From Plasmopara viticola (Eukaryota > Oomycota > Peronosporomycetes > Peronosporales > Peronosporaceae): a stretch of DNA of 64,000 nucleotides. Within the stretch, counting starts at the first letter, position 1, and the number at the start of each line of letters is the position of its first letter. The stretch is from positions 156,876 through 220,875 of the forward strand of contig MBPM02000103.1 in assembly GCA_001695595.3 (NCBI GenBank), written 5' to 3'. The notes under the pieces are model-generated. The model did not search any database. It worked only from the letters and a program-made list of their open reading frames with translations, and was not told the DNA's origin. This document shows, piece by piece, positions 1 to 64,000 of this stretch. A program made the position numbers and the translations under genes.

Positions 1-2544
1 CTGCTGACTCGCGAATACGGCGAGATGCTAGGTACAGTTATTGCAATATATTGCCTCTTAATAATCTAATAAATACGATATTGACTGTCTTGTGGTGACG
101 CGACAAAAGCCCAAAACAGTCTCAAGTCGGGGAACTTTTGTGTGCTATTGCGCTACGTGATCCTATCGCTGCCGTTTAGTTGTAAAGTGGTGACAATGAC
201 GACGAGGGAGCGAGGAGCTCTCGCGCCGCATCAAGTCGGCGCAGCTTCTGTCGATCAAAAACCAGAGACGATCGACACCTACTTGCACCGAGCGGTGAAT
301 GCGCTGTTCTTCGTCCGTCAGTTCATTATGAGGTTTGTAGAGAGGACGGACGCCTGTTCTCTATTGGCTCATTTCAACAATCCCCGTATGACCGAGTGTG
401 CTGATGCCCAGAGCTCGGCTGCTTCAATGAAGCGTGCGTACAAAAAGACTTGGTTTTCACGCTGACTTTCTTGACTGTTTTATAATGATATTGATCAGCC
501 GAGACTTTGTTGTTGCAATTTAAAGACGTGGAAGATTATAACAACGAGGTTTTGCTAGCTGATTTGTCGAACAACTTGGCTCCACGCTTTCTGGACGCAC
601 TCGTCACAGTTCTTGCTGACTATGCTCCAAAGTACGTCTTGCTCACGAGCGCAATGTCGCCACTACTTACTTGTTTATTGTATATGAAACTATTGTTTAT
701 CACTCTTGTTTTTATATGAAACTATTGTTTTTGCAGTCCCAAGACGTATGAATTGCACGTGGAAGTCGTGAACACTCTGTTAGTGCTCTTGTCACCTGTG
801 GTGTACCCACGGGATCACTCTCAACAGACTGGAGAATTACATGTACACAATCCGTTTCTCTTCATGTTGATGAAATTCACTTCACCAACACGGGCGTCGA
901 GTGTCGTCTATCGCTTGCTCCGGAATTTCATCGAGCGGCTGCCAGCCACTGGATCGAGTTCCGTCTCGAATGCTACAGTCATTGCTAAGAAAATGGCTCA
1001 CGAAATGTCATTGATTGCAATGTCGGGCCTTTCAAACTTAGCGGATGAGCAGTCAAAGTTTTCGTATTTCACGCTCGAAGGCTTTGGGTCCATTGCAGGT
1101 GCTTGTAAAACTTTGTTACTGTCAAAAGGGGCTGGTGTCTAATCAAGATTGTTTTCGTTTGTACTTCCTAGCATCAATCGTTCGGTTCCCGTGGCGCTTT
1201 ATTCAATATTTTACCACTCATGAGAAGACCGCGAGCCCACTCGCTGATCGTAGCGTACTTCTTCTATTAGTGCTCCTCCAGAGCTGTCGAGATAGCGACT
1301 CGCTCGTGGCCGCTAATCCTTTTCGAGAAGCTCTTTGTGGCCTTATGGATAACGCTGACCTTGGAAGCATCAAGACGGAGAAGGGAAGTCACAGCGCCCA
1401 ATCAACGCAACAAAGTGACGCAAAACTGCAATCCGGCACTGAAAAAGTAAAACTTGTATACTCGGATCTGTTTCAAGTCATTGGGCGCTACGCATCATAC
1501 GAAACGAGCCATTTGATGCTGTACACACTGCTTTATGCCAACCCTATGATGCTTGACGTTGCAGTGAACAAGCTTGACGTGGAGCATCTTTTACTACCAT
1601 TGTTAGAGACGCTGTACCACGCACAATGTGTTGAGCCGAGCCGATTGTACATGCTCGTGATCGTGTTGCTAACCTTTACGCAAGACGCGTCGTTTGTACG
1701 CACGGCACATACCCACTTGGTCCTCCCAGCTGTGGCGTGGTACCAGGAGCACTATATGCTGGATGTCTCGTTGGGGAGTCTTTTCATGATCATCTTCACG
1801 CGGCTCATTTACCGCAACATTACGCACTTTCAAGATAGTTTTATCCACGTCAATGCATTCGCAGCATTGTCGAATCTTGCACGGTCGGCAGAGAACTTGC
1901 ACATGTACGCTGCACAAGGAATCGTGGGCTTAATCGACCTGTTGGCAAAGAATGAAGCAAAACTGGTCGTACAGATGCAGCGGGTCACGAGCGATCAGAG
2001 CGATGTGCTGGCACAGAAACGCGCGGCGTACGTAGAGTTTATTCACCTGTTGCTGGGCGTGCTTTCGTCCTGTCTCAAGGCAAAGCTCTTGCCAAGGAAC
2101 CCGCAACTGATTTATGCCCTGCTCCATCGCGCCGACACGTTTGGTTTGTTGCAAAAGCACTCGGCATTCGTTGCACCCGTCAAGAATAGTCCAGTCTGGA
2201 CCACACTCGCGCACTTTCAGGCGCTCGTGCGTGCCAAGACGTTGCCCGACGACGTGCTTGACGCAGACAGTGTGCTCACGATCATTCGCGCCGAGTGCGT
2301 TAGTCTATTAGCGGCTTTCAGTGCGAGTTCACGCACTGGAGCCGTGTTTAGATCAACACGATCAGGCAACGATGACGACGCGAGCTATCGATACGAAGAA
2401 GAGGCTGATCCGGAGCAGTTTTTCGTGCCCTATATCTGGAAACTGGTCCAAGAGCAGACTGTTGATTTCTGCTGGCAAGTTGACAAGATCACGTTGTTTG
2501 TACCTAGTCGGAGGGTTGCGGCCACACCGGTTGTGGTTCAGTGA
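1..2544 (+). CDS. DYM: Dymeclin, 5' partial
   Basis: Dymeclin is a peripheral Golgi protein needed for Golgi organisation and traffic. The proposed reading is ..385, 499-631, 737-1098, 1172-2544, with introns of 113, 105 and 73 nt; all phases join correctly. Family landmarks in order are an N-terminal piece with VNALFFVRQF, then ELHVEVVNTLLVLLSP, ADRSVLLLLVLLQS, LYTLLYANP, WYQEHYMLDVSLGSL, and the C-terminal ADPEQFFVPYIWKLV, all matching the order in animal dymeclins. From about 142 the product is near 700 residues (human 669), but roughly 50 N-terminal residues should lie further upstream. Bases 1-31 may be a preceding exon ending at a GTACAG donor, so the start is outside or unresolved. The acceptor at 498 could instead be 525, in the same frame. 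The stop is 83 bp from the convergent spermidine synthase. Family call is firm; the first two exon borders are less so. Confidence 0.88.
681..730 (+). repeat. 18-bp direct repeat inside dymeclin intron
   Basis: The sequence TATATGAAACTATTGTTT occurs at 681-698 and again at 713-730, just before the TTGCAG acceptor at 731-736. It looks like a small local duplication that lengthened the intron and duplicated the pyrimidine-rich tract. No function is implied. Confidence 0.7.
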
Positions 2545-2627
2545 AACACTAGACTTTAACATTGGCACGTAAAGAGGATGGAAGAATACACTAGTGGTAT
2601 GTCTCTATTAGATCACGTCTAGAAGCG

Positions 2628-3506
2628 TCACTGGCGCACAATCGCAATCTTGGCTTCGGCAAAAGTGGGCAATACAAACGAGGCCTCGTGGATCTTGGCA
2701 TTGTAGTAGCGCAGGGTCTTGCTCATCTCGACGTCAGGCGCACGCGTCGGCTTGGCCACGCTCTGACCAAGCGAGCACATGATAAAGCCAATTTGACCCG
2801 ACGGGTACGTTGGAATCGTTGTGTATGCGTAGTTGACGGTAGGAAAGAGGCTTTGGCAACGACGCATGACGTCGACAATGAGGTCGAGGTGGAGCCAGAG
2901 GCACTCGCCTTGGGTACAAATGACCCCATCGGGAGTGAGCGCGTGTTTTAAATTTTGATAAAACTCGGCTTGGTAGAGGACTTCAGCGGGTCCGACGGGA
3001 TCCGACGAGTCGACAATGATCACGTCAAACTTGTTGATTGCGTTCGCTTGCAAGTAAACGGCAGCGTCAGCGTGCACCAGCGTCACGCGCGGATCCGCAA
3101 AGGCCGTGGCGACCGTGTCTGGAAAGTATTTCTTTGCGACGTCACAAACCATCGAGTCGATCTCACACATGACAATCTCTTCAACACAGTCGTGCTTGAC
3201 GACCTCACGGAGTACGCCACCATCGCCGCCACCAACGACAAGCACACGCTTCGGTCGGGTGTGGGCAAACAGGGGGAGATGCGTAATCATCTCTTGGTAT
3301 GCAAACTCGTCGCGCTCAGTGAGTTGAATCACGCCATCGAGCACAAGGACGTGCCCATATGTAGTCGACTTGAACACTAAGACGTCTTGGAAGGCCGACT
3401 TGCCTCGAAACAAGACTTTTTCGACCTGGAGAGAGAACTTTTGACCGGGCCACATGGCCTCGGCCTCACTGAACCATTGACGGTCGTTGCTCGAGGTGAT
3501 GGACAT
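2628..3506 (-). CDS. SRM: Spermidine synthase
   Basis: The enzyme transfers an aminopropyl group from decarboxylated S-adenosylmethionine to putrescine, giving spermidine, in the cytosol. This is a single uninterrupted ORF of 292 residues, the usual eukaryotic size. Visible landmarks are the N-terminal beta domain opening with WFSEAEAMWPGQ, the cofactor loop VLVVGGGDGGVLREV (GGGDGG at residues 92-97), and the catalytic-site segment DSSDPVGPAE (residues 166-175). YTTIPTYPSGQIGF near residue 230 is also typical. The ATG at 3506 gives a start matching the family, and no intron is needed. The gene converges on dymeclin (83 bp between stops) and diverges from the HemK-like gene (323 bp between starts). 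Spermine synthase is less likely because there is no N-terminal extension. Confidence 0.95.
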   Translation of the reverse strand: MSITSSNDRQWFSEAEAMWPGQKFSLQVEKVLFRGKSAFQDVLVFKSTTYGHVLVLDGVIQLTERDEFAYQEMITHLPLFAHTRPKRVLVVGGGDGGVLREVVKHDCVEEIVMCEIDSMVCDVAKKYFPDTVATAFADPRVTLVHADAAVYLQANAINKFDVIIVDSSDPVGPAEVLYQAEFYQNLKHALTPDGVICTQGECLWLHLDLIVDVMRRCQSLFPTVNYAYTTIPTYPSGQIGFIMCSLGQSVAKPTRAPDVEMSKTLRYYNAKIHEASFVLPTFAEAKIAIVRQ

Positions 3507-3829
3507 AACGCGAACGTGAGAGAGAAAGAGGTTCCTGGCTCGAGGGAAAGCGTGAACGATTCGGTGTCGCAGCGCAATTTGGAGACCGAGACCGCAGCGA
3601 GCGAGTGGCTGCTAGCTTTGATGGAGAAAAAGGTCGACCCGGTCGTCCACTTTTTTAGTCCGAATTGAGAAACATAAAACATAAATAAATGACGAGGTTG
3701 GTTGCAATAAATTGCACTCGAACGAGTTGTCGATAAGACACAAATCTTTATCCTCACAAAAACTAGAGCATAATAGTATTAGAAACGTCTCAAAATTATT
3801 CTTATTTTCTTGATTCTGATGTCCTTGTC
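3507..3829. promoter_or_regulatory. Divergent intergenic promoter region
   Basis: These 323 bp separate the start codons of spermidine synthase (leftward) and the HemK-like gene (rightward), so both promoters should lie here. The half next to the methyltransferase is AT-rich (about 3660-3820). I see no classical TATA element that I would defend. Confidence 0.5.
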
Positions 3830-4943
3830 ATGCTTTGTCGCTACCGACTGAAAGTTCTCGCATTGCGACGCCACATTCACTACAAACAAAGCGTTTTCGA
3901 TGCTGTGCAGGAAATCCGTACGCGTCTTCGCCGCCTTCCCACAGCCCACAACGATGCCAAAGCGCTGGTGGCCAATGCTTTGCAGCCCCCGCTCGCGACT
4001 TCCAACGACGTCTACTTTCACGATGAGCGCCACTTAACCAAGCTCGAGGCTGCAGCACTCGACTCTAGCTTAAATCGACGCATGAAGGGGGTACCACTTG
4101 CTCATATTACCGGACGGAAGGGGTTTTGGTCTTTAGAATTTAATGTGTCAAAGGACACTCTTATTCCTCGAAGTGACAGTGAAGTGCTCATCGAAACGCT
4201 AGTGGTAAGTAATGACTTTGTTTAATCTATTTAATAAAAGTATTCTAATCTGTATTTTGAAGGATCAATTCAGTTCTGAAACCCCGCTGCGCATTCTCGA
4301 TATTGGCACGGGGTCTGGATGCTTATTGTTGTCGGCTTTGTCAGAGTTTCCTCATGCTACTGGAGTCGGTATTGACATATGCCCAAAAGCTCTTGCGATA
4401 GCGAAGCAGAATGCTCTATCTACCAGATTGGCGGCAAGAGCAGAATTTTTACTTCGCGATCTAAGCGAATTGGCGGCCCCTCAAAATGAACTGACAGACG
4501 ATGAGACGCTTTATCGAAAGTTTGACGTGATTCTGTGCAACCCACCATACATCCCGCGGCGAGAACTGGACCTGGTTGGACCTGATGTTCTAGAGTTTGA
4601 ACCGCACCTTGCTCTGTTTGCGGACGGTGGATTTGATGATAGCGAAGTGGACCCGGACGGGCTACGAATGTATCATATGCTGCACCGATGTGTTGCCAAA
4701 TTATTTCGTAGAGATGCCAGAGAGATATCAGCTGCAGCGAACCTCCAAAGTCTGACACCAAAGTGTCTAGTAGTGGAAATTGGGTCTGAACACCAAGCCC
4801 AAGCTGTGCAGACATTGTTTTCTAAGAATTTGAATTCAGATAGTCCAGAGATGGATTGCAGTAATGGCTTACAGCTGCAGTTTGAGCGTTTTCTTTTTGA
4901 TGCTAATGGAAAACATCGAGGCCTACTCTTTCTCGCGCCGTAG
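3830..4943 (+). CDS. HEMK1: HemK/PrmC-type release-factor glutamine methyltransferase
   Basis: The family methylates the glutamine of the GGQ motif of class I peptide-release factors. Exons are 3830-4204 and 4263-4943; the 58-nt intron has a GTAAGT donor and phase 0. The product is 351 residues. Landmarks are the N-terminal helical domain with PLAHITGRKGFWSLEF, then IPRSDSEVLIE, the SAM motif LDIGTGSGCLLLSAL at the start of exon 2, and the catalytic NPPY in CNPPYIPRREL, followed by FEPHLALFADGGFDD. The basic N-terminus (MLCRYRLKVLALRRH) would suit mitochondrial import, which fits HEMK1 acting on mitochondrial release factors; that location is inferred. Residues between the SAM motif and NPPY are longer than in bacterial PrmC. 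Confidence 0.92.
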
Positions 4944-5214
4944 CGTCATACACCATTAAATTTATAATTTGAATATGTAGATATTCGGTGATTGTAATTT
5001 ATCACGACCAAACTTGAATAAATTCACGAATTAATTTAGATGGAAACGAATATGAAAAATAGTATAACTAGGAGATTGCACATAAGTTTGGTTTCTCACA
5101 ATACTCGCAGTCCTTAAAATGTTTCTTTGGTTCTAAAGATAACAGCGTTTTTATTGATTAACCACCGTTATAAGAAGTTTAATCCAAGTGACCGGTCGTC
5201 AGATTTGGTTCCCT
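4944..5214. other. AT-rich intergenic spacer
   Basis: This 271-bp spacer between the HemK-like gene and the TEX9-like gene is very AT-rich and contains no ORF or repeat that I recognise. It probably holds the 3' end of one gene and the promoter of the next. Confidence 0.4.
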
Positions 5215-6563
5215 ATGAATAAAAGCCTCGCGGCCCGTCAGGAAGCTTTGCAGCAACAAAACCAGGAGTTGAATGAGCAGGTTGAAGCCATTGAGCAGCG
5301 TCGACAGCAATTGACAAATACGAGCAGACCGTCATCTTCGTCAACGTCGCTACACTCCGCGTCGCACTTACCCATTTATAAAGCCGACTCGATCGCAAAT
5401 GATGATGAACGAAACAATTCAAAATTGGATTTGGAAATCGAATTGAGTGCATCGATCGATTCTTTAAGTTCGCAAGAGATTACAGAAGCCTGCCGCTCTT
5501 TTGCCAAAAGTGATAAAAAAGATCCGTCGACAAATCCGAGAACAACTGCAGCGAGGAGATCCGAACGGAAGAAGCCTCAATCTCGAAGCAGAATGCCACC
5601 CGAAGATGCACTACCCATCAGGGGTAATGAAAATGTAAGCCCTAGTGATGAAAGCGGCCCAAAAGGATTAAGTCTCGAAGCAACGGTGCGGTATCAAAAA
5701 GCGCGTCTGCATGTATTGCAACACGAAGCAGATGCAGCGACTGATCAAGCCCAGCAATTGGTTGGCAATTTTGCTAAAAACAAAATCTTGGTTTGATTTC
5801 TAATTCTGTTTTTTGGTATCAAAAGCAAGCGACGCAGATTGCTCTAAAAACCGAAATCGAAAACCTCAAAACCCAAAATTCGACGCTATTTAAGAAGAAC
5901 CAACAAACTCAGCAGCTTTTCGAAAAACACCGCGAGCTTTCGTACGTGATTCACCAAATTAATGATAAAAGCTGCAAATTTATTGGAACTTTCGTAGTGC
6001 GGCTCAGGAAGAGAAAGAACGGATCCTCGAAGGTCAGCTAGCATCGGCTCAAGCAAGAGTTGAAGAGACTTTGCGTGCAGAGAAGCTTGCATCGCAGCAA
6101 TTTCGCTCGAAAGATGTACGTTTCCAGCTAGATGTTGCTGGTGGAAGGGACATTTACTTGTGCCTGTAGGTTCGCTTGAATCGAGCACTGGAAGAAATTG
6201 AAAAATTAAAAGCCCAATTGCAGGATGAAAAGAAAAATCATGGCGAGAAGATGGTTTCCAAGGCAGAGTACGACCAAATTGTGCAAGACAATAAAAGGCT
6301 TGACAAGCAAAAGGTGAAGATTGCAAAGTAATCTTTTACATGCGTCCACTTTATTGAAAGCTTTGTGCATAGGGAGAACTATTAGTCGCCTTTAAAAAAC
6401 AAATGAAGCTTATTGACCTGCTCAAGCGCCAACGGGTTCACATGGAGGCAAGTTTTTACAATCAAAACCATGTAATTGGAGAGACCTTGACCCTGTTTCG
6501 CAGGTGGCGAAAATGCTGTCATTCACAGAAGCGGAGTTCAGCAAGACATTGGAGCTCGGCTAA
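5215..6563 (+). CDS. TEX9: TEX9-like coiled-coil protein
   Basis: Exons are 5215-5760 (or -5790), 5826-5941, 5998-6115, 6170-6313, 6373-6447 and 6504-6563, all phases consistent, about 352 residues. The C-terminus is what identifies it: a lysine-rich segment with FKKQMKLIDLLKRQ, then VAKMLSFTEAEFSKTLELG at the end, which closely follows the end of animal TEX9. KARLHVLQHEADAA and VRLNRALEEIEKL also match the TEX9 order. The rest is charged coiled coil, preceded by a Ser-rich low-complexity stretch. TEX9 is found mainly in organisms with cilia or flagella and is linked to centriolar satellites; a role in zoospore flagella is inference. Intron 5 (6448-6503) is of the GC-AG class (GCAAGT donor). 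The end of exon 1 is ambiguous: a donor at 5791 would make a 35-nt intron, so 5761 (65 nt) is preferred. Confidence 0.85.
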
Positions 6564-6584
6564 ACGCACGCTTCAAATTCCTTT

Positions 6585-8676
6585 TCACTTCATTTGCATA
6601 AGCTCTTGCTGCAAAGCGTACTGGGCTTCAACGCGCTGGGCTTCAAGCACTCTATTTAATTCAATCTGGACATTTTCAAAAGGAGGTGTTGACGTAGGCC
6701 AAAAGGTTTTCTCAAATCATAGTGCTTCTCATGATAGAAACAAGCAGCCCGTACCTTTTTTTCGTTCAGGTAATGATATGCTTGCCAATGTGCTTCTTGC
6801 AACGCTTCAACTTGAGAAATACTCAAGCTGTTGTCAGGCTCTAGCTCTCGATCGCTCAATGAAGATGCAATGAGAAATTTCTCGACATCGATTTCCAACT
6901 CGGTTGCAACAGGAAACGTGCGATGAAAGCATTCATTCAGCACATTGTAACAAGTGTTCGACGTGGAAGAAGTACATTTCTCGTCTTCTGACAGCTCCTG
7001 GCTTCGCGAAGAAGTCAATGCGGTCGCGTTCGTCGCCTTTGGCGTAAGTTGCATACTCCATGGCGATGTCGCTACAATTGGCGCAGGTAAAACTGCTTTG
7101 AAAACTTTAGGGCACGCCGACTGCGTAGTTGGCAGGGAAAGTGGCTCTGGTGAGGCATCCGTTCGCGGTTTTATTTTCGTGGTATGAGTCAAATTATTAA
7201 AAGCATTTTCTTTGACTTGTATATTTACGTATCCATTGCCCAACTCGTTCCGCCCTGCAATAGAAGATTAGATTTTGACCGCTTCAAATCAGTGAAAAAA
7301 CACTTAAACTTACGATTTTTTTTGGAAAGCACGCTGTGCCAGTCGCCATCGTCACTAGCATCCCCATCTTCACTGTTTTTGACGTCTGCGTGAGCTGTTT
7401 CAACTGCTTTTGCGTCTTCCAAAACTGGTAGCAACGCTACGTTTTCATTCGTTTCAGTATTTTCGTCACCTTTCTCCTTGTTCAATGCGGGCGTTAACTC
7501 TTTCGGCACATCCTTGGACATTGTGTGAACAAAGTGTCCTTTTTTCTTTGTCCTTTTCGTCTTTTTCTTTTCAGTCCGACGCACTCCTGTATGATCCAAT
7601 GCCCTTCCATCATCTTCGACTGCCAGACTCAGCAACTCTTGCTCTAGTTGAGCGCTTCGTTGAGCGGCCTCTTTCGTGTGCCGAGACCACTTCTCGTGCA
7701 AAAGATGCTTGATCTCTTCCGCTGTGTCTCCTAAAATCTCGTCACTTAAATCCAAAGCTGTCTTTCCCACCTTGTTTCGCACCGTCAGATCAATAGGCTT
7801 GGCAAATTGAATCAAGGACTTGACTGCATCAACATTTTCACTCAAAACAGCTAGATGCAATGCCGTATTGCCTCCTCTTTTCTCTACAACATTAGCACAT
7901 GCTCCATTCGCAAGTAGAGCTTGAACGATCACGGCACTACGCTCCATCATTTCGGTAGCACTCAGAGCACCCGAGCGTGGATCTAGTCCAATTCGAGCAG
8001 CGCACATGAGAGCATCTAGTCCGCTCGCATTAACTAGGTCCATCCGTGCACCCAAAGTAAGAAGATGTCGCACCGCAACTTCATTCTTTGCCACACAAGC
8101 CATCATCAGTGCTAGAAACTTGCACTAGAGTGAGGTTTCGTTCGCCACCAATTGAAACTACAGCCACCACGGTACCTGTATCACCGTGAGCATTTGGTTG
8201 ATCAACAATCTTTCGCATTTTTTGCTGTCGCTCAGCACTTGCAACCAATTCCTCCATCACACGAGTCTACATAATAAACGTCAGCAAATCCTAAACGAGC
8301 AAGTTCTCATGGCAAGGACGTCAGGCACGCACGTTCCTAGACATGGCAGTGAGGTGCAGCACAGTCGTCTTATTACTGATCGTGGCACAATCGACCGCTG
8401 TAGTTCGATCGACCGCAAAGCCTACAAGGTCATCACGGCCTACAATGGCATGCCGAGACCACAGCAGATCATTGTCACTGAAATGTATCACAACTTTAAA
8501 AGCTGTTGCAAAGTACCACAGGCGCACACGCTCATGAGAACACTCCAGCCCATAGCATTGGCTCGATCAAAGTCAATCTGTCGCTCATGAAAGAACTGAA
8601 TGCACTTGTCGTAGGCAGCAAACTCCACGAGGCGGTGCGCAAAGGCTTGTGCTTTCGCCGCGGCGTTGAGCGCCAT
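6585..8676 (-). CDS. Ankyrin-repeat protein with basic/acidic C-terminal region
   Basis: Six exons on the minus strand join in phase: 8517-8676, 8333-8439, 8176-8266, 7314-8111, 6755-7254 and 6585-6665, giving 578 residues. The N-terminal half has ankyrin repeats, recognisable from GWSVLMSVCACG, TTVLHLTAMSRN, GDTALMMACVAKNEVAVRHLL, GLDALMCAARIGLD and GNTALHLAVLSENVDAVKSLI. A lysine-rich stretch (TEKKKTKRTKKK) follows, then an acidic segment, a Ser/Thr-rich linker, and a short helix ending in ALQQELMQMK. No catalytic domain is visible, so it is probably an adaptor, but no partner can be named. Introns are 57-88 nt. The gene is convergent with the TEX9-like gene with only 21 bp between the stops, so the 3' UTRs must overlap. 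Its start lies 229 bp from the divergent SNARE gene. Confidence 0.82.
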
Positions 8677-8905
8677 TCCGTGAAGAGCTATTTTAAGTGA
8701 AGACTAATCGCACTTAGGCGAGATCAATGAAAGTGGTTTCGAAGACGGGCTCGAATTACTCGGAAGGTACACTGGGGAAGTGCAGTGTCTCCATTATATA
8801 GGCGGCTGACCGCAATACTGGTGTCAGGTAGATGGCTTCGTCGTTGTGGATTGGCTGATGATGTTGAAGTGGAGCTGACATGGCTACAGTGTATAGTCCA
8901 GGAGA
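8677..8905. promoter_or_regulatory. Divergent promoter region, ankyrin gene / SNARE gene
   Basis: These 229 bp separate two divergent start codons (8676 minus and 8906 plus), so both 5' regions must be packed here. I found no individual element that I would name. Confidence 0.4.
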
Positions 8906-10104
8906 ATGAATCGCGAGCTCGATGGCCTGCTGGACAAGCTGTCGAGGATTAACCAAGAAATGGGTGGCGATGATGGCAAGAGCACGAAGAAGGAGAAGAG
9001 AGGTGACGTGTTTCATGAGCTCAAGACCAAGATTGGAGAGAGGCTGCATCACTTGAAGCTGGTACTCGTGTATATGTAACGTGGTGGTGGTCATGTCTAA
9101 GTCGTGTTGAGGTCATTGCAGACATTGCAAGAGAATGATGTGGCTGCAACGAAACGAGGCAAACACCCGCGTGAAGCCATTCGACGACAACAGGAACTTC
9201 GAGAAGATATTCGACTTGTTGGCATTGACATTAAAGACCTCACGACGAGCTTTGACCTTGAAATGAAAAAGAGAAAAGTAGGTCTCACCTGGGAACGGCA
9301 GTAGCGCTTGCTCTCACCGTCGTTGTTTGTGCATCTAGAGTAAATTTTCGCCCGAAGAGTTAGCCATACGGAAAGAAATCGTGACCCAGTACTGGGCAGA
9401 GTTTGAACGCATCAAAGAGCTAGCTGCAGCCAATTACCGCCCCCCGGTTGGTCGAACAGCGTTTGATACGGGGGGCATTGCCGCACCAATCGGATCTTTT
9501 GAAAATGGCGCCTTCACTGCCCGAACGAGACCGGATTTAGCAAGTGGAGGTTCTGTTTTCAATGGCCAAGGCGGTTTTAGAGAAGGGGGAGGAGAGTCGA
9601 TCGGGAAAGAAGAAATCACTGATGACCAGCGTGCCATGCTTTCCGATATCCAACGGAACGACCAACGTTTCGTAAGTAGCAATCAATCGTAGACAAGATG
9701 GATTCTTTGGGTCATTCCCGCTTTTGCATGGTGTAGGATAACATCATTGAGCAGATTGGAACGGGAGTGCAAGAGCTTGGCCAACAGGCACGAATGTTGA
9801 ACGAAGAGCTGCAGCAACAGGCCATTATGATCGATGGTCTGGGCGAACGCATTGATAACACACAAGCACACGGTAATGAGGTCACACTTGCTGCATTGCG
9901 TCGACTTGTCTTGATCGGTTCTCTTGCCTGGTTCTAGTGGAAAGCGTGAATAAAAAGATGAAAGAGACGCTTTCAAAAGTTGGACGTGGCGCGGACAAGT
10001 GCATGATGGACATGATTTGTCTCATCTTGCTGCTTGGAATCTTGACCGTGGTCTACAACATGTTTATTAAAAAGGATACAACATCCAATGCAACGACAAC
10101 GTGA
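8906..10104 (+). CDS. SYP7-like Qc-SNARE
   Basis: Exons are 8906-9061, 9122-9277, 9339-9671, 9737-9872 and 9938-10104 (315 residues, all phases consistent, introns 60-65 nt). The protein has the order of plant SYP71-type Qc-SNAREs: an N-terminal helical region with a segment resembling the SYP7 motif (FSPEELAIRKEIV), a Gly-rich linker, a SNARE motif beginning near DNIIEQIGTGVQELG and passing through MIDGLGERIDN, and a single C-terminal membrane anchor (MICLILLLGILTVVYNMFI) followed by a short polar tail. Such proteins work in ER or plasma-membrane fusion. SYP7 proteins occur in plants and several protists but not in animals or fungi, which fits an oomycete. The assignment to SYP7 rather than SYP6/syntaxin-8-like Qc-SNAREs rests on that overall order. 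Confidence 0.82.
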
Positions 10105-10384
10105 CTTCACCAGCCTATCAATTGGGCAACCTCATCGTTGTTACCTCTCTTCAAACTTATCTTTCAGCCGCAAGTAACTTAGTTTAACTTTTAGACTTAA
10201 AAATTGGAAAAGTACGCACCGCTTTCATTAAATTTCGCTCATATTGACGTTAATTGGCCGAAGGTCAAGACGTGAAGCCACCAGCGTGGTCCTGACGGCT
10301 TCAGGATCGTACAAAAACATTGCATACCTTGGCGGGGCAGTCTGCGAGGCATGTCGTCCTTGGTTTTTTGGATTAGGCTGCATA
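10105..10384. other. Convergent 3' intergenic region
   Basis: The 280 bp between the stops of the SNARE gene and the U1-C gene carry no further recognisable gene. The short ORFs here on both strands have no family features. Confidence 0.4.
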
Positions 10385-11019
10385 CTACGGTCCATAGATC
10401 GATCGCGGCGGAGGGGCACTTGTTCCTCCTGGTCCAGATGATACCATCATGCTCATAGCTCCCATTGGCGGTGGCCCTCGGGGTGGCCCTACAATCGTCA
10501 ATGTGAGGAAGCACATGCAGAAGTCAGCACCGAAATCCATCAAGCAGATGCCTCTCGTACCTCGAAGCATCGGAGGACGCATATTGAGTCCAGGAGGAGG
10601 CATCATGCCACGAGGAGGGCCTCCGCGAGGTGGAAAGCCACCTGGTATCCCACCAGGTAAAGGGCCATTGGGTCGTGGTGGCAGGGAACCCATAGGCGCT
10701 GGGCCTCTCAGCCACTCACCAGCTGCACAATCAAGGTATTAGCTAACTGTACAAAGTGATAGGTAAAAGAGCATGGCATCGTACGGTTCATGACGACACC
10801 CTGACCAGCCAAGAATTGCTCGTAGTAAAGTTTTACATTTTCGCGGTGCTTCCAGCCGCGATTGTGTTGCTTGCGACCAGCTTGCTACAGAATGCCAAGC
10901 ACATTGCGCCATTCTGTTAGTGCAATGGATATCAAGGCAATATGCGAGCTGTGGTGCAAGCTACACACCGAGTCGTGCGTGAGGTAGGTGTCGCAATAGT
11001 CGCAATAGTAGCGCGGCAT
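10385..11019 (-). CDS. SNRPC: U1 small nuclear ribonucleoprotein C
   Basis: U1-C stabilises pairing of U1 snRNA with the 5' splice site. Exons are 10969-11019, 10785-10884, 10561-10722 and 10385-10488, total 138 residues, all in phase; introns are 84, 62 and 72 nt. The N-terminus [17 protein letters not shown], followed across the first intron by [18 protein letters not shown], gives the family's C2H2-type zinc finger with the two Cys of YCDYC and the two His in conserved positions. The rest is Pro/Gly/Met-rich, ending SIYGP, as in other U1-C tails. The first coding exon is only 17 codons. A decayed second copy, still containing the introns, lies at 42.42-42.85 kb on the opposite strand. Confidence 0.92.
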
Positions 11020-11447
11020 CTTGGCTTTTAGCAAAATTTGCAGTAGCGCAAGCACGAAAGACTATCGCTTTAACTGGGCTTCACTTTAAACATATCATTT
11101 ATTATAACATTGATAATTTCAAATTTTATTTGCTTGATTTGCTATCAAGTTTGGTAGCTAATTATATGCGAGTCTTCGTTGATTAGCTTAGAAAAAGTAA
11201 ACAATGGCGTATATCAAGGTTTCGAAGTATCATTGAATGCTAAATAATTTAATGAAGCAATGTAAAATTAGGCCCCGCACACCCCTTTTGGTACAGCCAC
11301 ACACACCATTAGCCCCCCGCATTCTTTGTAAATTTAATCTACTCAGAGCGCTTGTTCGCGTGCGTGAACACTGTAACACCATTCTTATACATACCGCGCA
11401 GCACAAGAAATACAACCCCATCATTCAAACACTTTTAGTCTTTCATA
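11020..11447. other. Gene-free AT-rich stretch
   Basis: This stretch between the U1-C start and the MULE relic is AT-rich with only short chance ORFs. It should contain the U1-C promoter near 11020-11150. Nothing else is recognised. Confidence 0.4.
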
Positions 11448-12960
11448 ATGCCGCTGTCTTGTGCTCCAATGCAGACGTTTGAAGCGCTCGAAACAGAAAC
11501 GGAAGCAGTGCAGGAATTTGCACTGAGCGGAGACAATTATACCAAAAAGGCACGAACAAACTCCGACGGCAACTCAAACACCCAGAAAGTGTGGTTCGCA
11601 TGTGCCTTAGGCGGTGAACACAAAAGGAAGGGTGGAAACGCACGCCAAACATCGACATAGCTTATGTGCCAGATATTCGTGACCGTTACGCGAAAGCTGG
11701 CCGAGCACAACAGGCACGAGTGGGTTTGGGCTGTGGTGGAAGCAAGCCAACACCACGACGCGACCAAAAATTTGGCAGCATTCTCTGAGGCAAGGGTGCT
11801 TACTCAGGAGCAAGAGCACTGGAGTAAAGGCAGCGCACCTCTTCGGCAAATTTTGAGTATGACGTGTGCTGCAGATCTCTGCTGCCGGCCACAGGACAGG
11901 ACATATCTAACGTCAACAAGCGTGACCGCGCGCAGTTCCCTCTTGGTCGTACTTCTTTCAAAGCGTTGTTGGAGACTTAGAAGTTTTACAGGTTAGTGCA
12001 GATTAGACCGCGGCGCTCAGCACCAGCTATCACGTCTCATAATTGATGAGGCTAACACCATCTGACGCAATTCTCGATATAAAGCATAATGACAAATCAA
12101 GAGTTTGCATCAGGTGGTGTTCTCCTGATAGACTCAACACACACGACAGACAGGTGACCATGGAAACTTAACTTTAATTGCACACTCGATTTTGCGGCTA
12201 ACCAATAGAACCCATATATATTTCAACTACCCCCTACTCTACGCGATGGGTGTAACGTGTACAAATCCATCATTTTCGTTACGCCATGTCTTCTCCGCAA
12301 AGAGATTAGGAAGATTGCTCTTGGGCTCTGTAGCAGATAAAATTGTCTTGAAGAACGGATTGTCGGACCAAGTGTTGTAATTGTAGACAGAGAGCTTGCA
12401 CTAGTGGCTGCAATAGTACTGGTTCATCTGACACCTCGGCAAAAACGCGTCATCTTCCCTGAATAGCATTTTTGCACTTATGTAGAATGGAAGACCTTTT
12501 ATACAAATACCGCTTGGAAAGCAATAAAGCTTTTCATGTAGAGTGGAATGCATTTAAGCACAATGTCAAGGATATTGGATATTCTTACTTGAAAAGCGCG
12601 TGCATCCCACAAAAAAAAATTGTCTTTGCTTAGCCAAAATAGCGCGGCACTTTGGACATGTGGCCACATCTCGAGTCAAAGGTAGGAATGCGGTCCAAAA
12701 ACGTGGATTGGTGTTTTTTTTGGTGACCTGGCGACCATTAATATCAAACTTGTGGTGACAGGGCAGCCGCAACACGGGAAAATCGGCCAACTTGTTGAAT
12801 ATGATTCATCAAGTATCTACTTGTGGCTGAATGGGGTCTTCCGAAGCAATGTAAATGAGAAATTCTTACATGCTGCATCAGCTGAGAAAGGTAGAACGGA
12901 CGGTTGTCGCAAGCAAAAAATTCCGCGATTTAATAATATCTTTCTCAGTTATTGAGCAAT
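11448..12960 (+). pseudogene. Decayed MULE (Mutator-like) transposase gene
   Basis: Several short frames in a row read as pieces of one MULE transposase, all on the plus strand and in the right order. 11448-11660 resembles the FAR1-type DNA-binding start (QKVWFACALGGEHKRKGG). After a frame change, 11664-11820 holds the Trp/His segment with AEHNRHEWVW and then LTQEQ. Near 12374-12415 there is VIVDRELALVAAI, which carries the conserved Asp of the catalytic core. 12487-12600 resembles the helical part after the core. 12648-12704 reads HFGHVATSRVKGRNAV, a very characteristic MULE block. Stops and frameshifts separate all pieces, so it cannot make a full protein. No terminal inverted repeats were found by eye, so the element borders are unknown. 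Confidence 0.68.
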
Positions 12961-15189
12961 ATGAAAGTTGTAGTCCATGAACGTAAATGACTGAAGCGAA
13001 AACATCTTTACGAGTTCAATGAGTTTGCCATCTGCACATTTTCTCGGGCAGGTCCGAGTGGATTACTGCAATTAAACCACTTTCACCACAGATGGTGGTT
13101 ACATTGATCGATTGCCATACCGCCAAATGTTTAGCCACATACGTTTGATGACATCGTGGCGAGGTAACGACTGCTTGAACAATCCTTGGATGAACAAGCC
13201 CCCGAGACAGAGATGTCACCACAGGATCATAGAATTAGCAGGGACGCAAGGTTTGACGTGCAAAAGGCGAGTCCCATCGGCTCATTAATATGCTACACAA
13301 GTTAAAACAAATACGCGAGAACGGCCAAGAAAAAAATCTGCACCGAAGAAGGTCGACAATAAACGCACTTACTCTTTGAGTCAATAACTTCATTTGCAAT
13401 TCTGTGAATAATGCTAAGGTAGGCTAATTAGTAGATGTAATAATAACGTTGTTTATCATTTTGTGGTTGCATTTGCTCAATATCATAACGCTTCGTTGCC
13501 TGTCAATTAAGTTGACGATACCTGTTTTCATCCTACTGTAGCGCAATAAGTAATTGATGTTTACGGCAATCACCAAGCGGATTGGCCCCTCAGACGATTG
13601 GCCACTTTAGAGTGCCTCTCCCTTGGCGTGACTAGAAGTGGGCAATGCCTCATCAAATGCTTGATTAGAATCGATAAGATCATGTCCAAGGTTGATACGT
13701 AGCACGTTTTGGTAACTATTTGAGCTTCGCGTCTTTTAAAGATTGGAAAGTTTGCGTGTTCAGGGCTCGGTCCAATATATTTATGGTCGTAGTTGATATT
13801 TGAGGCTTTAGACATGATAGGAATGCATCTATGCTTTCAAGTTTTTCATTCAACGATTGAAGGCTGATCTCATTGGTCAAACGAAGGGGGGGGGGCTTGA
13901 TGGTGGCCTTTAGCAAAATTTATATGGAAAATAGTGCAGAAGGTAAATCGATCTGAAGATTTTACCAGGTTACGGTACAAAATGTATAGAACACCATTAC
14001 AAAACCAGACATTAGGTAAACAACACTTTGTTGGTTTTTTTTACAGGAAGTCATATGATCTTGTCGGCGAGCCAAGCAAACCGGTCGCTCCAAATAAATA
14101 CAGCAATTTCTAATTGCGTCTCAGCTTAAGAATTGGCTTTCTCTACTGCGTATCAGCCTAAAACCAGACGTCGAGTTACTCTTTGCATCAGACAAAGCCT
14201 TCTTTTTAATTTCACTTGTCTAAATAACGGGGGTAAAAATTGATTGCTAAACGCGTTCGCAATCAAGTGATATGGGAGTGATTGCGTGTGCAGGATTACA
14301 TTTTTTTTGCAAATATTTATCTTATCACTGCCCATTCTCGAGCAAGAGCGGTCGATGGCTGCAGTACCCATAATGTATTGCACGAGTCAAATGACGGCTG
14401 ACCTACGTATGCTGCCAAATCCCACGTTTGTCGATGCCACCTGCTGGGAAGAATATTACGGCCCACGCTGCTCGTGCATTCTTCATCAAGTCTGTTTCTT
14501 TACTCAACACAAGCTTCCAGGTCCAGCTAGAGTTTGTGGAGGGTGTGGGCCCACGCTACAGTGCTCAAATAGCAAAAAAGCGTCCTTCACTAGCCTAAAG
14601 GCCTCTCTTGTGAAGACAAAGGTTTCAGCCAAGTGTTTCAACAACTTTAATTCAACACGAGTTCACGCTCGCCCCATCTTGGGCATAGGTTGATACTTTC
14701 TCTTCAAGAGAAAATATATTTCCTCTTTCTTGGTTCCACGCATGAATCGATCGCTCAAAGGTGGCGGTCAATTCGCCACCTACACCGCTATTATACCAGT
14801 TTTTGCTTAGCACATCTTTGCCATCAGCAGAATCTTACCGACGTTCATTAAAGTAATGACTCGGCGCACTGGGCAGCCAGTGACTAATAAGTACCGAAAC
14901 CGGAACCGGTATCGATGAAGTGCGGTGAATCTAAAATTTGCTTTAAAAGGTCATGAGCCCAAAGGTGAGAGCGACTTTCCGCGGCATCTAAATCTGGGAC
15001 AATAAGAAAATCTAAGACGAAGGAATATCACTCTTCTGCTTAAAGTGATGAATTGTAACCACATGATGGACAATGTCAAAATGCAAAATTGGCCTCAACT
15101 GACCAGTACTAGTTGTTTGTGGACTTGTGGTATGAATCTCTGCTATGACAAATCGTATGACGCCAGTATTTCCAATGATGAGTCTTGAC
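12961..15189. other. Gene-free decayed region
   Basis: This stretch of about 2.2 kb has no gene that I can support. ORFs at 13570-13916 (minus) and 14286-14693 (plus) are 66-135 codons with no family features. The plus-strand one has a segment, LPNPTFVDATCW, faintly like the first catalytic block of some transposases, which is too weak to call. A run of ten G lies at about 13886-13895. The region may include further pieces of the neighbouring MULE or viral-type relic. Confidence 0.4.
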
Positions 15190-16180
15190 ATTTATAGCAC
15201 TAATGAAGTATCGATTGATGTTTCTAGCGTTGCTTTCGTTGACCTTACTATAAGCCTTTGCATACCTCTTCCCAAATTGCGTGCAGATTTCCATTTCGAC
15301 GTATTCGTTTTTGTTATGAGCGCGCTTGATCTCTTGTGGCTTTTATCGCTCCTTAGGTAGTTTATCCAATCCAATTTTTTCTTGCAGCTATAGGAGCAAG
15401 TGTCTCCGCATTCCAGATCTTGATAGACCTGCCACTTCTTCATAAGCTACGTTTCCCATAGCAAATGCGTACCTGCTATTAGCTGTCTCGCGAGCCTCAT
15501 TGCTTCTTTTAATGAATAAAATGCCGTCACCTTCTTGCCTGCATACTTATCTTTGAAATCAATATACTTTGAGCGGCATCGTAGCAAGAATGTTTCGAAA
15601 TCTTATCTTTGATTATTCGCTCAAGTTCCACATCTACTTCGTCATGACAGGGCTTGCTTGCAAATTTTAATATCATCAGGCGACAAGCGATTCCGTCAGC
15701 TTCGTCTTTGTACTTCGGTATGTAATAAAAGTTGATCAACGTTGGAATTAAACAATTAGCACAAAATCAAGCTTTTCCCTTGTCGGAGAACAAAATAGAA
15801 CCGCGAGTCATCGTTGATACGAAATCTGATCGAGCAAGCGTTTTGGCAAAATTTTGAGGCACGTCGTCACAACAAATAACTTGTTCACTTAGGCCGAAGT
15901 TTTCCTGCATTGAGTTACTTAGAGGTTAAACCTTACTTTGGCCAAATGCAAACTTTGTGTGATTGGCCAATAGGCTTTTACCTAATCCTTCTTGTCCATG
16001 TATCGTAAGCATGAAGCCAAACTTGTCATTTAAAACGGTCAGCCATCGACCAATAAAAAAGTAAATATACTCGCAGTCCTCTGCTTCCGTGAAATAAATT
16101 GAAAAGTATTTTTCAAATCGCGGTGTCTCAGTGATTTCGCATTTCTGATTGATGCTATCACGAGCCTAAATTATAAGTTC
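15190..16180 (-). pseudogene. Broken D5-like (SF3) primase-helicase, viral type
   Basis: Three consecutive minus-strand segments match the order of the D5-type primase-helicase of large DNA viruses and related elements. The first (about 15919-16173) contains a Walker A motif GQEGLGKS at 15974-15997 and ends in a stop. The second, in a new frame, contains LSNSMQENFGLS and a Walker B-like VICCDD at 15863-15880, then a DFVSTMTRG segment, and ends in a stop near 15770. The third (15527-15739) has the IPKYKDEADGI / CRLMILKF segment that follows in this family, with the first Arg of the usual RR replaced by Cys. A more doubtful C-terminal portion continues towards 15190. At least two stops or frameshifts break it, and the N-terminal primase part is missing because the tRNA-repeat relic begins at once at 16180. 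Helicases from other virus-like or mobile elements share this fold, so the exact source is open. Confidence 0.55.
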
Positions 16181-16396
16181 ATTCAAGACCATGCCTCTTT
16201 TTCCGTCGCTACCCTCACCAGGATATTAGCACATGTAAAAAGGATTTTGACAGCTTAAAAGGGCCTTTTACCAGTCTCGATCAATCTATTAATGCACACT
16301 CACACTGGCTTTAAAAAGCCAACCGACGAATTTAAACTTCCAGTTTCGATTTCGTGCTATAGGACATGCGATTGTTATCAATGGGAGCGAGATTGT

Positions 16397-16546
16397 CCTA
16401 TATGTAATGTAATGTAATGTATTACGTTATCGCGTTGCCAAGTTATGCACGTGCTAGGCTCAGTCTGGCTAGTCCACGGCATAGAGTGGTGTCCGCATAC
16501 GTCGAGTCTCGTTCGGCGGGCAGTGTATACCACATCTATGTGTCGG
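16397..16546 (+). repeat. Dispersed repeat insertion, short copy
   Basis: From the TAATGTAATGTATTACG motif through GTTATCGCGTTGCCAAGTTA and on to TTCGGCGGGC (about 16405-16520) this matches, nearly base for base, the reverse complement of 34549-34660. It sits inside a relic tRNA unit. About the last 25 bases are not shared with the other copy. It could be a fragment of an LTR or a non-autonomous element; the ends do not settle this. Confidence 0.75.
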
Positions 16547-16856
16547 TATGAAAATTCATTCTCCTATGGGACTCAAACCCCAACCTTGTCACCTTTTAGT
16601 CACAATCTTTAATAGATCATCAGCTTAGGTAAAAATAAACTTCGGCAGCTTAGGATTACCCTACAATAGTGTCGATCGATCTCATACCCATATTGATGCA
16701 TACTCTCAATGGCTCTTACGAAAGTTATCCGGCGAAGCAATATTTTCACTTTTGCTTTGATCACGTGCTATAGACGTGCGACAAAGTTTGACACGAGCAA
16801 TCATTTCTTACGTGACAGCAAAATGAGACAGAACATCACATAATGTGAGAAATACA

Positions 16857-16921
16857 GTCTCCGACGGGAATCAATTTTCAAACTATATAGGCGGATGCCT
16901 CATCTATTGGACCACGTGGAA
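16857..16921 (-). pseudogene. Relic tRNA-Arg 1 of the old array
   Basis: The 3' acceptor side (GTCTCCGACGGGA) and the segment GGCGGATGCCTCATCTATTGG are still readable, but the T-arm and anticodon arm are scrambled. It keeps the A at the position that makes the C4-A69 mismatch in the main array. Confidence 0.7.
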
Positions 16922-17213
16922 GCTTTTGTAACCATATCTTTTTCAAGTCATTACCTTGAACTGATTATCAGCACATAATAAAAGGACTTTGTCGGGTTCG
17001 AATGACCCCATGTATGTCTTGATCGAACTTGCAGCTTCGATCATGCACATTCACGAAGACTCTATACAAGCCAACTAACTATGCTAAATACTCACTTTTG
17101 CTTTGCTTTGATTACGTAGTTTAGACATGCGACTACTACCAACGCAAGCAAGTTTCTTTCTCGACAAAAATGTGTAGCAAGACACTACATTTTTGTGATA
17201 ATCCTGAGCTTTA

Positions 17214-17243
17214 GGCTCCGACGGGACTTAATTCCGCAATCTG
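17214..17243 (-). pseudogene. Relic tRNA-Arg 2, truncated
   Basis: Only the T-arm/acceptor side remains (GGCTCCGACGGGACTTAATTCCGCAAT on the plus strand). The anticodon arm and 5' half are missing or replaced. Confidence 0.6.
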
Positions 17244-17300
17244 TCGTGCTCGACAGCATGCACCAAAACACCGCTTTCGTGTGCCAAGACAAAAATATAG

Positions 17301-17370
17301 TTTTTGGTGGGACTCAAACCCGCAATTTCTCGCTTGGTAGGTAAATGCCTTGTCCAATGAGTCACGAAAA
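17301..17370 (-). pseudogene. Relic tRNA-Arg 3
   Basis: GGTGGGACTCAAACCCGCAA, then a drifted anticodon region and AAATGCCTTGTCCAATGAGTCACG, follow the tRNA order on the minus strand. The anticodon loop no longer reads ACG in a proper stem, so it is not functional. Confidence 0.65.
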
Positions 17371-17960
17371 AGCTTTGTCTTTTTTTAGAGTCACAATCTT
17401 GGGTATAGTACCAGCACATGGAAAAATGTGGTCTTGCAGCCTATAAAATCTCTTGCTGGGAATTGCACCAAGACACCGCTATCATGTGTTGAGATAGAAA
17501 TACGATACTCAAACCAAAAAATCCTCGCTTTGTAGACGGATTATAAATTCAAAGGGTCATGGAGACGCGTAAGGGACCATACCCCCTCTTCAGCCACAGC
17601 CTTCGACATGCTACAAGCACACCTAAATGCACGAAAGCATTTAAAAAGACTCTATTGAGCTCTGATCGATCTTGCCGCTTATTTATTGCATAATCACAAC
17701 GACTTTCAATACACCGAACGACAAATCTAGACCCTCGCTCTTCTTTTGTTTTGATAACGTAAGATAGCAATGTGGTGGAAGTCAACGCAAAAAAGTTATT
17801 TTACTTGACAAGTCGTCTAAATAGGAATGCCAAACTTATGTGTCAAAATAAAAAAATAATTTTCAAAGCCGTATTTTCCCACGCCGCAAGTAAATGACGT
17901 AATTTTTAAACCACAGTACACCTGCTTCTTACTGGGAAAATTGGCAAATGACAAAGGGAA

Positions 17961-19090
17961 TACAAGAAATATCCGACCTGTAATACTTTACAGCTACATA
18001 CTCCGAAAAAATGTCAATATATTATACCAGACATGGGACATTTGCCTTTTTAGACAATAAAGTTGTTGTGAGCCATCCAGAAACTATGTTATCCACACAT
18101 TTACTACTCCAACAGACAAAAAAACAAAGCGATGTTCTCACCTGAAGCCACCATACAAGCAACTTAGTCGGCAACATTAGTATACTGTGCATTAGGTAGA
18201 ATCGACGAGGTAGAATAGAAGTAAAAAGTCGTCTTATTTTGATACAGACGCCTTAACTGATCTATTTGGTACAATATATATTGGTGTTCCACCTCTAATT
18301 CGTGCTCGGCGACTAGGCTCATTTCCACAAATCTGACACTCTTTTAAAATCCTGTATGATTATAATATGGAGCTCTTTGAGCAAAGTATTTGTCAGAAAA
18401 TTGTCTTTTGTTGCTCGAAAATTTCCAATAGGACCTATTGTGGAGTAGTGTACGAGGCGTGAAAGGCCTGCGCGAATAATAAAGTCATCTTACCTTATCA
18501 GTCAAGTAGTAACTGGAATTTATAATCTTGCATTTATGAGCAGCGAAAAATTGTTAATGACCTAATATATCAATCTCGTCAACCGCAATGTCGTCATTAC
18601 TTAAAGACGAATCTACTTAAGTACGCGCTTTTGCTCAAGTACAAACCTTTACTCCTCCACCTAAGTACAATTCTTTGATTTAAAACGAATGTTTTATCAA
18701 TAGCTCAGTACAACTAACCTTTGATACGATTTAAGAATACGAAACCAAGTAGCCTTGAACTTGCTTTCACACTATGTGTGTCAACTTTAATAACTCTACG
18801 TGCGTTTCAGAAGCAGCCACCATTCGGGCTAGCGGCATGTAGACGAGCTAGAACAATTCTTTGTGCGTCTGGTAGCATAGTACATGTACAAGATGTAATC
18901 AGATTTGTCCTGATTGTAAACCATAATGCCATATGAAGTTATCTTTCGCTAATCAGCCCCCTTTTCGTTAGCCAGCCGTCCCATAATCCTAGACCCTAGT
19001 GCAAGCTTTTTTGCACACACCATAAACCTGTTCTTGGATCTTCGTTATCAAAAAATCAGCTTCCTTCCATACATGAAAATTCTAGGATTT
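17961..19090. other. Gene-free AT-rich stretch
   Basis: No gene or known element is recognisable. Only chance ORFs under about 75 codons are present, with no similarity that I can name. Confidence 0.4.
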
Positions 19091-19179
19091 GAGGACACTC
19101 TGCTTGGTCTCCTGGTACTAGTACTAGGATACCGAGCAGAGTGAAATACTAAGTACTAGGAGATCTAGTAGTGTCCTCA
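19087..19179. repeat. MITE-like palindromic element
   Basis: A short element has terminal inverted repeats: GATTTGAGGACACT at 19086-19099 against AGTGTCCTCAATC at 19170-19182 (one base inserted in the left arm). Inside, 19096-19143 is itself a near-perfect inverted repeat, CACTCTGCTTGGTCTCCT opposed by the reverse complement of a TACTAGGATACCGAGCAGAGTG arm. This suggests a miniature transposon remnant. No clear target-site duplication was seen. Confidence 0.5.
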
Positions 19180-19778
19180 ATCATAGCATCAAGGTTGATG
19201 TCCGCATTGGCTGTGCGAGCCGCATTGTGGTTTGAGCTCATTAATGTTTTTGTTGCTTTCTAAAATGCAGCGATCAACCTTATTGCTCTGGGTATTGTCG
19301 ATGATTGAGGAAATGTGCTCGGTCTCTTGTACTTAATTGATTGCTCGATCGAGCGAAATCAATATTGTAAACCTGCTCTTTAAAATGATCCTCAGTCGCG
19401 ATCTTTATCAAATTATCAGCTTCCATAGGTGCAAGTTTTCTGCATTGCGAATGTTCTATATCCTCCAAAACATTTCCATCCAATGGTGTTCGCTCCAGAT
19501 CATTATTATAGCTTAGGGGTACCGCATTAAGGAGGGGGGCTGGTGAGCGGAGGGCTCCCTTATTTTATTCATGTGTAAGGTCCTTCGCTTGACTTTTGGA
19601 GTTATAAACTTGAAGACGCGCACCGGTAGTATTGATTGGTAAATTTATAATCGAGAAGAAAAAAGGAAGGTACTAAACAAAGAAGAGACATCTGGATGTG
19701 TGATATGAATAAAACTTAGCGTAATTACTCATAAAATGCAGCCTTGTCAAAACCTAATATCAGCAACTGTAGACGAAT
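19180..19778. other. Gene-free stretch upstream of STK19-like gene
   Basis: About 600 bp without a recognisable gene. The last 200-300 bp presumably contain the promoter of the STK19-like gene. Nothing more specific is seen. Confidence 0.35.
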
Positions 19779-20790
19779 ATGCTGCGGCGACGGAAACGCA
19801 AGCAGGCGCCTATCGAAGAAGACGACAGAGAATGGAGCACTTTCGTTGATCTTATCGATGAGACCATGTCCTCCATCCAGCTGCTGATGAACCGCAACAA
19901 AAGTGGATTTGCAGCATATGCTTTGCCCCCAATTGTTCTCTGGCACCAATTGTAAGTGAGCTCAATTTATGCCGTTGCTTCTCCTAATAATTGTCTTTAT
20001 GCTCGAAGGTACACCATTTTACCAAATCGCACATTTATCGACCAAAACGTAAAATACTAAGCTTTTGCAACAATTCCTCTCAAATTGACGGTGTTATCGC
20101 AATCCTTGCCAGGTGCATCGGCTGCGGAGCAATGGCAAGTTAATAACGTTTAAACTATCATCTGGGACAAAAGATGTGGCAATTTTACGGGCAGAAGACT
20201 ATAGAGCTGAGGTGAAGAAGTATGAAAACGTATTTCGCGAGCAACTACGCCAGCATCCGGGGGACTCAGCTATATCTTTGAAACTTAATGCGGTGGCTGC
20301 GTACGGACGAGCTCTTCCCCAAATCTCCTCGCTGACAACTGCACCAATAAATGTGCTAGTTTCGGTGATGAGAGACGATGGTAGCAACGTGAGTAAGTCA
20401 GAGGCTCGAGCTATGGTGGGGTATGTGTTTAAACGCGATGATGCATTAGAGTGGTCGCTTTTTGCTACTGACCTGTGGCTGATGTGTAGACAAATTCAAC
20501 GCCTTGGGTTTTTGCTGCCAACAACTCGACTAGATGACGAGGCGTACCACTTTTCTATTCCTGGAATAGGAAAATTTGTATCGGCGATTAAAAAGACACG
20601 GACTTTGATTTTAGGGACACTAAAGCGCACGAAGTACAAGGAAATGCACGAGCAGCAACTGAAATTGTTGAAATTGAAGCACTCTCACTTTCGGTGTGAG
20701 TTTCATTTAGCCGATATGGAGGGTTGTGGTTTAATCAGGCGCACCGAAGTTACGTCGGGTGTACTCATCGCACTAGCTGACAATAGTTAG
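19779..20790 (+). CDS. STK19: STK19-like winged-helix protein
   Basis: Exons are 19779-19951, 20009-20048 and 20113-20790 (296 residues, phases consistent, introns 57 and 64 nt). The N-terminus is basic (MLRRRKRKQAP). The family block begins ALPPIVLWHQL, continues across the introns with YTILPNRTFIDQN and RLRSNGKLITFKLSSG, and then AEDY, matching the order in STK19 homologues. STK19 was first described as a kinase but is now understood as a DNA-binding winged-helix protein acting in transcription-coupled repair. Consistent with that, no kinase glycine loop, HRD or DFG motif is present here. The C-terminal part (FHLADMEGCGLIRRTEV) is conserved in the family. Its 3' end is 231 bp from the convergent UFD1 stop. 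Confidence 0.85.
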
Positions 20791-21021
20791 TACTTCTGCT
20801 AGTCTTGTTCGCGCTTCAAGCATATTTCAATATGTAGAGATCAATTTTTTTTTTCAGACTTAATGGACGAGTGGTTCCAAAAATTGAATTGTTAAGTAAC
20901 AACTCACAATTTTTTTTGATGCACATAATTTAACTTTCGAGGTAGCAGCCAAAGATTAACGGAATCAAGTCTCGTCACATTCTTCAAAAGTTTTGTCGCC
21001 ATCCTCTCTGCATTACCTTAC

Positions 21022-22595
21022 TTATCTCAGCCGTCGGCCTTGGCCTTGGAACGGCACAACACCCTTCCCTTCTTCTTCGCTCTCCTTCATCTCTTCGTCC
21101 TTGGTCTCTTCATCAGCAAGATTTACTGCTTCACCATTGAGGCGATTGCCCACCGAATGCTTGGCTTTAAAAACTGTAGTTGATTCGCTATTGCTTTTGC
21201 TAAGGTTACTGCTTCCGTTGATTGGACCTCCCAGTCGAGATCCACCTACAGTTGCATTATTGACTTCGGACGTCTTACCACTGAGCGAGTAACCAGTGCC
21301 GTGAAACGCCTCGTATTTGCGCAATCGAGCGGCGCGAAGTGCAGCTGCATCGGTTGAGCTTTGGTCGTCGCTTTTTTTCAGCCTTAATCCGCCACCAAAT
21401 CCAGCGAAGCGAGCTGGCTTGACGTCTTCCGCTTTCATCGTAGGCACTCCTGATCGAAAAAAAGAATAAATTAACGCATTATGGGCAAAAGAAATTCCGA
21501 GCAAGAGCATAGAACCTCCATAGGGGATATCTGATGGCGTAGCCGGAGAAGCCGCTGCTTCGGCAGACGAGGAAAGTGGAGGGACATAGTCCGCTGGCGA
21601 CTCGAAATCCACCTCACAATCCGTCTCTATTATGCAAGCAGCAGGCGCAGGCTTAACCTCACGGACATCCAACATATAATTTTTATTGTTGTACTTGAGG
21701 CAGATTGTGTCGCCTATTGTCATGCATGAAAATTTACGTAGAGAGCCTTCCAAGCTACACAAATCAGCTTATTAATTCACACAAGACATTCATGAAATAA
21801 GAGCGTAACAATGGCATCGTACACTGCACGCGGGTTCGAGATGTCCAAAAAATCCTGTGATTGTGGCCGCAACTTCACAAATTTGGCCTTCGGTAGCGAC
21901 ACATTTTGAATATTGATTATCCCACCCTCTTTCACAAAGAGATTTTGCATCATCTGCCACAAAATAGTCGTAAAAAGACGGCTAGATAAAAGCATGTAAT
22001 ATGTTATCTTTACCCAGTACGGCATGTAGCAACTCCCCTCGGGAGCACTGAATTCCAGCACACCACAGTGTGACGAGCGTTCCACGCCTTCGTTTGTTAC
22101 TTTAAACAGCATTGGGTATTCAATGTGTAGACGAGCTGCACAAGACAAACGATATTTAAAATTCGTCGCTGAGCCCTCTAATCAACAGTCAAGTCATTGA
22201 GCACGTACCCAGCAATTCGAGAGCTGAAGGTGGGAGTAAAACTACATTAAACGATGCAAAAGGGTACCGTTAGAATCTCAATCAAGCCGTATTTGCGCTC
22301 TAACCATACTCTTATCGCCATCTTCCAGGTGCGCCTTGTCACAAAACGACACTGGATACACACGGTAATGCTCATCAAACCTACACGATGAGTAATTGAT
22401 TACGTTCTTAGCAACACGTCGATATTCATAACACGGACAAGCCAACACGCGCACCGCTGTGGAAAGTCGCCGAAATTGAATTGTACGCCGAAAGGGTTTC
22501 CGTCTCCTCCAAAGCCGCCAAACTGTGCACAATATATAGCACACAAGTCACTTGCGACAGGCACTGTATTAATTATTGCACTGACGACGTACCAT
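21022..22595 (-). CDS. UFD1: Ubiquitin fusion degradation protein 1 (UFD1)
   Basis: UFD1 is the Cdc48/p97 cofactor, with NPL4, that handles ubiquitinated substrates in ER-associated and nuclear degradation. Eight exons join in phase: 22593-22595, 22455-22522, 22310-22380, 22209-22241, 22014-22135, 21823-21953, 21516-21754 and 21022-21449, giving 364 residues. Landmarks are [39 protein letters not shown]-type segment ([14 protein letters not shown]), [41 protein letters not shown] and [13 protein letters not shown], all in the UFD1 order. The Cdc48-binding tail ends in [12 protein letters not shown]. The first coding exon is only the ATG, spliced at ATG|GTACGT. The intron at 21450-21515 is 66 nt without an in-frame stop, so retaining it would add 22 residues. 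The start is 120 bp from the stop of the pseudouridine synthase on the same strand. Confidence 0.93.
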
Positions 22596-22715
22596 GGTGA
22601 GAGGTAAATGTGCTAGCGATCTTGAGGGAGAAAATTAGGTACGATTACACCAAGTTGTTACGTATTATACATAAAAAAAATCAACTCGTCGTTTATTATC
22701 AAAGCTTTTCTATCA

Positions 22716-24635
22716 TTACGTTCTGCTAAGCCGTAGGTTGCGGCCCTCCGTGGCAAGTGCGTTGGGGCCATAGCTGTCAATGTAGGCCATAATGTTCTCC
22801 TCATTGGCGTTAAGCGGTATTTTGCCGGCTTTTAAATGCTAAAGAAGATACAAATATTACAAATACACTATAAGCGCATGGCAAGAAAGCGCAACGTCCG
22901 TTCAAGACTCACCCGTGTGATTGCGCGGCGTAAATCTGACGTAAAGATGCCTGGCGTCACATTGTACCGGACACACAGCTTTGTTGTGAATTGTTTTGGC
23001 AGCAACGCACCCTGGCGCCCCGTCTCAGTGAGCTCAACGCGATTGCGCTCGACAAAAGACTGATTCTTGTTCTGCAGCGCAAGCTTAGATTGGTCTTGCT
23101 CGTACAGCAAATGAGATAATGTGTCCGCATCAAGGCGCTCATTTGCCTCGTAGCAGCGCTCAAGATAAGTGCGCCAACGGTCCATCCCACCCTCCATCTT
23201 CCAGCTGCTCGCAACCTGCTTGTAAATTACTTCTTCCCGGAACTTTTTCATCTCCTCGTTTTCGCTGTGGTCTAAAAGAACTCGGTGTATCAAATTCTTG
23301 CGTTCTCTTGCGAGAGCTGTATTGGAATCCTCGTATAAAGACACTGTGTGGAGCTTTCCTCCAAAGGCGCTACTACGAAGCACAAGCCCCTCAGCCGGAG
23401 CAATCGGGACGCGCACGATGCAATTTGTCACTGACGCAGTATTACATACCCATACGTCACAACGAATTAAGGATTAATTTCTAAGAAAGGAGATGCAACT
23501 TACACCGAGCAGCGTCGAACTCAATCCGAGACATTCCCTTTGTTGCCACAGCTAGAGCACCACCGATCATGCAGCGAATCTGATTCAGTAAAAAAGCCTG
23601 GCCGACAATGTGAACCCGCACGTAGGGCTCGCTATCGAAGTCTGATACGACACTGCCCGTACATGAGTAAATAGAGCGACGATGACGAGACAGCGGCGTG
23701 CGTTTAAATTTTTCGTCAACTTCAAATTGGCTCGATTCTTTTAAAGTATCCTCAACAGCAGACTCTTCTATCTCGGCGACGTCGTCCATGACATTACCGT
23801 CAAGTGCTTGAACCTCACCTTCATCTCGTGAAGGTTGCGCTTTGTACGACTTTCTCTTTGCTTGCAACTTGTAAAAGTACGACCGGGAGCGGGTAAAATT
23901 GTGAAAATCGTACACTCCTTCGTACTGTCGCAGTGCATGGCAGAACTCAGTGGCCGCTTTGTCGATGTCAAAGTCAGCTCCGTCCACTTTAATGATGCTA
24001 TCTTTAAGAAACGAAAGCGGCATAAAGTATTCATACTCACGCAACACACAATTCCTACGCGCGGAAAAACGTTTGTTTACTCTAGTACAGGAAAAGATGC
24101 GGATGGTGTCAGGCAGTGACGCATTCAACGCCTCCTTAAGACCAATGACACGACCTGAGACCGGGTCTACCTTATTCTTTTCATCAACCAGCAACTTACC
24201 CGAAAACTGCAATCGCTCAACAAAAATCAGCAGCTATTCAATCAATGAGCTAACTACAGCACGCACCACGATACAGCCTGCGTGCACGCCCTTATCCGTA
24301 CGGCTGCTCCGCGCCCAGTCAATCTTGCTTAAATCCTCAAAGTTTGATTTACGCATGGCACCAGCCTGAAAGACAGCGTGCCGGAGCTCGCTCTCAATGG
24401 TCTGCACATTGTCGTTTAGCTGTAGCCCGTGGTAATCTTTGCCCATGTAGCCACCCACGATGACCACCTTTCGCTTAACCAGCGTGGTAGACGCGGCATT
24501 GGTGTGCTGGTCCACGAAGAGTCGCTCTGGTGCAGCACTGTCCCTACTTTTTGATACAACAGCAGCAAACCCGCGATCAAATTGGCTGTGCATTGCTCTA
24601 CACGCCATTGGACGTAGAGCAAAGCGCTTTAACAT
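22716..24635 (-). CDS. PUS1: tRNA pseudouridine synthase, Pus1/TruA family
   Basis: The family converts selected uridines to pseudouridine in tRNA and some other RNAs. Exons are 24267-24635, 23504-24206, 22913-23430 and 22716-22838 (570 residues, all in phase, introns 60, 73 and 74 nt). After a basic, possibly mitochondrial leader (MLKRFALRPMACRAMHSQF), the core starts with VVIVGGYMGKDYHGLQLN. The catalytic Asp lies in ARSSRTDKGVHAG near residue 112-124. Further family blocks are YEYFMPLSFL, YDFHNFTRS, VRVHIVGQAFLLNQIRCMIGG and VPIAPAEGLVL. The C-terminal extension after that is charged and resembles Pus1 rather than Pus3. The gene diverges from the glycine cleavage H gene with 126 bp between starts. 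Confidence 0.9.
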
Positions 24636-24761
24636 GCTTGACCCTAGTTGCGAACTTAAGCAAGAAATTTCAGTTTATCATGGCTATTGTATGGTATATG
24701 TAATATAGAGGTTTAAAATGTAGTAACATCACATCATCCCGCTCAACATTCATCGCTGACC
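24636..24761. promoter_or_regulatory. Bidirectional promoter region, PUS1 / GCSH
   Basis: Only 126 bp separate the two divergent start codons, so the core promoters of both genes must lie here. CTCAACATTCATC at 24743-24755, just before the H-protein ATG, loosely resembles the oomycete initiator-type start region; this reading is tentative. Confidence 0.45.
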
Positions 24762-25443
24762 ATGGCTCTCCGCGTGCTATCACAGACTCTTCGTGCACGT
24801 GCTTTAAAGGCGGCAACTCATGCATCCTGCCGTGCGACTTCGCAACCTGCTGCAAGCTTTGCCTTCTTTTCGACTAAGTACACGCCACAGCACGAGTACG
24901 TGACTTTGAATGGCAAGGAAGGCACCATCGGAATCACCGACTTCGCCCAGAACTCGCTGGGTGACGTCGTGTACGTGGATTTGCCGGCCGTTGGGGACAA
25001 GCTTGCTAAGGGGTACGTGCCATTAATACGGTTGTGCTGCAACATTGGATTAATGAGAAATATGTATTTGGGTGTAAAGTGACGCATTTGGTGCCGTTGA
25101 GTCCGTCAAGGCTGCTAGCGATGTCTACACGCCCGCTTCAGGCACAGTCACAGCTGTGAACGAGGTCAGTAAAAATTGTTTTGGGTTGTCAAACTTGGCA
25201 TGGAATTAATCTTGTTGAGTCTGCTGCAGAAACTGGAGGAGAGCCCGAATCTCGTCAACGACAAGGCAATGACTGATGGCTGGTTTATCAAGCTAGAGGT
25301 GAGTTGTTTATTGCACGTCAATCAAAGTTAAATTTATTTTAATTGTGTTGGTTATTGCACTGCAGCTTGACGACGTAAAGGACTTAGACGACCTGCTTGA
25401 CGAGGCCGCGTACAAAGAGCACTGTGAAAATGAGGAGCACTAA
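24762..25443 (+). CDS. GCSH: Glycine cleavage system H protein, mitochondrial
   Basis: The H protein shuttles the aminomethyl group between the P, T and L proteins on a lipoyl arm. Exons are 24762-25012, 25080-25164, 25230-25298 and 25366-25443 (160 residues, phases consistent, introns 65-67 nt). The first 38 or so residues are rich in Arg, Ala and Ser with no acidic residues, a good mitochondrial presequence. The mature part begins near [13 protein letters not shown] and continues with [19 protein letters not shown]. The lipoylated Lys lies in [12 protein letters not shown] at the start of exon 2. [13 protein letters not shown] and GWFIKLE are also family blocks. Length is typical. Confidence 0.95.
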
Positions 25444-28400
25444 GTCTGAGACTTGGTCTCGTATCAATTCAAAGTGAGGGTACTCAATTCTTTTTTGGCA
25501 ACTTTGATGGCATTATTGTGTACATTTATGCCTATCATTTGCTAGTTAACTCAAAACAAGTTGGGTGCCAATCGGTACTTATGACAATAGAAATCTTGTT
25601 TAAGTACGAAGTACGATCATCAAAGCCATATCAGCCCAAACTAAAGTCGAACGATGTCGGGTTACTTGAGGCATGCGATCTATACACCACTGATTCCAAC
25701 GTTGTTTTCCTTTAGCCATGATGCAACAACAAGAGATATTACTTTTACTTCGCTCCGGGTCTAACTCCCATTTATTGCTGAGAAAGACCAAATTTTGCAA
25801 TATAATACACTTGTAAGTCTAATAAGTAGATATCGTATTCGATAAGTCGATCCTTATAGTGCAGTCGTCAAACCTCTTACCACTAGGGATAGTAAACGGA
25901 CGTTATGTACAATTTTTTGCAGACTTCTTTTGCGCAAGATGCTGTGTAACTTCATCACACTTGTTATCACTGGCTTAAAAGTACGCACCACATGAACCCT
26001 CGCAGTGGGAGTGGATAAATTATTTCGCCGCGCATTTCGCGCAGCTTAGAGACCTTGCTAGATTAGATGGACTACTGTATTTGCAGTGCTTCCTGCTACT
26101 GAGCGACCGTAACGCGTCACAAGTTCGAGCTCTACGAGCAAAAGTTTATGCCTCTAAGTCTATGCTTTACGGTTCGCATAGCATAGGCCCCAGTAGCTCC
26201 GGCGCTTTCAGCCGGTAGAGCCTGAGTTTTCGCCTGTAAGAGAGATGAATGCCAAAGCCTTCTCATGTATGTGGAGGAATAAGAAATGGTCACTTATAAG
26301 CTGAAAAATTTGATGGCCACTAAAATTGAGGCAGCACCACCCGAAACTTTCGAAGTCAAGCTGAATAAGTCGGTGGACGGCATAAGGAGTTACCCGCCTC
26401 ACACTTAATTTTGATAAGTGCAGGTAGCAACAATGCAAGGAGCGATTAAACATACTGTGCAAGCACAGCTTTTGCTGTGCTTGCGCACTGACTGCTCGTG
26501 ATGTAGGCGCAGCTTTGAACACAGGTTCTTTCAAAGTCCCGTTCAGAGAGCTGAGCGTTTTACGGCCTTTACGTGTTTTCTTCTGTTTGCTGGTAGAGTT
26601 AGACGGATAACTCTAATACCTCGATCTGACGTCTGTTCCCCCTTTGTGCTGTCAATCGAATCGCTATGTTAAACTTGTAATAATAGTCACAGTCAGCGAA
26701 AACCGTGTTGAAATGTCCTATAGGGAGCCGACAAAACTACTTGTCGTTTAGCTTAAGATCTCTAGCGGTCGCTGGTAAAAGTCACGTCTTCAAATTCGGC
26801 CCTCTGACCTTCACATTGACAATTTATCAGAGCGTTGTGTCACAACAACAGCTCGACTACTAAATAGTGCGGATAGTTTATTTCTTGTGCCGTGGCTTTA
26901 ATTGATCGCAATGTATGTTTGCAAAAGGATTAAAAGAAGCCGCGGAATAAATGTGTCTACTTACCCGATGCATCCATTGTTCAGCATTTGCTTGCGACTC
27001 CCATAATAAAATAAAAAAATCGAACGGTGGTGGTGACGTGGAACAAGTTGTTATAGGCCGGAAAAAGTGAAATTCGTTGCTCACAAAACAGTTCTGCAAC
27101 GCATGATCGAATCTCATGCATCGATCACTAGCTCATTGATTATACTGAGGCAAACATTGGATGAACAATCGCTTCAATCACGGAAGAGTCGTCATTTTTA
27201 TTCAAGCCTTACCCCCTCCGTGTTATATTTTGATGCCACATAATTTAAATCTTTAAGGCGGTCGGTGGCGCTCCAGCACTTAGTCTTGTCTTCTCACACA
27301 CTACGCAGCACAGCTATGACATCATATGTTGTCCGTTGGTTTAGATATCAATCTGATTATCTGCTAGGGACATGCCACTCTGTTCCTAAGTACTGTGAAT
27401 GTGCGAATTAATACGCCGTGGTATCAGTCGCAGACGATTAGTTCTTGAAGTTTACGTTGTCCAGACACACGGTTGAGGAAATATTTAGCCGTGTACGTAC
27501 GATCAACCGAATATAGTACAACCGCTGTTTGAATAATATTGCTTAAGCGATGCAGCAAAGCTTACGTATCAGTGCCACTCGCCAAAATTGCTTAAGCGTC
27601 AAAAACATTTTTTGGACCACCAACGGCGTGATAGCGCCGATTAGCTGTACAATGCTCCAACTGCATTTAACCGAGTTTGGCGTGTACCACAATTAAGTAT
27701 ACAATTTTTTGTCTATTTGTATAAGTGCTCACCAATTCATTAGGTTTCTGTAGACCTAGGGGATCGGTATCATGAATCTTATAGCAGATATTTTTATTAA
27801 TTCTCATTGCAAGACAGGTATTAAACTTGTTGCGTGCTTAAAATTACGATTATTTGTCTTTCGTCGAAGAGTGAATATGAACGCGGTCACTCGTACCGAG
27901 GTTTCGTGGTTCAGTCACTTAATTTCTCGTTTTGGATCAAAACTGGCTTTAAAAAATGACACAGTAGTATCAAGCTAATTTAAATTCAAACGAAATAATA
28001 ACAAATATTTAGCTCGTCTGATCATGCTTAACCTATTTGCTGCAATTTGCAGAAAAAAAATTGAGCCATCCAGCTACTTTCTGGTAGGGATGCGTTGACA
28101 AGAACAGCAACAATATTACTCAGTGTATGCAATTTTTTTGAGGTCACTTCGTGCCTAGTAATGCATACCAAATATGTATATATGCGTAATCTCTGCTCTA
28201 AAAATTAACCAGCCAAAGTTTGATGGATTAGTACACACAATATTTTTTTCTTTTCTAGAGCCGGCGCCAATGTCATTGCCGGTTAGAATATATCCAAACG
28301 CACTTTTTTCTGCTTCACTAAGACTAACGCTTTATTGAGGGATCTGAGCTCATGATTGAATGACATTTAGCAAGTGTGCTTAGCATCCCAAGGAGTGCAG

Positions 28401-31400
28401 ACATGCCAATCATGCTTCGTAACTTGCTTAGGCCGAATTGATACACTTCTTAGTGAGCATAAAGGCACTTTCCAAATCGCAAAATGTGCCTGCAAACACA
28501 TCACATACACCAAATTTTGTTTCAGGCACAAGTGCCACACAAGAACGTAATAGACCGTGACAAGAAATTTCTTGTCATACAAAGCGAAGACGCGGTTGAG
28601 GCTCAACAGTTGGTCAGCCACGCATTTGTATCTTGATTTTGAGCCACCCGAGTAGCCGCAGGAACACGGACGTTTCGCGGCTTATCAATCAAGACCCGTT
28701 TTTATGTGACATTACATTTAAGTGACCGTATTTATTCCACTTCACCAAAGCCCTGTAGGTTGACCCCGGTGGCAACGTCGCGCCAGAAGTTATCATGCTT
28801 GATGTCGATACTCGCCTTTTATATCACGATATCGGATCTCAGCTTCAAGCGGTACTCAAAGTTTGCTTTGTATATATACAAAATTACGAATGGTCTTAGA
28901 GAATAGCGTCAATAGTCGATATTTACGCCGCTAGATTTGAAAGCACAAAAATTACGAGCAGAGTCAAGCTTGTTGTCAGTGACAGTGAATACAAGAAAGC
29001 GCTGAAAAAGGCATAAAGCTGAAGTTATAGGTTGTGAAGCCCAATTTCACAGGCAGATAAGGACTCAGCTGAACAGACTCGTACCGACTTTTTTTCACAC
29101 TACTCGCGCATTGACTTTGCCAAAGCTGTTACCAAAGTAGATAATTCATTACCTTTCTGTACTACCGCTCATATTTTTTCGTGCCTCATACTTACCTTAT
29201 TTGATTTAAATTTTACGAGTGCACTCAACAAGGTCATCACTGAACTCACTACGTTGCACCTGCAGTCACGCCTGGAAGTCCTTGTACAACACTTTTTGCG
29301 GGACTGAAAGTCCGGTCTTGAACCCATTCGTACGCTACGATCTAAGCTCAATCATAATACCATAACGCCCATGGTACCTTCCACGGCTTTGAAAAGTAAA
29401 TGTGAAAGGTTTGAGATGAGTCAATGCTCACGGTTACAGCTGAGACTGTACACACACCGACACTTGTTTAGGATACGGATGGAAACGCAATCGACGCATT
29501 GTCGAGGGATGAGTTGAAGCCCCCGGGCGCAAGACCGTCGTTCAAACTAGCTTTGCGAGGAGGATCAATCAGGTCTTCCACACGCGTTAATTTGGTAGCA
29601 CTAGTCACAGGCTCACAAGTAGAACTTGGACTATATCGAGGAGAGCCTATGCACTCTTTGGTCTTCGATGCCGTATAGGTGGCTACATTTGATCTCTGTA
29701 TCGTGCTTCCTTTCATCTAAAGGTGACCGACGCGTCAGCACAAATGCTCTCAGTAAGTGATTATTTTGTCATTAAAAGGATGTCGTAGATTGCTATTGCT
29801 TCATGTGGTATCAGGGTCTGTAACATTTGTACGTGCTTTGCGATTTCTGCTATAAGCTTCGACGTTGCCCTGTCTTACCAGCGCGAAAGGCGTAAGAGCT
29901 GTAGCTTTTAGCTTGAACTTAGCTCTGCGGCTCATTTGTTTGTGTGCATGCTTCCGAAAAATGCACACCTCATAATACTGAAGTTTGAGGCGAACGTTTC
30001 GGCAAAAAGCAAAGACTTGTGTGGTCTCAAGATTTAAAGAAAAAAAGTAGCGGGTACACGGCAAAGTGAAAGACACTAATTTGTCAGACCATATCATGTG
30101 CTCCACATCCAAAATTATGCAAGATATGATAATTAAGAAGGAACTTAGCACTGAGGAGATTAAAAAAATGAAGGACATAGTTCAAGATCCATTGCTCATA
30201 CATGTCATCTCAATCCCGTAATTTAGAAAGATTTTACCAAAAACGATATGCTTTGAGTTGACGGCTTCAGCAAGAGCTGAAGATTGCTGAAGAAAACACT
30301 TTTTAACTAAAAAAGCTTTACAATGGAGATTTTATTTGCTAGCTAAATTTTGCTCGATGCGATAAAAGATTTACTCTTATCGTCGTTGGTGCCGCGATTG
30401 CCTTCACGCCAACGTCGGGATCCTTGGTCTAACGCCGTCATTCTTGAGAGCGCAAAATGAGCGAACATCTTAGTTTTTGCAGCAGCCAAAATTCTTTTCT
30501 TTGTCCTTACCGCTTTCGTCGGTTAATTTTTCTGCCTTCGCCGTATTCACCACCACTTATCTCTTCTAAAGCATATTCCCTTGATAGTCTTCGTGTTCGT
30601 TTGTGTGCACTTTAAATGATCATGTCTACACTACCTTGACGTAGCCAACATCATATGGCTTTTTGCTTTTCATATTCGCTTTATTTAGGGCACACAAGGT
30701 GCTCGCTATAATAAAATTGTACCACTAATTAAGTAGCTTTCACCGGATGATAACTGGGTGATAGTGCATATATTCGTCTTTTACTGACATCACAACGTTC
30801 CCCCGCGCGTCCCATTTATTTACGAGAATCGTTGAGAATAAGAGGCAAATGATTTATATGTATTTTTTTTGCCGAGGTGATAAGTGACGTCTTTCAGCTT
30901 TACATATCTGAGCTGGGTGTGGCATTCCATTAACATCCTTTATATACTGTCTGGTATGATAGCGTAGGGTAGTAATGTTTTGGCGGAGGCGCTGTATAAG
31001 TAATTCAGCTACGTTAAAGCTAATAAAGCTTAATTTTATATCAGCCTACAACGCGATAGACGACAAAATCAAGGTTTCGCGTTTATTGACTTGTTTTAAT
31101 CCGCCAAAAAGCCGGCGATCGCGCTGGTGTTTACACCACGCTAAGATTATAAGCTCTACTATGAAAACATATCCTTCAATTTCTACTTAAGAGTAACATA
31201 AGATGCAAAATGCAATCTATCTATTTCTATAGGTTGTAAGCCAAGACTAAAGTGCCGAAAGCTTCGTGTGAAATCAAACATTGTTCGTAAATTTCTGTGA
31301 AACCGCTTCTGATGTAAGTCGGGTAAATTTAAGTTTACGCTCACACACATGGGCCTTGTACCGTGAACTGCTTTACTGTAAACTTAGTAGTCTTGAATAC

Positions 31401-33107
31401 TGCCATTTTTTATATACAGCGTTATCATGCGTGTTACACACAATATGGCAACAAAGTGAACGTTAACTAATTATTGGACCGTAATTGCTTTACCGTAAAC
31501 TCTTTAATTCTAAACACTGTCAATTCCCGATGCATACAATATAACTTTGCATGTGCTGCACACATAGGACTAAGCCTCATTTTGTGCTAATGTTTGGCAC
31601 GACACTTTTGACCTTCCACGCAAACCGAGGTAGGCTTTCTTTTAAGAAAGTCACTTTTGATTGATAAGGATGGCTCTTGAGGTACATAGACAGACATTTT
31701 GGCATCTATATTTGGTGTGAATACCCATGTCCCGCTTGACATTGTCAAGCTGCAAGCATTTTTTCGCCCAAAAGATGTACTTTCCCGTGCAGATTTCGCG
31801 AGTGATAACTTCAAACTTTAACTCACCTTGCTCGCTACGGCTTTGAGCAGTGCTGGCAAAGAAAACAGTGAGATAAAATCTGAGTAGTACATGTAGATAT
31901 ACGACGTTGCCTTGTAGCCTTCATGAGCTCGTTTTTCGGGTTTGTATACTGCAGTCACAGCTTGACAGCCTCCTCGAGTAATCAAATGAGATGTATCGAG
32001 CAAACTATCACACATTCCACGATATAACTGCGTTATTTCGTATGCTTTGGCATACGGTCTTGAAAAAAAGGAAACATCGATATTGGTCCATAAACCTGCT
32101 AGAGCTAAGTGTGTGCAAGCTAGCTGCTATTTTCTAGATGAAACTTAGCATCAATTTATGCAATGGCAACCCTATCACTATTAAAATTAACGCATCAGTG
32201 GATCTTATATAAAATTGTTCTTGTATCAGCATTCAATGGTTCCCAGCCAATACGACGAGCCAATTAAAGGTTAGAGATATTTGCGTGCCATATCAATGCA
32301 AGCATTGTTCTCAAAACTGCATAAATTTTTAAGCATAGTGATAAATTTGTATTTTGACTACAATTTTGTAATGATGACATTGCTATCCGCTCGGTGCAAA
32401 ATCAGCAGACCTATTTGATTTGGAGCGATAAGTCTAATGTTTACAGCGATGCGTGGTCGTCACTACTTTGACTGCAAAAACTCTTGTTCCATAAAACAGA
32501 GTCATGGTCTGTTATTTGGCTTCTTCAGACGATGGGTGTCTATGGGGCGTCTAGGGTCGTCTATGAGGTGTTAACGGGACTTTGGCGTGGCAATGTTGCT
32601 ACCGAAATCGCAGCTTAATATGCATTTTGCGTCGCTATATCAGAAGAAATGGGTGAAATAGATTAAAGATGCCTTTTTGACTCTTTATTGAATACAGCGC
32701 CTAAGTGTTTCCACCGCTAGAGACAAAGGTGATAGTTTATGCTCGGTCACGGGATAAAACTTTAGTTAGGCTAAGACATCTATCATGATTCAAAAAGATG
32801 TAGTATTGCGCCGCTGATGGCATTTGCCCTCGACAGCTAGTAGTCTACATATATCATTCTAAGAGGCGACAAGAGCGCGTTGCGTTACAAACTTGACGAT
32901 ACCTTCCGCTTAGTGGCTGCATTTCTTCATAGCTATGAACAAAAGATCGTTCACCGAAAGATGCTGAGTATCTTCATTGATGAAATGGGGCGAAAGGTGA
33001 TGAGCTCAAGTGACATTTGAAGATGGTAGCTTGGGTTGAGCATTTAGTTTTAATTAGCGCAAGAACGGCACGCAGGAATGTGGAGAATTTGCTGTGTTTT
33101 GAAGTGT
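25444..33107. other. Gene desert of about 7.7 kb
   Basis: No coding gene is supportable here. ORFs are short (60-125 codons), fall on both strands, and none shows a protein family. The sequence is AT-rich and looks like old, degraded repeat DNA. A strong hairpin at 26457-26488 is listed separately. Promoters or non-coding RNAs cannot be excluded by eye. Confidence 0.5.
26457..26488. other. Strong hairpin
   Basis: GTGCAAGCACAGC (26457-26469) is followed by a four-T loop and then GCTGTGCTTGCGCAC (26474-26488), pairing with one bulged base. The stem is about 13 bp. It lies inside the gene desert and could be a transposon remnant or a small structured RNA. Confidence 0.55.
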
Positions 33108-33235
33108 AGCATCTATAATTAAAATCTATCAACCTTGCAGCTCTATTTATGCATACTCACAATTAACGAAAAAAAGCTGACCGATGAGGCTAAACTCCCA
33201 ATTTTTCATTGATATTTCCTGCTCATAGAGATTCT
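33108..33235 (-). repeat. Isolated relic of the tRNA-Arg spacer
   Basis: CAACCTTGCAGCTCTATTTATGCATACTCACAATTAACG, a GCTGACCGATGAGGCTAAACTC segment and a weaker tail follow the spacer of the right-end array in the same order and orientation as the other copies. No tRNA part is recognisable. (Strand refers to the transcription direction of the tRNA in intact units.). Confidence 0.65.
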
Positions 33236-33368
33236 GCTACAGTTTGCGGTAAACCTTCTCAAGCTCAAATTAAATTTTTCATTCGATGAAAGGATAGGTG
33301 CAGCTCATAGACGAACTTTCCTTCTGCGGACTTACGTTTTTGGCAGTACTTGAATAACGGTCGAAAGG

Positions 33369-33632
33369 TATGAGCTCTGAATGGGGTTTGGTCGACAGCT
33401 CAGGTGACGAAGAGGTTAATGTTGACGCAGTAGTCAAGCGCCAAATACACCTGAGGACAATCAAGGGTGATGCCCTTGCAGTGATTGATGTCTTTTATAT
33501 ACTCAGAGGGGAGGATTGTCAACGCTGAGCCTGATGATGACGACCGCGCAAGCTCCAGCGACCTTTTTAATGCCAGTGTGGACGACAGCAAGAGCAATAA
33601 TCGATTGCAGCCTGACAATTAGTCTCCGGCCC
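33369..33632 (+). pseudogene. Possible broken gene, family unknown
   Basis: Starting at an ATG near 33369 the plus strand reads an acidic segment (VDSSGDEEVNVDAVVKRQ) to a stop near 33527. A shifted frame then continues as another acidic, Ser-rich segment (DDDDRASSSDLFNASVDDS) to 33620. The similar composition across the frame change suggests one broken gene. I do not recognise the family, and chance is possible. Confidence 0.3.
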
Positions 33633-34334
33633 TAGTAGCTCAATTCAACTTGGTCAGCTCCAGCTCCTGCTCAAGCGGCTTACGCAACCTAAACTGCCCA
33701 CGATGGCCTTACAGTAGATCAGTGAGGTTGGTAGAAATTATAGCTGCTGTCGGTTGTAATACATAGAATATGATATAATCAGGCCCAACGAATAATGGCG
33801 CTATGAAGTAAAAAAAAAACTCAAAAGATGTGTACATTGGACATGCAGTTTAAACTAGATCAAAATTTGACAGCTGACATATCTCACAGGCTGAAGCATG
33901 TGTATATTGCAGCCTGATCCACTGCAAGTTTTTAGTGTATAATTTGACATTACTTATCGTGGTTTCAGGCGGTGATGAAAAATATTTTAACTCAAAAGCG
34001 TCCACGCTGGCTGCGCTAAAAAAGACTGTATTCTGAATCAACATATCGCTATGACACAGGCTCACGGACAGATACAAGTCAGTAAAACATTCAGTACAGT
34101 AGACGATAGACTATCAGCTAGTTTTAAGAGCTTAGGTCAAAGCAATTGAGAGGCCGGTATATGTTACTGCATCCAGGCATCAAATGCGCATTTTACTTAA
34201 CACTTGACTATGAGCCCAACTTTGTCTTTTTTCGATGCCGTTGCTCACTGCGCACTTGCATAATATCATAGTCTCACCAACGACGCCCGCATCAACAAAT
34301 TTGACAAAATAATTATATGTACACTTAAAGTCAA
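33633..34334. other. Gene-free stretch
   Basis: About 700 bp with only short chance ORFs. No repeat or gene is recognised. Confidence 0.35.
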
Positions 34335-34660
34335 TTTACGGAAAAGGTTGGGGTGACGCCCTCCTTCCAAGCGCGGGGGCTAAATGCTCGCGCGCTTCGG
34401 GCAGGTGCTCTTGGGCATCTGCAGGTCTCTAACGAGTCTCACCCTCGACGCGACGGTCTCCAGCACCAGAGCGCCACCTGGGCTCTTACCAAGTCAGAGA
34501 TAAACAAAATGATGGAAGACCCTCACGACCTCGGTGCTGGCTGCACTGCCCGCCGAACGAGACTCGACGTATGCGAACACCACTCTATGCCGTGGACTAG
34601 CCAGAATGAGCCTAGCACGTGCATAACTTGGCAACGCGATAACGTAATACAATACAATAC
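34335..34660 (-). repeat. Dispersed repeat, long copy
   Basis: 34549-34660 is the reverse complement of the repeat at about 16405-16520 (same GTTATCGCGTTGCCAAGTTA core). This copy continues leftward for about 200 bp of markedly GC-richer sequence. The ORF at 34353-34664 is a by-product of this GC-rich repeat. The composition and the shared sharp edge suggest part of an LTR or non-autonomous element. Confidence 0.7.
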
Positions 34661-34802
34661 TTAAAGTCAAAAATGAAGATCACGTTCTCTTTTTGTATGG
34701 ATTTGAGTTTTTGTGTCCCACATAGCCATACACGTTGGTGAGTAACTCAAATATCAAATACTATACTTTTTCAAAATCTAAGACAAATAAAAGCAGCACC
34801 TC

Positions 34803-37800
34803 ATGGACGTCTCGGACACAAATGTCAAGGTCTTTTGTCGCTTGCGACCACCCAACGAGCGCGAACGTGGCGTCATCTCTTCATCTTCCTCAAGCACTTC
34901 TACAGATCTCCTATCACGCATCCATGCGTCCACATCCTTTGTAAAAAAGTGCGTGACCGTCCCTGCGTCGGACACCATGCAGCAGACAGTCTTTTTGCAA
35001 AGCAAACACTGTCCTGCCAAGACATTTACATTCGACCGCGTCTTCGATGAAGACGCAACTCAGAACGATGTGTTTGAAGTAGTTGGGGCACCCATTACTC
35101 GGACTTGTCTCGAGGGCTACAATGGCACTATCTTTGCGTACGGCCAGACGGGCTCGGGCAAGACTTTTACTATGCAGGGTCCAGATGATGTGATTGATAC
35201 CGAGGCACAGACTTTCACACAAGAGCAATTGGCACTGCGTGGTCTCGTTCCACGCGTTTTTGACTATCTCTTTGACAACGTTGTGGCCACTGATAGCCGC
35301 AAGAACGTGCAGCACACGTTTGCGTGCTCGTTTCTTGAAATTTACAATGAACGAGTGTACGATCTCTTAGATCGACGAAGTACAAAAGACGCTGCCGGAC
35401 TGCAATTACGGGAAAGTGGACGGAAAGGAGTGCATGTGGAAGGATTGATTGAAAGTGTGGTGGTCAACTCGAAGAGAGCTGCTGAACTCATGACGATTGG
35501 AGCACAGAATCGACGCGTCGGACAAACGTCTATGAACCGAGAGAGCAGTCGATCTCACAGCGTTTTTATTCTGCAACTGCAGTCGAAGGAAAAGACGGCA
35601 GAGGGCATGAAGATCCGTACGTCGCGATTTAATTTAGTGGATTTAGCAGGCTCTGAGCGACAACGGAGTACGGATGCAGCAGGAGAGCGGCTGAAAGAAG
35701 CAGGGAGTATTAATAAGTCGCTGTCGGCGCTTGGTAATGTAATTTTGGGCCTATCAGAGCAATCCGTGGGCAAACATCGACACGTTCACTATCGCGACTC
35801 GAAGCTCACGTTTCTACTGAAAGATTCACTTGGTGGCAACTCTAAAACGTTCATGGTGGCGACTATCTCGCCGGCTGAAGATTCTGCGTTTGAGACGCTC
35901 TCAACACTGAAATTTGCTCAGCGAGCCAAAATGATTCAAAATAGTGCCGTAGTCAATGAAGACGCGATTGGAAGTACTCTGTTTTTACAAGAAGAAGTCC
36001 AGCGACTCCGACGCAATCTACAGCAAGCGCACATTGAAATTGCACGTTATTTTCCAGGGTCAAAGTTACTCCAGCAAGGAGTAATGCCATCTGAGAGCAC
36101 GTCGAGCCAGAATTTGCTACAGCAACGAGAGTCTTGTGTCCCTACCATTGACGCACGCTTTCGTGAGCTAGAAGAAGCCTTCGCGGCGTCTGCTGAATCA
36201 AATGAGAGACTGCAGCGTTCGTGCGAGTATTTGCAGCTTCAGAACGGCAATGTTCACGCTCTTTGTGCGGAGATGAAGCAGAATATTGCTCACTTGAGAC
36301 TGATGCTTCGATTGCGAGGCATCGATGGACCAGGTGTACGAGACTACAAACCGTCAGCTGATGCCATTGAGTGGAGAATAAAGTACGAAGAGATGGAAGA
36401 GCGGGTGGTGGAGCTTGAGGAGATACTACAGCGCAATGAAAGCCAAGGTGATAGCGTTACGGGAAAGACGATCAACGAGGTGGAAAACCTCAACATGATG
36501 CTGTTAGGCCTGACGCGACAACTTGCGGCTGTTTTGCGTGACAAGCATGATTTACAAGACCGTCTGCTGGACAATCAGTCGAAAAAGGACGAAAGCGAGG
36601 GAGGATCGTCTTTACAAGAAGCAATGGACACAGACTTCTCTGCACGTTTGGAGGAAGCGCTTAAGCAACAAGCAACCGAATACCAGGCGAAATTGGATTC
36701 AGTCGCTTCCTTCAATGCATGTTTGGAAAAGCAAGCGATAGAAACAGCCCTCGAATTGCAAAAGATCAAGCAGCGCGAAGCTTCCTGGTCTATCCAACAA
36801 CTCGATTTTGAAAACCGGGCTGCTGATTCTCATGCAGCAATGCTAGAGGTAGAAAAAGCGCATCAATCGAGTTTGGACCGGCTTGTTCAAGAGCAGAGCA
36901 AAGTGGAGGAGTTAGAAGTACAGCTAGAGCGAACACGTGAGGGCATCCGCCTTGAATTTGAGGCTGCGTTGGCTGATGCTTCCACAGCTAACAAAGAGCT
37001 TAAGGATGCGAAGAAGCTGTTGCAGCAGAAAATTGTCACGTTGACTGCAAAATTTACTCAACGTGAACAAGAAGCTGCACTTACGCTCAATGATTTAAAG
37101 ACGGAAATGTTTCAACTAGAAGCAGCAAACAAGAAAAAGGAGCTGCAACTTAATGAGGCTCGAGACGGCATAGACGAAGCTTCGCGTCTAGCTCTTCGTT
37201 TGAAGACTGACGTTTCTGATCGTGACAAGTTGATTCTGGAGTTAAAACGCACGGAGACAGTAATTTTGGAGAAGTCGCGAATGTTGGAGCAAGAACTGAC
37301 GGAATCGAGTAATGTTGTCCGACAATTGCAGGAAGATGCTGCTGCTACTGCGCAAAGCCACGTAGAAGCAATTAAGGCTGCGAGATGTCAAGCGGAAGAG
37401 CAAGAGCAAAAGTTAATTCAGGACTTTGAAACGCGACTTGTTGTAAAAGACGAACAGCTTGAGCAGCTTCATGCTAAATTGAATGATGCAAACACTAAGG
37501 CAGAAGAAGCTGCTCATTGTCACAGCTTGGTGCTGGAAAAATCGAAGGCTGCTTTTTTATCGCTACAGCGCCAGTTTGATGAGCAACAACAGCAATCAAA
37601 AATAGCGCTTATAGATGCCGAGCGGAAATTGGTTGATGCTCTAGCTGATGTTTCGACCCTTTCCGAAGAAAAGTGCGAGATTGACGTTAAGCTCACGGTA
37701 GCAATGCAACAGATCGATGGTCTTCAGAATGGTATGAAAAGTATCGAAAGGGAAAAGAGCGCAATGGCAAGCGAAATTCAGTCTTTAACGGAGCAAACAG

Positions 37801-39818
37801 AGCAGCTTAAAGCTGAAAGGAATAGACAGAAGGAAAAGAATGCCGAGCTTCAGAAGAAGTGCGATCAGCAGCAAGCTCAGCTGTCGCAGTTGAAAGAGAC
37901 TATAACGAGGTTTACTCGAGAAGTCGAGGAACTGCAGCAACAGATCACGACACGATCGAATGAGGTTGCAGAACTTTGTAAGGATCTTGCGTCGGCACAG
38001 GAACAAATTTGTAAAGCGTCGAGTACTGTAGCCGAGCAAGCTACAAAATTATCCAACAGTACAGCAAAGATTCAAGAGCTGGAACAAGAAGTCGCTGTTA
38101 AGAAGGACTTCACGGACGAGTTAACGAACAAGCTCGAGAAGGCAGTACGTGACATTCGAGACGCCGAAAATAATGCTTTACACCAGCAGGAGGAGCTCAA
38201 GATGTACCAAGAGACTCAATGTAAGCTGCGCGACGAGCTGAAAACGCTGGAATTTAAGCGTCTCGAGTTGGCTGAGTCTTTAAAAATGGAGCAAGAGTCG
38301 AAACAAGATGTTGAGAAAAGCTTTGCGAGCGCTAGAAAAGCTTGGTCGGTGGAGAAGAATCAGCTGTCTAACCAGTCTCAGGACGCAATATTGGCTCTTG
38401 AAGAGCGCATCGACGAGCTGGCCCACACTAGAGTAACACTTTTAGCTAGAAGCCACGAGTTAGAGCAAGAAAATGAGACTTTCAAGACGACGATCGTGGA
38501 AAAAGATAAGGATGTAGCACATTTGATGGACCGTGTCGCCAACAAAGAGGCTGAAATTCGAGCACTGGAAACGTGTAGGGCTGACTCAGCGACTACACTT
38601 GAAAAGTTTACCGTCACAGTTGCAGAGCTGAGAAGTAGCGTTTGTGATCTAGAGGGCCAGCTGACAGAGCAGCAACACGCATTGTCACAGAAGGAGAAAG
38701 AGCTCACGAACACGCAGATTACAGTTGCTGAACGAGATCACTTGATTGCGTCGTTGCAAAAGCAAGCGCTCGACGACGAAGCTGCATGGGGTCAAATGAC
38801 GTGCGAGTATAAAGCAAAATTGGAGACGTCACGTGGTCGCGTGCAGGCGCTTGAGCAGCTGGTCGCTGAAAAGACAGTGCTGTTTGACAAAGCTGAAAGA
38901 GTGTTGATGACGGAAAATGATGCACTGAAAAGAAAACTTGAAGAAAGTGAAGACAGCTTTGCACAACAGACCGCGCAATTGATGCAGGAGATTAAGCATA
39001 ATGAAGAAAAAGATGCAGCGCTGGAGCTTGCTCACAAATCCGTGGTTGAGTTGAACGAAACTTTAACATGCAGTACTAAGGACGCTAGTAGTGCAAAGGT
39101 CCAAGAGTTGCAAAAAGCACTTGAAGAACTTCAGATGAGCCACCAAGTAGTTGTTGCTGAGAACGCAAAGCTTAAAGCGCATGAGAAAGAACGTGAGCGT
39201 CGTCAAAGTGAATTGGATACTGCAGAAGAGCGCAACCGCTCGGTACAAAAGGCGCTGGATGCTCAGCAGGCCGTCGTCGAGAGTGCGTTGCAAGAAGCAA
39301 AGACGAAGGCTGCGTCCCAAGAGGTGCTGGAGCAAGCGAAACGCAAATTCTTAACGAAAAAAGTCAAGCTGCAGCGCGAGCTTCAATCGCTGACGAAGAA
39401 GCTCGAGACTGTGATGAAAGAGAACGAAAAGCTGGTGGGTCATCACAATAGTCGTCAGAAGATTCAGCACCATGCAAAAGTCAAGGAGGAGAACAACCGT
39501 CTTTTGCAACAAGTACGACAGCTGTCGGACGACAAGTTTAAGTTGCAACGCACCCTTGGAAAGGTCCAGTTAATGCTCAAAGAGAAGGAGAACATTGGCC
39601 TTGAGTCATCGAGGAATAAGTCGCCAGCGTCGCCTGCCTCGAGCGCTTTGTGTAAATCGCAAGAATGTACTCCACACGTTCAGCAACCAAGTTTTAAAAG
39701 TGCGACGGCTGGTTTAATTGGCAAAATAGCACGAAGCCGACCGACGAGTCGATCGGCATCACCCAGACCAAGTAGAAAGCGTATGCGGACACCGACAGAA
39801 CCGGGTTGGCAGCGATAA
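34803..39818 (+). CDS. N-terminal-motor kinesin, kinesin-12/KIF15-like
   Basis: A plus-end-directed microtubule motor of 1671 residues encoded in a single exon. The motor domain fills about residues 7-385: P-loop GQTGSGKT at 114-121, switch I NRESSRSH at 245-252, switch II DLAGSER at 280-286, and the neck-side segment SAVVNEDAIGSTLFLQEEV that follows. The wording of that segment is closest to kinesin-12 (KIF15) motors, which act in spindles or the phragmoplast; subfamily is inferred from that alone. Residues of about 450-1590 are heptad-rich coiled coil, suggesting a dimer. The tail is Ser/Pro/Arg-rich and basic (SRPTSRSASPRPSRKRMR), which could bind microtubules or be phosphorylated. The stop is only about 95 bp before the next ATG. 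Codon use looks like its neighbours. Confidence 0.93.
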   Translation: MDVSDTNVKVFCRLRPPNERERGVISSSSSSTSTDLLSRIHASTSFVKKCVTVPASDTMQQTVFLQSKHCPAKTFTFDRVFDEDATQNDVFEVVGAPITRTCLEGYNGTIFAYGQTGSGKTFTMQGPDDVIDTEAQTFTQEQLALRGLVPRVFDYLFDNVVATDSRKNVQHTFACSFLEIYNERVYDLLDRRSTKDAAGLQLRESGRKGVHVEGLIESVVVNSKRAAELMTIGAQNRRVGQTSMNRESSRSHSVFILQLQSKEKTAEGMKIRTSRFNLVDLAGSERQRSTDAAGERLKEAGSINKSLSALGNVILGLSEQSVGKHRHVHYRDSKLTFLLKDSLGGNSKTFMVATISPAEDSAFETLSTLKFAQRAKMIQNSAVVNEDAIGSTLFLQEEVQRLRRNLQQAHIEIARYFPGSKLLQQGVMPSESTSSQNLLQQRESCVPTIDARFRELEEAFAASAESNERLQRSCEYLQLQNGNVHALCAEMKQNIAHLRLMLRLRGIDGPGVRDYKPSADAIEWRIKYEEMEERVVELEEILQRNESQGDSVTGKTINEVENLNMMLLGLTRQLAAVLRDKHDLQDRLLDNQSKKDESEGGSSLQEAMDTDFSARLEEALKQQATEYQAKLDSVASFNACLEKQAIETALELQKIKQREASWSIQQLDFENRAADSHAAMLEVEKAHQSSLDRLVQEQSKVEELEVQLERTREGIRLEFEAALADASTANKELKDAKKLLQQKIVTLTAKFTQREQEAALTLNDLKTEMFQLEAANKKKELQLNEARDGIDEASRLALRLKTDVSDRDKLILELKRTETVILEKSRMLEQELTESSNVVRQLQEDAAATAQSHVEAIKAARCQAEEQEQKLIQDFETRLVVKDEQLEQLHAKLNDANTKAEEAAHCHSLVLEKSKAAFLSLQRQFDEQQQQSKIALIDAERKLVDALADVSTLSEEKCEIDVKLTVAMQQIDGLQNGMKSIEREKSAMASEIQSLTEQTEQLKAERNRQKEKNAELQKKCDQQQAQLSQLKETITRFTREVEELQQQITTRSNEVAELCKDLASAQEQICKASSTVAEQATKLSNSTAKIQELEQEVAVKKDFTDELTNKLEKAVRDIRDAENNALHQQEELKMYQETQCKLRDELKTLEFKRLELAESLKMEQESKQDVEKSFASARKAWSVEKNQLSNQSQDAILALEERIDELAHTRVTLLARSHELEQENETFKTTIVEKDKDVAHLMDRVANKEAEIRALETCRADSATTLEKFTVTVAELRSSVCDLEGQLTEQQHALSQKEKELTNTQITVAERDHLIASLQKQALDDEAAWGQMTCEYKAKLETSRGRVQALEQLVAEKTVLFDKAERVLMTENDALKRKLEESEDSFAQQTAQLMQEIKHNEEKDAALELAHKSVVELNETLTCSTKDASSAKVQELQKALEELQMSHQVVVAENAKLKAHEKERERRQSELDTAEERNRSVQKALDAQQAVVESALQEAKTKAASQEVLEQAKRKFLTKKVKLQRELQSLTKKLETVMKENEKLVGHHNSRQKIQHHAKVKEENNRLLQQVRQLSDDKFKLQRTLGKVQLMLKEKENIGLESSRNKSPASPASSALCKSQECTPHVQQPSFKSATAGLIGKIARSRPTSRSASPRPSRKRMRTPTEPGWQR

Positions 39819-39913
39819 TCTTGAGTCGTGCACCATCCCAGCACGCGTAACGACTCGAGTGGATGCTTTAACAGTAATAAACATTTGATTATTTAGTGCA
39901 GCTTCTTTTGGCA

Positions 39914-40985
39914 ATGACGTCGCTACTCGATGTGGCCAAGGCAATGAATACTGAGGCCGTGGAAGGCACCGCGACGTTGTCGTTGATTGATGGTGCTAGT
40001 GCTGCAAATAGCACAGCGAAGGTACTTACGCTCATGGACGTAGCTCAGCACGAGACGCACTCGAGCCAAGATTCAAAGAAAACACTAGAGCAAGTAGCTC
40101 AAGACTGTGACCATGACGACCGAGTCAAGATTCAAGTGGCTTTACAATCAGCAGCTAATGATGTGAAGATTGAGCGACAAGTCAATCGATCGCAGACTTT
40201 CCACCAAACCGCAGCACAAGTGGAAGAGGAGGAGCTGCAAGCTGTTGCAGTGTTGCAAGCCAAAGTTGCATGTGTAGACCAGGCAAAGCACAACGCTGAC
40301 GATTCGGTTAGTAAGGATGATGACGACGAAGGCTACTCAAGTTTTGAAGAAGAAAGCCCAGAGAAAGCTTTCAATAAAGTACAAGAACCAGTGATGTTGG
40401 ATGAGGAAGACCCTGCTGATGTAGGAGAAAGTTACGATCCCCTTATTCAAACTACTACGAGTGAGTCGAAGGAGAGCAAAGAGTTTGTTCGAGCCGTGTA
40501 TCGTGCCGACAAGTATCAGATTCGAGATATGCTTGAGAATGACGTCGTTGATGTCAACGTTGCGGATCAGGTATGATGATTCTCTGGCTATTTCTCCACT
40601 TTTCTCATCTCCTTTTTCTCTGTAGCATGGCTGGAGTGGTCTGCATTGGGCAGCGTCTCAAAATCACAGCGAAATTCTAAAGTTTCTTCTTCAAAAAGGA
40701 GCCAAAGTCAACGCGATCGACCAGGTGAACATAGCAACTTTACTCACAGCTTTGCATTCTCTCACGCCCTCGTTCGTCTAGATGAATGGGTGGACTGCTC
40801 TGCACGTGGCTGTTGTACAAGAAGCCGCCTCCTGTGTCAGCATCCTCCTGTCCTCAGGCGCTGATCCTCGCATTCGAGACAAGTACGACGACACCGTCGT
40901 CGAGTGCCTGCAAGCTGCTAGTACGAAGAACAAACGCAAGATGTTGCAATGTTTGCACGAAACTCACAGCAACAATAGCAAATAA
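39914..40985 (+). CDS. Ankyrin-repeat protein with acidic N-terminus
   Basis: Exons are 39914-40570, 40626-40724 and 40782-40985 (319 residues, all phase 0, introns 55 and 57 nt). The first 200 residues are acidic and low-complexity (for example SKDDDDEGYSSFEEESPE) with no fold that I recognise. The C-terminal third contains about three ankyrin repeats: FVRAVYRADKYQIRDMLEND, GWSGLHWAASQNHSEILKFLL and GWTALHVAVVQEAASCVSILL. Exon borders fall between repeats, as is common. No catalytic domain is present. The start at 39914 is the first ATG after an in-frame upstream stretch. Function is probably protein binding; the partner is unknown. Confidence 0.82.
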
Positions 40986-41073
40986 CTTTCTCTTGTGTGT
41001 GTAATTACTACCACATGCGTCCTTGTATCGCTACATGCCACTCGACTAACCAAGCTGTCTCCTCGACTAACGC

Positions 41074-41445
41074 TCACGAGGACGCTCCGAAAGACCCGAC
41101 ATTGTCTTTTTTATCGTTCTTCTCCACCTTGACCGACTCGCGGTATTTCTGAAGGTAAAGCTTCAGCGGCTCTACATACGAGTCAAAGCCTAGCGTACTC
41201 ATGGCCCAAATGATGTCGTCACCGTTAATCGTCTTGCGCTTCTCTTGTTGGCATTTGTCACTGGCTTCGCTCGTGATAAAAGAAATAAACTCGCTCACGC
41301 ACTCCTGCACGGTCTCTTTGCCATCCTTGGCAATCTTGGCTGTAGAAGGAAGTGAAACCTTCATGATACGAGAAATGTTTGCAGTCGGTAAGAACCGGTC
41401 CTGTTCACGGATCTCGTCATCGTTGTGGTCGTCCTTGCTCGCCAT
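41074..41445 (-). CDS. NFYB: NF-YB / HAP3 CCAAT-binding subunit
   Basis: NF-YB pairs with NF-YC through histone folds and, with NF-YA, binds CCAAT boxes. The single-exon ORF encodes 123 residues: [17 protein letters not shown] starts the conserved core, followed by [18 protein letters not shown] and [20 protein letters not shown], and ends with a short charged tail. The core matches the family block nearly throughout; the tails are short, as in plant-type NF-YB. The gene ends 88 bp from the convergent ankyrin gene stop and starts 133 bp from the COX11 stop on the same strand. Confidence 0.95.
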
Positions 41446-41578
41446 CGTCGACGCAACTAGTCTGCGTCTTTAATTGTTATTTTAAGGTTTGTATAAAATG
41501 CATGAGGTATCGGATTAGACAAAACGTTTCAAAAAATGTCTGCGACGTGATACAAGACTTAAAACGGATCTCAATTAT

Positions 41579-42298
41579 CTAGTCCTCGTCGTTCACGTCG
41601 TTCACGTCGTCCTCGCTGACGTCGTCCGTCTTAAAAAACGTGTACGACAGCGTGATATTATGCACGCCATTCATGGATGGATCATCACATATTTCAGGGT
41701 CAATAAAGAAGAACACGGGCATATCTATCTCCTCATTCGGCTTCAGTCGCTGTTCCTCGAAGCAAAAGCATTGGATTTTGTTAAAGTACACACCAGACGA
41801 TGGTGGGTACACATTGTACGTGGCAACGCCAGTGATCGCCTTATCCGTTTTGTTCTTGGCCGTATAAAAAGCCAGCGCCGTCTCGCCAGGCACGAGCAGC
41901 AGGTCTCGTTGTTGTGGCCGAAAGACCCACGGCATGTTGGCACTTACGCCGCCATCAAAGGTCACGCGGATGGGCTTGGCGTCTTCTCGAGGTGTTAGCT
42001 TATCAGCCACGAAACTCTTTGCGCGTTGTGTAGTTCCACCAAATCCCGTCATTTGGCAAAATATCTTATACAGCGGAACGGCAGCATACGAGATGCCGAC
42101 CCAAGCAATCGCTGTGCCAGCTAGGTATATGACGGCGCGGCGGTTGCGCCTCTTGATCGAATCACGACGCGCCTTCTCTGCCGCATGCCTGGAGATACTA
42201 CGTGTCCCACTTACCCCTGCAAAACGCAGCAAAAGTAGTGAAGGTGACGATAAAAGGCCAGCGCCATGTCCGGTCATGCGCAACAATTGTAGGTGCAT
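41579..42298 (-). CDS. COX11: Cytochrome c oxidase assembly protein COX11
   Basis: COX11 delivers copper to the CuB site of cytochrome c oxidase subunit 1 in the mitochondrial inner membrane. From the ATG at 42298 the protein is 239 residues. A hydrophobic/basic leader precedes one membrane segment (VIYLAGTAIAWVGISYAAVP), then LYKIFCQMTGFGGTT, NMPWVFRPQQRDL, GETALAFYTAKN and the copper-binding CFCFEEQ motif, followed by MPVFFFIDPE. The reading frame is open to 42334 but no earlier ATG exists in it. The C-terminus is an acidic run (DDVSEDDVNDVNDED) encoded by a local GTCGTTCAC tandem repeat at 41586-41611, which is longer than in most COX11 proteins. Confidence 0.95.
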   Translation of the reverse strand: MHLQLLRMTGHGAGLLSSPSLLLLRFAGVSGTRSISRHAAEKARRDSIKRRNRRAVIYLAGTAIAWVGISYAAVPLYKIFCQMTGFGGTTQRAKSFVADKLTPREDAKPIRVTFDGGVSANMPWVFRPQQRDLLLVPGETALAFYTAKNKTDKAITGVATYNVYPPSSGVYFNKIQCFCFEEQRLKPNEEIDMPVFFFIDPEICDDPSMNGVHNITLSYTFFKTDDVSEDDVNDVNDED

Positions 42299-42418
42299 CC
42301 GACGAAATGCGTTGTAGTAGTTTTTGTTTGTCAATAATTATTGCGTTGGACATGTATAATTACTTTTGGGAGGAAAACATATAATATTAGTTTAACATTG
42401 CTGCATTGTATAATTTAG

Positions 42419-42855
42419 CTCCGACACCTTGACTCGGTGTGTAGCTCGGATCACAGCTCGTATATATCCATAAAATCTAATTGAATCAACCAGATGGCTT
42501 GATTTATTGTAGCAAGCCGGTCGCAAGCAACACAATCGCCTCTGGAAGCACTGCGAAAATGTAAAACTTTTTTACGAGCAGTTCCTGACTGGTCAGAGTG
42601 TCGTCATGAACCGTTCGATGTAATGCTCTAATATAGCACCTTGTAAAGTTATCCGATGACTTGATAGTGCTGCAGGTATGCACCAATGCCTATGGTTTCC
42701 TGCCCCACGGCCCAATTGAGATTTACCTGGTGACATATTAGGGTGGATCCTCGCCCTCCTTGTGGCATTATGCCTCAATATGCTTCTTCCTATGCTCTGA
42801 GGTAAGGCATGCGCTTGATAAATTCCGGTGCTTTTTAATACGACTCAAGTGATTT
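42419..42855 (+). pseudogene. Decayed duplicate of the U1-C gene, introns retained
   Basis: The plus strand here follows the U1-C gene from the end of its first exon: GACACCTTGACTCGGTGTGTAG (exon 1 end and donor), intron 1 remnants, then TTGTAGCAAGCCGGTCGCAAGCAACACAATCGC, the AAGCACTGCGAAAATGTAAAACTTTTTTACGAGCAG exon 2 segment, then intron 2, and drifted exon 3 sequence to about 42855. The start exon is incomplete, the reading frame ends soon after the MN codons, and deletions occur in exon 3. Because introns are kept, it came from DNA duplication, not reverse transcription. Confidence 0.85.
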
Positions 42856-43674
42856 AATTGCGTGTGGGAGTGTTCAAAAGTCGATGTGGACTTTTTTGAA
42901 AAATTGTAAAAGAGACAATTCATCCTTCTTAAAGGTTGCAAAATGCCCAAGTTTGCGTGCCCAAAGGGCTACTACCCGGTGAGTTTAGATAAACCAAAAG
43001 GAGAAGCAACTCAATCTGATGCAAAGGCTAATTCGACGTTTGACTTTTAGTAATAATCAATCAATGAAACATCACTTCATCAATCTATAACAAACATCAA
43101 CCAATCAGGCGATCAAAATATAAGAAACATCAAGCGGATGCCGAATTAATTTGTAAAATTTCATCCCGATACGATTGATCGACATCAAAATCATTATGGC
43201 TCAGAAAAAAATTATTTGGGCCTGTTTGTCCCTGGATGTTGTTCGGGACAAAAGTTTTATTAATCACGCACGTTAAGTAACTTTACATTTTTTGACCCAG
43301 TGAATCTACGAACCATATAATTATCAATAGAAAAATCTCTGTCAATGATCCACGATCATCCATCTTCTCTTTCTAATAGTGGAGCTAAAAGTTCACTTTT
43401 TCTTAATACATACTGAAACTCGCAGAATCATTAAGAATTCAGATTGTGATCGCTTTTCGTGTCATACCCGTCGACTTCACCTAAGCCGCCTTTATCTGTT
43501 CGACATCTGGCTTCCCTCTGCGGACTGCATTGTCTCCAGCTGCACCCGAAAGAGAGACGGGGGGCATGAGCCCGGTGGAAAGCTAGGCAGAGAGCTCGGA
43601 CAAGAGCGGTGGGGATGGGGGTGAGGAGCCGATGGATGAGGAGGAGCTGGTCGACGACACCGTAGCTGTCCGAC
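42856..43674. other. Intergenic region with a possible orphan first exon
   Basis: At 42942 an ATG opens a short reading (MPKFACPKGYYP) that runs straight into a consensus GTGAGT donor at 42979. No continuing exon could be identified downstream, so it may be a stray fragment. The remainder is AT-rich without recognisable genes until about 43600. Confidence 0.35.
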
Positions 43675-44769
43675 GTGCTACTAACCTCACAGTGCGGCGA
43701 AGAAAATGGCGAAGGAGACGACGACGATGGCGCGAACAATAAAGGCAGCAACAGCGACGACGGCAACAGCGACGAAGGCAGCGATGAAGATGCCGACTGC
43801 GAAGGCAACGGCGGTGTTGAAGTCGTCAACGACAGCAGAGGAGGTGCAGGCGACGTTGATGCCGACGACGAGCCTGTCATCGTGACTCCACCCCCCTCGA
43901 TCACCTCGCTTCCTGTTCGCGATACACCTTCGACAACAACTGTGCGCGGTTACACGCTCCGCGAGTGCACTGCCGACCAACTCAAAGCTATGCGTCCAGT
44001 CAAGCGCACTCGACGATCCAAGCCCAGCGTGGAGGTCGGAGAGATCGACTGCATCGACAATCGACGGGAGGTGTCCAGCAGCTCCGAGTATCGCGTGACT
44101 TTAAACGACAATGCCGACCCAATCTGGCTGCCACGAAAGCAGCCGATCGAAGACGGCAACACCAACCTGGTCGAGACATTCGACTCGTATCGCGAGCGAT
44201 ACCCCAATCGTGAGGTGACGTTTGAATCCTTCATCGGCCGCAACGCTCGGGCGTTCGCTGCTGTCACTGACATTGAAGACAACTCATGCGTGCCGCATGC
44301 CTTCCACATGGAGCTCGAGCTGCTTGGCCACCAAGAACAAAGTGTCTTTTTCCAAGCGATCTGGTCAGAGTACCTGGCAGACGCGCTTGCTGCAAAGGTC
44401 TTGCTACAAGAAGGCTTCCACGAAACAAGCGAGATCCTGCGCTACTGCGTCAAGGGCGTCACCGAGAGCGGAATCGAGCTCGACCTCTAGATACTGCGGT
44501 TCAACCTGTTTGACTGAGATAGTTCGGGCGTCATGGCTATCGCGACTCGAGTCCTCCCAAATGAGCAAAGCGTGCGAGTGCTGAAGCCGGGCATGTACAT
44601 TGTCGGTGCGTTCAAGCGTAAAATGTGCGCACATTGCTCTGCGAGGGAAGTGACGGACAACGAAGCCATCATCGTGCGCGAAGAAGATATTGACTCTGGC
44701 GTCGGCGACCAGACTTGGCTCCGCATGATCAAGTTCATCCGCAAGGTGAAAGCGCAAAAGGTTAGTTAA
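43675..44769 (+). pseudogene. Broken transposon-type gene
   Basis: One reading frame runs from 43675 to 44769 interrupted by two stops (44488-44490 and 44512-44514). It begins without an ATG, in an acidic Asp/Gly-rich stretch, continues through a segment reading ADPIWLPRKQPIED and VETFDSYRERYPNREV that resembles chromodomain-like modules of mobile elements, and after the stops has LKPGMYIVGAFKRKMC, AHCSAREVT and WLRMIKFIRKV. That last block recalls a protease-like domain common in oomycete transposon proteins; this comes from memory of such sequences and is not certain. The region is GC-richer than its surroundings, suggesting a fairly recent insertion. Confidence 0.45.
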
Positions 44770-44925
44770 TGAGTGGGCAACCTCAAAACAAGTTCCGGCT
44801 CTACTCCAACTGGCGCTGAGCCAAAGTGACATTGCGAAAACTCCAAGGAGCACAAGCACTGCCGAGGACAAATGTTCATCTCATGGTTTCGTCTCTCCAA
44901 AATCAACAACTAATCTGTCTCAGTG

Positions 44926-44988
44926 GGTTGGAGTGGTGGCTTCAATCGATTGACCGCGGGTTCGAGTCCCACCATGGTCAAACTTGAA
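44926..44988 (+). ncRNA. tRNA-derived Pol III element (possible SINE head)
   Basis: CTCAGTGGGTTGG gives a good A-box-like segment and GGTTCGAGTCCC a perfect B box 35 bp later, the spacing of a tRNA-type internal promoter. The cloverleaf itself is poor: no proper anticodon stem can be drawn and the acceptor does not pair. A TTTTT run at 45053 could end transcription, making a transcript of about 130 nt, typical of a tRNA-headed SINE. A badly decayed real tRNA is the alternative. Confidence 0.5.
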
Positions 44989-45519
44989 AAATCGTACTTA
45001 GTGTTCGAGTTCACCAAGGCTCCCCACCAGGAGTCACGTCCTTTGACCTATTTTTCGTTTGATCATTGTTCTTGACAGTTTTTAGGTGCTGCACCCATAA
45101 TTTCATTTCTTCGAAGACTCATTAGACTGTATATTATTATTTATAGTATATATTCAGAGCTAGATTCAATTGAGAAGTCAAAACGTCTAGATTATTTATG
45201 CAATAGATAAACTTTCAATTGAGCCACAGGAGCGCTTTTGGGACCATGCCTCCTTTTTCCGGTCACTTCCTTAAACAAATTATTAGAAGACTTTGGCAGC
45301 ACAAAATGACCCTACAATAGTCTTTAACGATCTCACAGCTTCAATTATGCATCCTCACAATGACTTTAGAAAAGCCAACTGACGAAGCTAACCTCTAGCG
45401 TTTTTTTTTTGCATTGATTACGTGCTATAGACATGCGACTAATATTAATGCTAGCGAGCTTGTTGTTCTAGCTTGCAAATTTAATGAGACACTACAATAT
45501 GTGTTAAAGTGGAAATACA

Positions 45520-45591
45520 GACTTCGACGGATTCAAATCCGCAGTCTCCCGCTTCGTTGGCGGATGCCTTATCCATTAGATCACGGGATTG
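45520..45591 (-). pseudogene. tRNA-Arg copy 1, decayed
   Basis: The anticodon loop reads CAACGAA, so U33 is lost. The B box is GGATTTGAATCC and the acceptor no longer pairs (GATCCCGTGATC-type 5' end). It is clearly not functional. Confidence 0.8.
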
Positions 45592-45885
45592 TTTTTGGGA
45601 CCATGTCTCCTTTAAAAGTCACTACTTTAAACAGAGTAACCACACATGCAAAGAGGCTTTTGGCAGCAAAAAAATACCCTACAAGCGTCCTAAACGATCT
45701 CGGAGCTTCACTCGTGCATCCTCACAATAGCTCTTCAAATAGTCAACCGACGAGGCTAAACTCTCGCTTTAAATTTGCACCGATTATGTGCGATACACAT
45801 GCGACTAATATAAATGCGCGCGAGTTTATCATTCTTGCTTACAATATGTGGTAAGACACCGCATGATCTGGTAAGATGAAAATCA

Positions 45886-45957
45886 GTCTCTGACGAGACT
45901 CAAACCCGCAATCTCCCGCTTCGTAGGCGGATGCCTTATCCATTGGGCCACGGGGAC
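45886..45957 (-). tRNA. tRNA-Arg(ACG) copy 2, diverged
   Basis: Full length, with GTCTCTGACGAGACTCAAACCC at the 3' side (B box GGTTTGAGTC). The anticodon ACG is kept. Several T-arm changes make its function doubtful. Confidence 0.6.
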
Positions 45958-46261
45958 GTTTAGAGACCGCGTTTTCTTTTTCAAGTCACTACCTTAACCA
46001 GATTATCAGTACAAGAAAAGAGGAGTTCGAAAGCATAAAACAACCCTACAATAGTCTTAAACGACCTTGCAGCTTTAATCGTGTATCCTCACAATGGCTC
46101 TTTTAAAAGTCAACCGACGAGGCTGAACTCTCGCTTTGGTTTTGCATCGCTTACGTCGATTACGTGCTAAAGCCATGAGACTCATACAATTGCGCACGAG
46201 TTTGTCGTTCTTGTTAGCAAAATGCAATAAGACAGCACGTTATGTGTTAGGATGAAAATCA

Positions 46262-46333
46262 GTCTCCAACGGGACTCGAACCCGCAATCTCCCGCTTCGT
46301 AGGCGGATGCCTTATCCATTGGACCACGGGGAC
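46262..46333 (-). tRNA. tRNA-Arg(ACG) copy 3
   Basis: Full length. Differs from consensus at position 11 (C to T) and position 66 (C to T); both leave G-U pairs. Next copy 376 bp on. Confidence 0.85.
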
Positions 46334-46637
46334 GTTTTAAAGACCACGTCTCCTTTTCAAGTCACGACCTTAACCAGATTATCAGTACAAGTCAAGAGGA
46401 CTTTGGAAGTATAAAACAACCCTACAATAGTCTTAAACGACCTTGCAGCTTCAATCATGTATCCTCACAATGGCTTTTTTAAAAGTCAACCGACGAGGCT
46501 GAAGTCTCGCTTTGGTTTCGCAACGTTTACGTCGATTACGTGCTATAGCCATGGGACTAATACAATTGCGCACCAGTTTGTCGTTCTTGTTAGCAAAATG
46601 CAATAAGACAGCACGTTATGTGTTAGGATGAAAATCA

Positions 46638-46709
46638 GTCTCCGACGGGACTCGAACCCGCAATCTCCCGCTTCGTAGGCGGATGCCTTATCCATTGGGC
46701 CACGGGGAC
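46638..46709 (-). tRNA. tRNA-Arg(ACG) copy 4
   Basis: Consensus sequence; followed upstream (to the right) by the AGAGACCGCG spacer type. Next copy 376 bp on. Confidence 0.9.
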
Positions 46710-47013
46710 GTTTAGAGACCGCGTTTTCTTTTTCAAGTCACTACCTTAACCAGATTATCAGTACAAGAAAAGAGGAGTTCGAAAGCATAAAACAACCCTA
46801 CAATAGTCTTAAACGACCTTGCAGCTTTAATCGTGTATCCTCACAATGGCTCTTTTAAAAGTCAACCGACGAGTCTGAACTCTCGCTTTGGTTTTGCATC
46901 GCTTACGTCGATTACGTGCTATAGCCATGAGACTAATACAATTGCGCGCGAGTTTGTCGTTCTTGTCAGCAAAATGCAATAAGACAGCACGTTATGTGTT
47001 AGGATGAAAATCA

Positions 47014-47085
47014 GTCTCCGACGGGACTCGAACCCGCAATCTCCCGCTTCGTAGGCGGATGCCTTATCCATTGGGCCACGGGGAC
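47014..47085 (-). tRNA. tRNA-Arg(ACG) copy 5
   Basis: Consensus sequence. Next copy 377 bp on. Confidence 0.9.
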
Positions 47086-47390
47086 GTTTTAAAGACCACG
47101 TCTGCTTTTTCAAGTCACGACCTTAATCAGATTATCAGTACAACTAAAGAGGACTTTGGAAGCATAAAACAACCCTACAATAGTCTTAAACGACCTTGCA
47201 GCTTAAATCATGTATCCTCACAATGGCTTTTTAAAAAGTCAACCGACGAGGCTGAAGTCTCGCTTTGGTTTTGCATCGTTTACGTCGATTACGTGCTATA
47301 GCCATGAGACTAATACAATTGCGCACGAGTTTGTCGTTCTTGTTAGCAAAATGCAATAAGACAGCACGTTATGTGTTAGGATGAAAATCA

Positions 47391-47462
47391 GTCTCCGACG
47401 GGACTCGAACCCGCAATCTCCCGCTTCGTAGGCGGATGCCTTATCCATTGGGCCACGGGGAC
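47391..47462 (-). tRNA. tRNA-Arg(ACG) copy 6
   Basis: Consensus sequence with the AGAGACCGCG spacer type on its 5' side. Next copy 376 bp on. Confidence 0.9.
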
Positions 47463-47766
47463 GTTTTAGAGACCGCGTTTTCTTTTTCAAGTCACGATCT
47501 TAACCAGATTATCAGTACAAGTAAAGAGGACTTTGGAAGCATAAAACAACCCTACAATAGTCTTAAACGACGTTGCAGCTTCAATCATGTATCCTCACAA
47601 TGGCTTTTTAAAAGTCAACCGACGAGGCTGAAGTCTCGCTTTGGTTTTGCATCGTTTACGTCGATTACGTGCTAAAGCCATGGGACTAATACAATTGCGC
47701 ACGAGTTTGTCGTTCTTGTTAGCAAAATGCAATAAGACAGCACGTTATGTGTTAGGATGAAAATCA

Positions 47767-47838
47767 GTCTCCGACGGGACTCGAACCCGCAATCTCCCGC
47801 TTCGTAGGCGGATGCCTTATCCATTGGGCCACGGGGAC
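47767..47838 (-). tRNA. tRNA-Arg(ACG) copy 7
   Basis: Consensus sequence; first 5' flanking base changed (ATG in place of ACG before the 5' end, reading the minus strand). Next copy 369 bp on, a shorter spacer. Confidence 0.9.
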
Positions 47839-48135
47839 ATTTTAAAGACCACGTCTCCTTTTCAAGTCACGACCTTAATTAGATTATCAGTACAACTAAA
47901 GAGGACTTTGGAAGCATAAAACAACCCTACAATAGTCTTAAACGACGTTGCAGCTTCAATCATGTATCCTCACAATGGCTTTTTAAAAAGTCAACCGACG
48001 AGGCTGAAGTCTCGCTTTGGTTTTGCAACGTTTACGTCGATTACGTGCTAAAGTCATGAGACTAATACAATTGCGCACGAGTTTGTCGTTCTTGTTAGCA
48101 ATAAGACAGCACGTTATGTGTTAGGATGAAAATCA

Positions 48136-48207
48136 GTCTCCGACGGGACTCGAACCCGCAATCTCCCGCTTCGTAGGCGGATGCCTTATCCATTGGGTCA
48201 CGGGGAC
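48136..48207 (-). tRNA. tRNA-Arg(ACG) copy 8
   Basis: Position 10 is A instead of G, which breaks the first D-stem pair and alters the A box (TGACCCAATGG). Possibly weakened. Confidence 0.8.
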
Positions 48208-48510
48208 GTTTTAAAGACCACGTCTTCTTTTCAAGTCACGACCTTAACCAGATTATCAGTACAAGAAAAGAGGAGTTTGGAAGCATAAAACAACCCTACA
48301 ATAGTCTTAAACGACGTTGCAGCTTCAATCATGTATCCTCACAATGGCTTTTTAAAAATCAACCGACGAGGCTGAAGTCTCGCTTTGGTTTTGCAACGTT
48401 TACGTCGATTACGTGCTATAGCCATGGGACTAATACAATTGCGCACCAGTTTGTCGTTCTTGTTAGCAAAATGCAATAAGACAGCACGTTATGTGTTAGG
48501 ATGAAAATCA

Positions 48511-48582
48511 GTCTCCGACGGGACTCGAACCCGCAATCTCCCGCTTCGTAGGCGGATGCCTTATCCATTGGGCCACGGGGAC
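48511..48582 (-). tRNA. tRNA-Arg(ACG) copy 9
   Basis: Consensus sequence. Next copy 376 bp on. Confidence 0.9.
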
Positions 48583-48886
48583 GTTTTAAAGACCACGTCT
48601 CCTTTTTCAAGTCACGACCTTAATTAGATTATCAGTACAACTAAAGAGGACTTTGGAAGCATAAAACAACCCTACAATAGTCTTAAACGACCTTGCAGCT
48701 TAATCATGTAACCTCACAATGGCTCTTTTAAAAGTCAACCGACGAGGCTGAAGTCTCGCTTTGGTTTTGCAACGTTTACGTCGATTACGTGCTATAGCCA
48801 TGGGACTAATACAATTGCGCACCAGTTTGTCGTTCTTGTTAGCAAAATGCAATAAGACAGCACGTTATGTGTTAGGATGAAAATCA

Positions 48887-48958
48887 GTCTCCGACGGGAC
48901 TCGAACCCGCAATGTCCCGCTTCGTAGGCGGATGCCTTATCCATTGGGCCACGGGGAC
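48887..48958 (-). tRNA. tRNA-Arg(ACG) copy 10
   Basis: One change in the variable loop (ACATT for AGATT); pairing is unaffected. Next copy 374 bp on. Confidence 0.88.
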
Positions 48959-49260
48959 GTTTTAAAAACCACGTCTCCTTTTCAAGTCACGACCTTAATT
49001 AGATTATCAGTACAAGTAAAGAGGACTTTGGAAGCATAAAACAACCCTACAATAGTCTTAAACGACCTTGCAGCTTCAATCATGTATCCTCACAATGGCT
49101 TTTTAAAAGTCAACCGACGAGGCTGAAGTCTCGCTTTGGTTTTGCATCGTTTACGTCGATTACGTGCTATAGCCATGGACTAATACAATTGCGCACCAGT
49201 TTGTCGTTCTTGTTAGCAAAATGCAATAAGACAGCACGTTATGTGTTAGGATGAAAATCA

Positions 49261-49332
49261 GTCTCCGACGGGACTCGAACCCGCAATCTCCCGCTTCGTA
49301 GGCGGATGCCTTATCCATTGGGCCACGGGGAC
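49261..49332 (-). tRNA. tRNA-Arg(ACG) copy 11
   Basis: Consensus sequence. Next copy 375 bp on. Confidence 0.9.
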
Positions 49333-49635
49333 GTTTTAAAGACCACGTCTCCTTTTCAAGTCACGACCTTAACCAGATTATCAGTACAAGTAAAGAGGAC
49401 TTTGGAAGCATAAAACAACCCTACAATAGTCTTAAACGACGTTGCAGCTTCAATCATGTATCCTCACAATGGCTTTTTAAAAGTCAACCGACGAGGCTGA
49501 AGTCTCGCTTTGGTTTTGCATCGTTTACGTCGATTACGTGCTATAGCCATGGGACTAATACAATTGCGCACGAGTTTGTCGTTCTTGTTAGCAAAATGCA
49601 ATAAGACAGCACGTTATGTGTTAGGATGAAAATCA

Positions 49636-49707
49636 GTCTCCGACGGGACTCGAACCCGCAATCTCCCGCTTCGTAGGCGGATGCCTTATCCATTGGGCCA
49701 CGGGGAC
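49636..49707 (-). tRNA. tRNA-Arg(ACG) copy 12
   Basis: Consensus sequence. Next copy 376 bp on. Confidence 0.9.
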
Positions 49708-50011
49708 GTTTTAAAGACCACGTCTCCTTTTTCAAGTCACGACCTTAACCAGATTATCAGTACAAGTAAAGAGGACTTTGGAAGCATAAAACAACCCTAC
49801 AATAGTCTTAAACGACCTTGCAGCTTTAATCGTGTATCCTCACAATGGCTCTTTTAAAAGTCAACCGACGAGGCTGAAGTCTCGCTTTGGTTTTGCAACG
49901 TTTACGTCGATTACGTGCTATAGCCATGGACTAATACAATTGCGCACGAGTTTGTCGTTCTTGTTAGCAAAATGCAATAAGACAGCACGTTATGTGTTAG
50001 GATGAAAATCA

Positions 50012-50083
50012 GTCTCCGACGGGACTCGAACCCGCAATCTCCCGCTTCGTAGGCGGATGCCTTATCCATTGGGCCACGGGGAC
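50012..50083 (-). tRNA. tRNA-Arg(ACG) copy 13
   Basis: Consensus sequence. Next copy 375 bp on. Confidence 0.9.
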
Positions 50084-50386
50084 GTTTTAAAGACCACGTC
50101 TCCTTTTTCAAGTCACGACCTTAACCAGATTATCAGTACAAGTAAAGAGGACTTTGGAAGCATAAAACAACCCTACAATAGTCTTAAACGACCTTGCAGC
50201 TTCAATCATGTATCCTCACAATGGCTTTTTAAAAATCAACCGACGAGGCTGAAGTCTCGCTTTGGTTTTGCAACGTTTACGTCGATTACGTGCTATAGCC
50301 ATGGACTAATACAATTGCGCACGAGTTTGTCGTTCTTGTTAGCAAAATGCAATAAGACAGCACGTTATGTGTTAGGATGAAAATCA

Positions 50387-50458
50387 GTCTCCGACGGGAC
50401 TCGAACCCGCAATCTCCCGCTTCGTAGGCGGATGCCTTATCCATTGGGCCACGGGGAC
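50387..50458 (-). tRNA. tRNA-Arg(ACG) copy 14
   Basis: Consensus sequence; its 5' flank is shortened (TTTTAAGACCACGCG). Next copy 373 bp on. Confidence 0.9.
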
Positions 50459-50759
50459 GTTTTAAGACCACGCGTTCTTTTTCAAGTCACGACCTTAACC
50501 AGATTATCAGTACAAGTAAAGAGGACTTTGGAAGCATAAAACAACCCTACAATAGTCTTAAACGACCTTGCAGCTTAATCATGTATCCTCACAATGGCTT
50601 TTTAAAAGTCAACCGACGAGGCTGAAGTCTCGCTTTGGTTTTGCAACGTTTACGTCGATTACGTGCTATAGCCATGGACTAATACAATTGCGCACGAGTT
50701 TGTCGTTCTTGTTAGCAAAATGCAATAAGACAGCACGTTATGTGTTAGGATGAAAATCA

Positions 50760-50831
50760 GTCTCCGACGGGACTCGAACCCGCAATCTCCCGCTTCGTAG
50801 GCGGATGCCTTATCCATTGGGCCACGGGGAC
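50760..50831 (-). tRNA. tRNA-Arg(ACG) copy 15
   Basis: Consensus sequence. Next copy 375 bp on. Confidence 0.9.
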
Positions 50832-51134
50832 GTTTTAAAGACCACGTCTCCTTTTTCAAGTCACGACCTTAACCAGATTATCAGTACAAGAAAAGAGGAG
50901 TTCGAAAGCATAAAACAACCCTACAATAGTCTTAAACGACCTTGCAGCTTTAATCGTGTATCCTCACAATGGCTCTTTTAAAAGTCAACCGACGAGGCTG
51001 AAGTCTCGCTTTGGTTTTGCAACGTTTACGTCGATTACGTGCTATAGCCATGGACTAATACAATTGCGCACAGTTTGTCGTTCTTGTTAGCAAAATGCAA
51101 TAAGACAGCACGTTATGTGTTAGGATGAAAATCA

Positions 51135-51206
51135 GTCTCCGACGGGACTCGAACCCGCAATCTCCCGCTTCGTAGGCGGATGCCTTATCCATTGGGCCAC
51201 GGGGAC
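51135..51206 (-). tRNA. tRNA-Arg(ACG) copy 16
   Basis: Consensus sequence. Next copy 376 bp on. Confidence 0.9.
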
Positions 51207-51510
51207 GTTTTAAAGACCACGTCTCCTTTTTCAAGTCACGACCTTAACCAGATTATCAGTACAAGTAAAGAGGACTTTGGAAGCATAAAACAACCCTACA
51301 ATAGTCTTAAACGACCTTGCAGCTTTAATCATGTATCCTCACAATGGCTTTTTAAAAGTCAACCGACGAGGCTGAAGTCTCGCTTTGGTTTTGCAACGTT
51401 TACGTCGATTACGTGCTATAGCCATGGGACTAATACAATTGCGCACGAGTTTGTCGTTCTTGTTAGCAAAATGCAATAAGACAGCACGTTATGTGTTAGG
51501 ATGAAAATCA

Positions 51511-51582
51511 GTCTCCGACGGGACTCGAACCCGCAATCTCCCGCTTCGTAGGCGGATGCCTTATCCATTGGGCCACGGGGAC
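51511..51582 (-). tRNA. tRNA-Arg(ACG) copy 17
   Basis: Consensus sequence. Next copy 373 bp on. Confidence 0.9.
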
Positions 51583-51883
51583 GTTTTAAAGACCACGTTC
51601 CTTTTTCAAGTCACGACCTTAACCAGATTATCAGTACAAGTAAAGAGGACTTTGGAAGCATAAAACAACCCTACAATAGTCTTAAACGACCTTGCAGCTT
51701 TAATCATGTATCCTCACAATGGCTTTTTAAAAGTCAACCGACGAGGCTGAAGTCTCGCTTTGGTTTTGCAACGTTTACGTCGATTACGTGCTATAGCCAT
51801 GGACTAATACAATTGCGCACAGTTTGTCGTTCTTGTTAGCAAAATGCAATAAGACAGCACGTTATGTGTTAGGATGAAAATCA

Positions 51884-51955
51884 GTCTCCGACGGGACTCG
51901 AACCCGCAATCTCCCGCTTCGTAGGCGGATGCCTTATCCATTGGGCCACGGGGAC
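51884..51955 (-). tRNA. tRNA-Arg(ACG) copy 18
   Basis: Consensus sequence. Next copy 377 bp on. Confidence 0.9.
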
Positions 51956-52260
51956 GTTTTAAAGACCACGTCTCCTTTTTCAAGTCACTACCTTAATTAG
52001 ATTATCAGTACAACTAAAAAGGACTTTGGAAGCATAAAACAACCCTACAATAGTCTTAAACGACCTTGCAGCTTTAATCGTGTATCCTCACAATGGCTCT
52101 TTTAAAAGTCAACCGACGAGGCTGAAGTCTCGCTTTGGTTTTGCAACGTTTACGTCGATTACGTGCTATAGCCATGGGACTAATACAATTGCGCACGAGT
52201 TTGTCGTTCTTGTTAGCAAAATGCAATAAGACAGCACGTTATGTGTTAGGATGAAAATCA

Positions 52261-52332
52261 GTCTCCGACGGGACTCGAACCCGCAATCTCCCGCTTCGTA
52301 GGCGGATGCCTTATCCATTGGGCCACGGGGAC
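52261..52332 (-). tRNA. tRNA-Arg(ACG) copy 19
   Basis: Consensus sequence. Next copy 374 bp on. Confidence 0.9.
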
Positions 52333-52634
52333 GTTTTAAAGACCACGTCTCCTTTTTCAAGTCACGACCTTAACCAGATTATCAGTACAAGTAAAGAGGA
52401 CTTTGGAAGCATAAAACAACCCTACAATAGTCTTAAACGACCTTGCAGCTTAATCATGTATCCTCACAATGGCTTTTTAAAAGTCAACCGACGAGGCTGA
52501 AGTCTCGCTTTGGTTTTGCAACGTTTACGTCGATTACGTGCTATAGCCATGGACTAATACAATTGCGCACGAGTTTGTCGTTCTTGTTAGCAAAATGCAA
52601 TAAGACAGCACGTTATGTGTTAGGATGAAAATCA

Positions 52635-52706
52635 GTCTCCGACGGGACTCGAACCCGCAATCTCCCGCTTCGTAGGCGGATGCCTTATCCATTGGGCCAC
52701 GGGGAC
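52635..52706 (-). tRNA. tRNA-Arg(ACG) copy 20
   Basis: Consensus sequence. Next copy 375 bp on. Confidence 0.9.
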
Positions 52707-53009
52707 GTTTTAAAGACCACGTCTCCTTTTCAAGTCACGACCTTAACCAGATTATCAGTACAAGTAAAGAGGACTTTGGAAGCATAAAACAACCCTACAA
52801 TAGTCTTAAACGACCTTGCAGCTTTAATCATGTATCCTCACAATGGCTTTTTAAAAATCAACCGACGAGGCTGAAGTCTCGCTTTGGTTTTGCAACGTTT
52901 ACGTCGATTACGTGCTATAGCCATGGGACTAATACAATTGCGCACGAGTTTGTCGTTCTTGTTAGCAAAATGCAATAAGACAGCACGTTATGTGTTAGGA
53001 TGAAAATCA

Positions 53010-53081
53010 GTCTCCGACGGGACTCGAACCCGCAATCTCCCGCTTCGTAGGCGGATGCCTTATCCATTGGGCCACGGGGAC
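53010..53081 (-). tRNA. tRNA-Arg(ACG) copy 21
   Basis: Consensus sequence. Next copy 375 bp on. Confidence 0.9.
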
Positions 53082-53384
53082 GTTTTAAAGACCACGTCTC
53101 CTTTTTCAAGTCACGACCTTAACCAGATTATCAGTACAAGTAAAGAGGACTTTGGAAGCATAAAACAACCCTACAATAGTCTTAAACGACGTTGCAGCTT
53201 CAATCATGTATCCTCACAATGGCTTTTTAAAAGTCAACCGACGAGGCTGAAGTCTCGCTTTGGTTTTGCAACGTTTACGTCGATTACGTGCTATAGCCAT
53301 GGACTAATACAATTGCGCACGAGTTTGTCGTTCTTGTTAGCAAAATGCAATAAGACAGCACGTTATGTGTTAGGATGAAAATCA

Positions 53385-53456
53385 GTCTCCGACGGGACTC
53401 GAACCCGCAATCTCCCGCTTCGTAGGCGGATGCCTTATCCATTGGGCCACGGGGAC
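53385..53456 (-). tRNA. tRNA-Arg(ACG) copy 22
   Basis: Consensus sequence. Next copy 375 bp on. Confidence 0.9.
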
Positions 53457-53759
53457 GTTTTAAAGACCACGTCTCCTTTTTCAAGTCACGACCTTAACCA
53501 GATTATCAGTACAAGTAAAGAGGACTTTGGAAGCATAAAACAACCCTACAATAGTCTTAAACGACCTTGCAGCTTCAATCATGTATCCTCACAATGGCTT
53601 TTTAAAGGTCAACCGACGAGGCTGAAGTCTCGCTTTGGTTTTGCAACGTTTACGTCGATTACGTGCTATAGCCATGGACTAATACAATTGCGCACGAGTT
53701 TGTCGTTCTTGTTAGCAAAATGCAATAAGACAGCACGTTATGTGTTAGGATGAAAATCA

Positions 53760-53831
53760 GTCTCCGACGGGACTCGAACCCGCAATCTCCCGCTTCGTAG
53801 GCGGATGCCTTATCCATTGGGCCACGGGGAC
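53760..53831 (-). tRNA. tRNA-Arg(ACG) copy 23
   Basis: Consensus sequence; first of a run of nearly identical units. Next copy 376 bp on. Confidence 0.9.
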
Positions 53832-54135
53832 GTTTTAAAGACCACGTCTCCTTTTTCAAGTCACGACCTTAACCAGATTATCAGTACAAGTAAAGAGGAC
53901 TTTGGAAGCATAAAACAACCCTACAATAGTCTTAAACGACCTTGCAGCTTTAATCATGTATCCTCACAATGGCTTTTTAAAAGTCAACCGACGAGGCTGA
54001 AGTCTCGCTTTGGTTTTGCAACGTTTACGTCGATTACGTGCTATAGCCATGGGACTAATACAATTGCGCACGAGTTTGTCGTTCTTGTTAGCAAAATGCA
54101 ATAAGACAGCACGTTATGTGTTAGGATGAAAATCA

Positions 54136-54207
54136 GTCTCCGACGGGACTCGAACCCGCAATCTCCCGCTTCGTAGGCGGATGCCTTATCCATTGGGCCA
54201 CGGGGAC
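54136..54207 (-). tRNA. tRNA-Arg(ACG) copy 24
   Basis: Consensus sequence within the most homogeneous stretch. Next copy 376 bp on. Confidence 0.9.
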
Positions 54208-54511
54208 GTTTTAAAGACCACGTCTCCTTTTTCAAGTCACGACCTTAACCAGATTATCAGTACAAGTAAAGAGGACTTTGGAAGCATAAAACAACCCTAC
54301 AATAGTCTTAAACGACCTTGCAGCTTTAATCATGTATCCTCACAATGGCTTTTTAAAAGTCAACCGACGAGGCTGAAGTCTCGCTTTGGTTTTGCAACGT
54401 TTACGTCGATTACGTGCTATAGCCATGGGACTAATACAATTGCGCACGAGTTTGTCGTTCTTGTTAGCAAAATGCAATAAGACAGCACGTTATGTGTTAG
54501 GATGAAAATCA

Positions 54512-54583
54512 GTCTCCGACGGGACTCGAACCCGCAATCTCCCGCTTCGTAGGCGGATGCCTTATCCATTGGGCCACGGGGAC
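54512..54583 (-). tRNA. tRNA-Arg(ACG) copy 25
   Basis: Consensus sequence within the most homogeneous stretch. Next copy 376 bp on. Confidence 0.9.
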
Positions 54584-54887
54584 GTTTTAAAGACCACGTC
54601 TCCTTTTTCAAGTCACGACCTTAACCAGATTATCAGTACAAGTAAAGAGGACTTTGGAAGCATAAAACAACCCTACAATAGTCTTAAACGACCTTGCAGC
54701 TTTAATCATGTATCCTCACAATGGCTTTTTAAAAGTCAACCGACGAGGCTGAAGTCTCGCTTTGGTTTTGCAACGTTTACGTCGATTACGTGCTATAGCC
54801 ATGGGACTAATACAATTGCGCACGAGTTTGTCGTTCTTGTTAGCAAAATGCAATAAGACAGCACGTTATGTGTTAGGATGAAAATCA

Positions 54888-54959
54888 GTCTCCGACGGGA
54901 CTCGAACCCGCAATCTCCCGCTTCGTAGGCGGATGCCTTATCCATTGGGCCACGGGGAC
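54888..54959 (-). tRNA. tRNA-Arg(ACG) copy 26
   Basis: Consensus sequence within the most homogeneous stretch. Next copy 375 bp on. Confidence 0.9.
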
Positions 54960-55262
54960 GTTTTAAAGACCACGTCTCCTTTTTCAAGTCACGACCTTAA
55001 CCAGATTATCAGTACAAGTAAAGAGGACTTTGGAAGCATAAAACAACCCTACAATAGTCTTAAACGACCTTGCAGCTTTAATCATGTATCCTCACAATGG
55101 CTTTTTAAAAGTCAACCGACGAGGCTGAAGTCTCGCTTTGGTTTTGCAACGTTTACGTCGATTACGTGCTATAGCCATGGACTAATACAATTGCGCACGA
55201 GTTTGTCGTTCTTGTTAGCAAAATGCAATAAGACAGCACGTTATGTGTTAGGATGAAAATCA

Positions 55263-55334
55263 GTCTCCGACGGGACTCGAACCCGCAATCTCCCGCTTCG
55301 TAGGCGGATGCCTTATCCATTGGGCCACGGGGAC
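55263..55334 (-). tRNA. tRNA-Arg(ACG) copy 27
   Basis: Consensus sequence; the spacer on its left has the one-base-shorter CCATGGACTAATAC form. Next copy 376 bp on. Confidence 0.9.
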
Positions 55335-55638
55335 GTTTTAAAGACCACGTCTCCTTTTTCAAGTCACGACCTTAACCAGATTATCAGTACAAGTAAAGAG
55401 GACTTTGGAAGCATAAAACAACCCTACAATAGTCTTAAACGACCTTGCAGCTTTAATCATGTATCCTCACAATGGCTTTTTAAAAGTCAACCGACGAGGC
55501 TGAAGTCTCGCTTTGGTTTTGCAACGTTTACGTCGATTACGTGCTATAGCCATGGGACTAATACAATTGCGCACGAGTTTGTCGTTCTTGTTAGCAAAAT
55601 GCAATAAGACAGCACGTTATGTGTTAGGATGAAAATCA

Positions 55639-55710
55639 GTCTCCGACGGGACTCGAACCCGCAATCTCCCGCTTCGTAGGCGGATGCCTTATCCATTGGG
55701 CCACGGGGAC
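55639..55710 (-). tRNA. tRNA-Arg(ACG) copy 28
   Basis: Consensus sequence. Next copy 376 bp on. Confidence 0.9.
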
Positions 55711-56014
55711 GTTTTAAAGACCACGTCTCCTTTTTCAAGTCACGACCTTAACCAGATTATCAGTACAAGTAAAGAGGACTTTGGAAGCATAAAACAACCC
55801 TACAATAGTCTTAAACGACCTTGCAGCTTTAATCATGTATCCTCACAATGGCTTTTTAAAAGTCAACCGACGAGGCTGAAGTCTCGCTTTGGTTTTGCAA
55901 CGTTTACGTCGATTACGTGCTATAGCCATGGGACTAATACAATTGCGCACGAGTTTGTCGTTCTTGTTAGCAAAATGCAATAAGACAGCACGTTATGTGT
56001 TAGGATGAAAATCA

Positions 56015-56086
56015 GTCTCCGACGGGACTCGAACCCGCAATCTCCCGCTTCGTAGGCGGATGCCTTATCCATTGGGCCACGGGGAC
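56015..56086 (-). tRNA. tRNA-Arg(ACG) copy 29
   Basis: Consensus sequence with the rarer AGAGACCGCGTTTTC flank on its 5' side. Next copy 374 bp on. Confidence 0.9.
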
Positions 56087-56388
56087 GTTTAGAGACCGCG
56101 TTTTCTTTTTCAAGTCACTACCTTAACCAGATTATCAGTACAAGTAAAGAGGACTTTGGAAGCATAAAACAACCCTACAATAGTCTTAAACGACCTTGCA
56201 GCTTTAATCATGTATCCTCACAATGGCTTTTTAAAAGTCAACCGACGAGGCTGAAGTCTCGCTTTGGTTTTGCAACGTTTACGTCGATTACGTGCTATAG
56301 CCATGGACTAATACAATTGCGCACGAGTTTGTCGTTCTTGTTAGCAAAATGCAATAAGACAGCACGTTATGTGTTAGGATGAAAATCA

Positions 56389-56460
56389 GTCTCCGACGGG
56401 ACTCGAACCCGCAATCTCCCGCTTCGTAGGCGGATGCCTTATCCATTGGGCCACGGGGAC
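56389..56460 (-). tRNA. tRNA-Arg(ACG) copy 30
   Basis: Consensus sequence with a shortened 5' flank. Next copy 373 bp on. Confidence 0.9.
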
Positions 56461-56761
56461 GTTTTAAGACCACGTCTCTTTTTCAAGTCACGACCTTAAC
56501 CAGATTATCAGTACAAGTAAAGAGGACTTTGGAAGCATAAAACAACCCTACAATAGTCTTAAACGACCTTGCAGCTTTAATCATGTATCCTCACAATGGC
56601 TTTTTAAAAGTCAACCGACGAGGCTGAAGTCTCGCTTTGGTTTTGCAACGTTTACGTCGATTACGTGCTATAGCCATGGACTAATACAATTGCGCACGAG
56701 TTTGTCGTTCTTGTTAGCAAAATGCAATAAGACAGCACGTTATGTGTTAGGATGAAAATCA

Positions 56762-56833
56762 GTCTCCGACGGGACTCGAACCCGCAATCTCCCGCTTCGT
56801 AGGCGGATGCCTTATCCATTGGGCCACGGGGAC
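56762..56833 (-). tRNA. tRNA-Arg(ACG) copy 31
   Basis: Consensus sequence. Next copy 377 bp on. Confidence 0.9.
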
Positions 56834-57138
56834 GTTTTAAAGACCACGTCTCCTTTTTCAAGTCACGACCTTAACCAGATTATCAGTACAAGTAAAGAGG
56901 ACTTTGGAAGCATAAAACAACCCTACAATAGTCTTAAACGACCTTGCAGCTTTAATCGTGTATCCTCACAATGGCTCTTTTAAAAGTCAACCGACGAGGC
57001 TGAAGTCTCGCTTTGGTTTTGCAACGTTTACGTCGATTACGTGCTATAGCCATGGGACTAATACAATTGCGCACGAGTTTGTCGTTCTTGTTAGCAAAAT
57101 GCAATAAGACAGCACGTTATGTGTTAGGATGAAAATCA

Positions 57139-57210
57139 GTCTCCGACGGGACTCGAACCCGCAATCTCCCGCTTCGTAGGCGGATGCCTTATCCATTGGG
57201 CCACGGGGAC
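57139..57210 (-). tRNA. tRNA-Arg(ACG) copy 32
   Basis: Consensus sequence. Next copy 376 bp on. Confidence 0.9.
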
Positions 57211-57514
57211 GTTTTAAAGACCACGTCTCCTTTTTCAAGTCACGACCTTAACCAGATTATCAGTACAAGTAAAGAGGACTTTGGAAGCATAAAACAACCC
57301 TACAATAGTCTTAAACGACCTTGCAGCTTTAATCATGTATCCTCACAATGGCTTTTTAAAAATCAACCGACGAGGCTGAAGTCTCGCTTTGGTTTTGCAA
57401 CGTTTACGTCGATTACGTGCTATAGCCATGGGACTAATACAATTGCGCACGAGTTTGTCGTTCTTGTTAGCAAAATGCAATAAGACAGCACGTTATGTGT
57501 TAGGATGAAAATCA

Positions 57515-57586
57515 GTCTCCGACGGGACTCGAACCCGCAATCTCCCGCTTCGTAGGCGGATGCCTTATCCATTGGGCCACGGGGAC
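57515..57586 (-). tRNA. tRNA-Arg(ACG) copy 33
   Basis: Consensus sequence. Next copy 374 bp on. Confidence 0.9.
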
Positions 57587-57888
57587 GTTTTAAAGACCAC
57601 GTCTCCTTTTTCAAGTCACGACCTTAACCAGATTATCAGTACAAGTAAAGAGGACTTTGGAAGCATAAAACAACCCTACAATAGTCTTAAACGACCTTGC
57701 AGCTTAATCATGTATCCTCACAATGGCTTTTTAAAAGTCAACCGACGAGGCTGAAGTCTCGCTTTGGTTTTGCAACGTTTACGTCGATTACGTGCTATAG
57801 CCATGGACTAATACAATTGCGCACGAGTTTGTCGTTCTTGTTAGCAAAATGCAATAAGACAGCACGTTATGTGTTAGGATGAAAATCA

Positions 57889-57960
57889 GTCTCCGACGGG
57901 ACTCGAACCCGCAATCTCCCGCTTCGTAGGCGGATGCCTTATCCATTGGGCCACGGGGAC
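57889..57960 (-). tRNA. tRNA-Arg(ACG) copy 34
   Basis: Consensus sequence; the spacer to its right lacks the AACC of CTTAACCAGATTATC. Next copy 374 bp on. Confidence 0.9.
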
Positions 57961-58262
57961 GTTTTAAAGACCACGTCTCCTTTTTCAAGTCACTACCTTA
58001 AGATTATCAGTACAAGTAAAGAGGACTTTGGAAGCATAAAACAACCCTACAATAGTCTTAAACGACCTTGCAGCTTTAATCGTGTATCCTCACAATGGCT
58101 CTTTTAAAAGTCAACCGACGAGGCTGAAGTCTCGCTTTGGTTTTGCAACGTTTACGTCGATTACGTGCTATAGCCATGGGACTAATACAATTGCGCACCA
58201 GTTTGTCGTTCTTGTTAGCAAAATGCAATAAGACAGCACGTTATGTGTTAGGATGAAAATCA

Positions 58263-58334
58263 GTCTCCGACGGGACTCGAACCCGCAATCTCCCGCTTCG
58301 TAGGCGGATGCCTTATCCATTGGGCCACGGGGAC
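58263..58334 (-). tRNA. tRNA-Arg(ACG) copy 35
   Basis: Consensus sequence. Next copy 375 bp on. Confidence 0.9.
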
Positions 58335-58637
58335 GTTTTAAAGACCACGTCTCCTTTTTCAAGTCACGACCTTAACCAGATTATCAGTACAAGAAAGAGG
58401 ACTTTGGAAGCATAAAACAACCCTACAATAGTCTTAAACGACCTTGCAGCTTTAATCGTGTATCCTCACAATGGCTCTTTAAAAGTCAACCGACGAGGCT
58501 GAAGTCTCGCTTTGGTTTTGCAACGTTTACGTCGATTACGTGCTATAGCCATGGGACTAATACAATTGCGCACGAGTTTGTCGTTCTTGTTAGCAAAATG
58601 CAATAAGACAGCACGTTATGTGTTAGGATGAAAATCA

Positions 58638-58709
58638 GTCTCCGACGGGACTCGAACCCGCAATCTCCCGCTTCGTAGGCGGATGCCTTATCCATTGGGC
58701 CACGGGGGC
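58638..58709 (-). tRNA. tRNA-Arg(ACG) copy 36
   Basis: Position 2 is C instead of T, giving a second C-A mismatch in the acceptor stem (2-71) besides 4-69. Likely impaired. Confidence 0.8.
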
Positions 58710-59013
58710 GTCTTAAAGACCACGTCTTTTTTTCAAGTCACGACCTTAATTAGATTATCAGTACAACTAAAAAGGACTTTGGAAGCATAAAACAACCCTA
58801 CAATAGTCTTAAACGACCTTGCAGCTTTAATCATGTATCCTCACAATGGCTCTTTTAAAAGTCAACCTACGAGGCTGAAGTCTCGCTTTAGTTTGGCAAC
58901 GTTTACGTCGATTACGTGCTATAGCCATGGGACTAATACAATTGCGCACGAGTTTGTCGTTCTTGTTAGCAAAATGCAATAAGACAGCACGTTATGTGTT
59001 AGGATGAAAATCA

Positions 59014-59085
59014 GTCTCCGACGGGACTCGAACCCGCAATCTCCCGCTTCGTAGGCGGATGCCTTATCCATTGGGCCACGGGGAC
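59014..59085 (-). tRNA. tRNA-Arg(ACG) copy 37
   Basis: Consensus sequence. Next copy 376 bp on. Confidence 0.9.
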
Positions 59086-59389
59086 GTTTTAAAGACCACG
59101 TCTCCTTTTTCAAGTCACGACCTTAACCAGATTATCAGTACAACTAAAGAGGACTTTGGAAGCATAAAACAACCCTACAATAGTCTTAAACGACCTTGCA
59201 GCTTAAATCATGTATCCTCACAATGGCTCTTTTAAAAGTCAACCGACGAGGCTGAAGTCTCGCTTTGGTTTTGCAACGTTTACGTCGATTACGTGCTATA
59301 GCCATGGACTAATACAATTGCGCACGAGTTTGTCGTTCTTGTTAGCAAAATGCAATAAGACAGCACGTTATGTGTTAGGATGAAAATCA

Positions 59390-59461
59390 GTCTCCGACGG
59401 GACTCGAACCCGCAATCTCCCGCTTCGTAGGCGGATGCCTTATCCATTGGGCCACGGGGAC
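59390..59461 (-). tRNA. tRNA-Arg(ACG) copy 38
   Basis: Consensus sequence. Next copy 372 bp on. Confidence 0.9.
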
Positions 59462-59761
59462 GTTTTAAAGACCACGTCTCCTTTTTCAAGTCACGACCTT
59501 AAGATTATCAGTACAAGTAAAGAGGACTTTGGAAGCATAAAACAACCCTACAATAGTCTTAAACGACCTTGCAGCTTTAATCATGTATCCTCACAATGGC
59601 TTTTTAAAAGTCAACCGACGAGGCTGAAGTCTCGCTTTGGTTTTGCAACGTTTACGTCGATTACGTGCTATAGCCATGGACTAATACAATTGCGCACGAG
59701 TTTGTCGTTCTTGTTAGCAAAATGCAATAAGACAGCACGTTATGTGTTAGGATGAAAATCA

Positions 59762-59833
59762 GTCTCCGACGGGACTCGAACCCGCAATCTCCCGCTTCGT
59801 AGGCGGATGCCTTATCCATTGGGCCACGGGGAC
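59762..59833 (-). tRNA. tRNA-Arg(ACG) copy 39
   Basis: Consensus sequence. Next copy 374 bp on. Confidence 0.9.
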
Positions 59834-60135
59834 GTTTTAAAGACCACGTCTCCTTTTCAAGTCACGACCTTAACCAGATTATCAGTACAAGTAAAGAGGA
59901 CTTTGGAAGCATAAAACAACCCTACAATAGTCTTAAACGACCTTGCAGCTTTAATCGTGTATCCTCACAATGGCTCTTTTAAGGTCAACCGACGAGGCTG
60001 AAGTCTCGCTTTGGTTTTGCAACGTTTACGTCGATTACGTGCTATAGCCATGGACTAATACAATTGCGCACGAGTTTGTCGTTCTTGTTAGCAAAATGCA
60101 ATAAGACAGCACGTTATGTGTTAGGATGAAAATCA

Positions 60136-60206
60136 GTCTCCGACGGGACTCGAACCCGCAATCTCCCGCTTCGTAGGCGGATGCCTTATCCATTGGGCCA
60201 CGGGAC
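60136..60206 (-). pseudogene. tRNA-Arg copy 40, one-base deletion
   Basis: One C of the 5' acceptor run is missing (GTCCCG), shortening the stem. The loss is in a homopolymer, so a sequencing or assembly error is possible. Confidence 0.75.
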
Positions 60207-60503
60207 GTTTAAGACCACGTCTTTTTCAAGTCACGACCTTAACCAGATTATCAGTACAAGTAAAGAGGACTTTGAAGCATAAAACAACCCTACAATAGTC
60301 TTAAACGACCTTGCAGCTTTAATCGTGTATCCTCACAATGGCTCTTTTAAGGTCAACCGACGAGGCTGAAGTCTCGCTTTGGATTTGCAACGTTTACGTC
60401 GATTACGTGCTATAGCCATGAGACTAATACAATTGCGCACAGTTTGTCGTTCTTGTTAGCAAAATGCAATAAGACAGCACGTTATGTGTTAGGATGAAAA
60501 TCA

Positions 60504-60575
60504 GTCTCCGACGGGACTCGAACCCGCAATCTCCCGCTTCGTAGGCGGATGCCTTATCCATTGGGCCACGGGGAC
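60504..60575 (-). tRNA. tRNA-Arg(ACG) copy 41
   Basis: Consensus sequence; the unit to its left is short (368 bp). Confidence 0.9.
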
Positions 60576-60878
60576 GTTTTAAAGACCACGTCTCCTTTTT
60601 CAAGTCACGACCTTAACCAGATTATCAGTACAAGTAAAGAGGACTTTGGAAGCATAAAACAACCCTACAATAGTCTTAAACGACCTTGCAGCTTAAATCA
60701 TGTATCCTCACAATGGCTTTTTAAAAGTCAACCGACGAGGCTGAAGTCTCGCTTTGGTTTTGCAACGTTTACGTCGATTACGTGCTATAGCCATGGACTA
60801 ATACAATTGCGCACCAGTTTGTCGTTCTTGTTAGCAAAATGCAATAAGACAGCACGTTATGTGTTAGGATGAAAATCA

Positions 60879-60950
60879 GTCTCCGACGGGACTCGAACCC
60901 GCAATCTCCCGCTTCGTAGGCGGATGCCTTATCCATTGGGCCACGGGGAC
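60879..60950 (-). tRNA. tRNA-Arg(ACG) copy 42
   Basis: Consensus sequence. Next copy 373 bp on. Confidence 0.9.
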
Positions 60951-61251
60951 GTTTTAAAGACCACGTCTCCTTTTTCAAGTCACGACCTTAATTAGATTAT
61001 CAGTACAACTAAAGAGGACTTTGGAAGCATAAAACAACCCTACAATAGTCTTAAACGACCTTGCAGCTTAATCATGTATCCTCACAATGGCTTTTTAAAA
61101 GTCAACCGACGAGGCTGAAGTCTCGCTTTGGTTTTGCAACGTTTACGTCGATTACGTGCTATAGCCATGGACTAATACAATTGCGCACAGTTTGTCGTTC
61201 TTGTTAGCAAAATGCAATAAGACAGCACGTTATGTGTTAGGATGAAAATCA

Positions 61252-61323
61252 GTCTCCGACGGGACTCGAACCCGCAATCTCCCGCTTCGTAGGCGGATGC
61301 CTTATCCATTGGGCCACGGGGAC
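61252..61323 (-). tRNA. tRNA-Arg(ACG) copy 43
   Basis: Consensus sequence. Next copy 373 bp on. Confidence 0.9.
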
Positions 61324-61624
61324 GTTTTAAAGACCACGTCTCCTTTTCAAGTCACGACCTTAACCAGATTATCAGTACAAGTAAAGAGGACTTTGGAAGC
61401 ATAAAACAACCCTACAATAGTCTTAAACGACCTTGCAGCTTAATCATGTATCCTCACAATGGCTTTTTAAAAGTCAACCGACGAGGCTGAAGTCTCGCTT
61501 TGGTTTTGCAACGTTTACGTCGATTACGTGCTATAGCCATGGACTAATACAATTGCGCACGAGTTTGTCGTTCTTGTTAGCAAAATGCAATAAGACAGCA
61601 CGTTATGTGTTAGGATGAAAATCA

Positions 61625-61695
61625 GTCTCCGACGGGACTCGAACCCGCAATCTCCCGCTTCGTAGCGGATGCCTTATCCATTGGGCCACGGGGAC
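61625..61695 (-). pseudogene. tRNA-Arg copy 44, one-base deletion
   Basis: One C is lost at the anticodon stem/loop border (CCGCTACG for CCGCCTACG), leaving a six-base loop. Real decay or a homopolymer error. Confidence 0.75.
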
Positions 61696-61997
61696 GTTTT
61701 AAAGACCACGTCTCCTTTTTCAAGTCACGACCTTAATTAGATTATCAGTACAAGTAAAGAGGACTTTGGAAGCATAAAACAACCCTACAATAGTCTTAAA
61801 CGACTTGCAGCTTTAATCGTGTATCCTCACAATGGCTCTTTTAAAAGTCAACCGACGAGGCTGAAGTCTCGCTTTGGTTTGCAACGTTTACGTCGATTAC
61901 GTGCTATAGCCATGGACTAATACAATTGCGCACGAGTTTGTCGTTCTTGTTAGCAAAATGCAATAAGACAGCACGTTATGTGTTAGGATGAAAATCA

Positions 61998-62068
61998 GTC
62001 TCCGACGGGACTCGAACCCGCAATCTCCGCTTCGTAGGCGGATGCCTTATCCATTGGGCCCACGGGAC
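61998..62068 (-). pseudogene. tRNA-Arg copy 45, several indels
   Basis: A base is lost in the anticodon stem 3' side (CTCCGC), one C is gained near the D-stem and one base is lost in the acceptor. Not expected to fold properly. Confidence 0.8.
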
Positions 62069-62372
62069 ATTTAGAGACCGCGTTCTTTTCAAGTCACTAC
62101 CTAGATTAACATATTCATCAGTACAAGAAAAGAGGAGTTCGAAAGCATAAAACAACCCTACAATAGTCTTAAACGACCTTGCAGCTTTAATCGTGTATCC
62201 TCACAATGGCTCTTTTAAAAGTCAACCGACGAGGCTGAAGTCTCGCTTTGGTTTGCAACGTTTACGTCGATTACGTGCTATAGCCATGGGACTAATACAA
62301 TTGCGCACGAGTTTGTCGTTCTTGTTAGCAAAATGCAATAAGACAGCACGTTATGTGTTAGGATGAAAATCA

Positions 62373-62444
62373 GTCTCCGACGGGACTCGAACCCGCAATC
62401 TCCCGCTTCGTAGGCGGATGCCTTATCCATTGGGCCACGGGGAC
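62373..62444 (-). tRNA. tRNA-Arg(ACG) copy 46
   Basis: Consensus sequence between two damaged copies. Next copy 376 bp on. Confidence 0.9.
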
Positions 62445-62748
62445 GTTTAAAGACCACGTCTCCTTTTTCAAGTCACTACGACTTACAGATTATCAGTACA
62501 AGAAAAGAGGAGTTCGAAAGCATAAAACAACCCTACAATAGTCTTAAACGACCTTGCAGCTTTAATCGTGTATCCTCACAATGGCTCTTTTAAAAGTCAA
62601 CCGACGAGGCTGAAGTCTCGCTTTGGTTTTGCAACGTTTACGTCGATTACGTGCTATAGCCATGGGACTAATACAATTGCGCACGAGTTTGTCGTTCTTG
62701 TTAGCAAAATGCAATAAGACAGCACGTTATGTGTTAGGATGAAAATCA

Positions 62749-62818
62749 GTCTCCGACGGGACTCGAACCCGCAATCTCCCGCTTCGTAGGCGGATGCCTT
62801 ATCCATTGGCCACGGGAC
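62749..62818 (-). pseudogene. tRNA-Arg copy 47, two deletions
   Basis: One base is missing in the D-stem G run and one in the acceptor G run (plus strand ATTGGCCACGGGACG). Confidence 0.75.
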
Positions 62819-63122
62819 GTTTTAAAGACCACGTCTCCTTTTCAAGTCACTACCTTAACCAGATTATCAGTACAAGAAAAGAGGACTTTGGAAGCATAAA
62901 ACAACCCTACAATAGTCTTAAACGACCTTGCAGCTTTAATCGTGTATCCTCACAATGGCTCTTTTAAAAGTCAACCTACGAGGCTGAAGTCTCGCTTTAG
63001 TTTGGCAACGTTTACGTCGATTACGTGCTATAGCCATGGGACTAATACAATTGCGCACGAGTTTGTCGTTCTTGTTAGCAAAATGCAATAAGACAGCACG
63101 TTATGTGTTAGGATGAAAATCA

Positions 63123-63194
63123 GTCTCCGACGGGACTCGAACCCGCAATCTCCCGCTTCGTAGGCGGATGCCTTATCCATTGGGCCACGGGGAC
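63123..63194 (-). tRNA. tRNA-Arg(ACG) copy 48
   Basis: Consensus sequence. Next copy 377 bp on. Confidence 0.9.
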
Positions 63195-63499
63195 GTTTTA
63201 AAGACCACGTCTCCTTTTTCAAGTCACTACCTTAATTAGATTATCAGTACAACTAAAAAGGACTTTGGAAGCATAAAACAACCCTACAATAGTCTTAAAC
63301 GACCTTGCAGCTTTAATCGTGTATCCTCACAATGGCTCTTTTAAAAGTCAACCGACGAGGCTGAAGTCTCGCTTTGGTTTTGCAACGTTTACGTCGATTA
63401 CGTGCTATAGCCATGGGACTAATACAATTGCGCACGAGTTTGTCGTTCTTGTTAGCAAAATGCAATAAGACAGCACGTTATGTGTTAGGATGAAAATCA

Positions 63500-63571
63500 G
63501 TCTCCGACGGGACTCGAACCCGCAATCTCCCGCTTCGTAGGCGGATGCCTTATCCATTGGGCCACGGGGAC
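63500..63571 (-). tRNA. tRNA-Arg(ACG) copy 49
   Basis: Consensus sequence with the AGAGACC spacer type on its 5' side. Next copy 373 bp on. Confidence 0.9.
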
Positions 63572-63872
63572 ATTTAGAGACCTCGTTTTCTTTTTCAAGT
63601 CACTACCTTAACCAGATTATCAGTACAAGAAAAGAGGAGTTCGAAAGCATAAAACAACCCTACAATAGTCTTAAACGACCTTGCAGCTTTAATCGTGTAT
63701 CCTCACAATGGCTCTTTTAAAAGTCAACCGACGAGGCTGAAGTCTCGCTTTGGTTTTGCATCGTTTACGTCGATTACGTGCTAAAGCCATGAGACTAATA
63801 CAATTGCGCACGAGTTTGTCGTTCTGTTAGCAAAAGTGCAATAAGACAGCACGTTATGTTAGGATGAAATCA

Positions 63873-63943
63873 GTCTCCGACGGGACTCGAACCCGCAATC
63901 TCCCGCTTCGTAGGCGATGCCTTATCCATTGCGGCCACGGGAC
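63873..63943 (-). pseudogene. tRNA-Arg copy 50, several indels
   Basis: A base is lost in the anticodon stem (TAGGCGATGCC on the plus strand), one is gained near the D-arm (TTGCGGCC) and one is lost in the acceptor. It is the last copy before the window ends. Confidence 0.75.
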
Positions 63944-64000
63944 GTTTTTAAAGACCACTCTTTCCTTTTTCAAGTCACGACCTTAATTAGATTATCAGTA

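What the first reader, a model, noticed from the sequence alone, without database searches (positions are those of the whole stretch)
45215..64000. A very long tandem array of tRNA-Arg(ACG) genes in 375-bp units
Fifty tRNA-Arg positions, 43 of the 48 regular copies full length with intact Pol III boxes and a T-run terminator, repeat at an almost constant period and run off the window. Tandem tRNA arrays on this scale are known in Entamoeba but would be unusual here. One isoacceptor (ACG, read as ICG for CGU/CGC/CGA) would be hugely over-represented. The array may supply tRNA, act as a satellite or boundary element, or generate tRNA-derived small RNAs; the sequence alone does not decide.
Basis: partly seen in the sequence, partly recalled or inferred. 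Interest (0 to 1): 0.88.

Follow-up and report, generated by a model that had tools for sequence, protein, structure and literature searches.

The report
Giant tandem array of arginine-tRNA genes
A grapevine downy mildew genome carries hundreds of near-identical copies of one arginine-tRNA gene in a head-to-tail array; this is real, but a relative of this water mould is already known to keep most tRNA genes this way, so it is a new example of a known arrangement.

Summary
From 45,215 to the window end, 376-bp units each carry one minus-strand tRNA-Arg(ACG) gene: 50 tRNA positions, 39 identical over 72 nt. The window end is the end of contig C103. The genome (92,937,831 bp, 358 contigs) matches the published Plasmopara viticola assembly. 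It holds 356 exact copies: 39 on C103, 107 on C150, the other 210 fitting contig C165.

It is not unusual for its host. In Phytophthora infestans about 64% of tRNA genes lie in tandem arrays of one gene, in print since 2022. This genome also has repeated tRNA-Phe and tRNA-Lys genes.

Best explanation: a multigene tRNA family homogenised by unequal exchange, kept by selection, perhaps the only source of tRNA-Arg(ACG). Four fixed-form patterns found no other ACG gene; they are not exhaustive.

Left over: acceptor pair C4-A69 is mismatched in nearly every copy, and in core units the 50 nt downstream of the tRNA are as invariant as the tRNA. Transcription and true copy number were not testable.

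The parts
45215..64000 (-). tandem array of about 50 units of 376 bp, each with one tRNA-Arg(ACG) gene on the minus strand; cut off by the contig end
   Evidence: TRF, ARAGORN, Rfam, anchored count; left edge by BLAST; contig end
45215..46334 (-). degenerate left edge: a truncated unit, then units about 75-87% identical to the consensus before the uniform part
   Evidence: BLAST of the doubled consensus
53009..53081 (-). one representative tRNA gene (73 nt): A-box-like TGGCCCAATGG, B-box-like GGTTCGAGTCC (consensus forms recalled), acceptor mismatch C4-A69
   Evidence: Rfam 55.7 bits with alignment; fold
52959..53008 (-). the 50 nt after that tRNA, starting GATTTT (possible Pol III terminator); as invariant as the tRNA in core units
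   Evidence: 0 of 50 sites with an alternative shared by 3 or more of 180 core units
16182..17366 (-). decayed relic of the same unit, same orientation, about 28 kb left of the array
   Evidence: BLAST pieces of 64-82% identity; 451 of 704 positions identical in the longest alignment
44571..44984 (+). flank next to the array; a similar stretch (end of an open frame plus downstream DNA) lies beside the tRNA-Phe genes on C6
   Evidence: pairwise alignment with L034; 82% matches on C6 and C245 for 44840-44976

Best explanation
A monomeric tandem tRNA gene array of the kind already described in an oomycete, here in (by inference) Plasmopara viticola. Hundreds of copies of one tRNA-Arg(ACG) gene, expected to decode CGU/CGC/CGA after A34-to-inosine conversion (recalled), lie head to tail. 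The array grows, shrinks and homogenises by unequal crossing-over and gene conversion, so its interior is uniform and its edges decay. The gene is kept by purifying selection because the array is the main, perhaps only, source of this essential tRNA; many single copies are probably redundant. Shown: the array, its extent in the assembly, uniform interior and decayed edges, constraint on the tRNA and its 3' flank in core units, no other ACG gene with four patterns, other repeated tRNA genes in the same genome. Inferred: Pol III transcription, unequal exchange as the driver, redundancy of copies.
For: Array and copies. In 180 core units (of 319 tabulated; 139 edge or intermediate units set aside), sites with an alternative shared by 3 or more units: 0 of 73 in the tRNA, 0 of 50 in the 3' flank, 30 of 253 in the rest (Fisher p 6e-6 for the first 123 sites against the rest, 4e-4 for the tRNA alone, 0.007 for the 3' flank alone). 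C165 pieces: 4 of 5826 tRNA cells substituted against 431 of 23849 spacer cells. Edge on C150 beyond 46 kb: 245 of 4428 against 1252 of 19013, so decayed throughout. Other ACG genes: 0, 1 (inside the C150 array), 2 (inside the C165 array) and 0 hits. CGU+CGC+CGA are 175 of 3829 codons in eight window ORFs read stop to stop. Precedent in P. infestans, including near-identical monomeric arrays with variants often near one edge.
Against: No expression data. The acceptor stem has a fixed C4-A69 mismatch, and the tRNA does not fold better than shuffles (z 0.82; 154 of 200 shuffles at least as stable). The flank constraint is not the same everywhere: over all C103 units the 3' flank (26 of 2487) varies more than the tRNA (19 of 3640), and in C150 at 20-46 kb the middle of the unit, not the upstream flank, varies most. 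At a threshold of 2 units, 9 of 73 tRNA sites vary. Similarity between units is nearly flat over lags 1-10 and falls only at long lags on C103, C150 and C165's first piece, partly because edges decay; in the other two C165 pieces there is no clear trend. Plasmopara halstedii was predicted to have only 380 tRNA genes, so a close relative may lack such arrays, or its assembly may be collapsed.
Confidence: 0.8

Rival explanations
1. A tRNA-derived satellite: the unit once held a working tRNA gene but now spreads and persists as silent repeat DNA (or a chromatin boundary), while the cell's tRNA-Arg(ACG) comes from elsewhere or from very few copies.
For: Unit length and copy number are satellite-like (general definition); fixed C4-A69 mismatch; a related tandem tRNA cluster in Arabidopsis is silenced in most tissues (abstract); Entamoeba authors think many arrayed copies may be inactive.
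Against: The tRNA is the least variable part of core units together with its 3' flank, which silent DNA does not predict; no other ACG gene was found with four patterns. The left flank is gene-bearing; there are no chromatin data.
Confidence: 0.12
2. Assembly inflation: a real but shorter array multiplied by the assembler or by keeping pieces of both haplotypes.
For: [quoted passage not shown] mean read length 8,072 bp (passages). C165's first 5 kb is 98.9% identical to C150:26-31 kb, so C165 may be the other haplotype; no exact overlap joins the contig ends.
Against: 262 of 319 tabulated units are distinct as aligned, the largest identical class being 18, so most are not plain copies (sequencing errors may add to this). 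Arrays of this kind agreed with read depth in P. infestans.
Confidence: 0.06

Closest known systems
Monomeric tandem tRNA gene arrays of Phytophthora infestans (PMC9584435; tRNA section read in full, other passages seen)
   Same: Oomycete; one tRNA gene per unit; hundreds of copies (271 tRNA-Cys in 513-nt units); near-identical copies with variants often near one edge; several isoacceptors arrayed in one genome
   Different: Other species and isoacceptor; unit 376 bp; single-chromosome location and read depth not testable here
Entamoeba tRNA gene arrays (PMC2652664; abstract, function section and passages seen)
   Same: Tandem arrays of tRNA genes, function beyond tRNA supply unclear
   Different: Units there hold up to 5 tRNA genes, with short tandem repeats between genes in E. 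histolytica and E. dispar; here one gene per unit and no inner repeat reported by TRF
Arabidopsis Ser/Tyr tRNA cluster (PMC12308677; abstract and outline seen)
   Same: Tandemly repeated tRNA genes in a eukaryote
   Different: Two tRNA kinds, silenced in most tissues; expression here unknown
PpSat1/PpSat2 satellites of Phytophthora parasitica (PMC7290008; passages seen)
   Same: Oomycete tandem arrays of 100-500-bp units in hundreds of copies, some at scaffold ends
   Different: No tRNA is mentioned: the one 'tRNA' in the text is in a reference title
Human 1q23.3 tRNA variable-number repeat (PMC4041453; start of abstract in a listing only)
   Same: Tandem repeat containing tRNA genes
   Different: 7.3-kb units, 9-43 per allele; proposed boundary element

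Membership tests
Oomycete monomeric tRNA gene array | head-to-tail units with a single tRNA gene in one orientation | tested here: met
   50 positions on one strand in the window; same on C150 and the three C165 pieces
Oomycete monomeric tRNA gene array | hundreds of nearly identical copies, variants towards an edge | tested here: met
   356 exact copies; decayed edges on C103 and C150
Oomycete monomeric tRNA gene array | all copies on one chromosome | tested here: inconclusive
   three contigs; orientation allows one locus, no exact overlaps; C165 may be the other haplotype
Oomycete monomeric tRNA gene array | other tRNA families arrayed in the same genome | tested here: met
   Phe and Lys; only 63 of 13,680 tRNA candidates were scored
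Oomycete monomeric tRNA gene array | copy number supported by read depth | not testable with these tools
   no reads held
Entamoeba-type array | short tandem repeats between genes (E. histolytica/E. dispar), up to 5 genes per unit | tested here: not met
   TRF reports only the 376-bp period inside the window array
Functional tRNA gene | cloverleaf, anticodon, internal promoter boxes, T-run after the gene | tested here: met
   Rfam alignment and score, ARAGORN; box consensus recalled; GATTTT follows each of the 146 exact copies examined
Functional tRNA gene | fully paired acceptor stem | tested here: not met
   C4-A69 mismatch: C in 296 of 297 units with a base at position 4, A69 in all with a base
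Functional tRNA gene | transcription, processing, aminoacylation | not testable with these tools
   no RNA data
Satellite DNA | 100-500-bp monomers, at least 100 copies, head to tail | tested here: met
   376 bp; 356 exact tRNA copies
Satellite DNA | heterochromatic or centromeric position | not testable with these tools
   no chromatin data; the left flank is gene-bearing

The most novel reading that the evidence does not exclude
The unit under selection is larger than the tRNA: about 50 nt after the gene form a conserved element (a downstream Pol III, processing or recombination signal) in an array that is the organism's only source of tRNA-Arg(ACG), and that tRNA works despite, or after correction of, a fixed C4-A69 acceptor mismatch.
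Probability: 0.22. Interest if true: 0.5.

Novelty: new member of a known kind. Interest (0 to 1): 0.33.

Why it matters
It extends large single-gene tRNA arrays, documented in Phytophthora infestans, to a downy mildew with at least three isoacceptors repeated. It also gives hundreds of alignable units in which selection and homogenisation can be separated site by site. If the array is the only ACG source, its natural copy-number variation would show how many copies a cell needs. It also cautions that short-read oomycete assemblies undercount tRNA genes, as the P. infestans authors argue for older assemblies.

Tried and rejected
A DNA search of the whole unit in the genome was not scored (too many letters). 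One guessed spacer variant gave 0 matches; another minor variant then exposed C165. Exact scans of the viral and prokaryotic collections for a 33-nt tRNA core gave 0, so nothing outside this genome could be compared. A lax Rfam scan of about three units showed only the tRNA, plus matches on the other strand to a plastid 5' UTR family far below its cut-off. A B-box-like stretch at the array flank was not recognised as a tRNA by Rfam. Eight tRNA-Phe edge units (two of them partial) were too few and too decayed to test whether their 3' flank is also protected. Contig ends were compared for overlap; none was exact. A whole-genome tRNA search scored only 63 of 13,680 candidates, so it gives no tRNA census. 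Rejected: chance or simple-sequence artefact; Entamoeba-type units.
Full report
OBSERVATION. The right-hand 18.8 kb of the window is a tandem array. TRF gives 45285-64000, period 376, 50.0 copies, 96% matches. ARAGORN tRNA genes, all minus strand, 44 Arg(ACG) and one with an unreadable anticodon. Rfam gives 48 tRNA hits, 39 at an identical 55.7 bits. I counted 50 tRNA positions spaced 367-377 bp: 39 identical over 72 nt, 6 with substitutions, 5 with single-base indels. Matching searches puts the five indel copies beyond base 60,100, close to the contig end, so they may be sequence errors (inference). BLAST of the unit consensus extends the left edge to 45215, inside a truncated tRNA.

WHERE IT IS. 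The window is C103:156876-220875 of a genome of 92,937,831 bases in 358 contigs, and C103 ends at 220,875. The motor part of the kinesin ORF at 34791-39818 is closest to Phytophthora and Plasmopara proteins (87-89% for the best four named hits). The published P. viticola INRA-PV221 assembly has 92.94 Mb and, in its Table 1, 358 scaffolds (its abstract says 359, passages).

EXTENT. The exact 72-nt tRNA occurs 356 times, 146 in one orientation and 210 in the other, with 0 for the backwards control (only the first 100 places are listed). C103 holds 39 and C150 107, which accounts for the 146. C150 is array from base 1 to about 68,956; ARAGORN tRNAs in its first 70 kb. C165 (88,647 bp) was found through a minor variant. 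Three 10-kb pieces of it (first, one inside, last) hold 27, 26 and 26 ARAGORN genes and 76 exact copies, projecting to 225 for the whole contig against the 210 that remain. I did not read the other 58.6 kb of C165, and the 210 were not listed one by one, so a few may lie elsewhere. If C165 is array throughout, the total is about 176 kb, roughly 470 units by length. C103 (array at its right end) and C150 (array at its left end) have the same orientation and could be two edges of one locus, with C165 reversed between them. But no exact overlap joins them, and C165's first 5 kb is 98.9% identical to C150:26-31 kb, so C165 may be the other haplotype.

WHAT VARIES. I tabulated 319 units: 50 from C103, 189 from C150, 80 from the three C165 pieces. 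In the C165 pieces, substitutions are 4 of 5826 cells in the tRNA, 1 of 3998 in the next 50 nt, 212 of 14039 in the middle and 218 of 5812 in the 76 nt upstream. In C150 below 20 kb they are 17 of 3848, 0 of 2650, 76 of 9349 and 130 of 3984. In C150 at 20-46 kb they are 52 of 5058, 7 of 3532, 432 of 12424 and 148 of 5215, so there the middle varies most. Over all of C103, edge included, they are 19 of 3640, 26 of 2487, 150 of 8799 and 137 of 3751, so there the 3' flank varies more than the tRNA. At the C150 edge beyond 46 kb everything has decayed: 245 of 4428, 98 of 3132, 672 of 11063 and 482 of 4818 (all). In 180 core units (C165 pieces, C150 below 20 kb, C103 above 46.5 kb; the other 139 set aside), sites where 3 or more units share an alternative are 0 of 73 in the tRNA, 0 of 50 in the 3' flank and 30 of 253 in the rest; at a threshold of 2 units they are 9, 0 and 43. 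Fisher p is 6e-6 for the first 123 sites against the rest, 4e-4 for the tRNA alone and 0.007 for the flank alone. The variants are linked in subtypes, so these p-values are optimistic, and local gene conversion is an alternative to selection. Unit-to-unit difference is nearly flat over lags 1-10 and rises only at long lags on C103, C150 and C165's first piece, partly because of decayed edges. The uniform interior with decayed edges is what unequal exchange predicts; the lag curve adds little.

THE tRNA. Acceptor GUCCCCG against CGGAGAC leaves C4-A69 unpaired (fold, which is no more stable than shuffles: 154 of 200 fold at least as well). Position 4 is C in 296 of 297 units with a base there; A69 and T73 are present in all units with a base there. 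GATTTT follows the tRNA in all 146 exact copies examined on C103 and C150. Four fixed-form searches for a different ACG gene found nothing outside the array: 0 hits, 1 inside C150's array, 2 inside C165's array, 0. A gene with a differently built arm could have been missed. CGU, CGC and CGA make up 175 of 3829 codons in eight window ORFs read stop to stop, so such a tRNA is needed.

NOT ALONE. A tRNA-family search of the genome scored 63 of 13,680 candidates and shows regularly spaced genes on C27 and C140, with others on C16. Small pieces of C27 and C140 carry tRNA-Lys(TTT) genes 557 and 540 bp apart. A tRNA-Phe(GAA) core occurs 140 times; the listed places lie on C6, C224 and C245, mostly about 383 bp apart or a multiple of it, with four Phe genes seen at each of two edges. 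In P. [quoted passage not shown] monomeric single-chromosome arrays are nearly identical with variants often near one edge, and read depth agreed with the assembly. The same paper predicts only 380 tRNA genes in Plasmopara halstedii, its lowest count, and warns of assembly artefacts. Its figure legend lists a Pl. viticola assembly. An earlier P. viticola draft reported 320 tRNA genes (passage), which collapse of repeats could explain (inference). The nine paper searches made listed no paper whose title or abstract start reports this locus; most papers were seen only as listings, and supplements could not be read.

VERDICT. Real, larger than stated, and a new member of a known kind. The leftovers worth testing are the invariant 3' flank in core units and the fixed acceptor mismatch.

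Noticed in passing
window 16182-17366: Decayed relic of the array unit in the same orientation about 28 kb left of the array, 64% identical over 704 aligned positions; suggests the array or a predecessor was here long ago.
   Followed up: partly
window 44571-44984; L034 (C6) about 1500-1840; L035 (C245): The stretch beside the Arg array resembles the stretch beside tRNA-Phe genes on C6 (aligned) and C245 (82% match to part of it), as if array edges and neighbouring DNA had been duplicated together.
   Followed up: partly
window 45087-45233: A dispersed repeat next to the array: most of the 23 genome matches of the flank query fall here, at 78-83% identity.
   Followed up: no
L036 2133-2205 (C140): A well-formed tRNA (65.0 bits) with anticodon TTA, read by ARAGORN as a stop-codon tRNA, on the contig that carries tRNA-Lys(TTT) genes; possibly a mutated Lys copy.
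   Followed up: no
L046 5478-5551 and 6194-6267 (C150 edge): Two decayed edge copies read anticodon ACA and are called tRNA-Cys by ARAGORN: edge decay creates odd anticodons that could mislead tRNA counts.
   Followed up: no
window 1042-44490: The left flank is gene-bearing: dymeclin, spermidine synthase, a methyltransferase, ankyrin repeats, tRNA pseudouridine synthase, a kinesin and Cox11 by Pfam in 7 of 8 ORFs scanned; the ORF nearest the array (43666-44487) has no Pfam match.
   Followed up: partly
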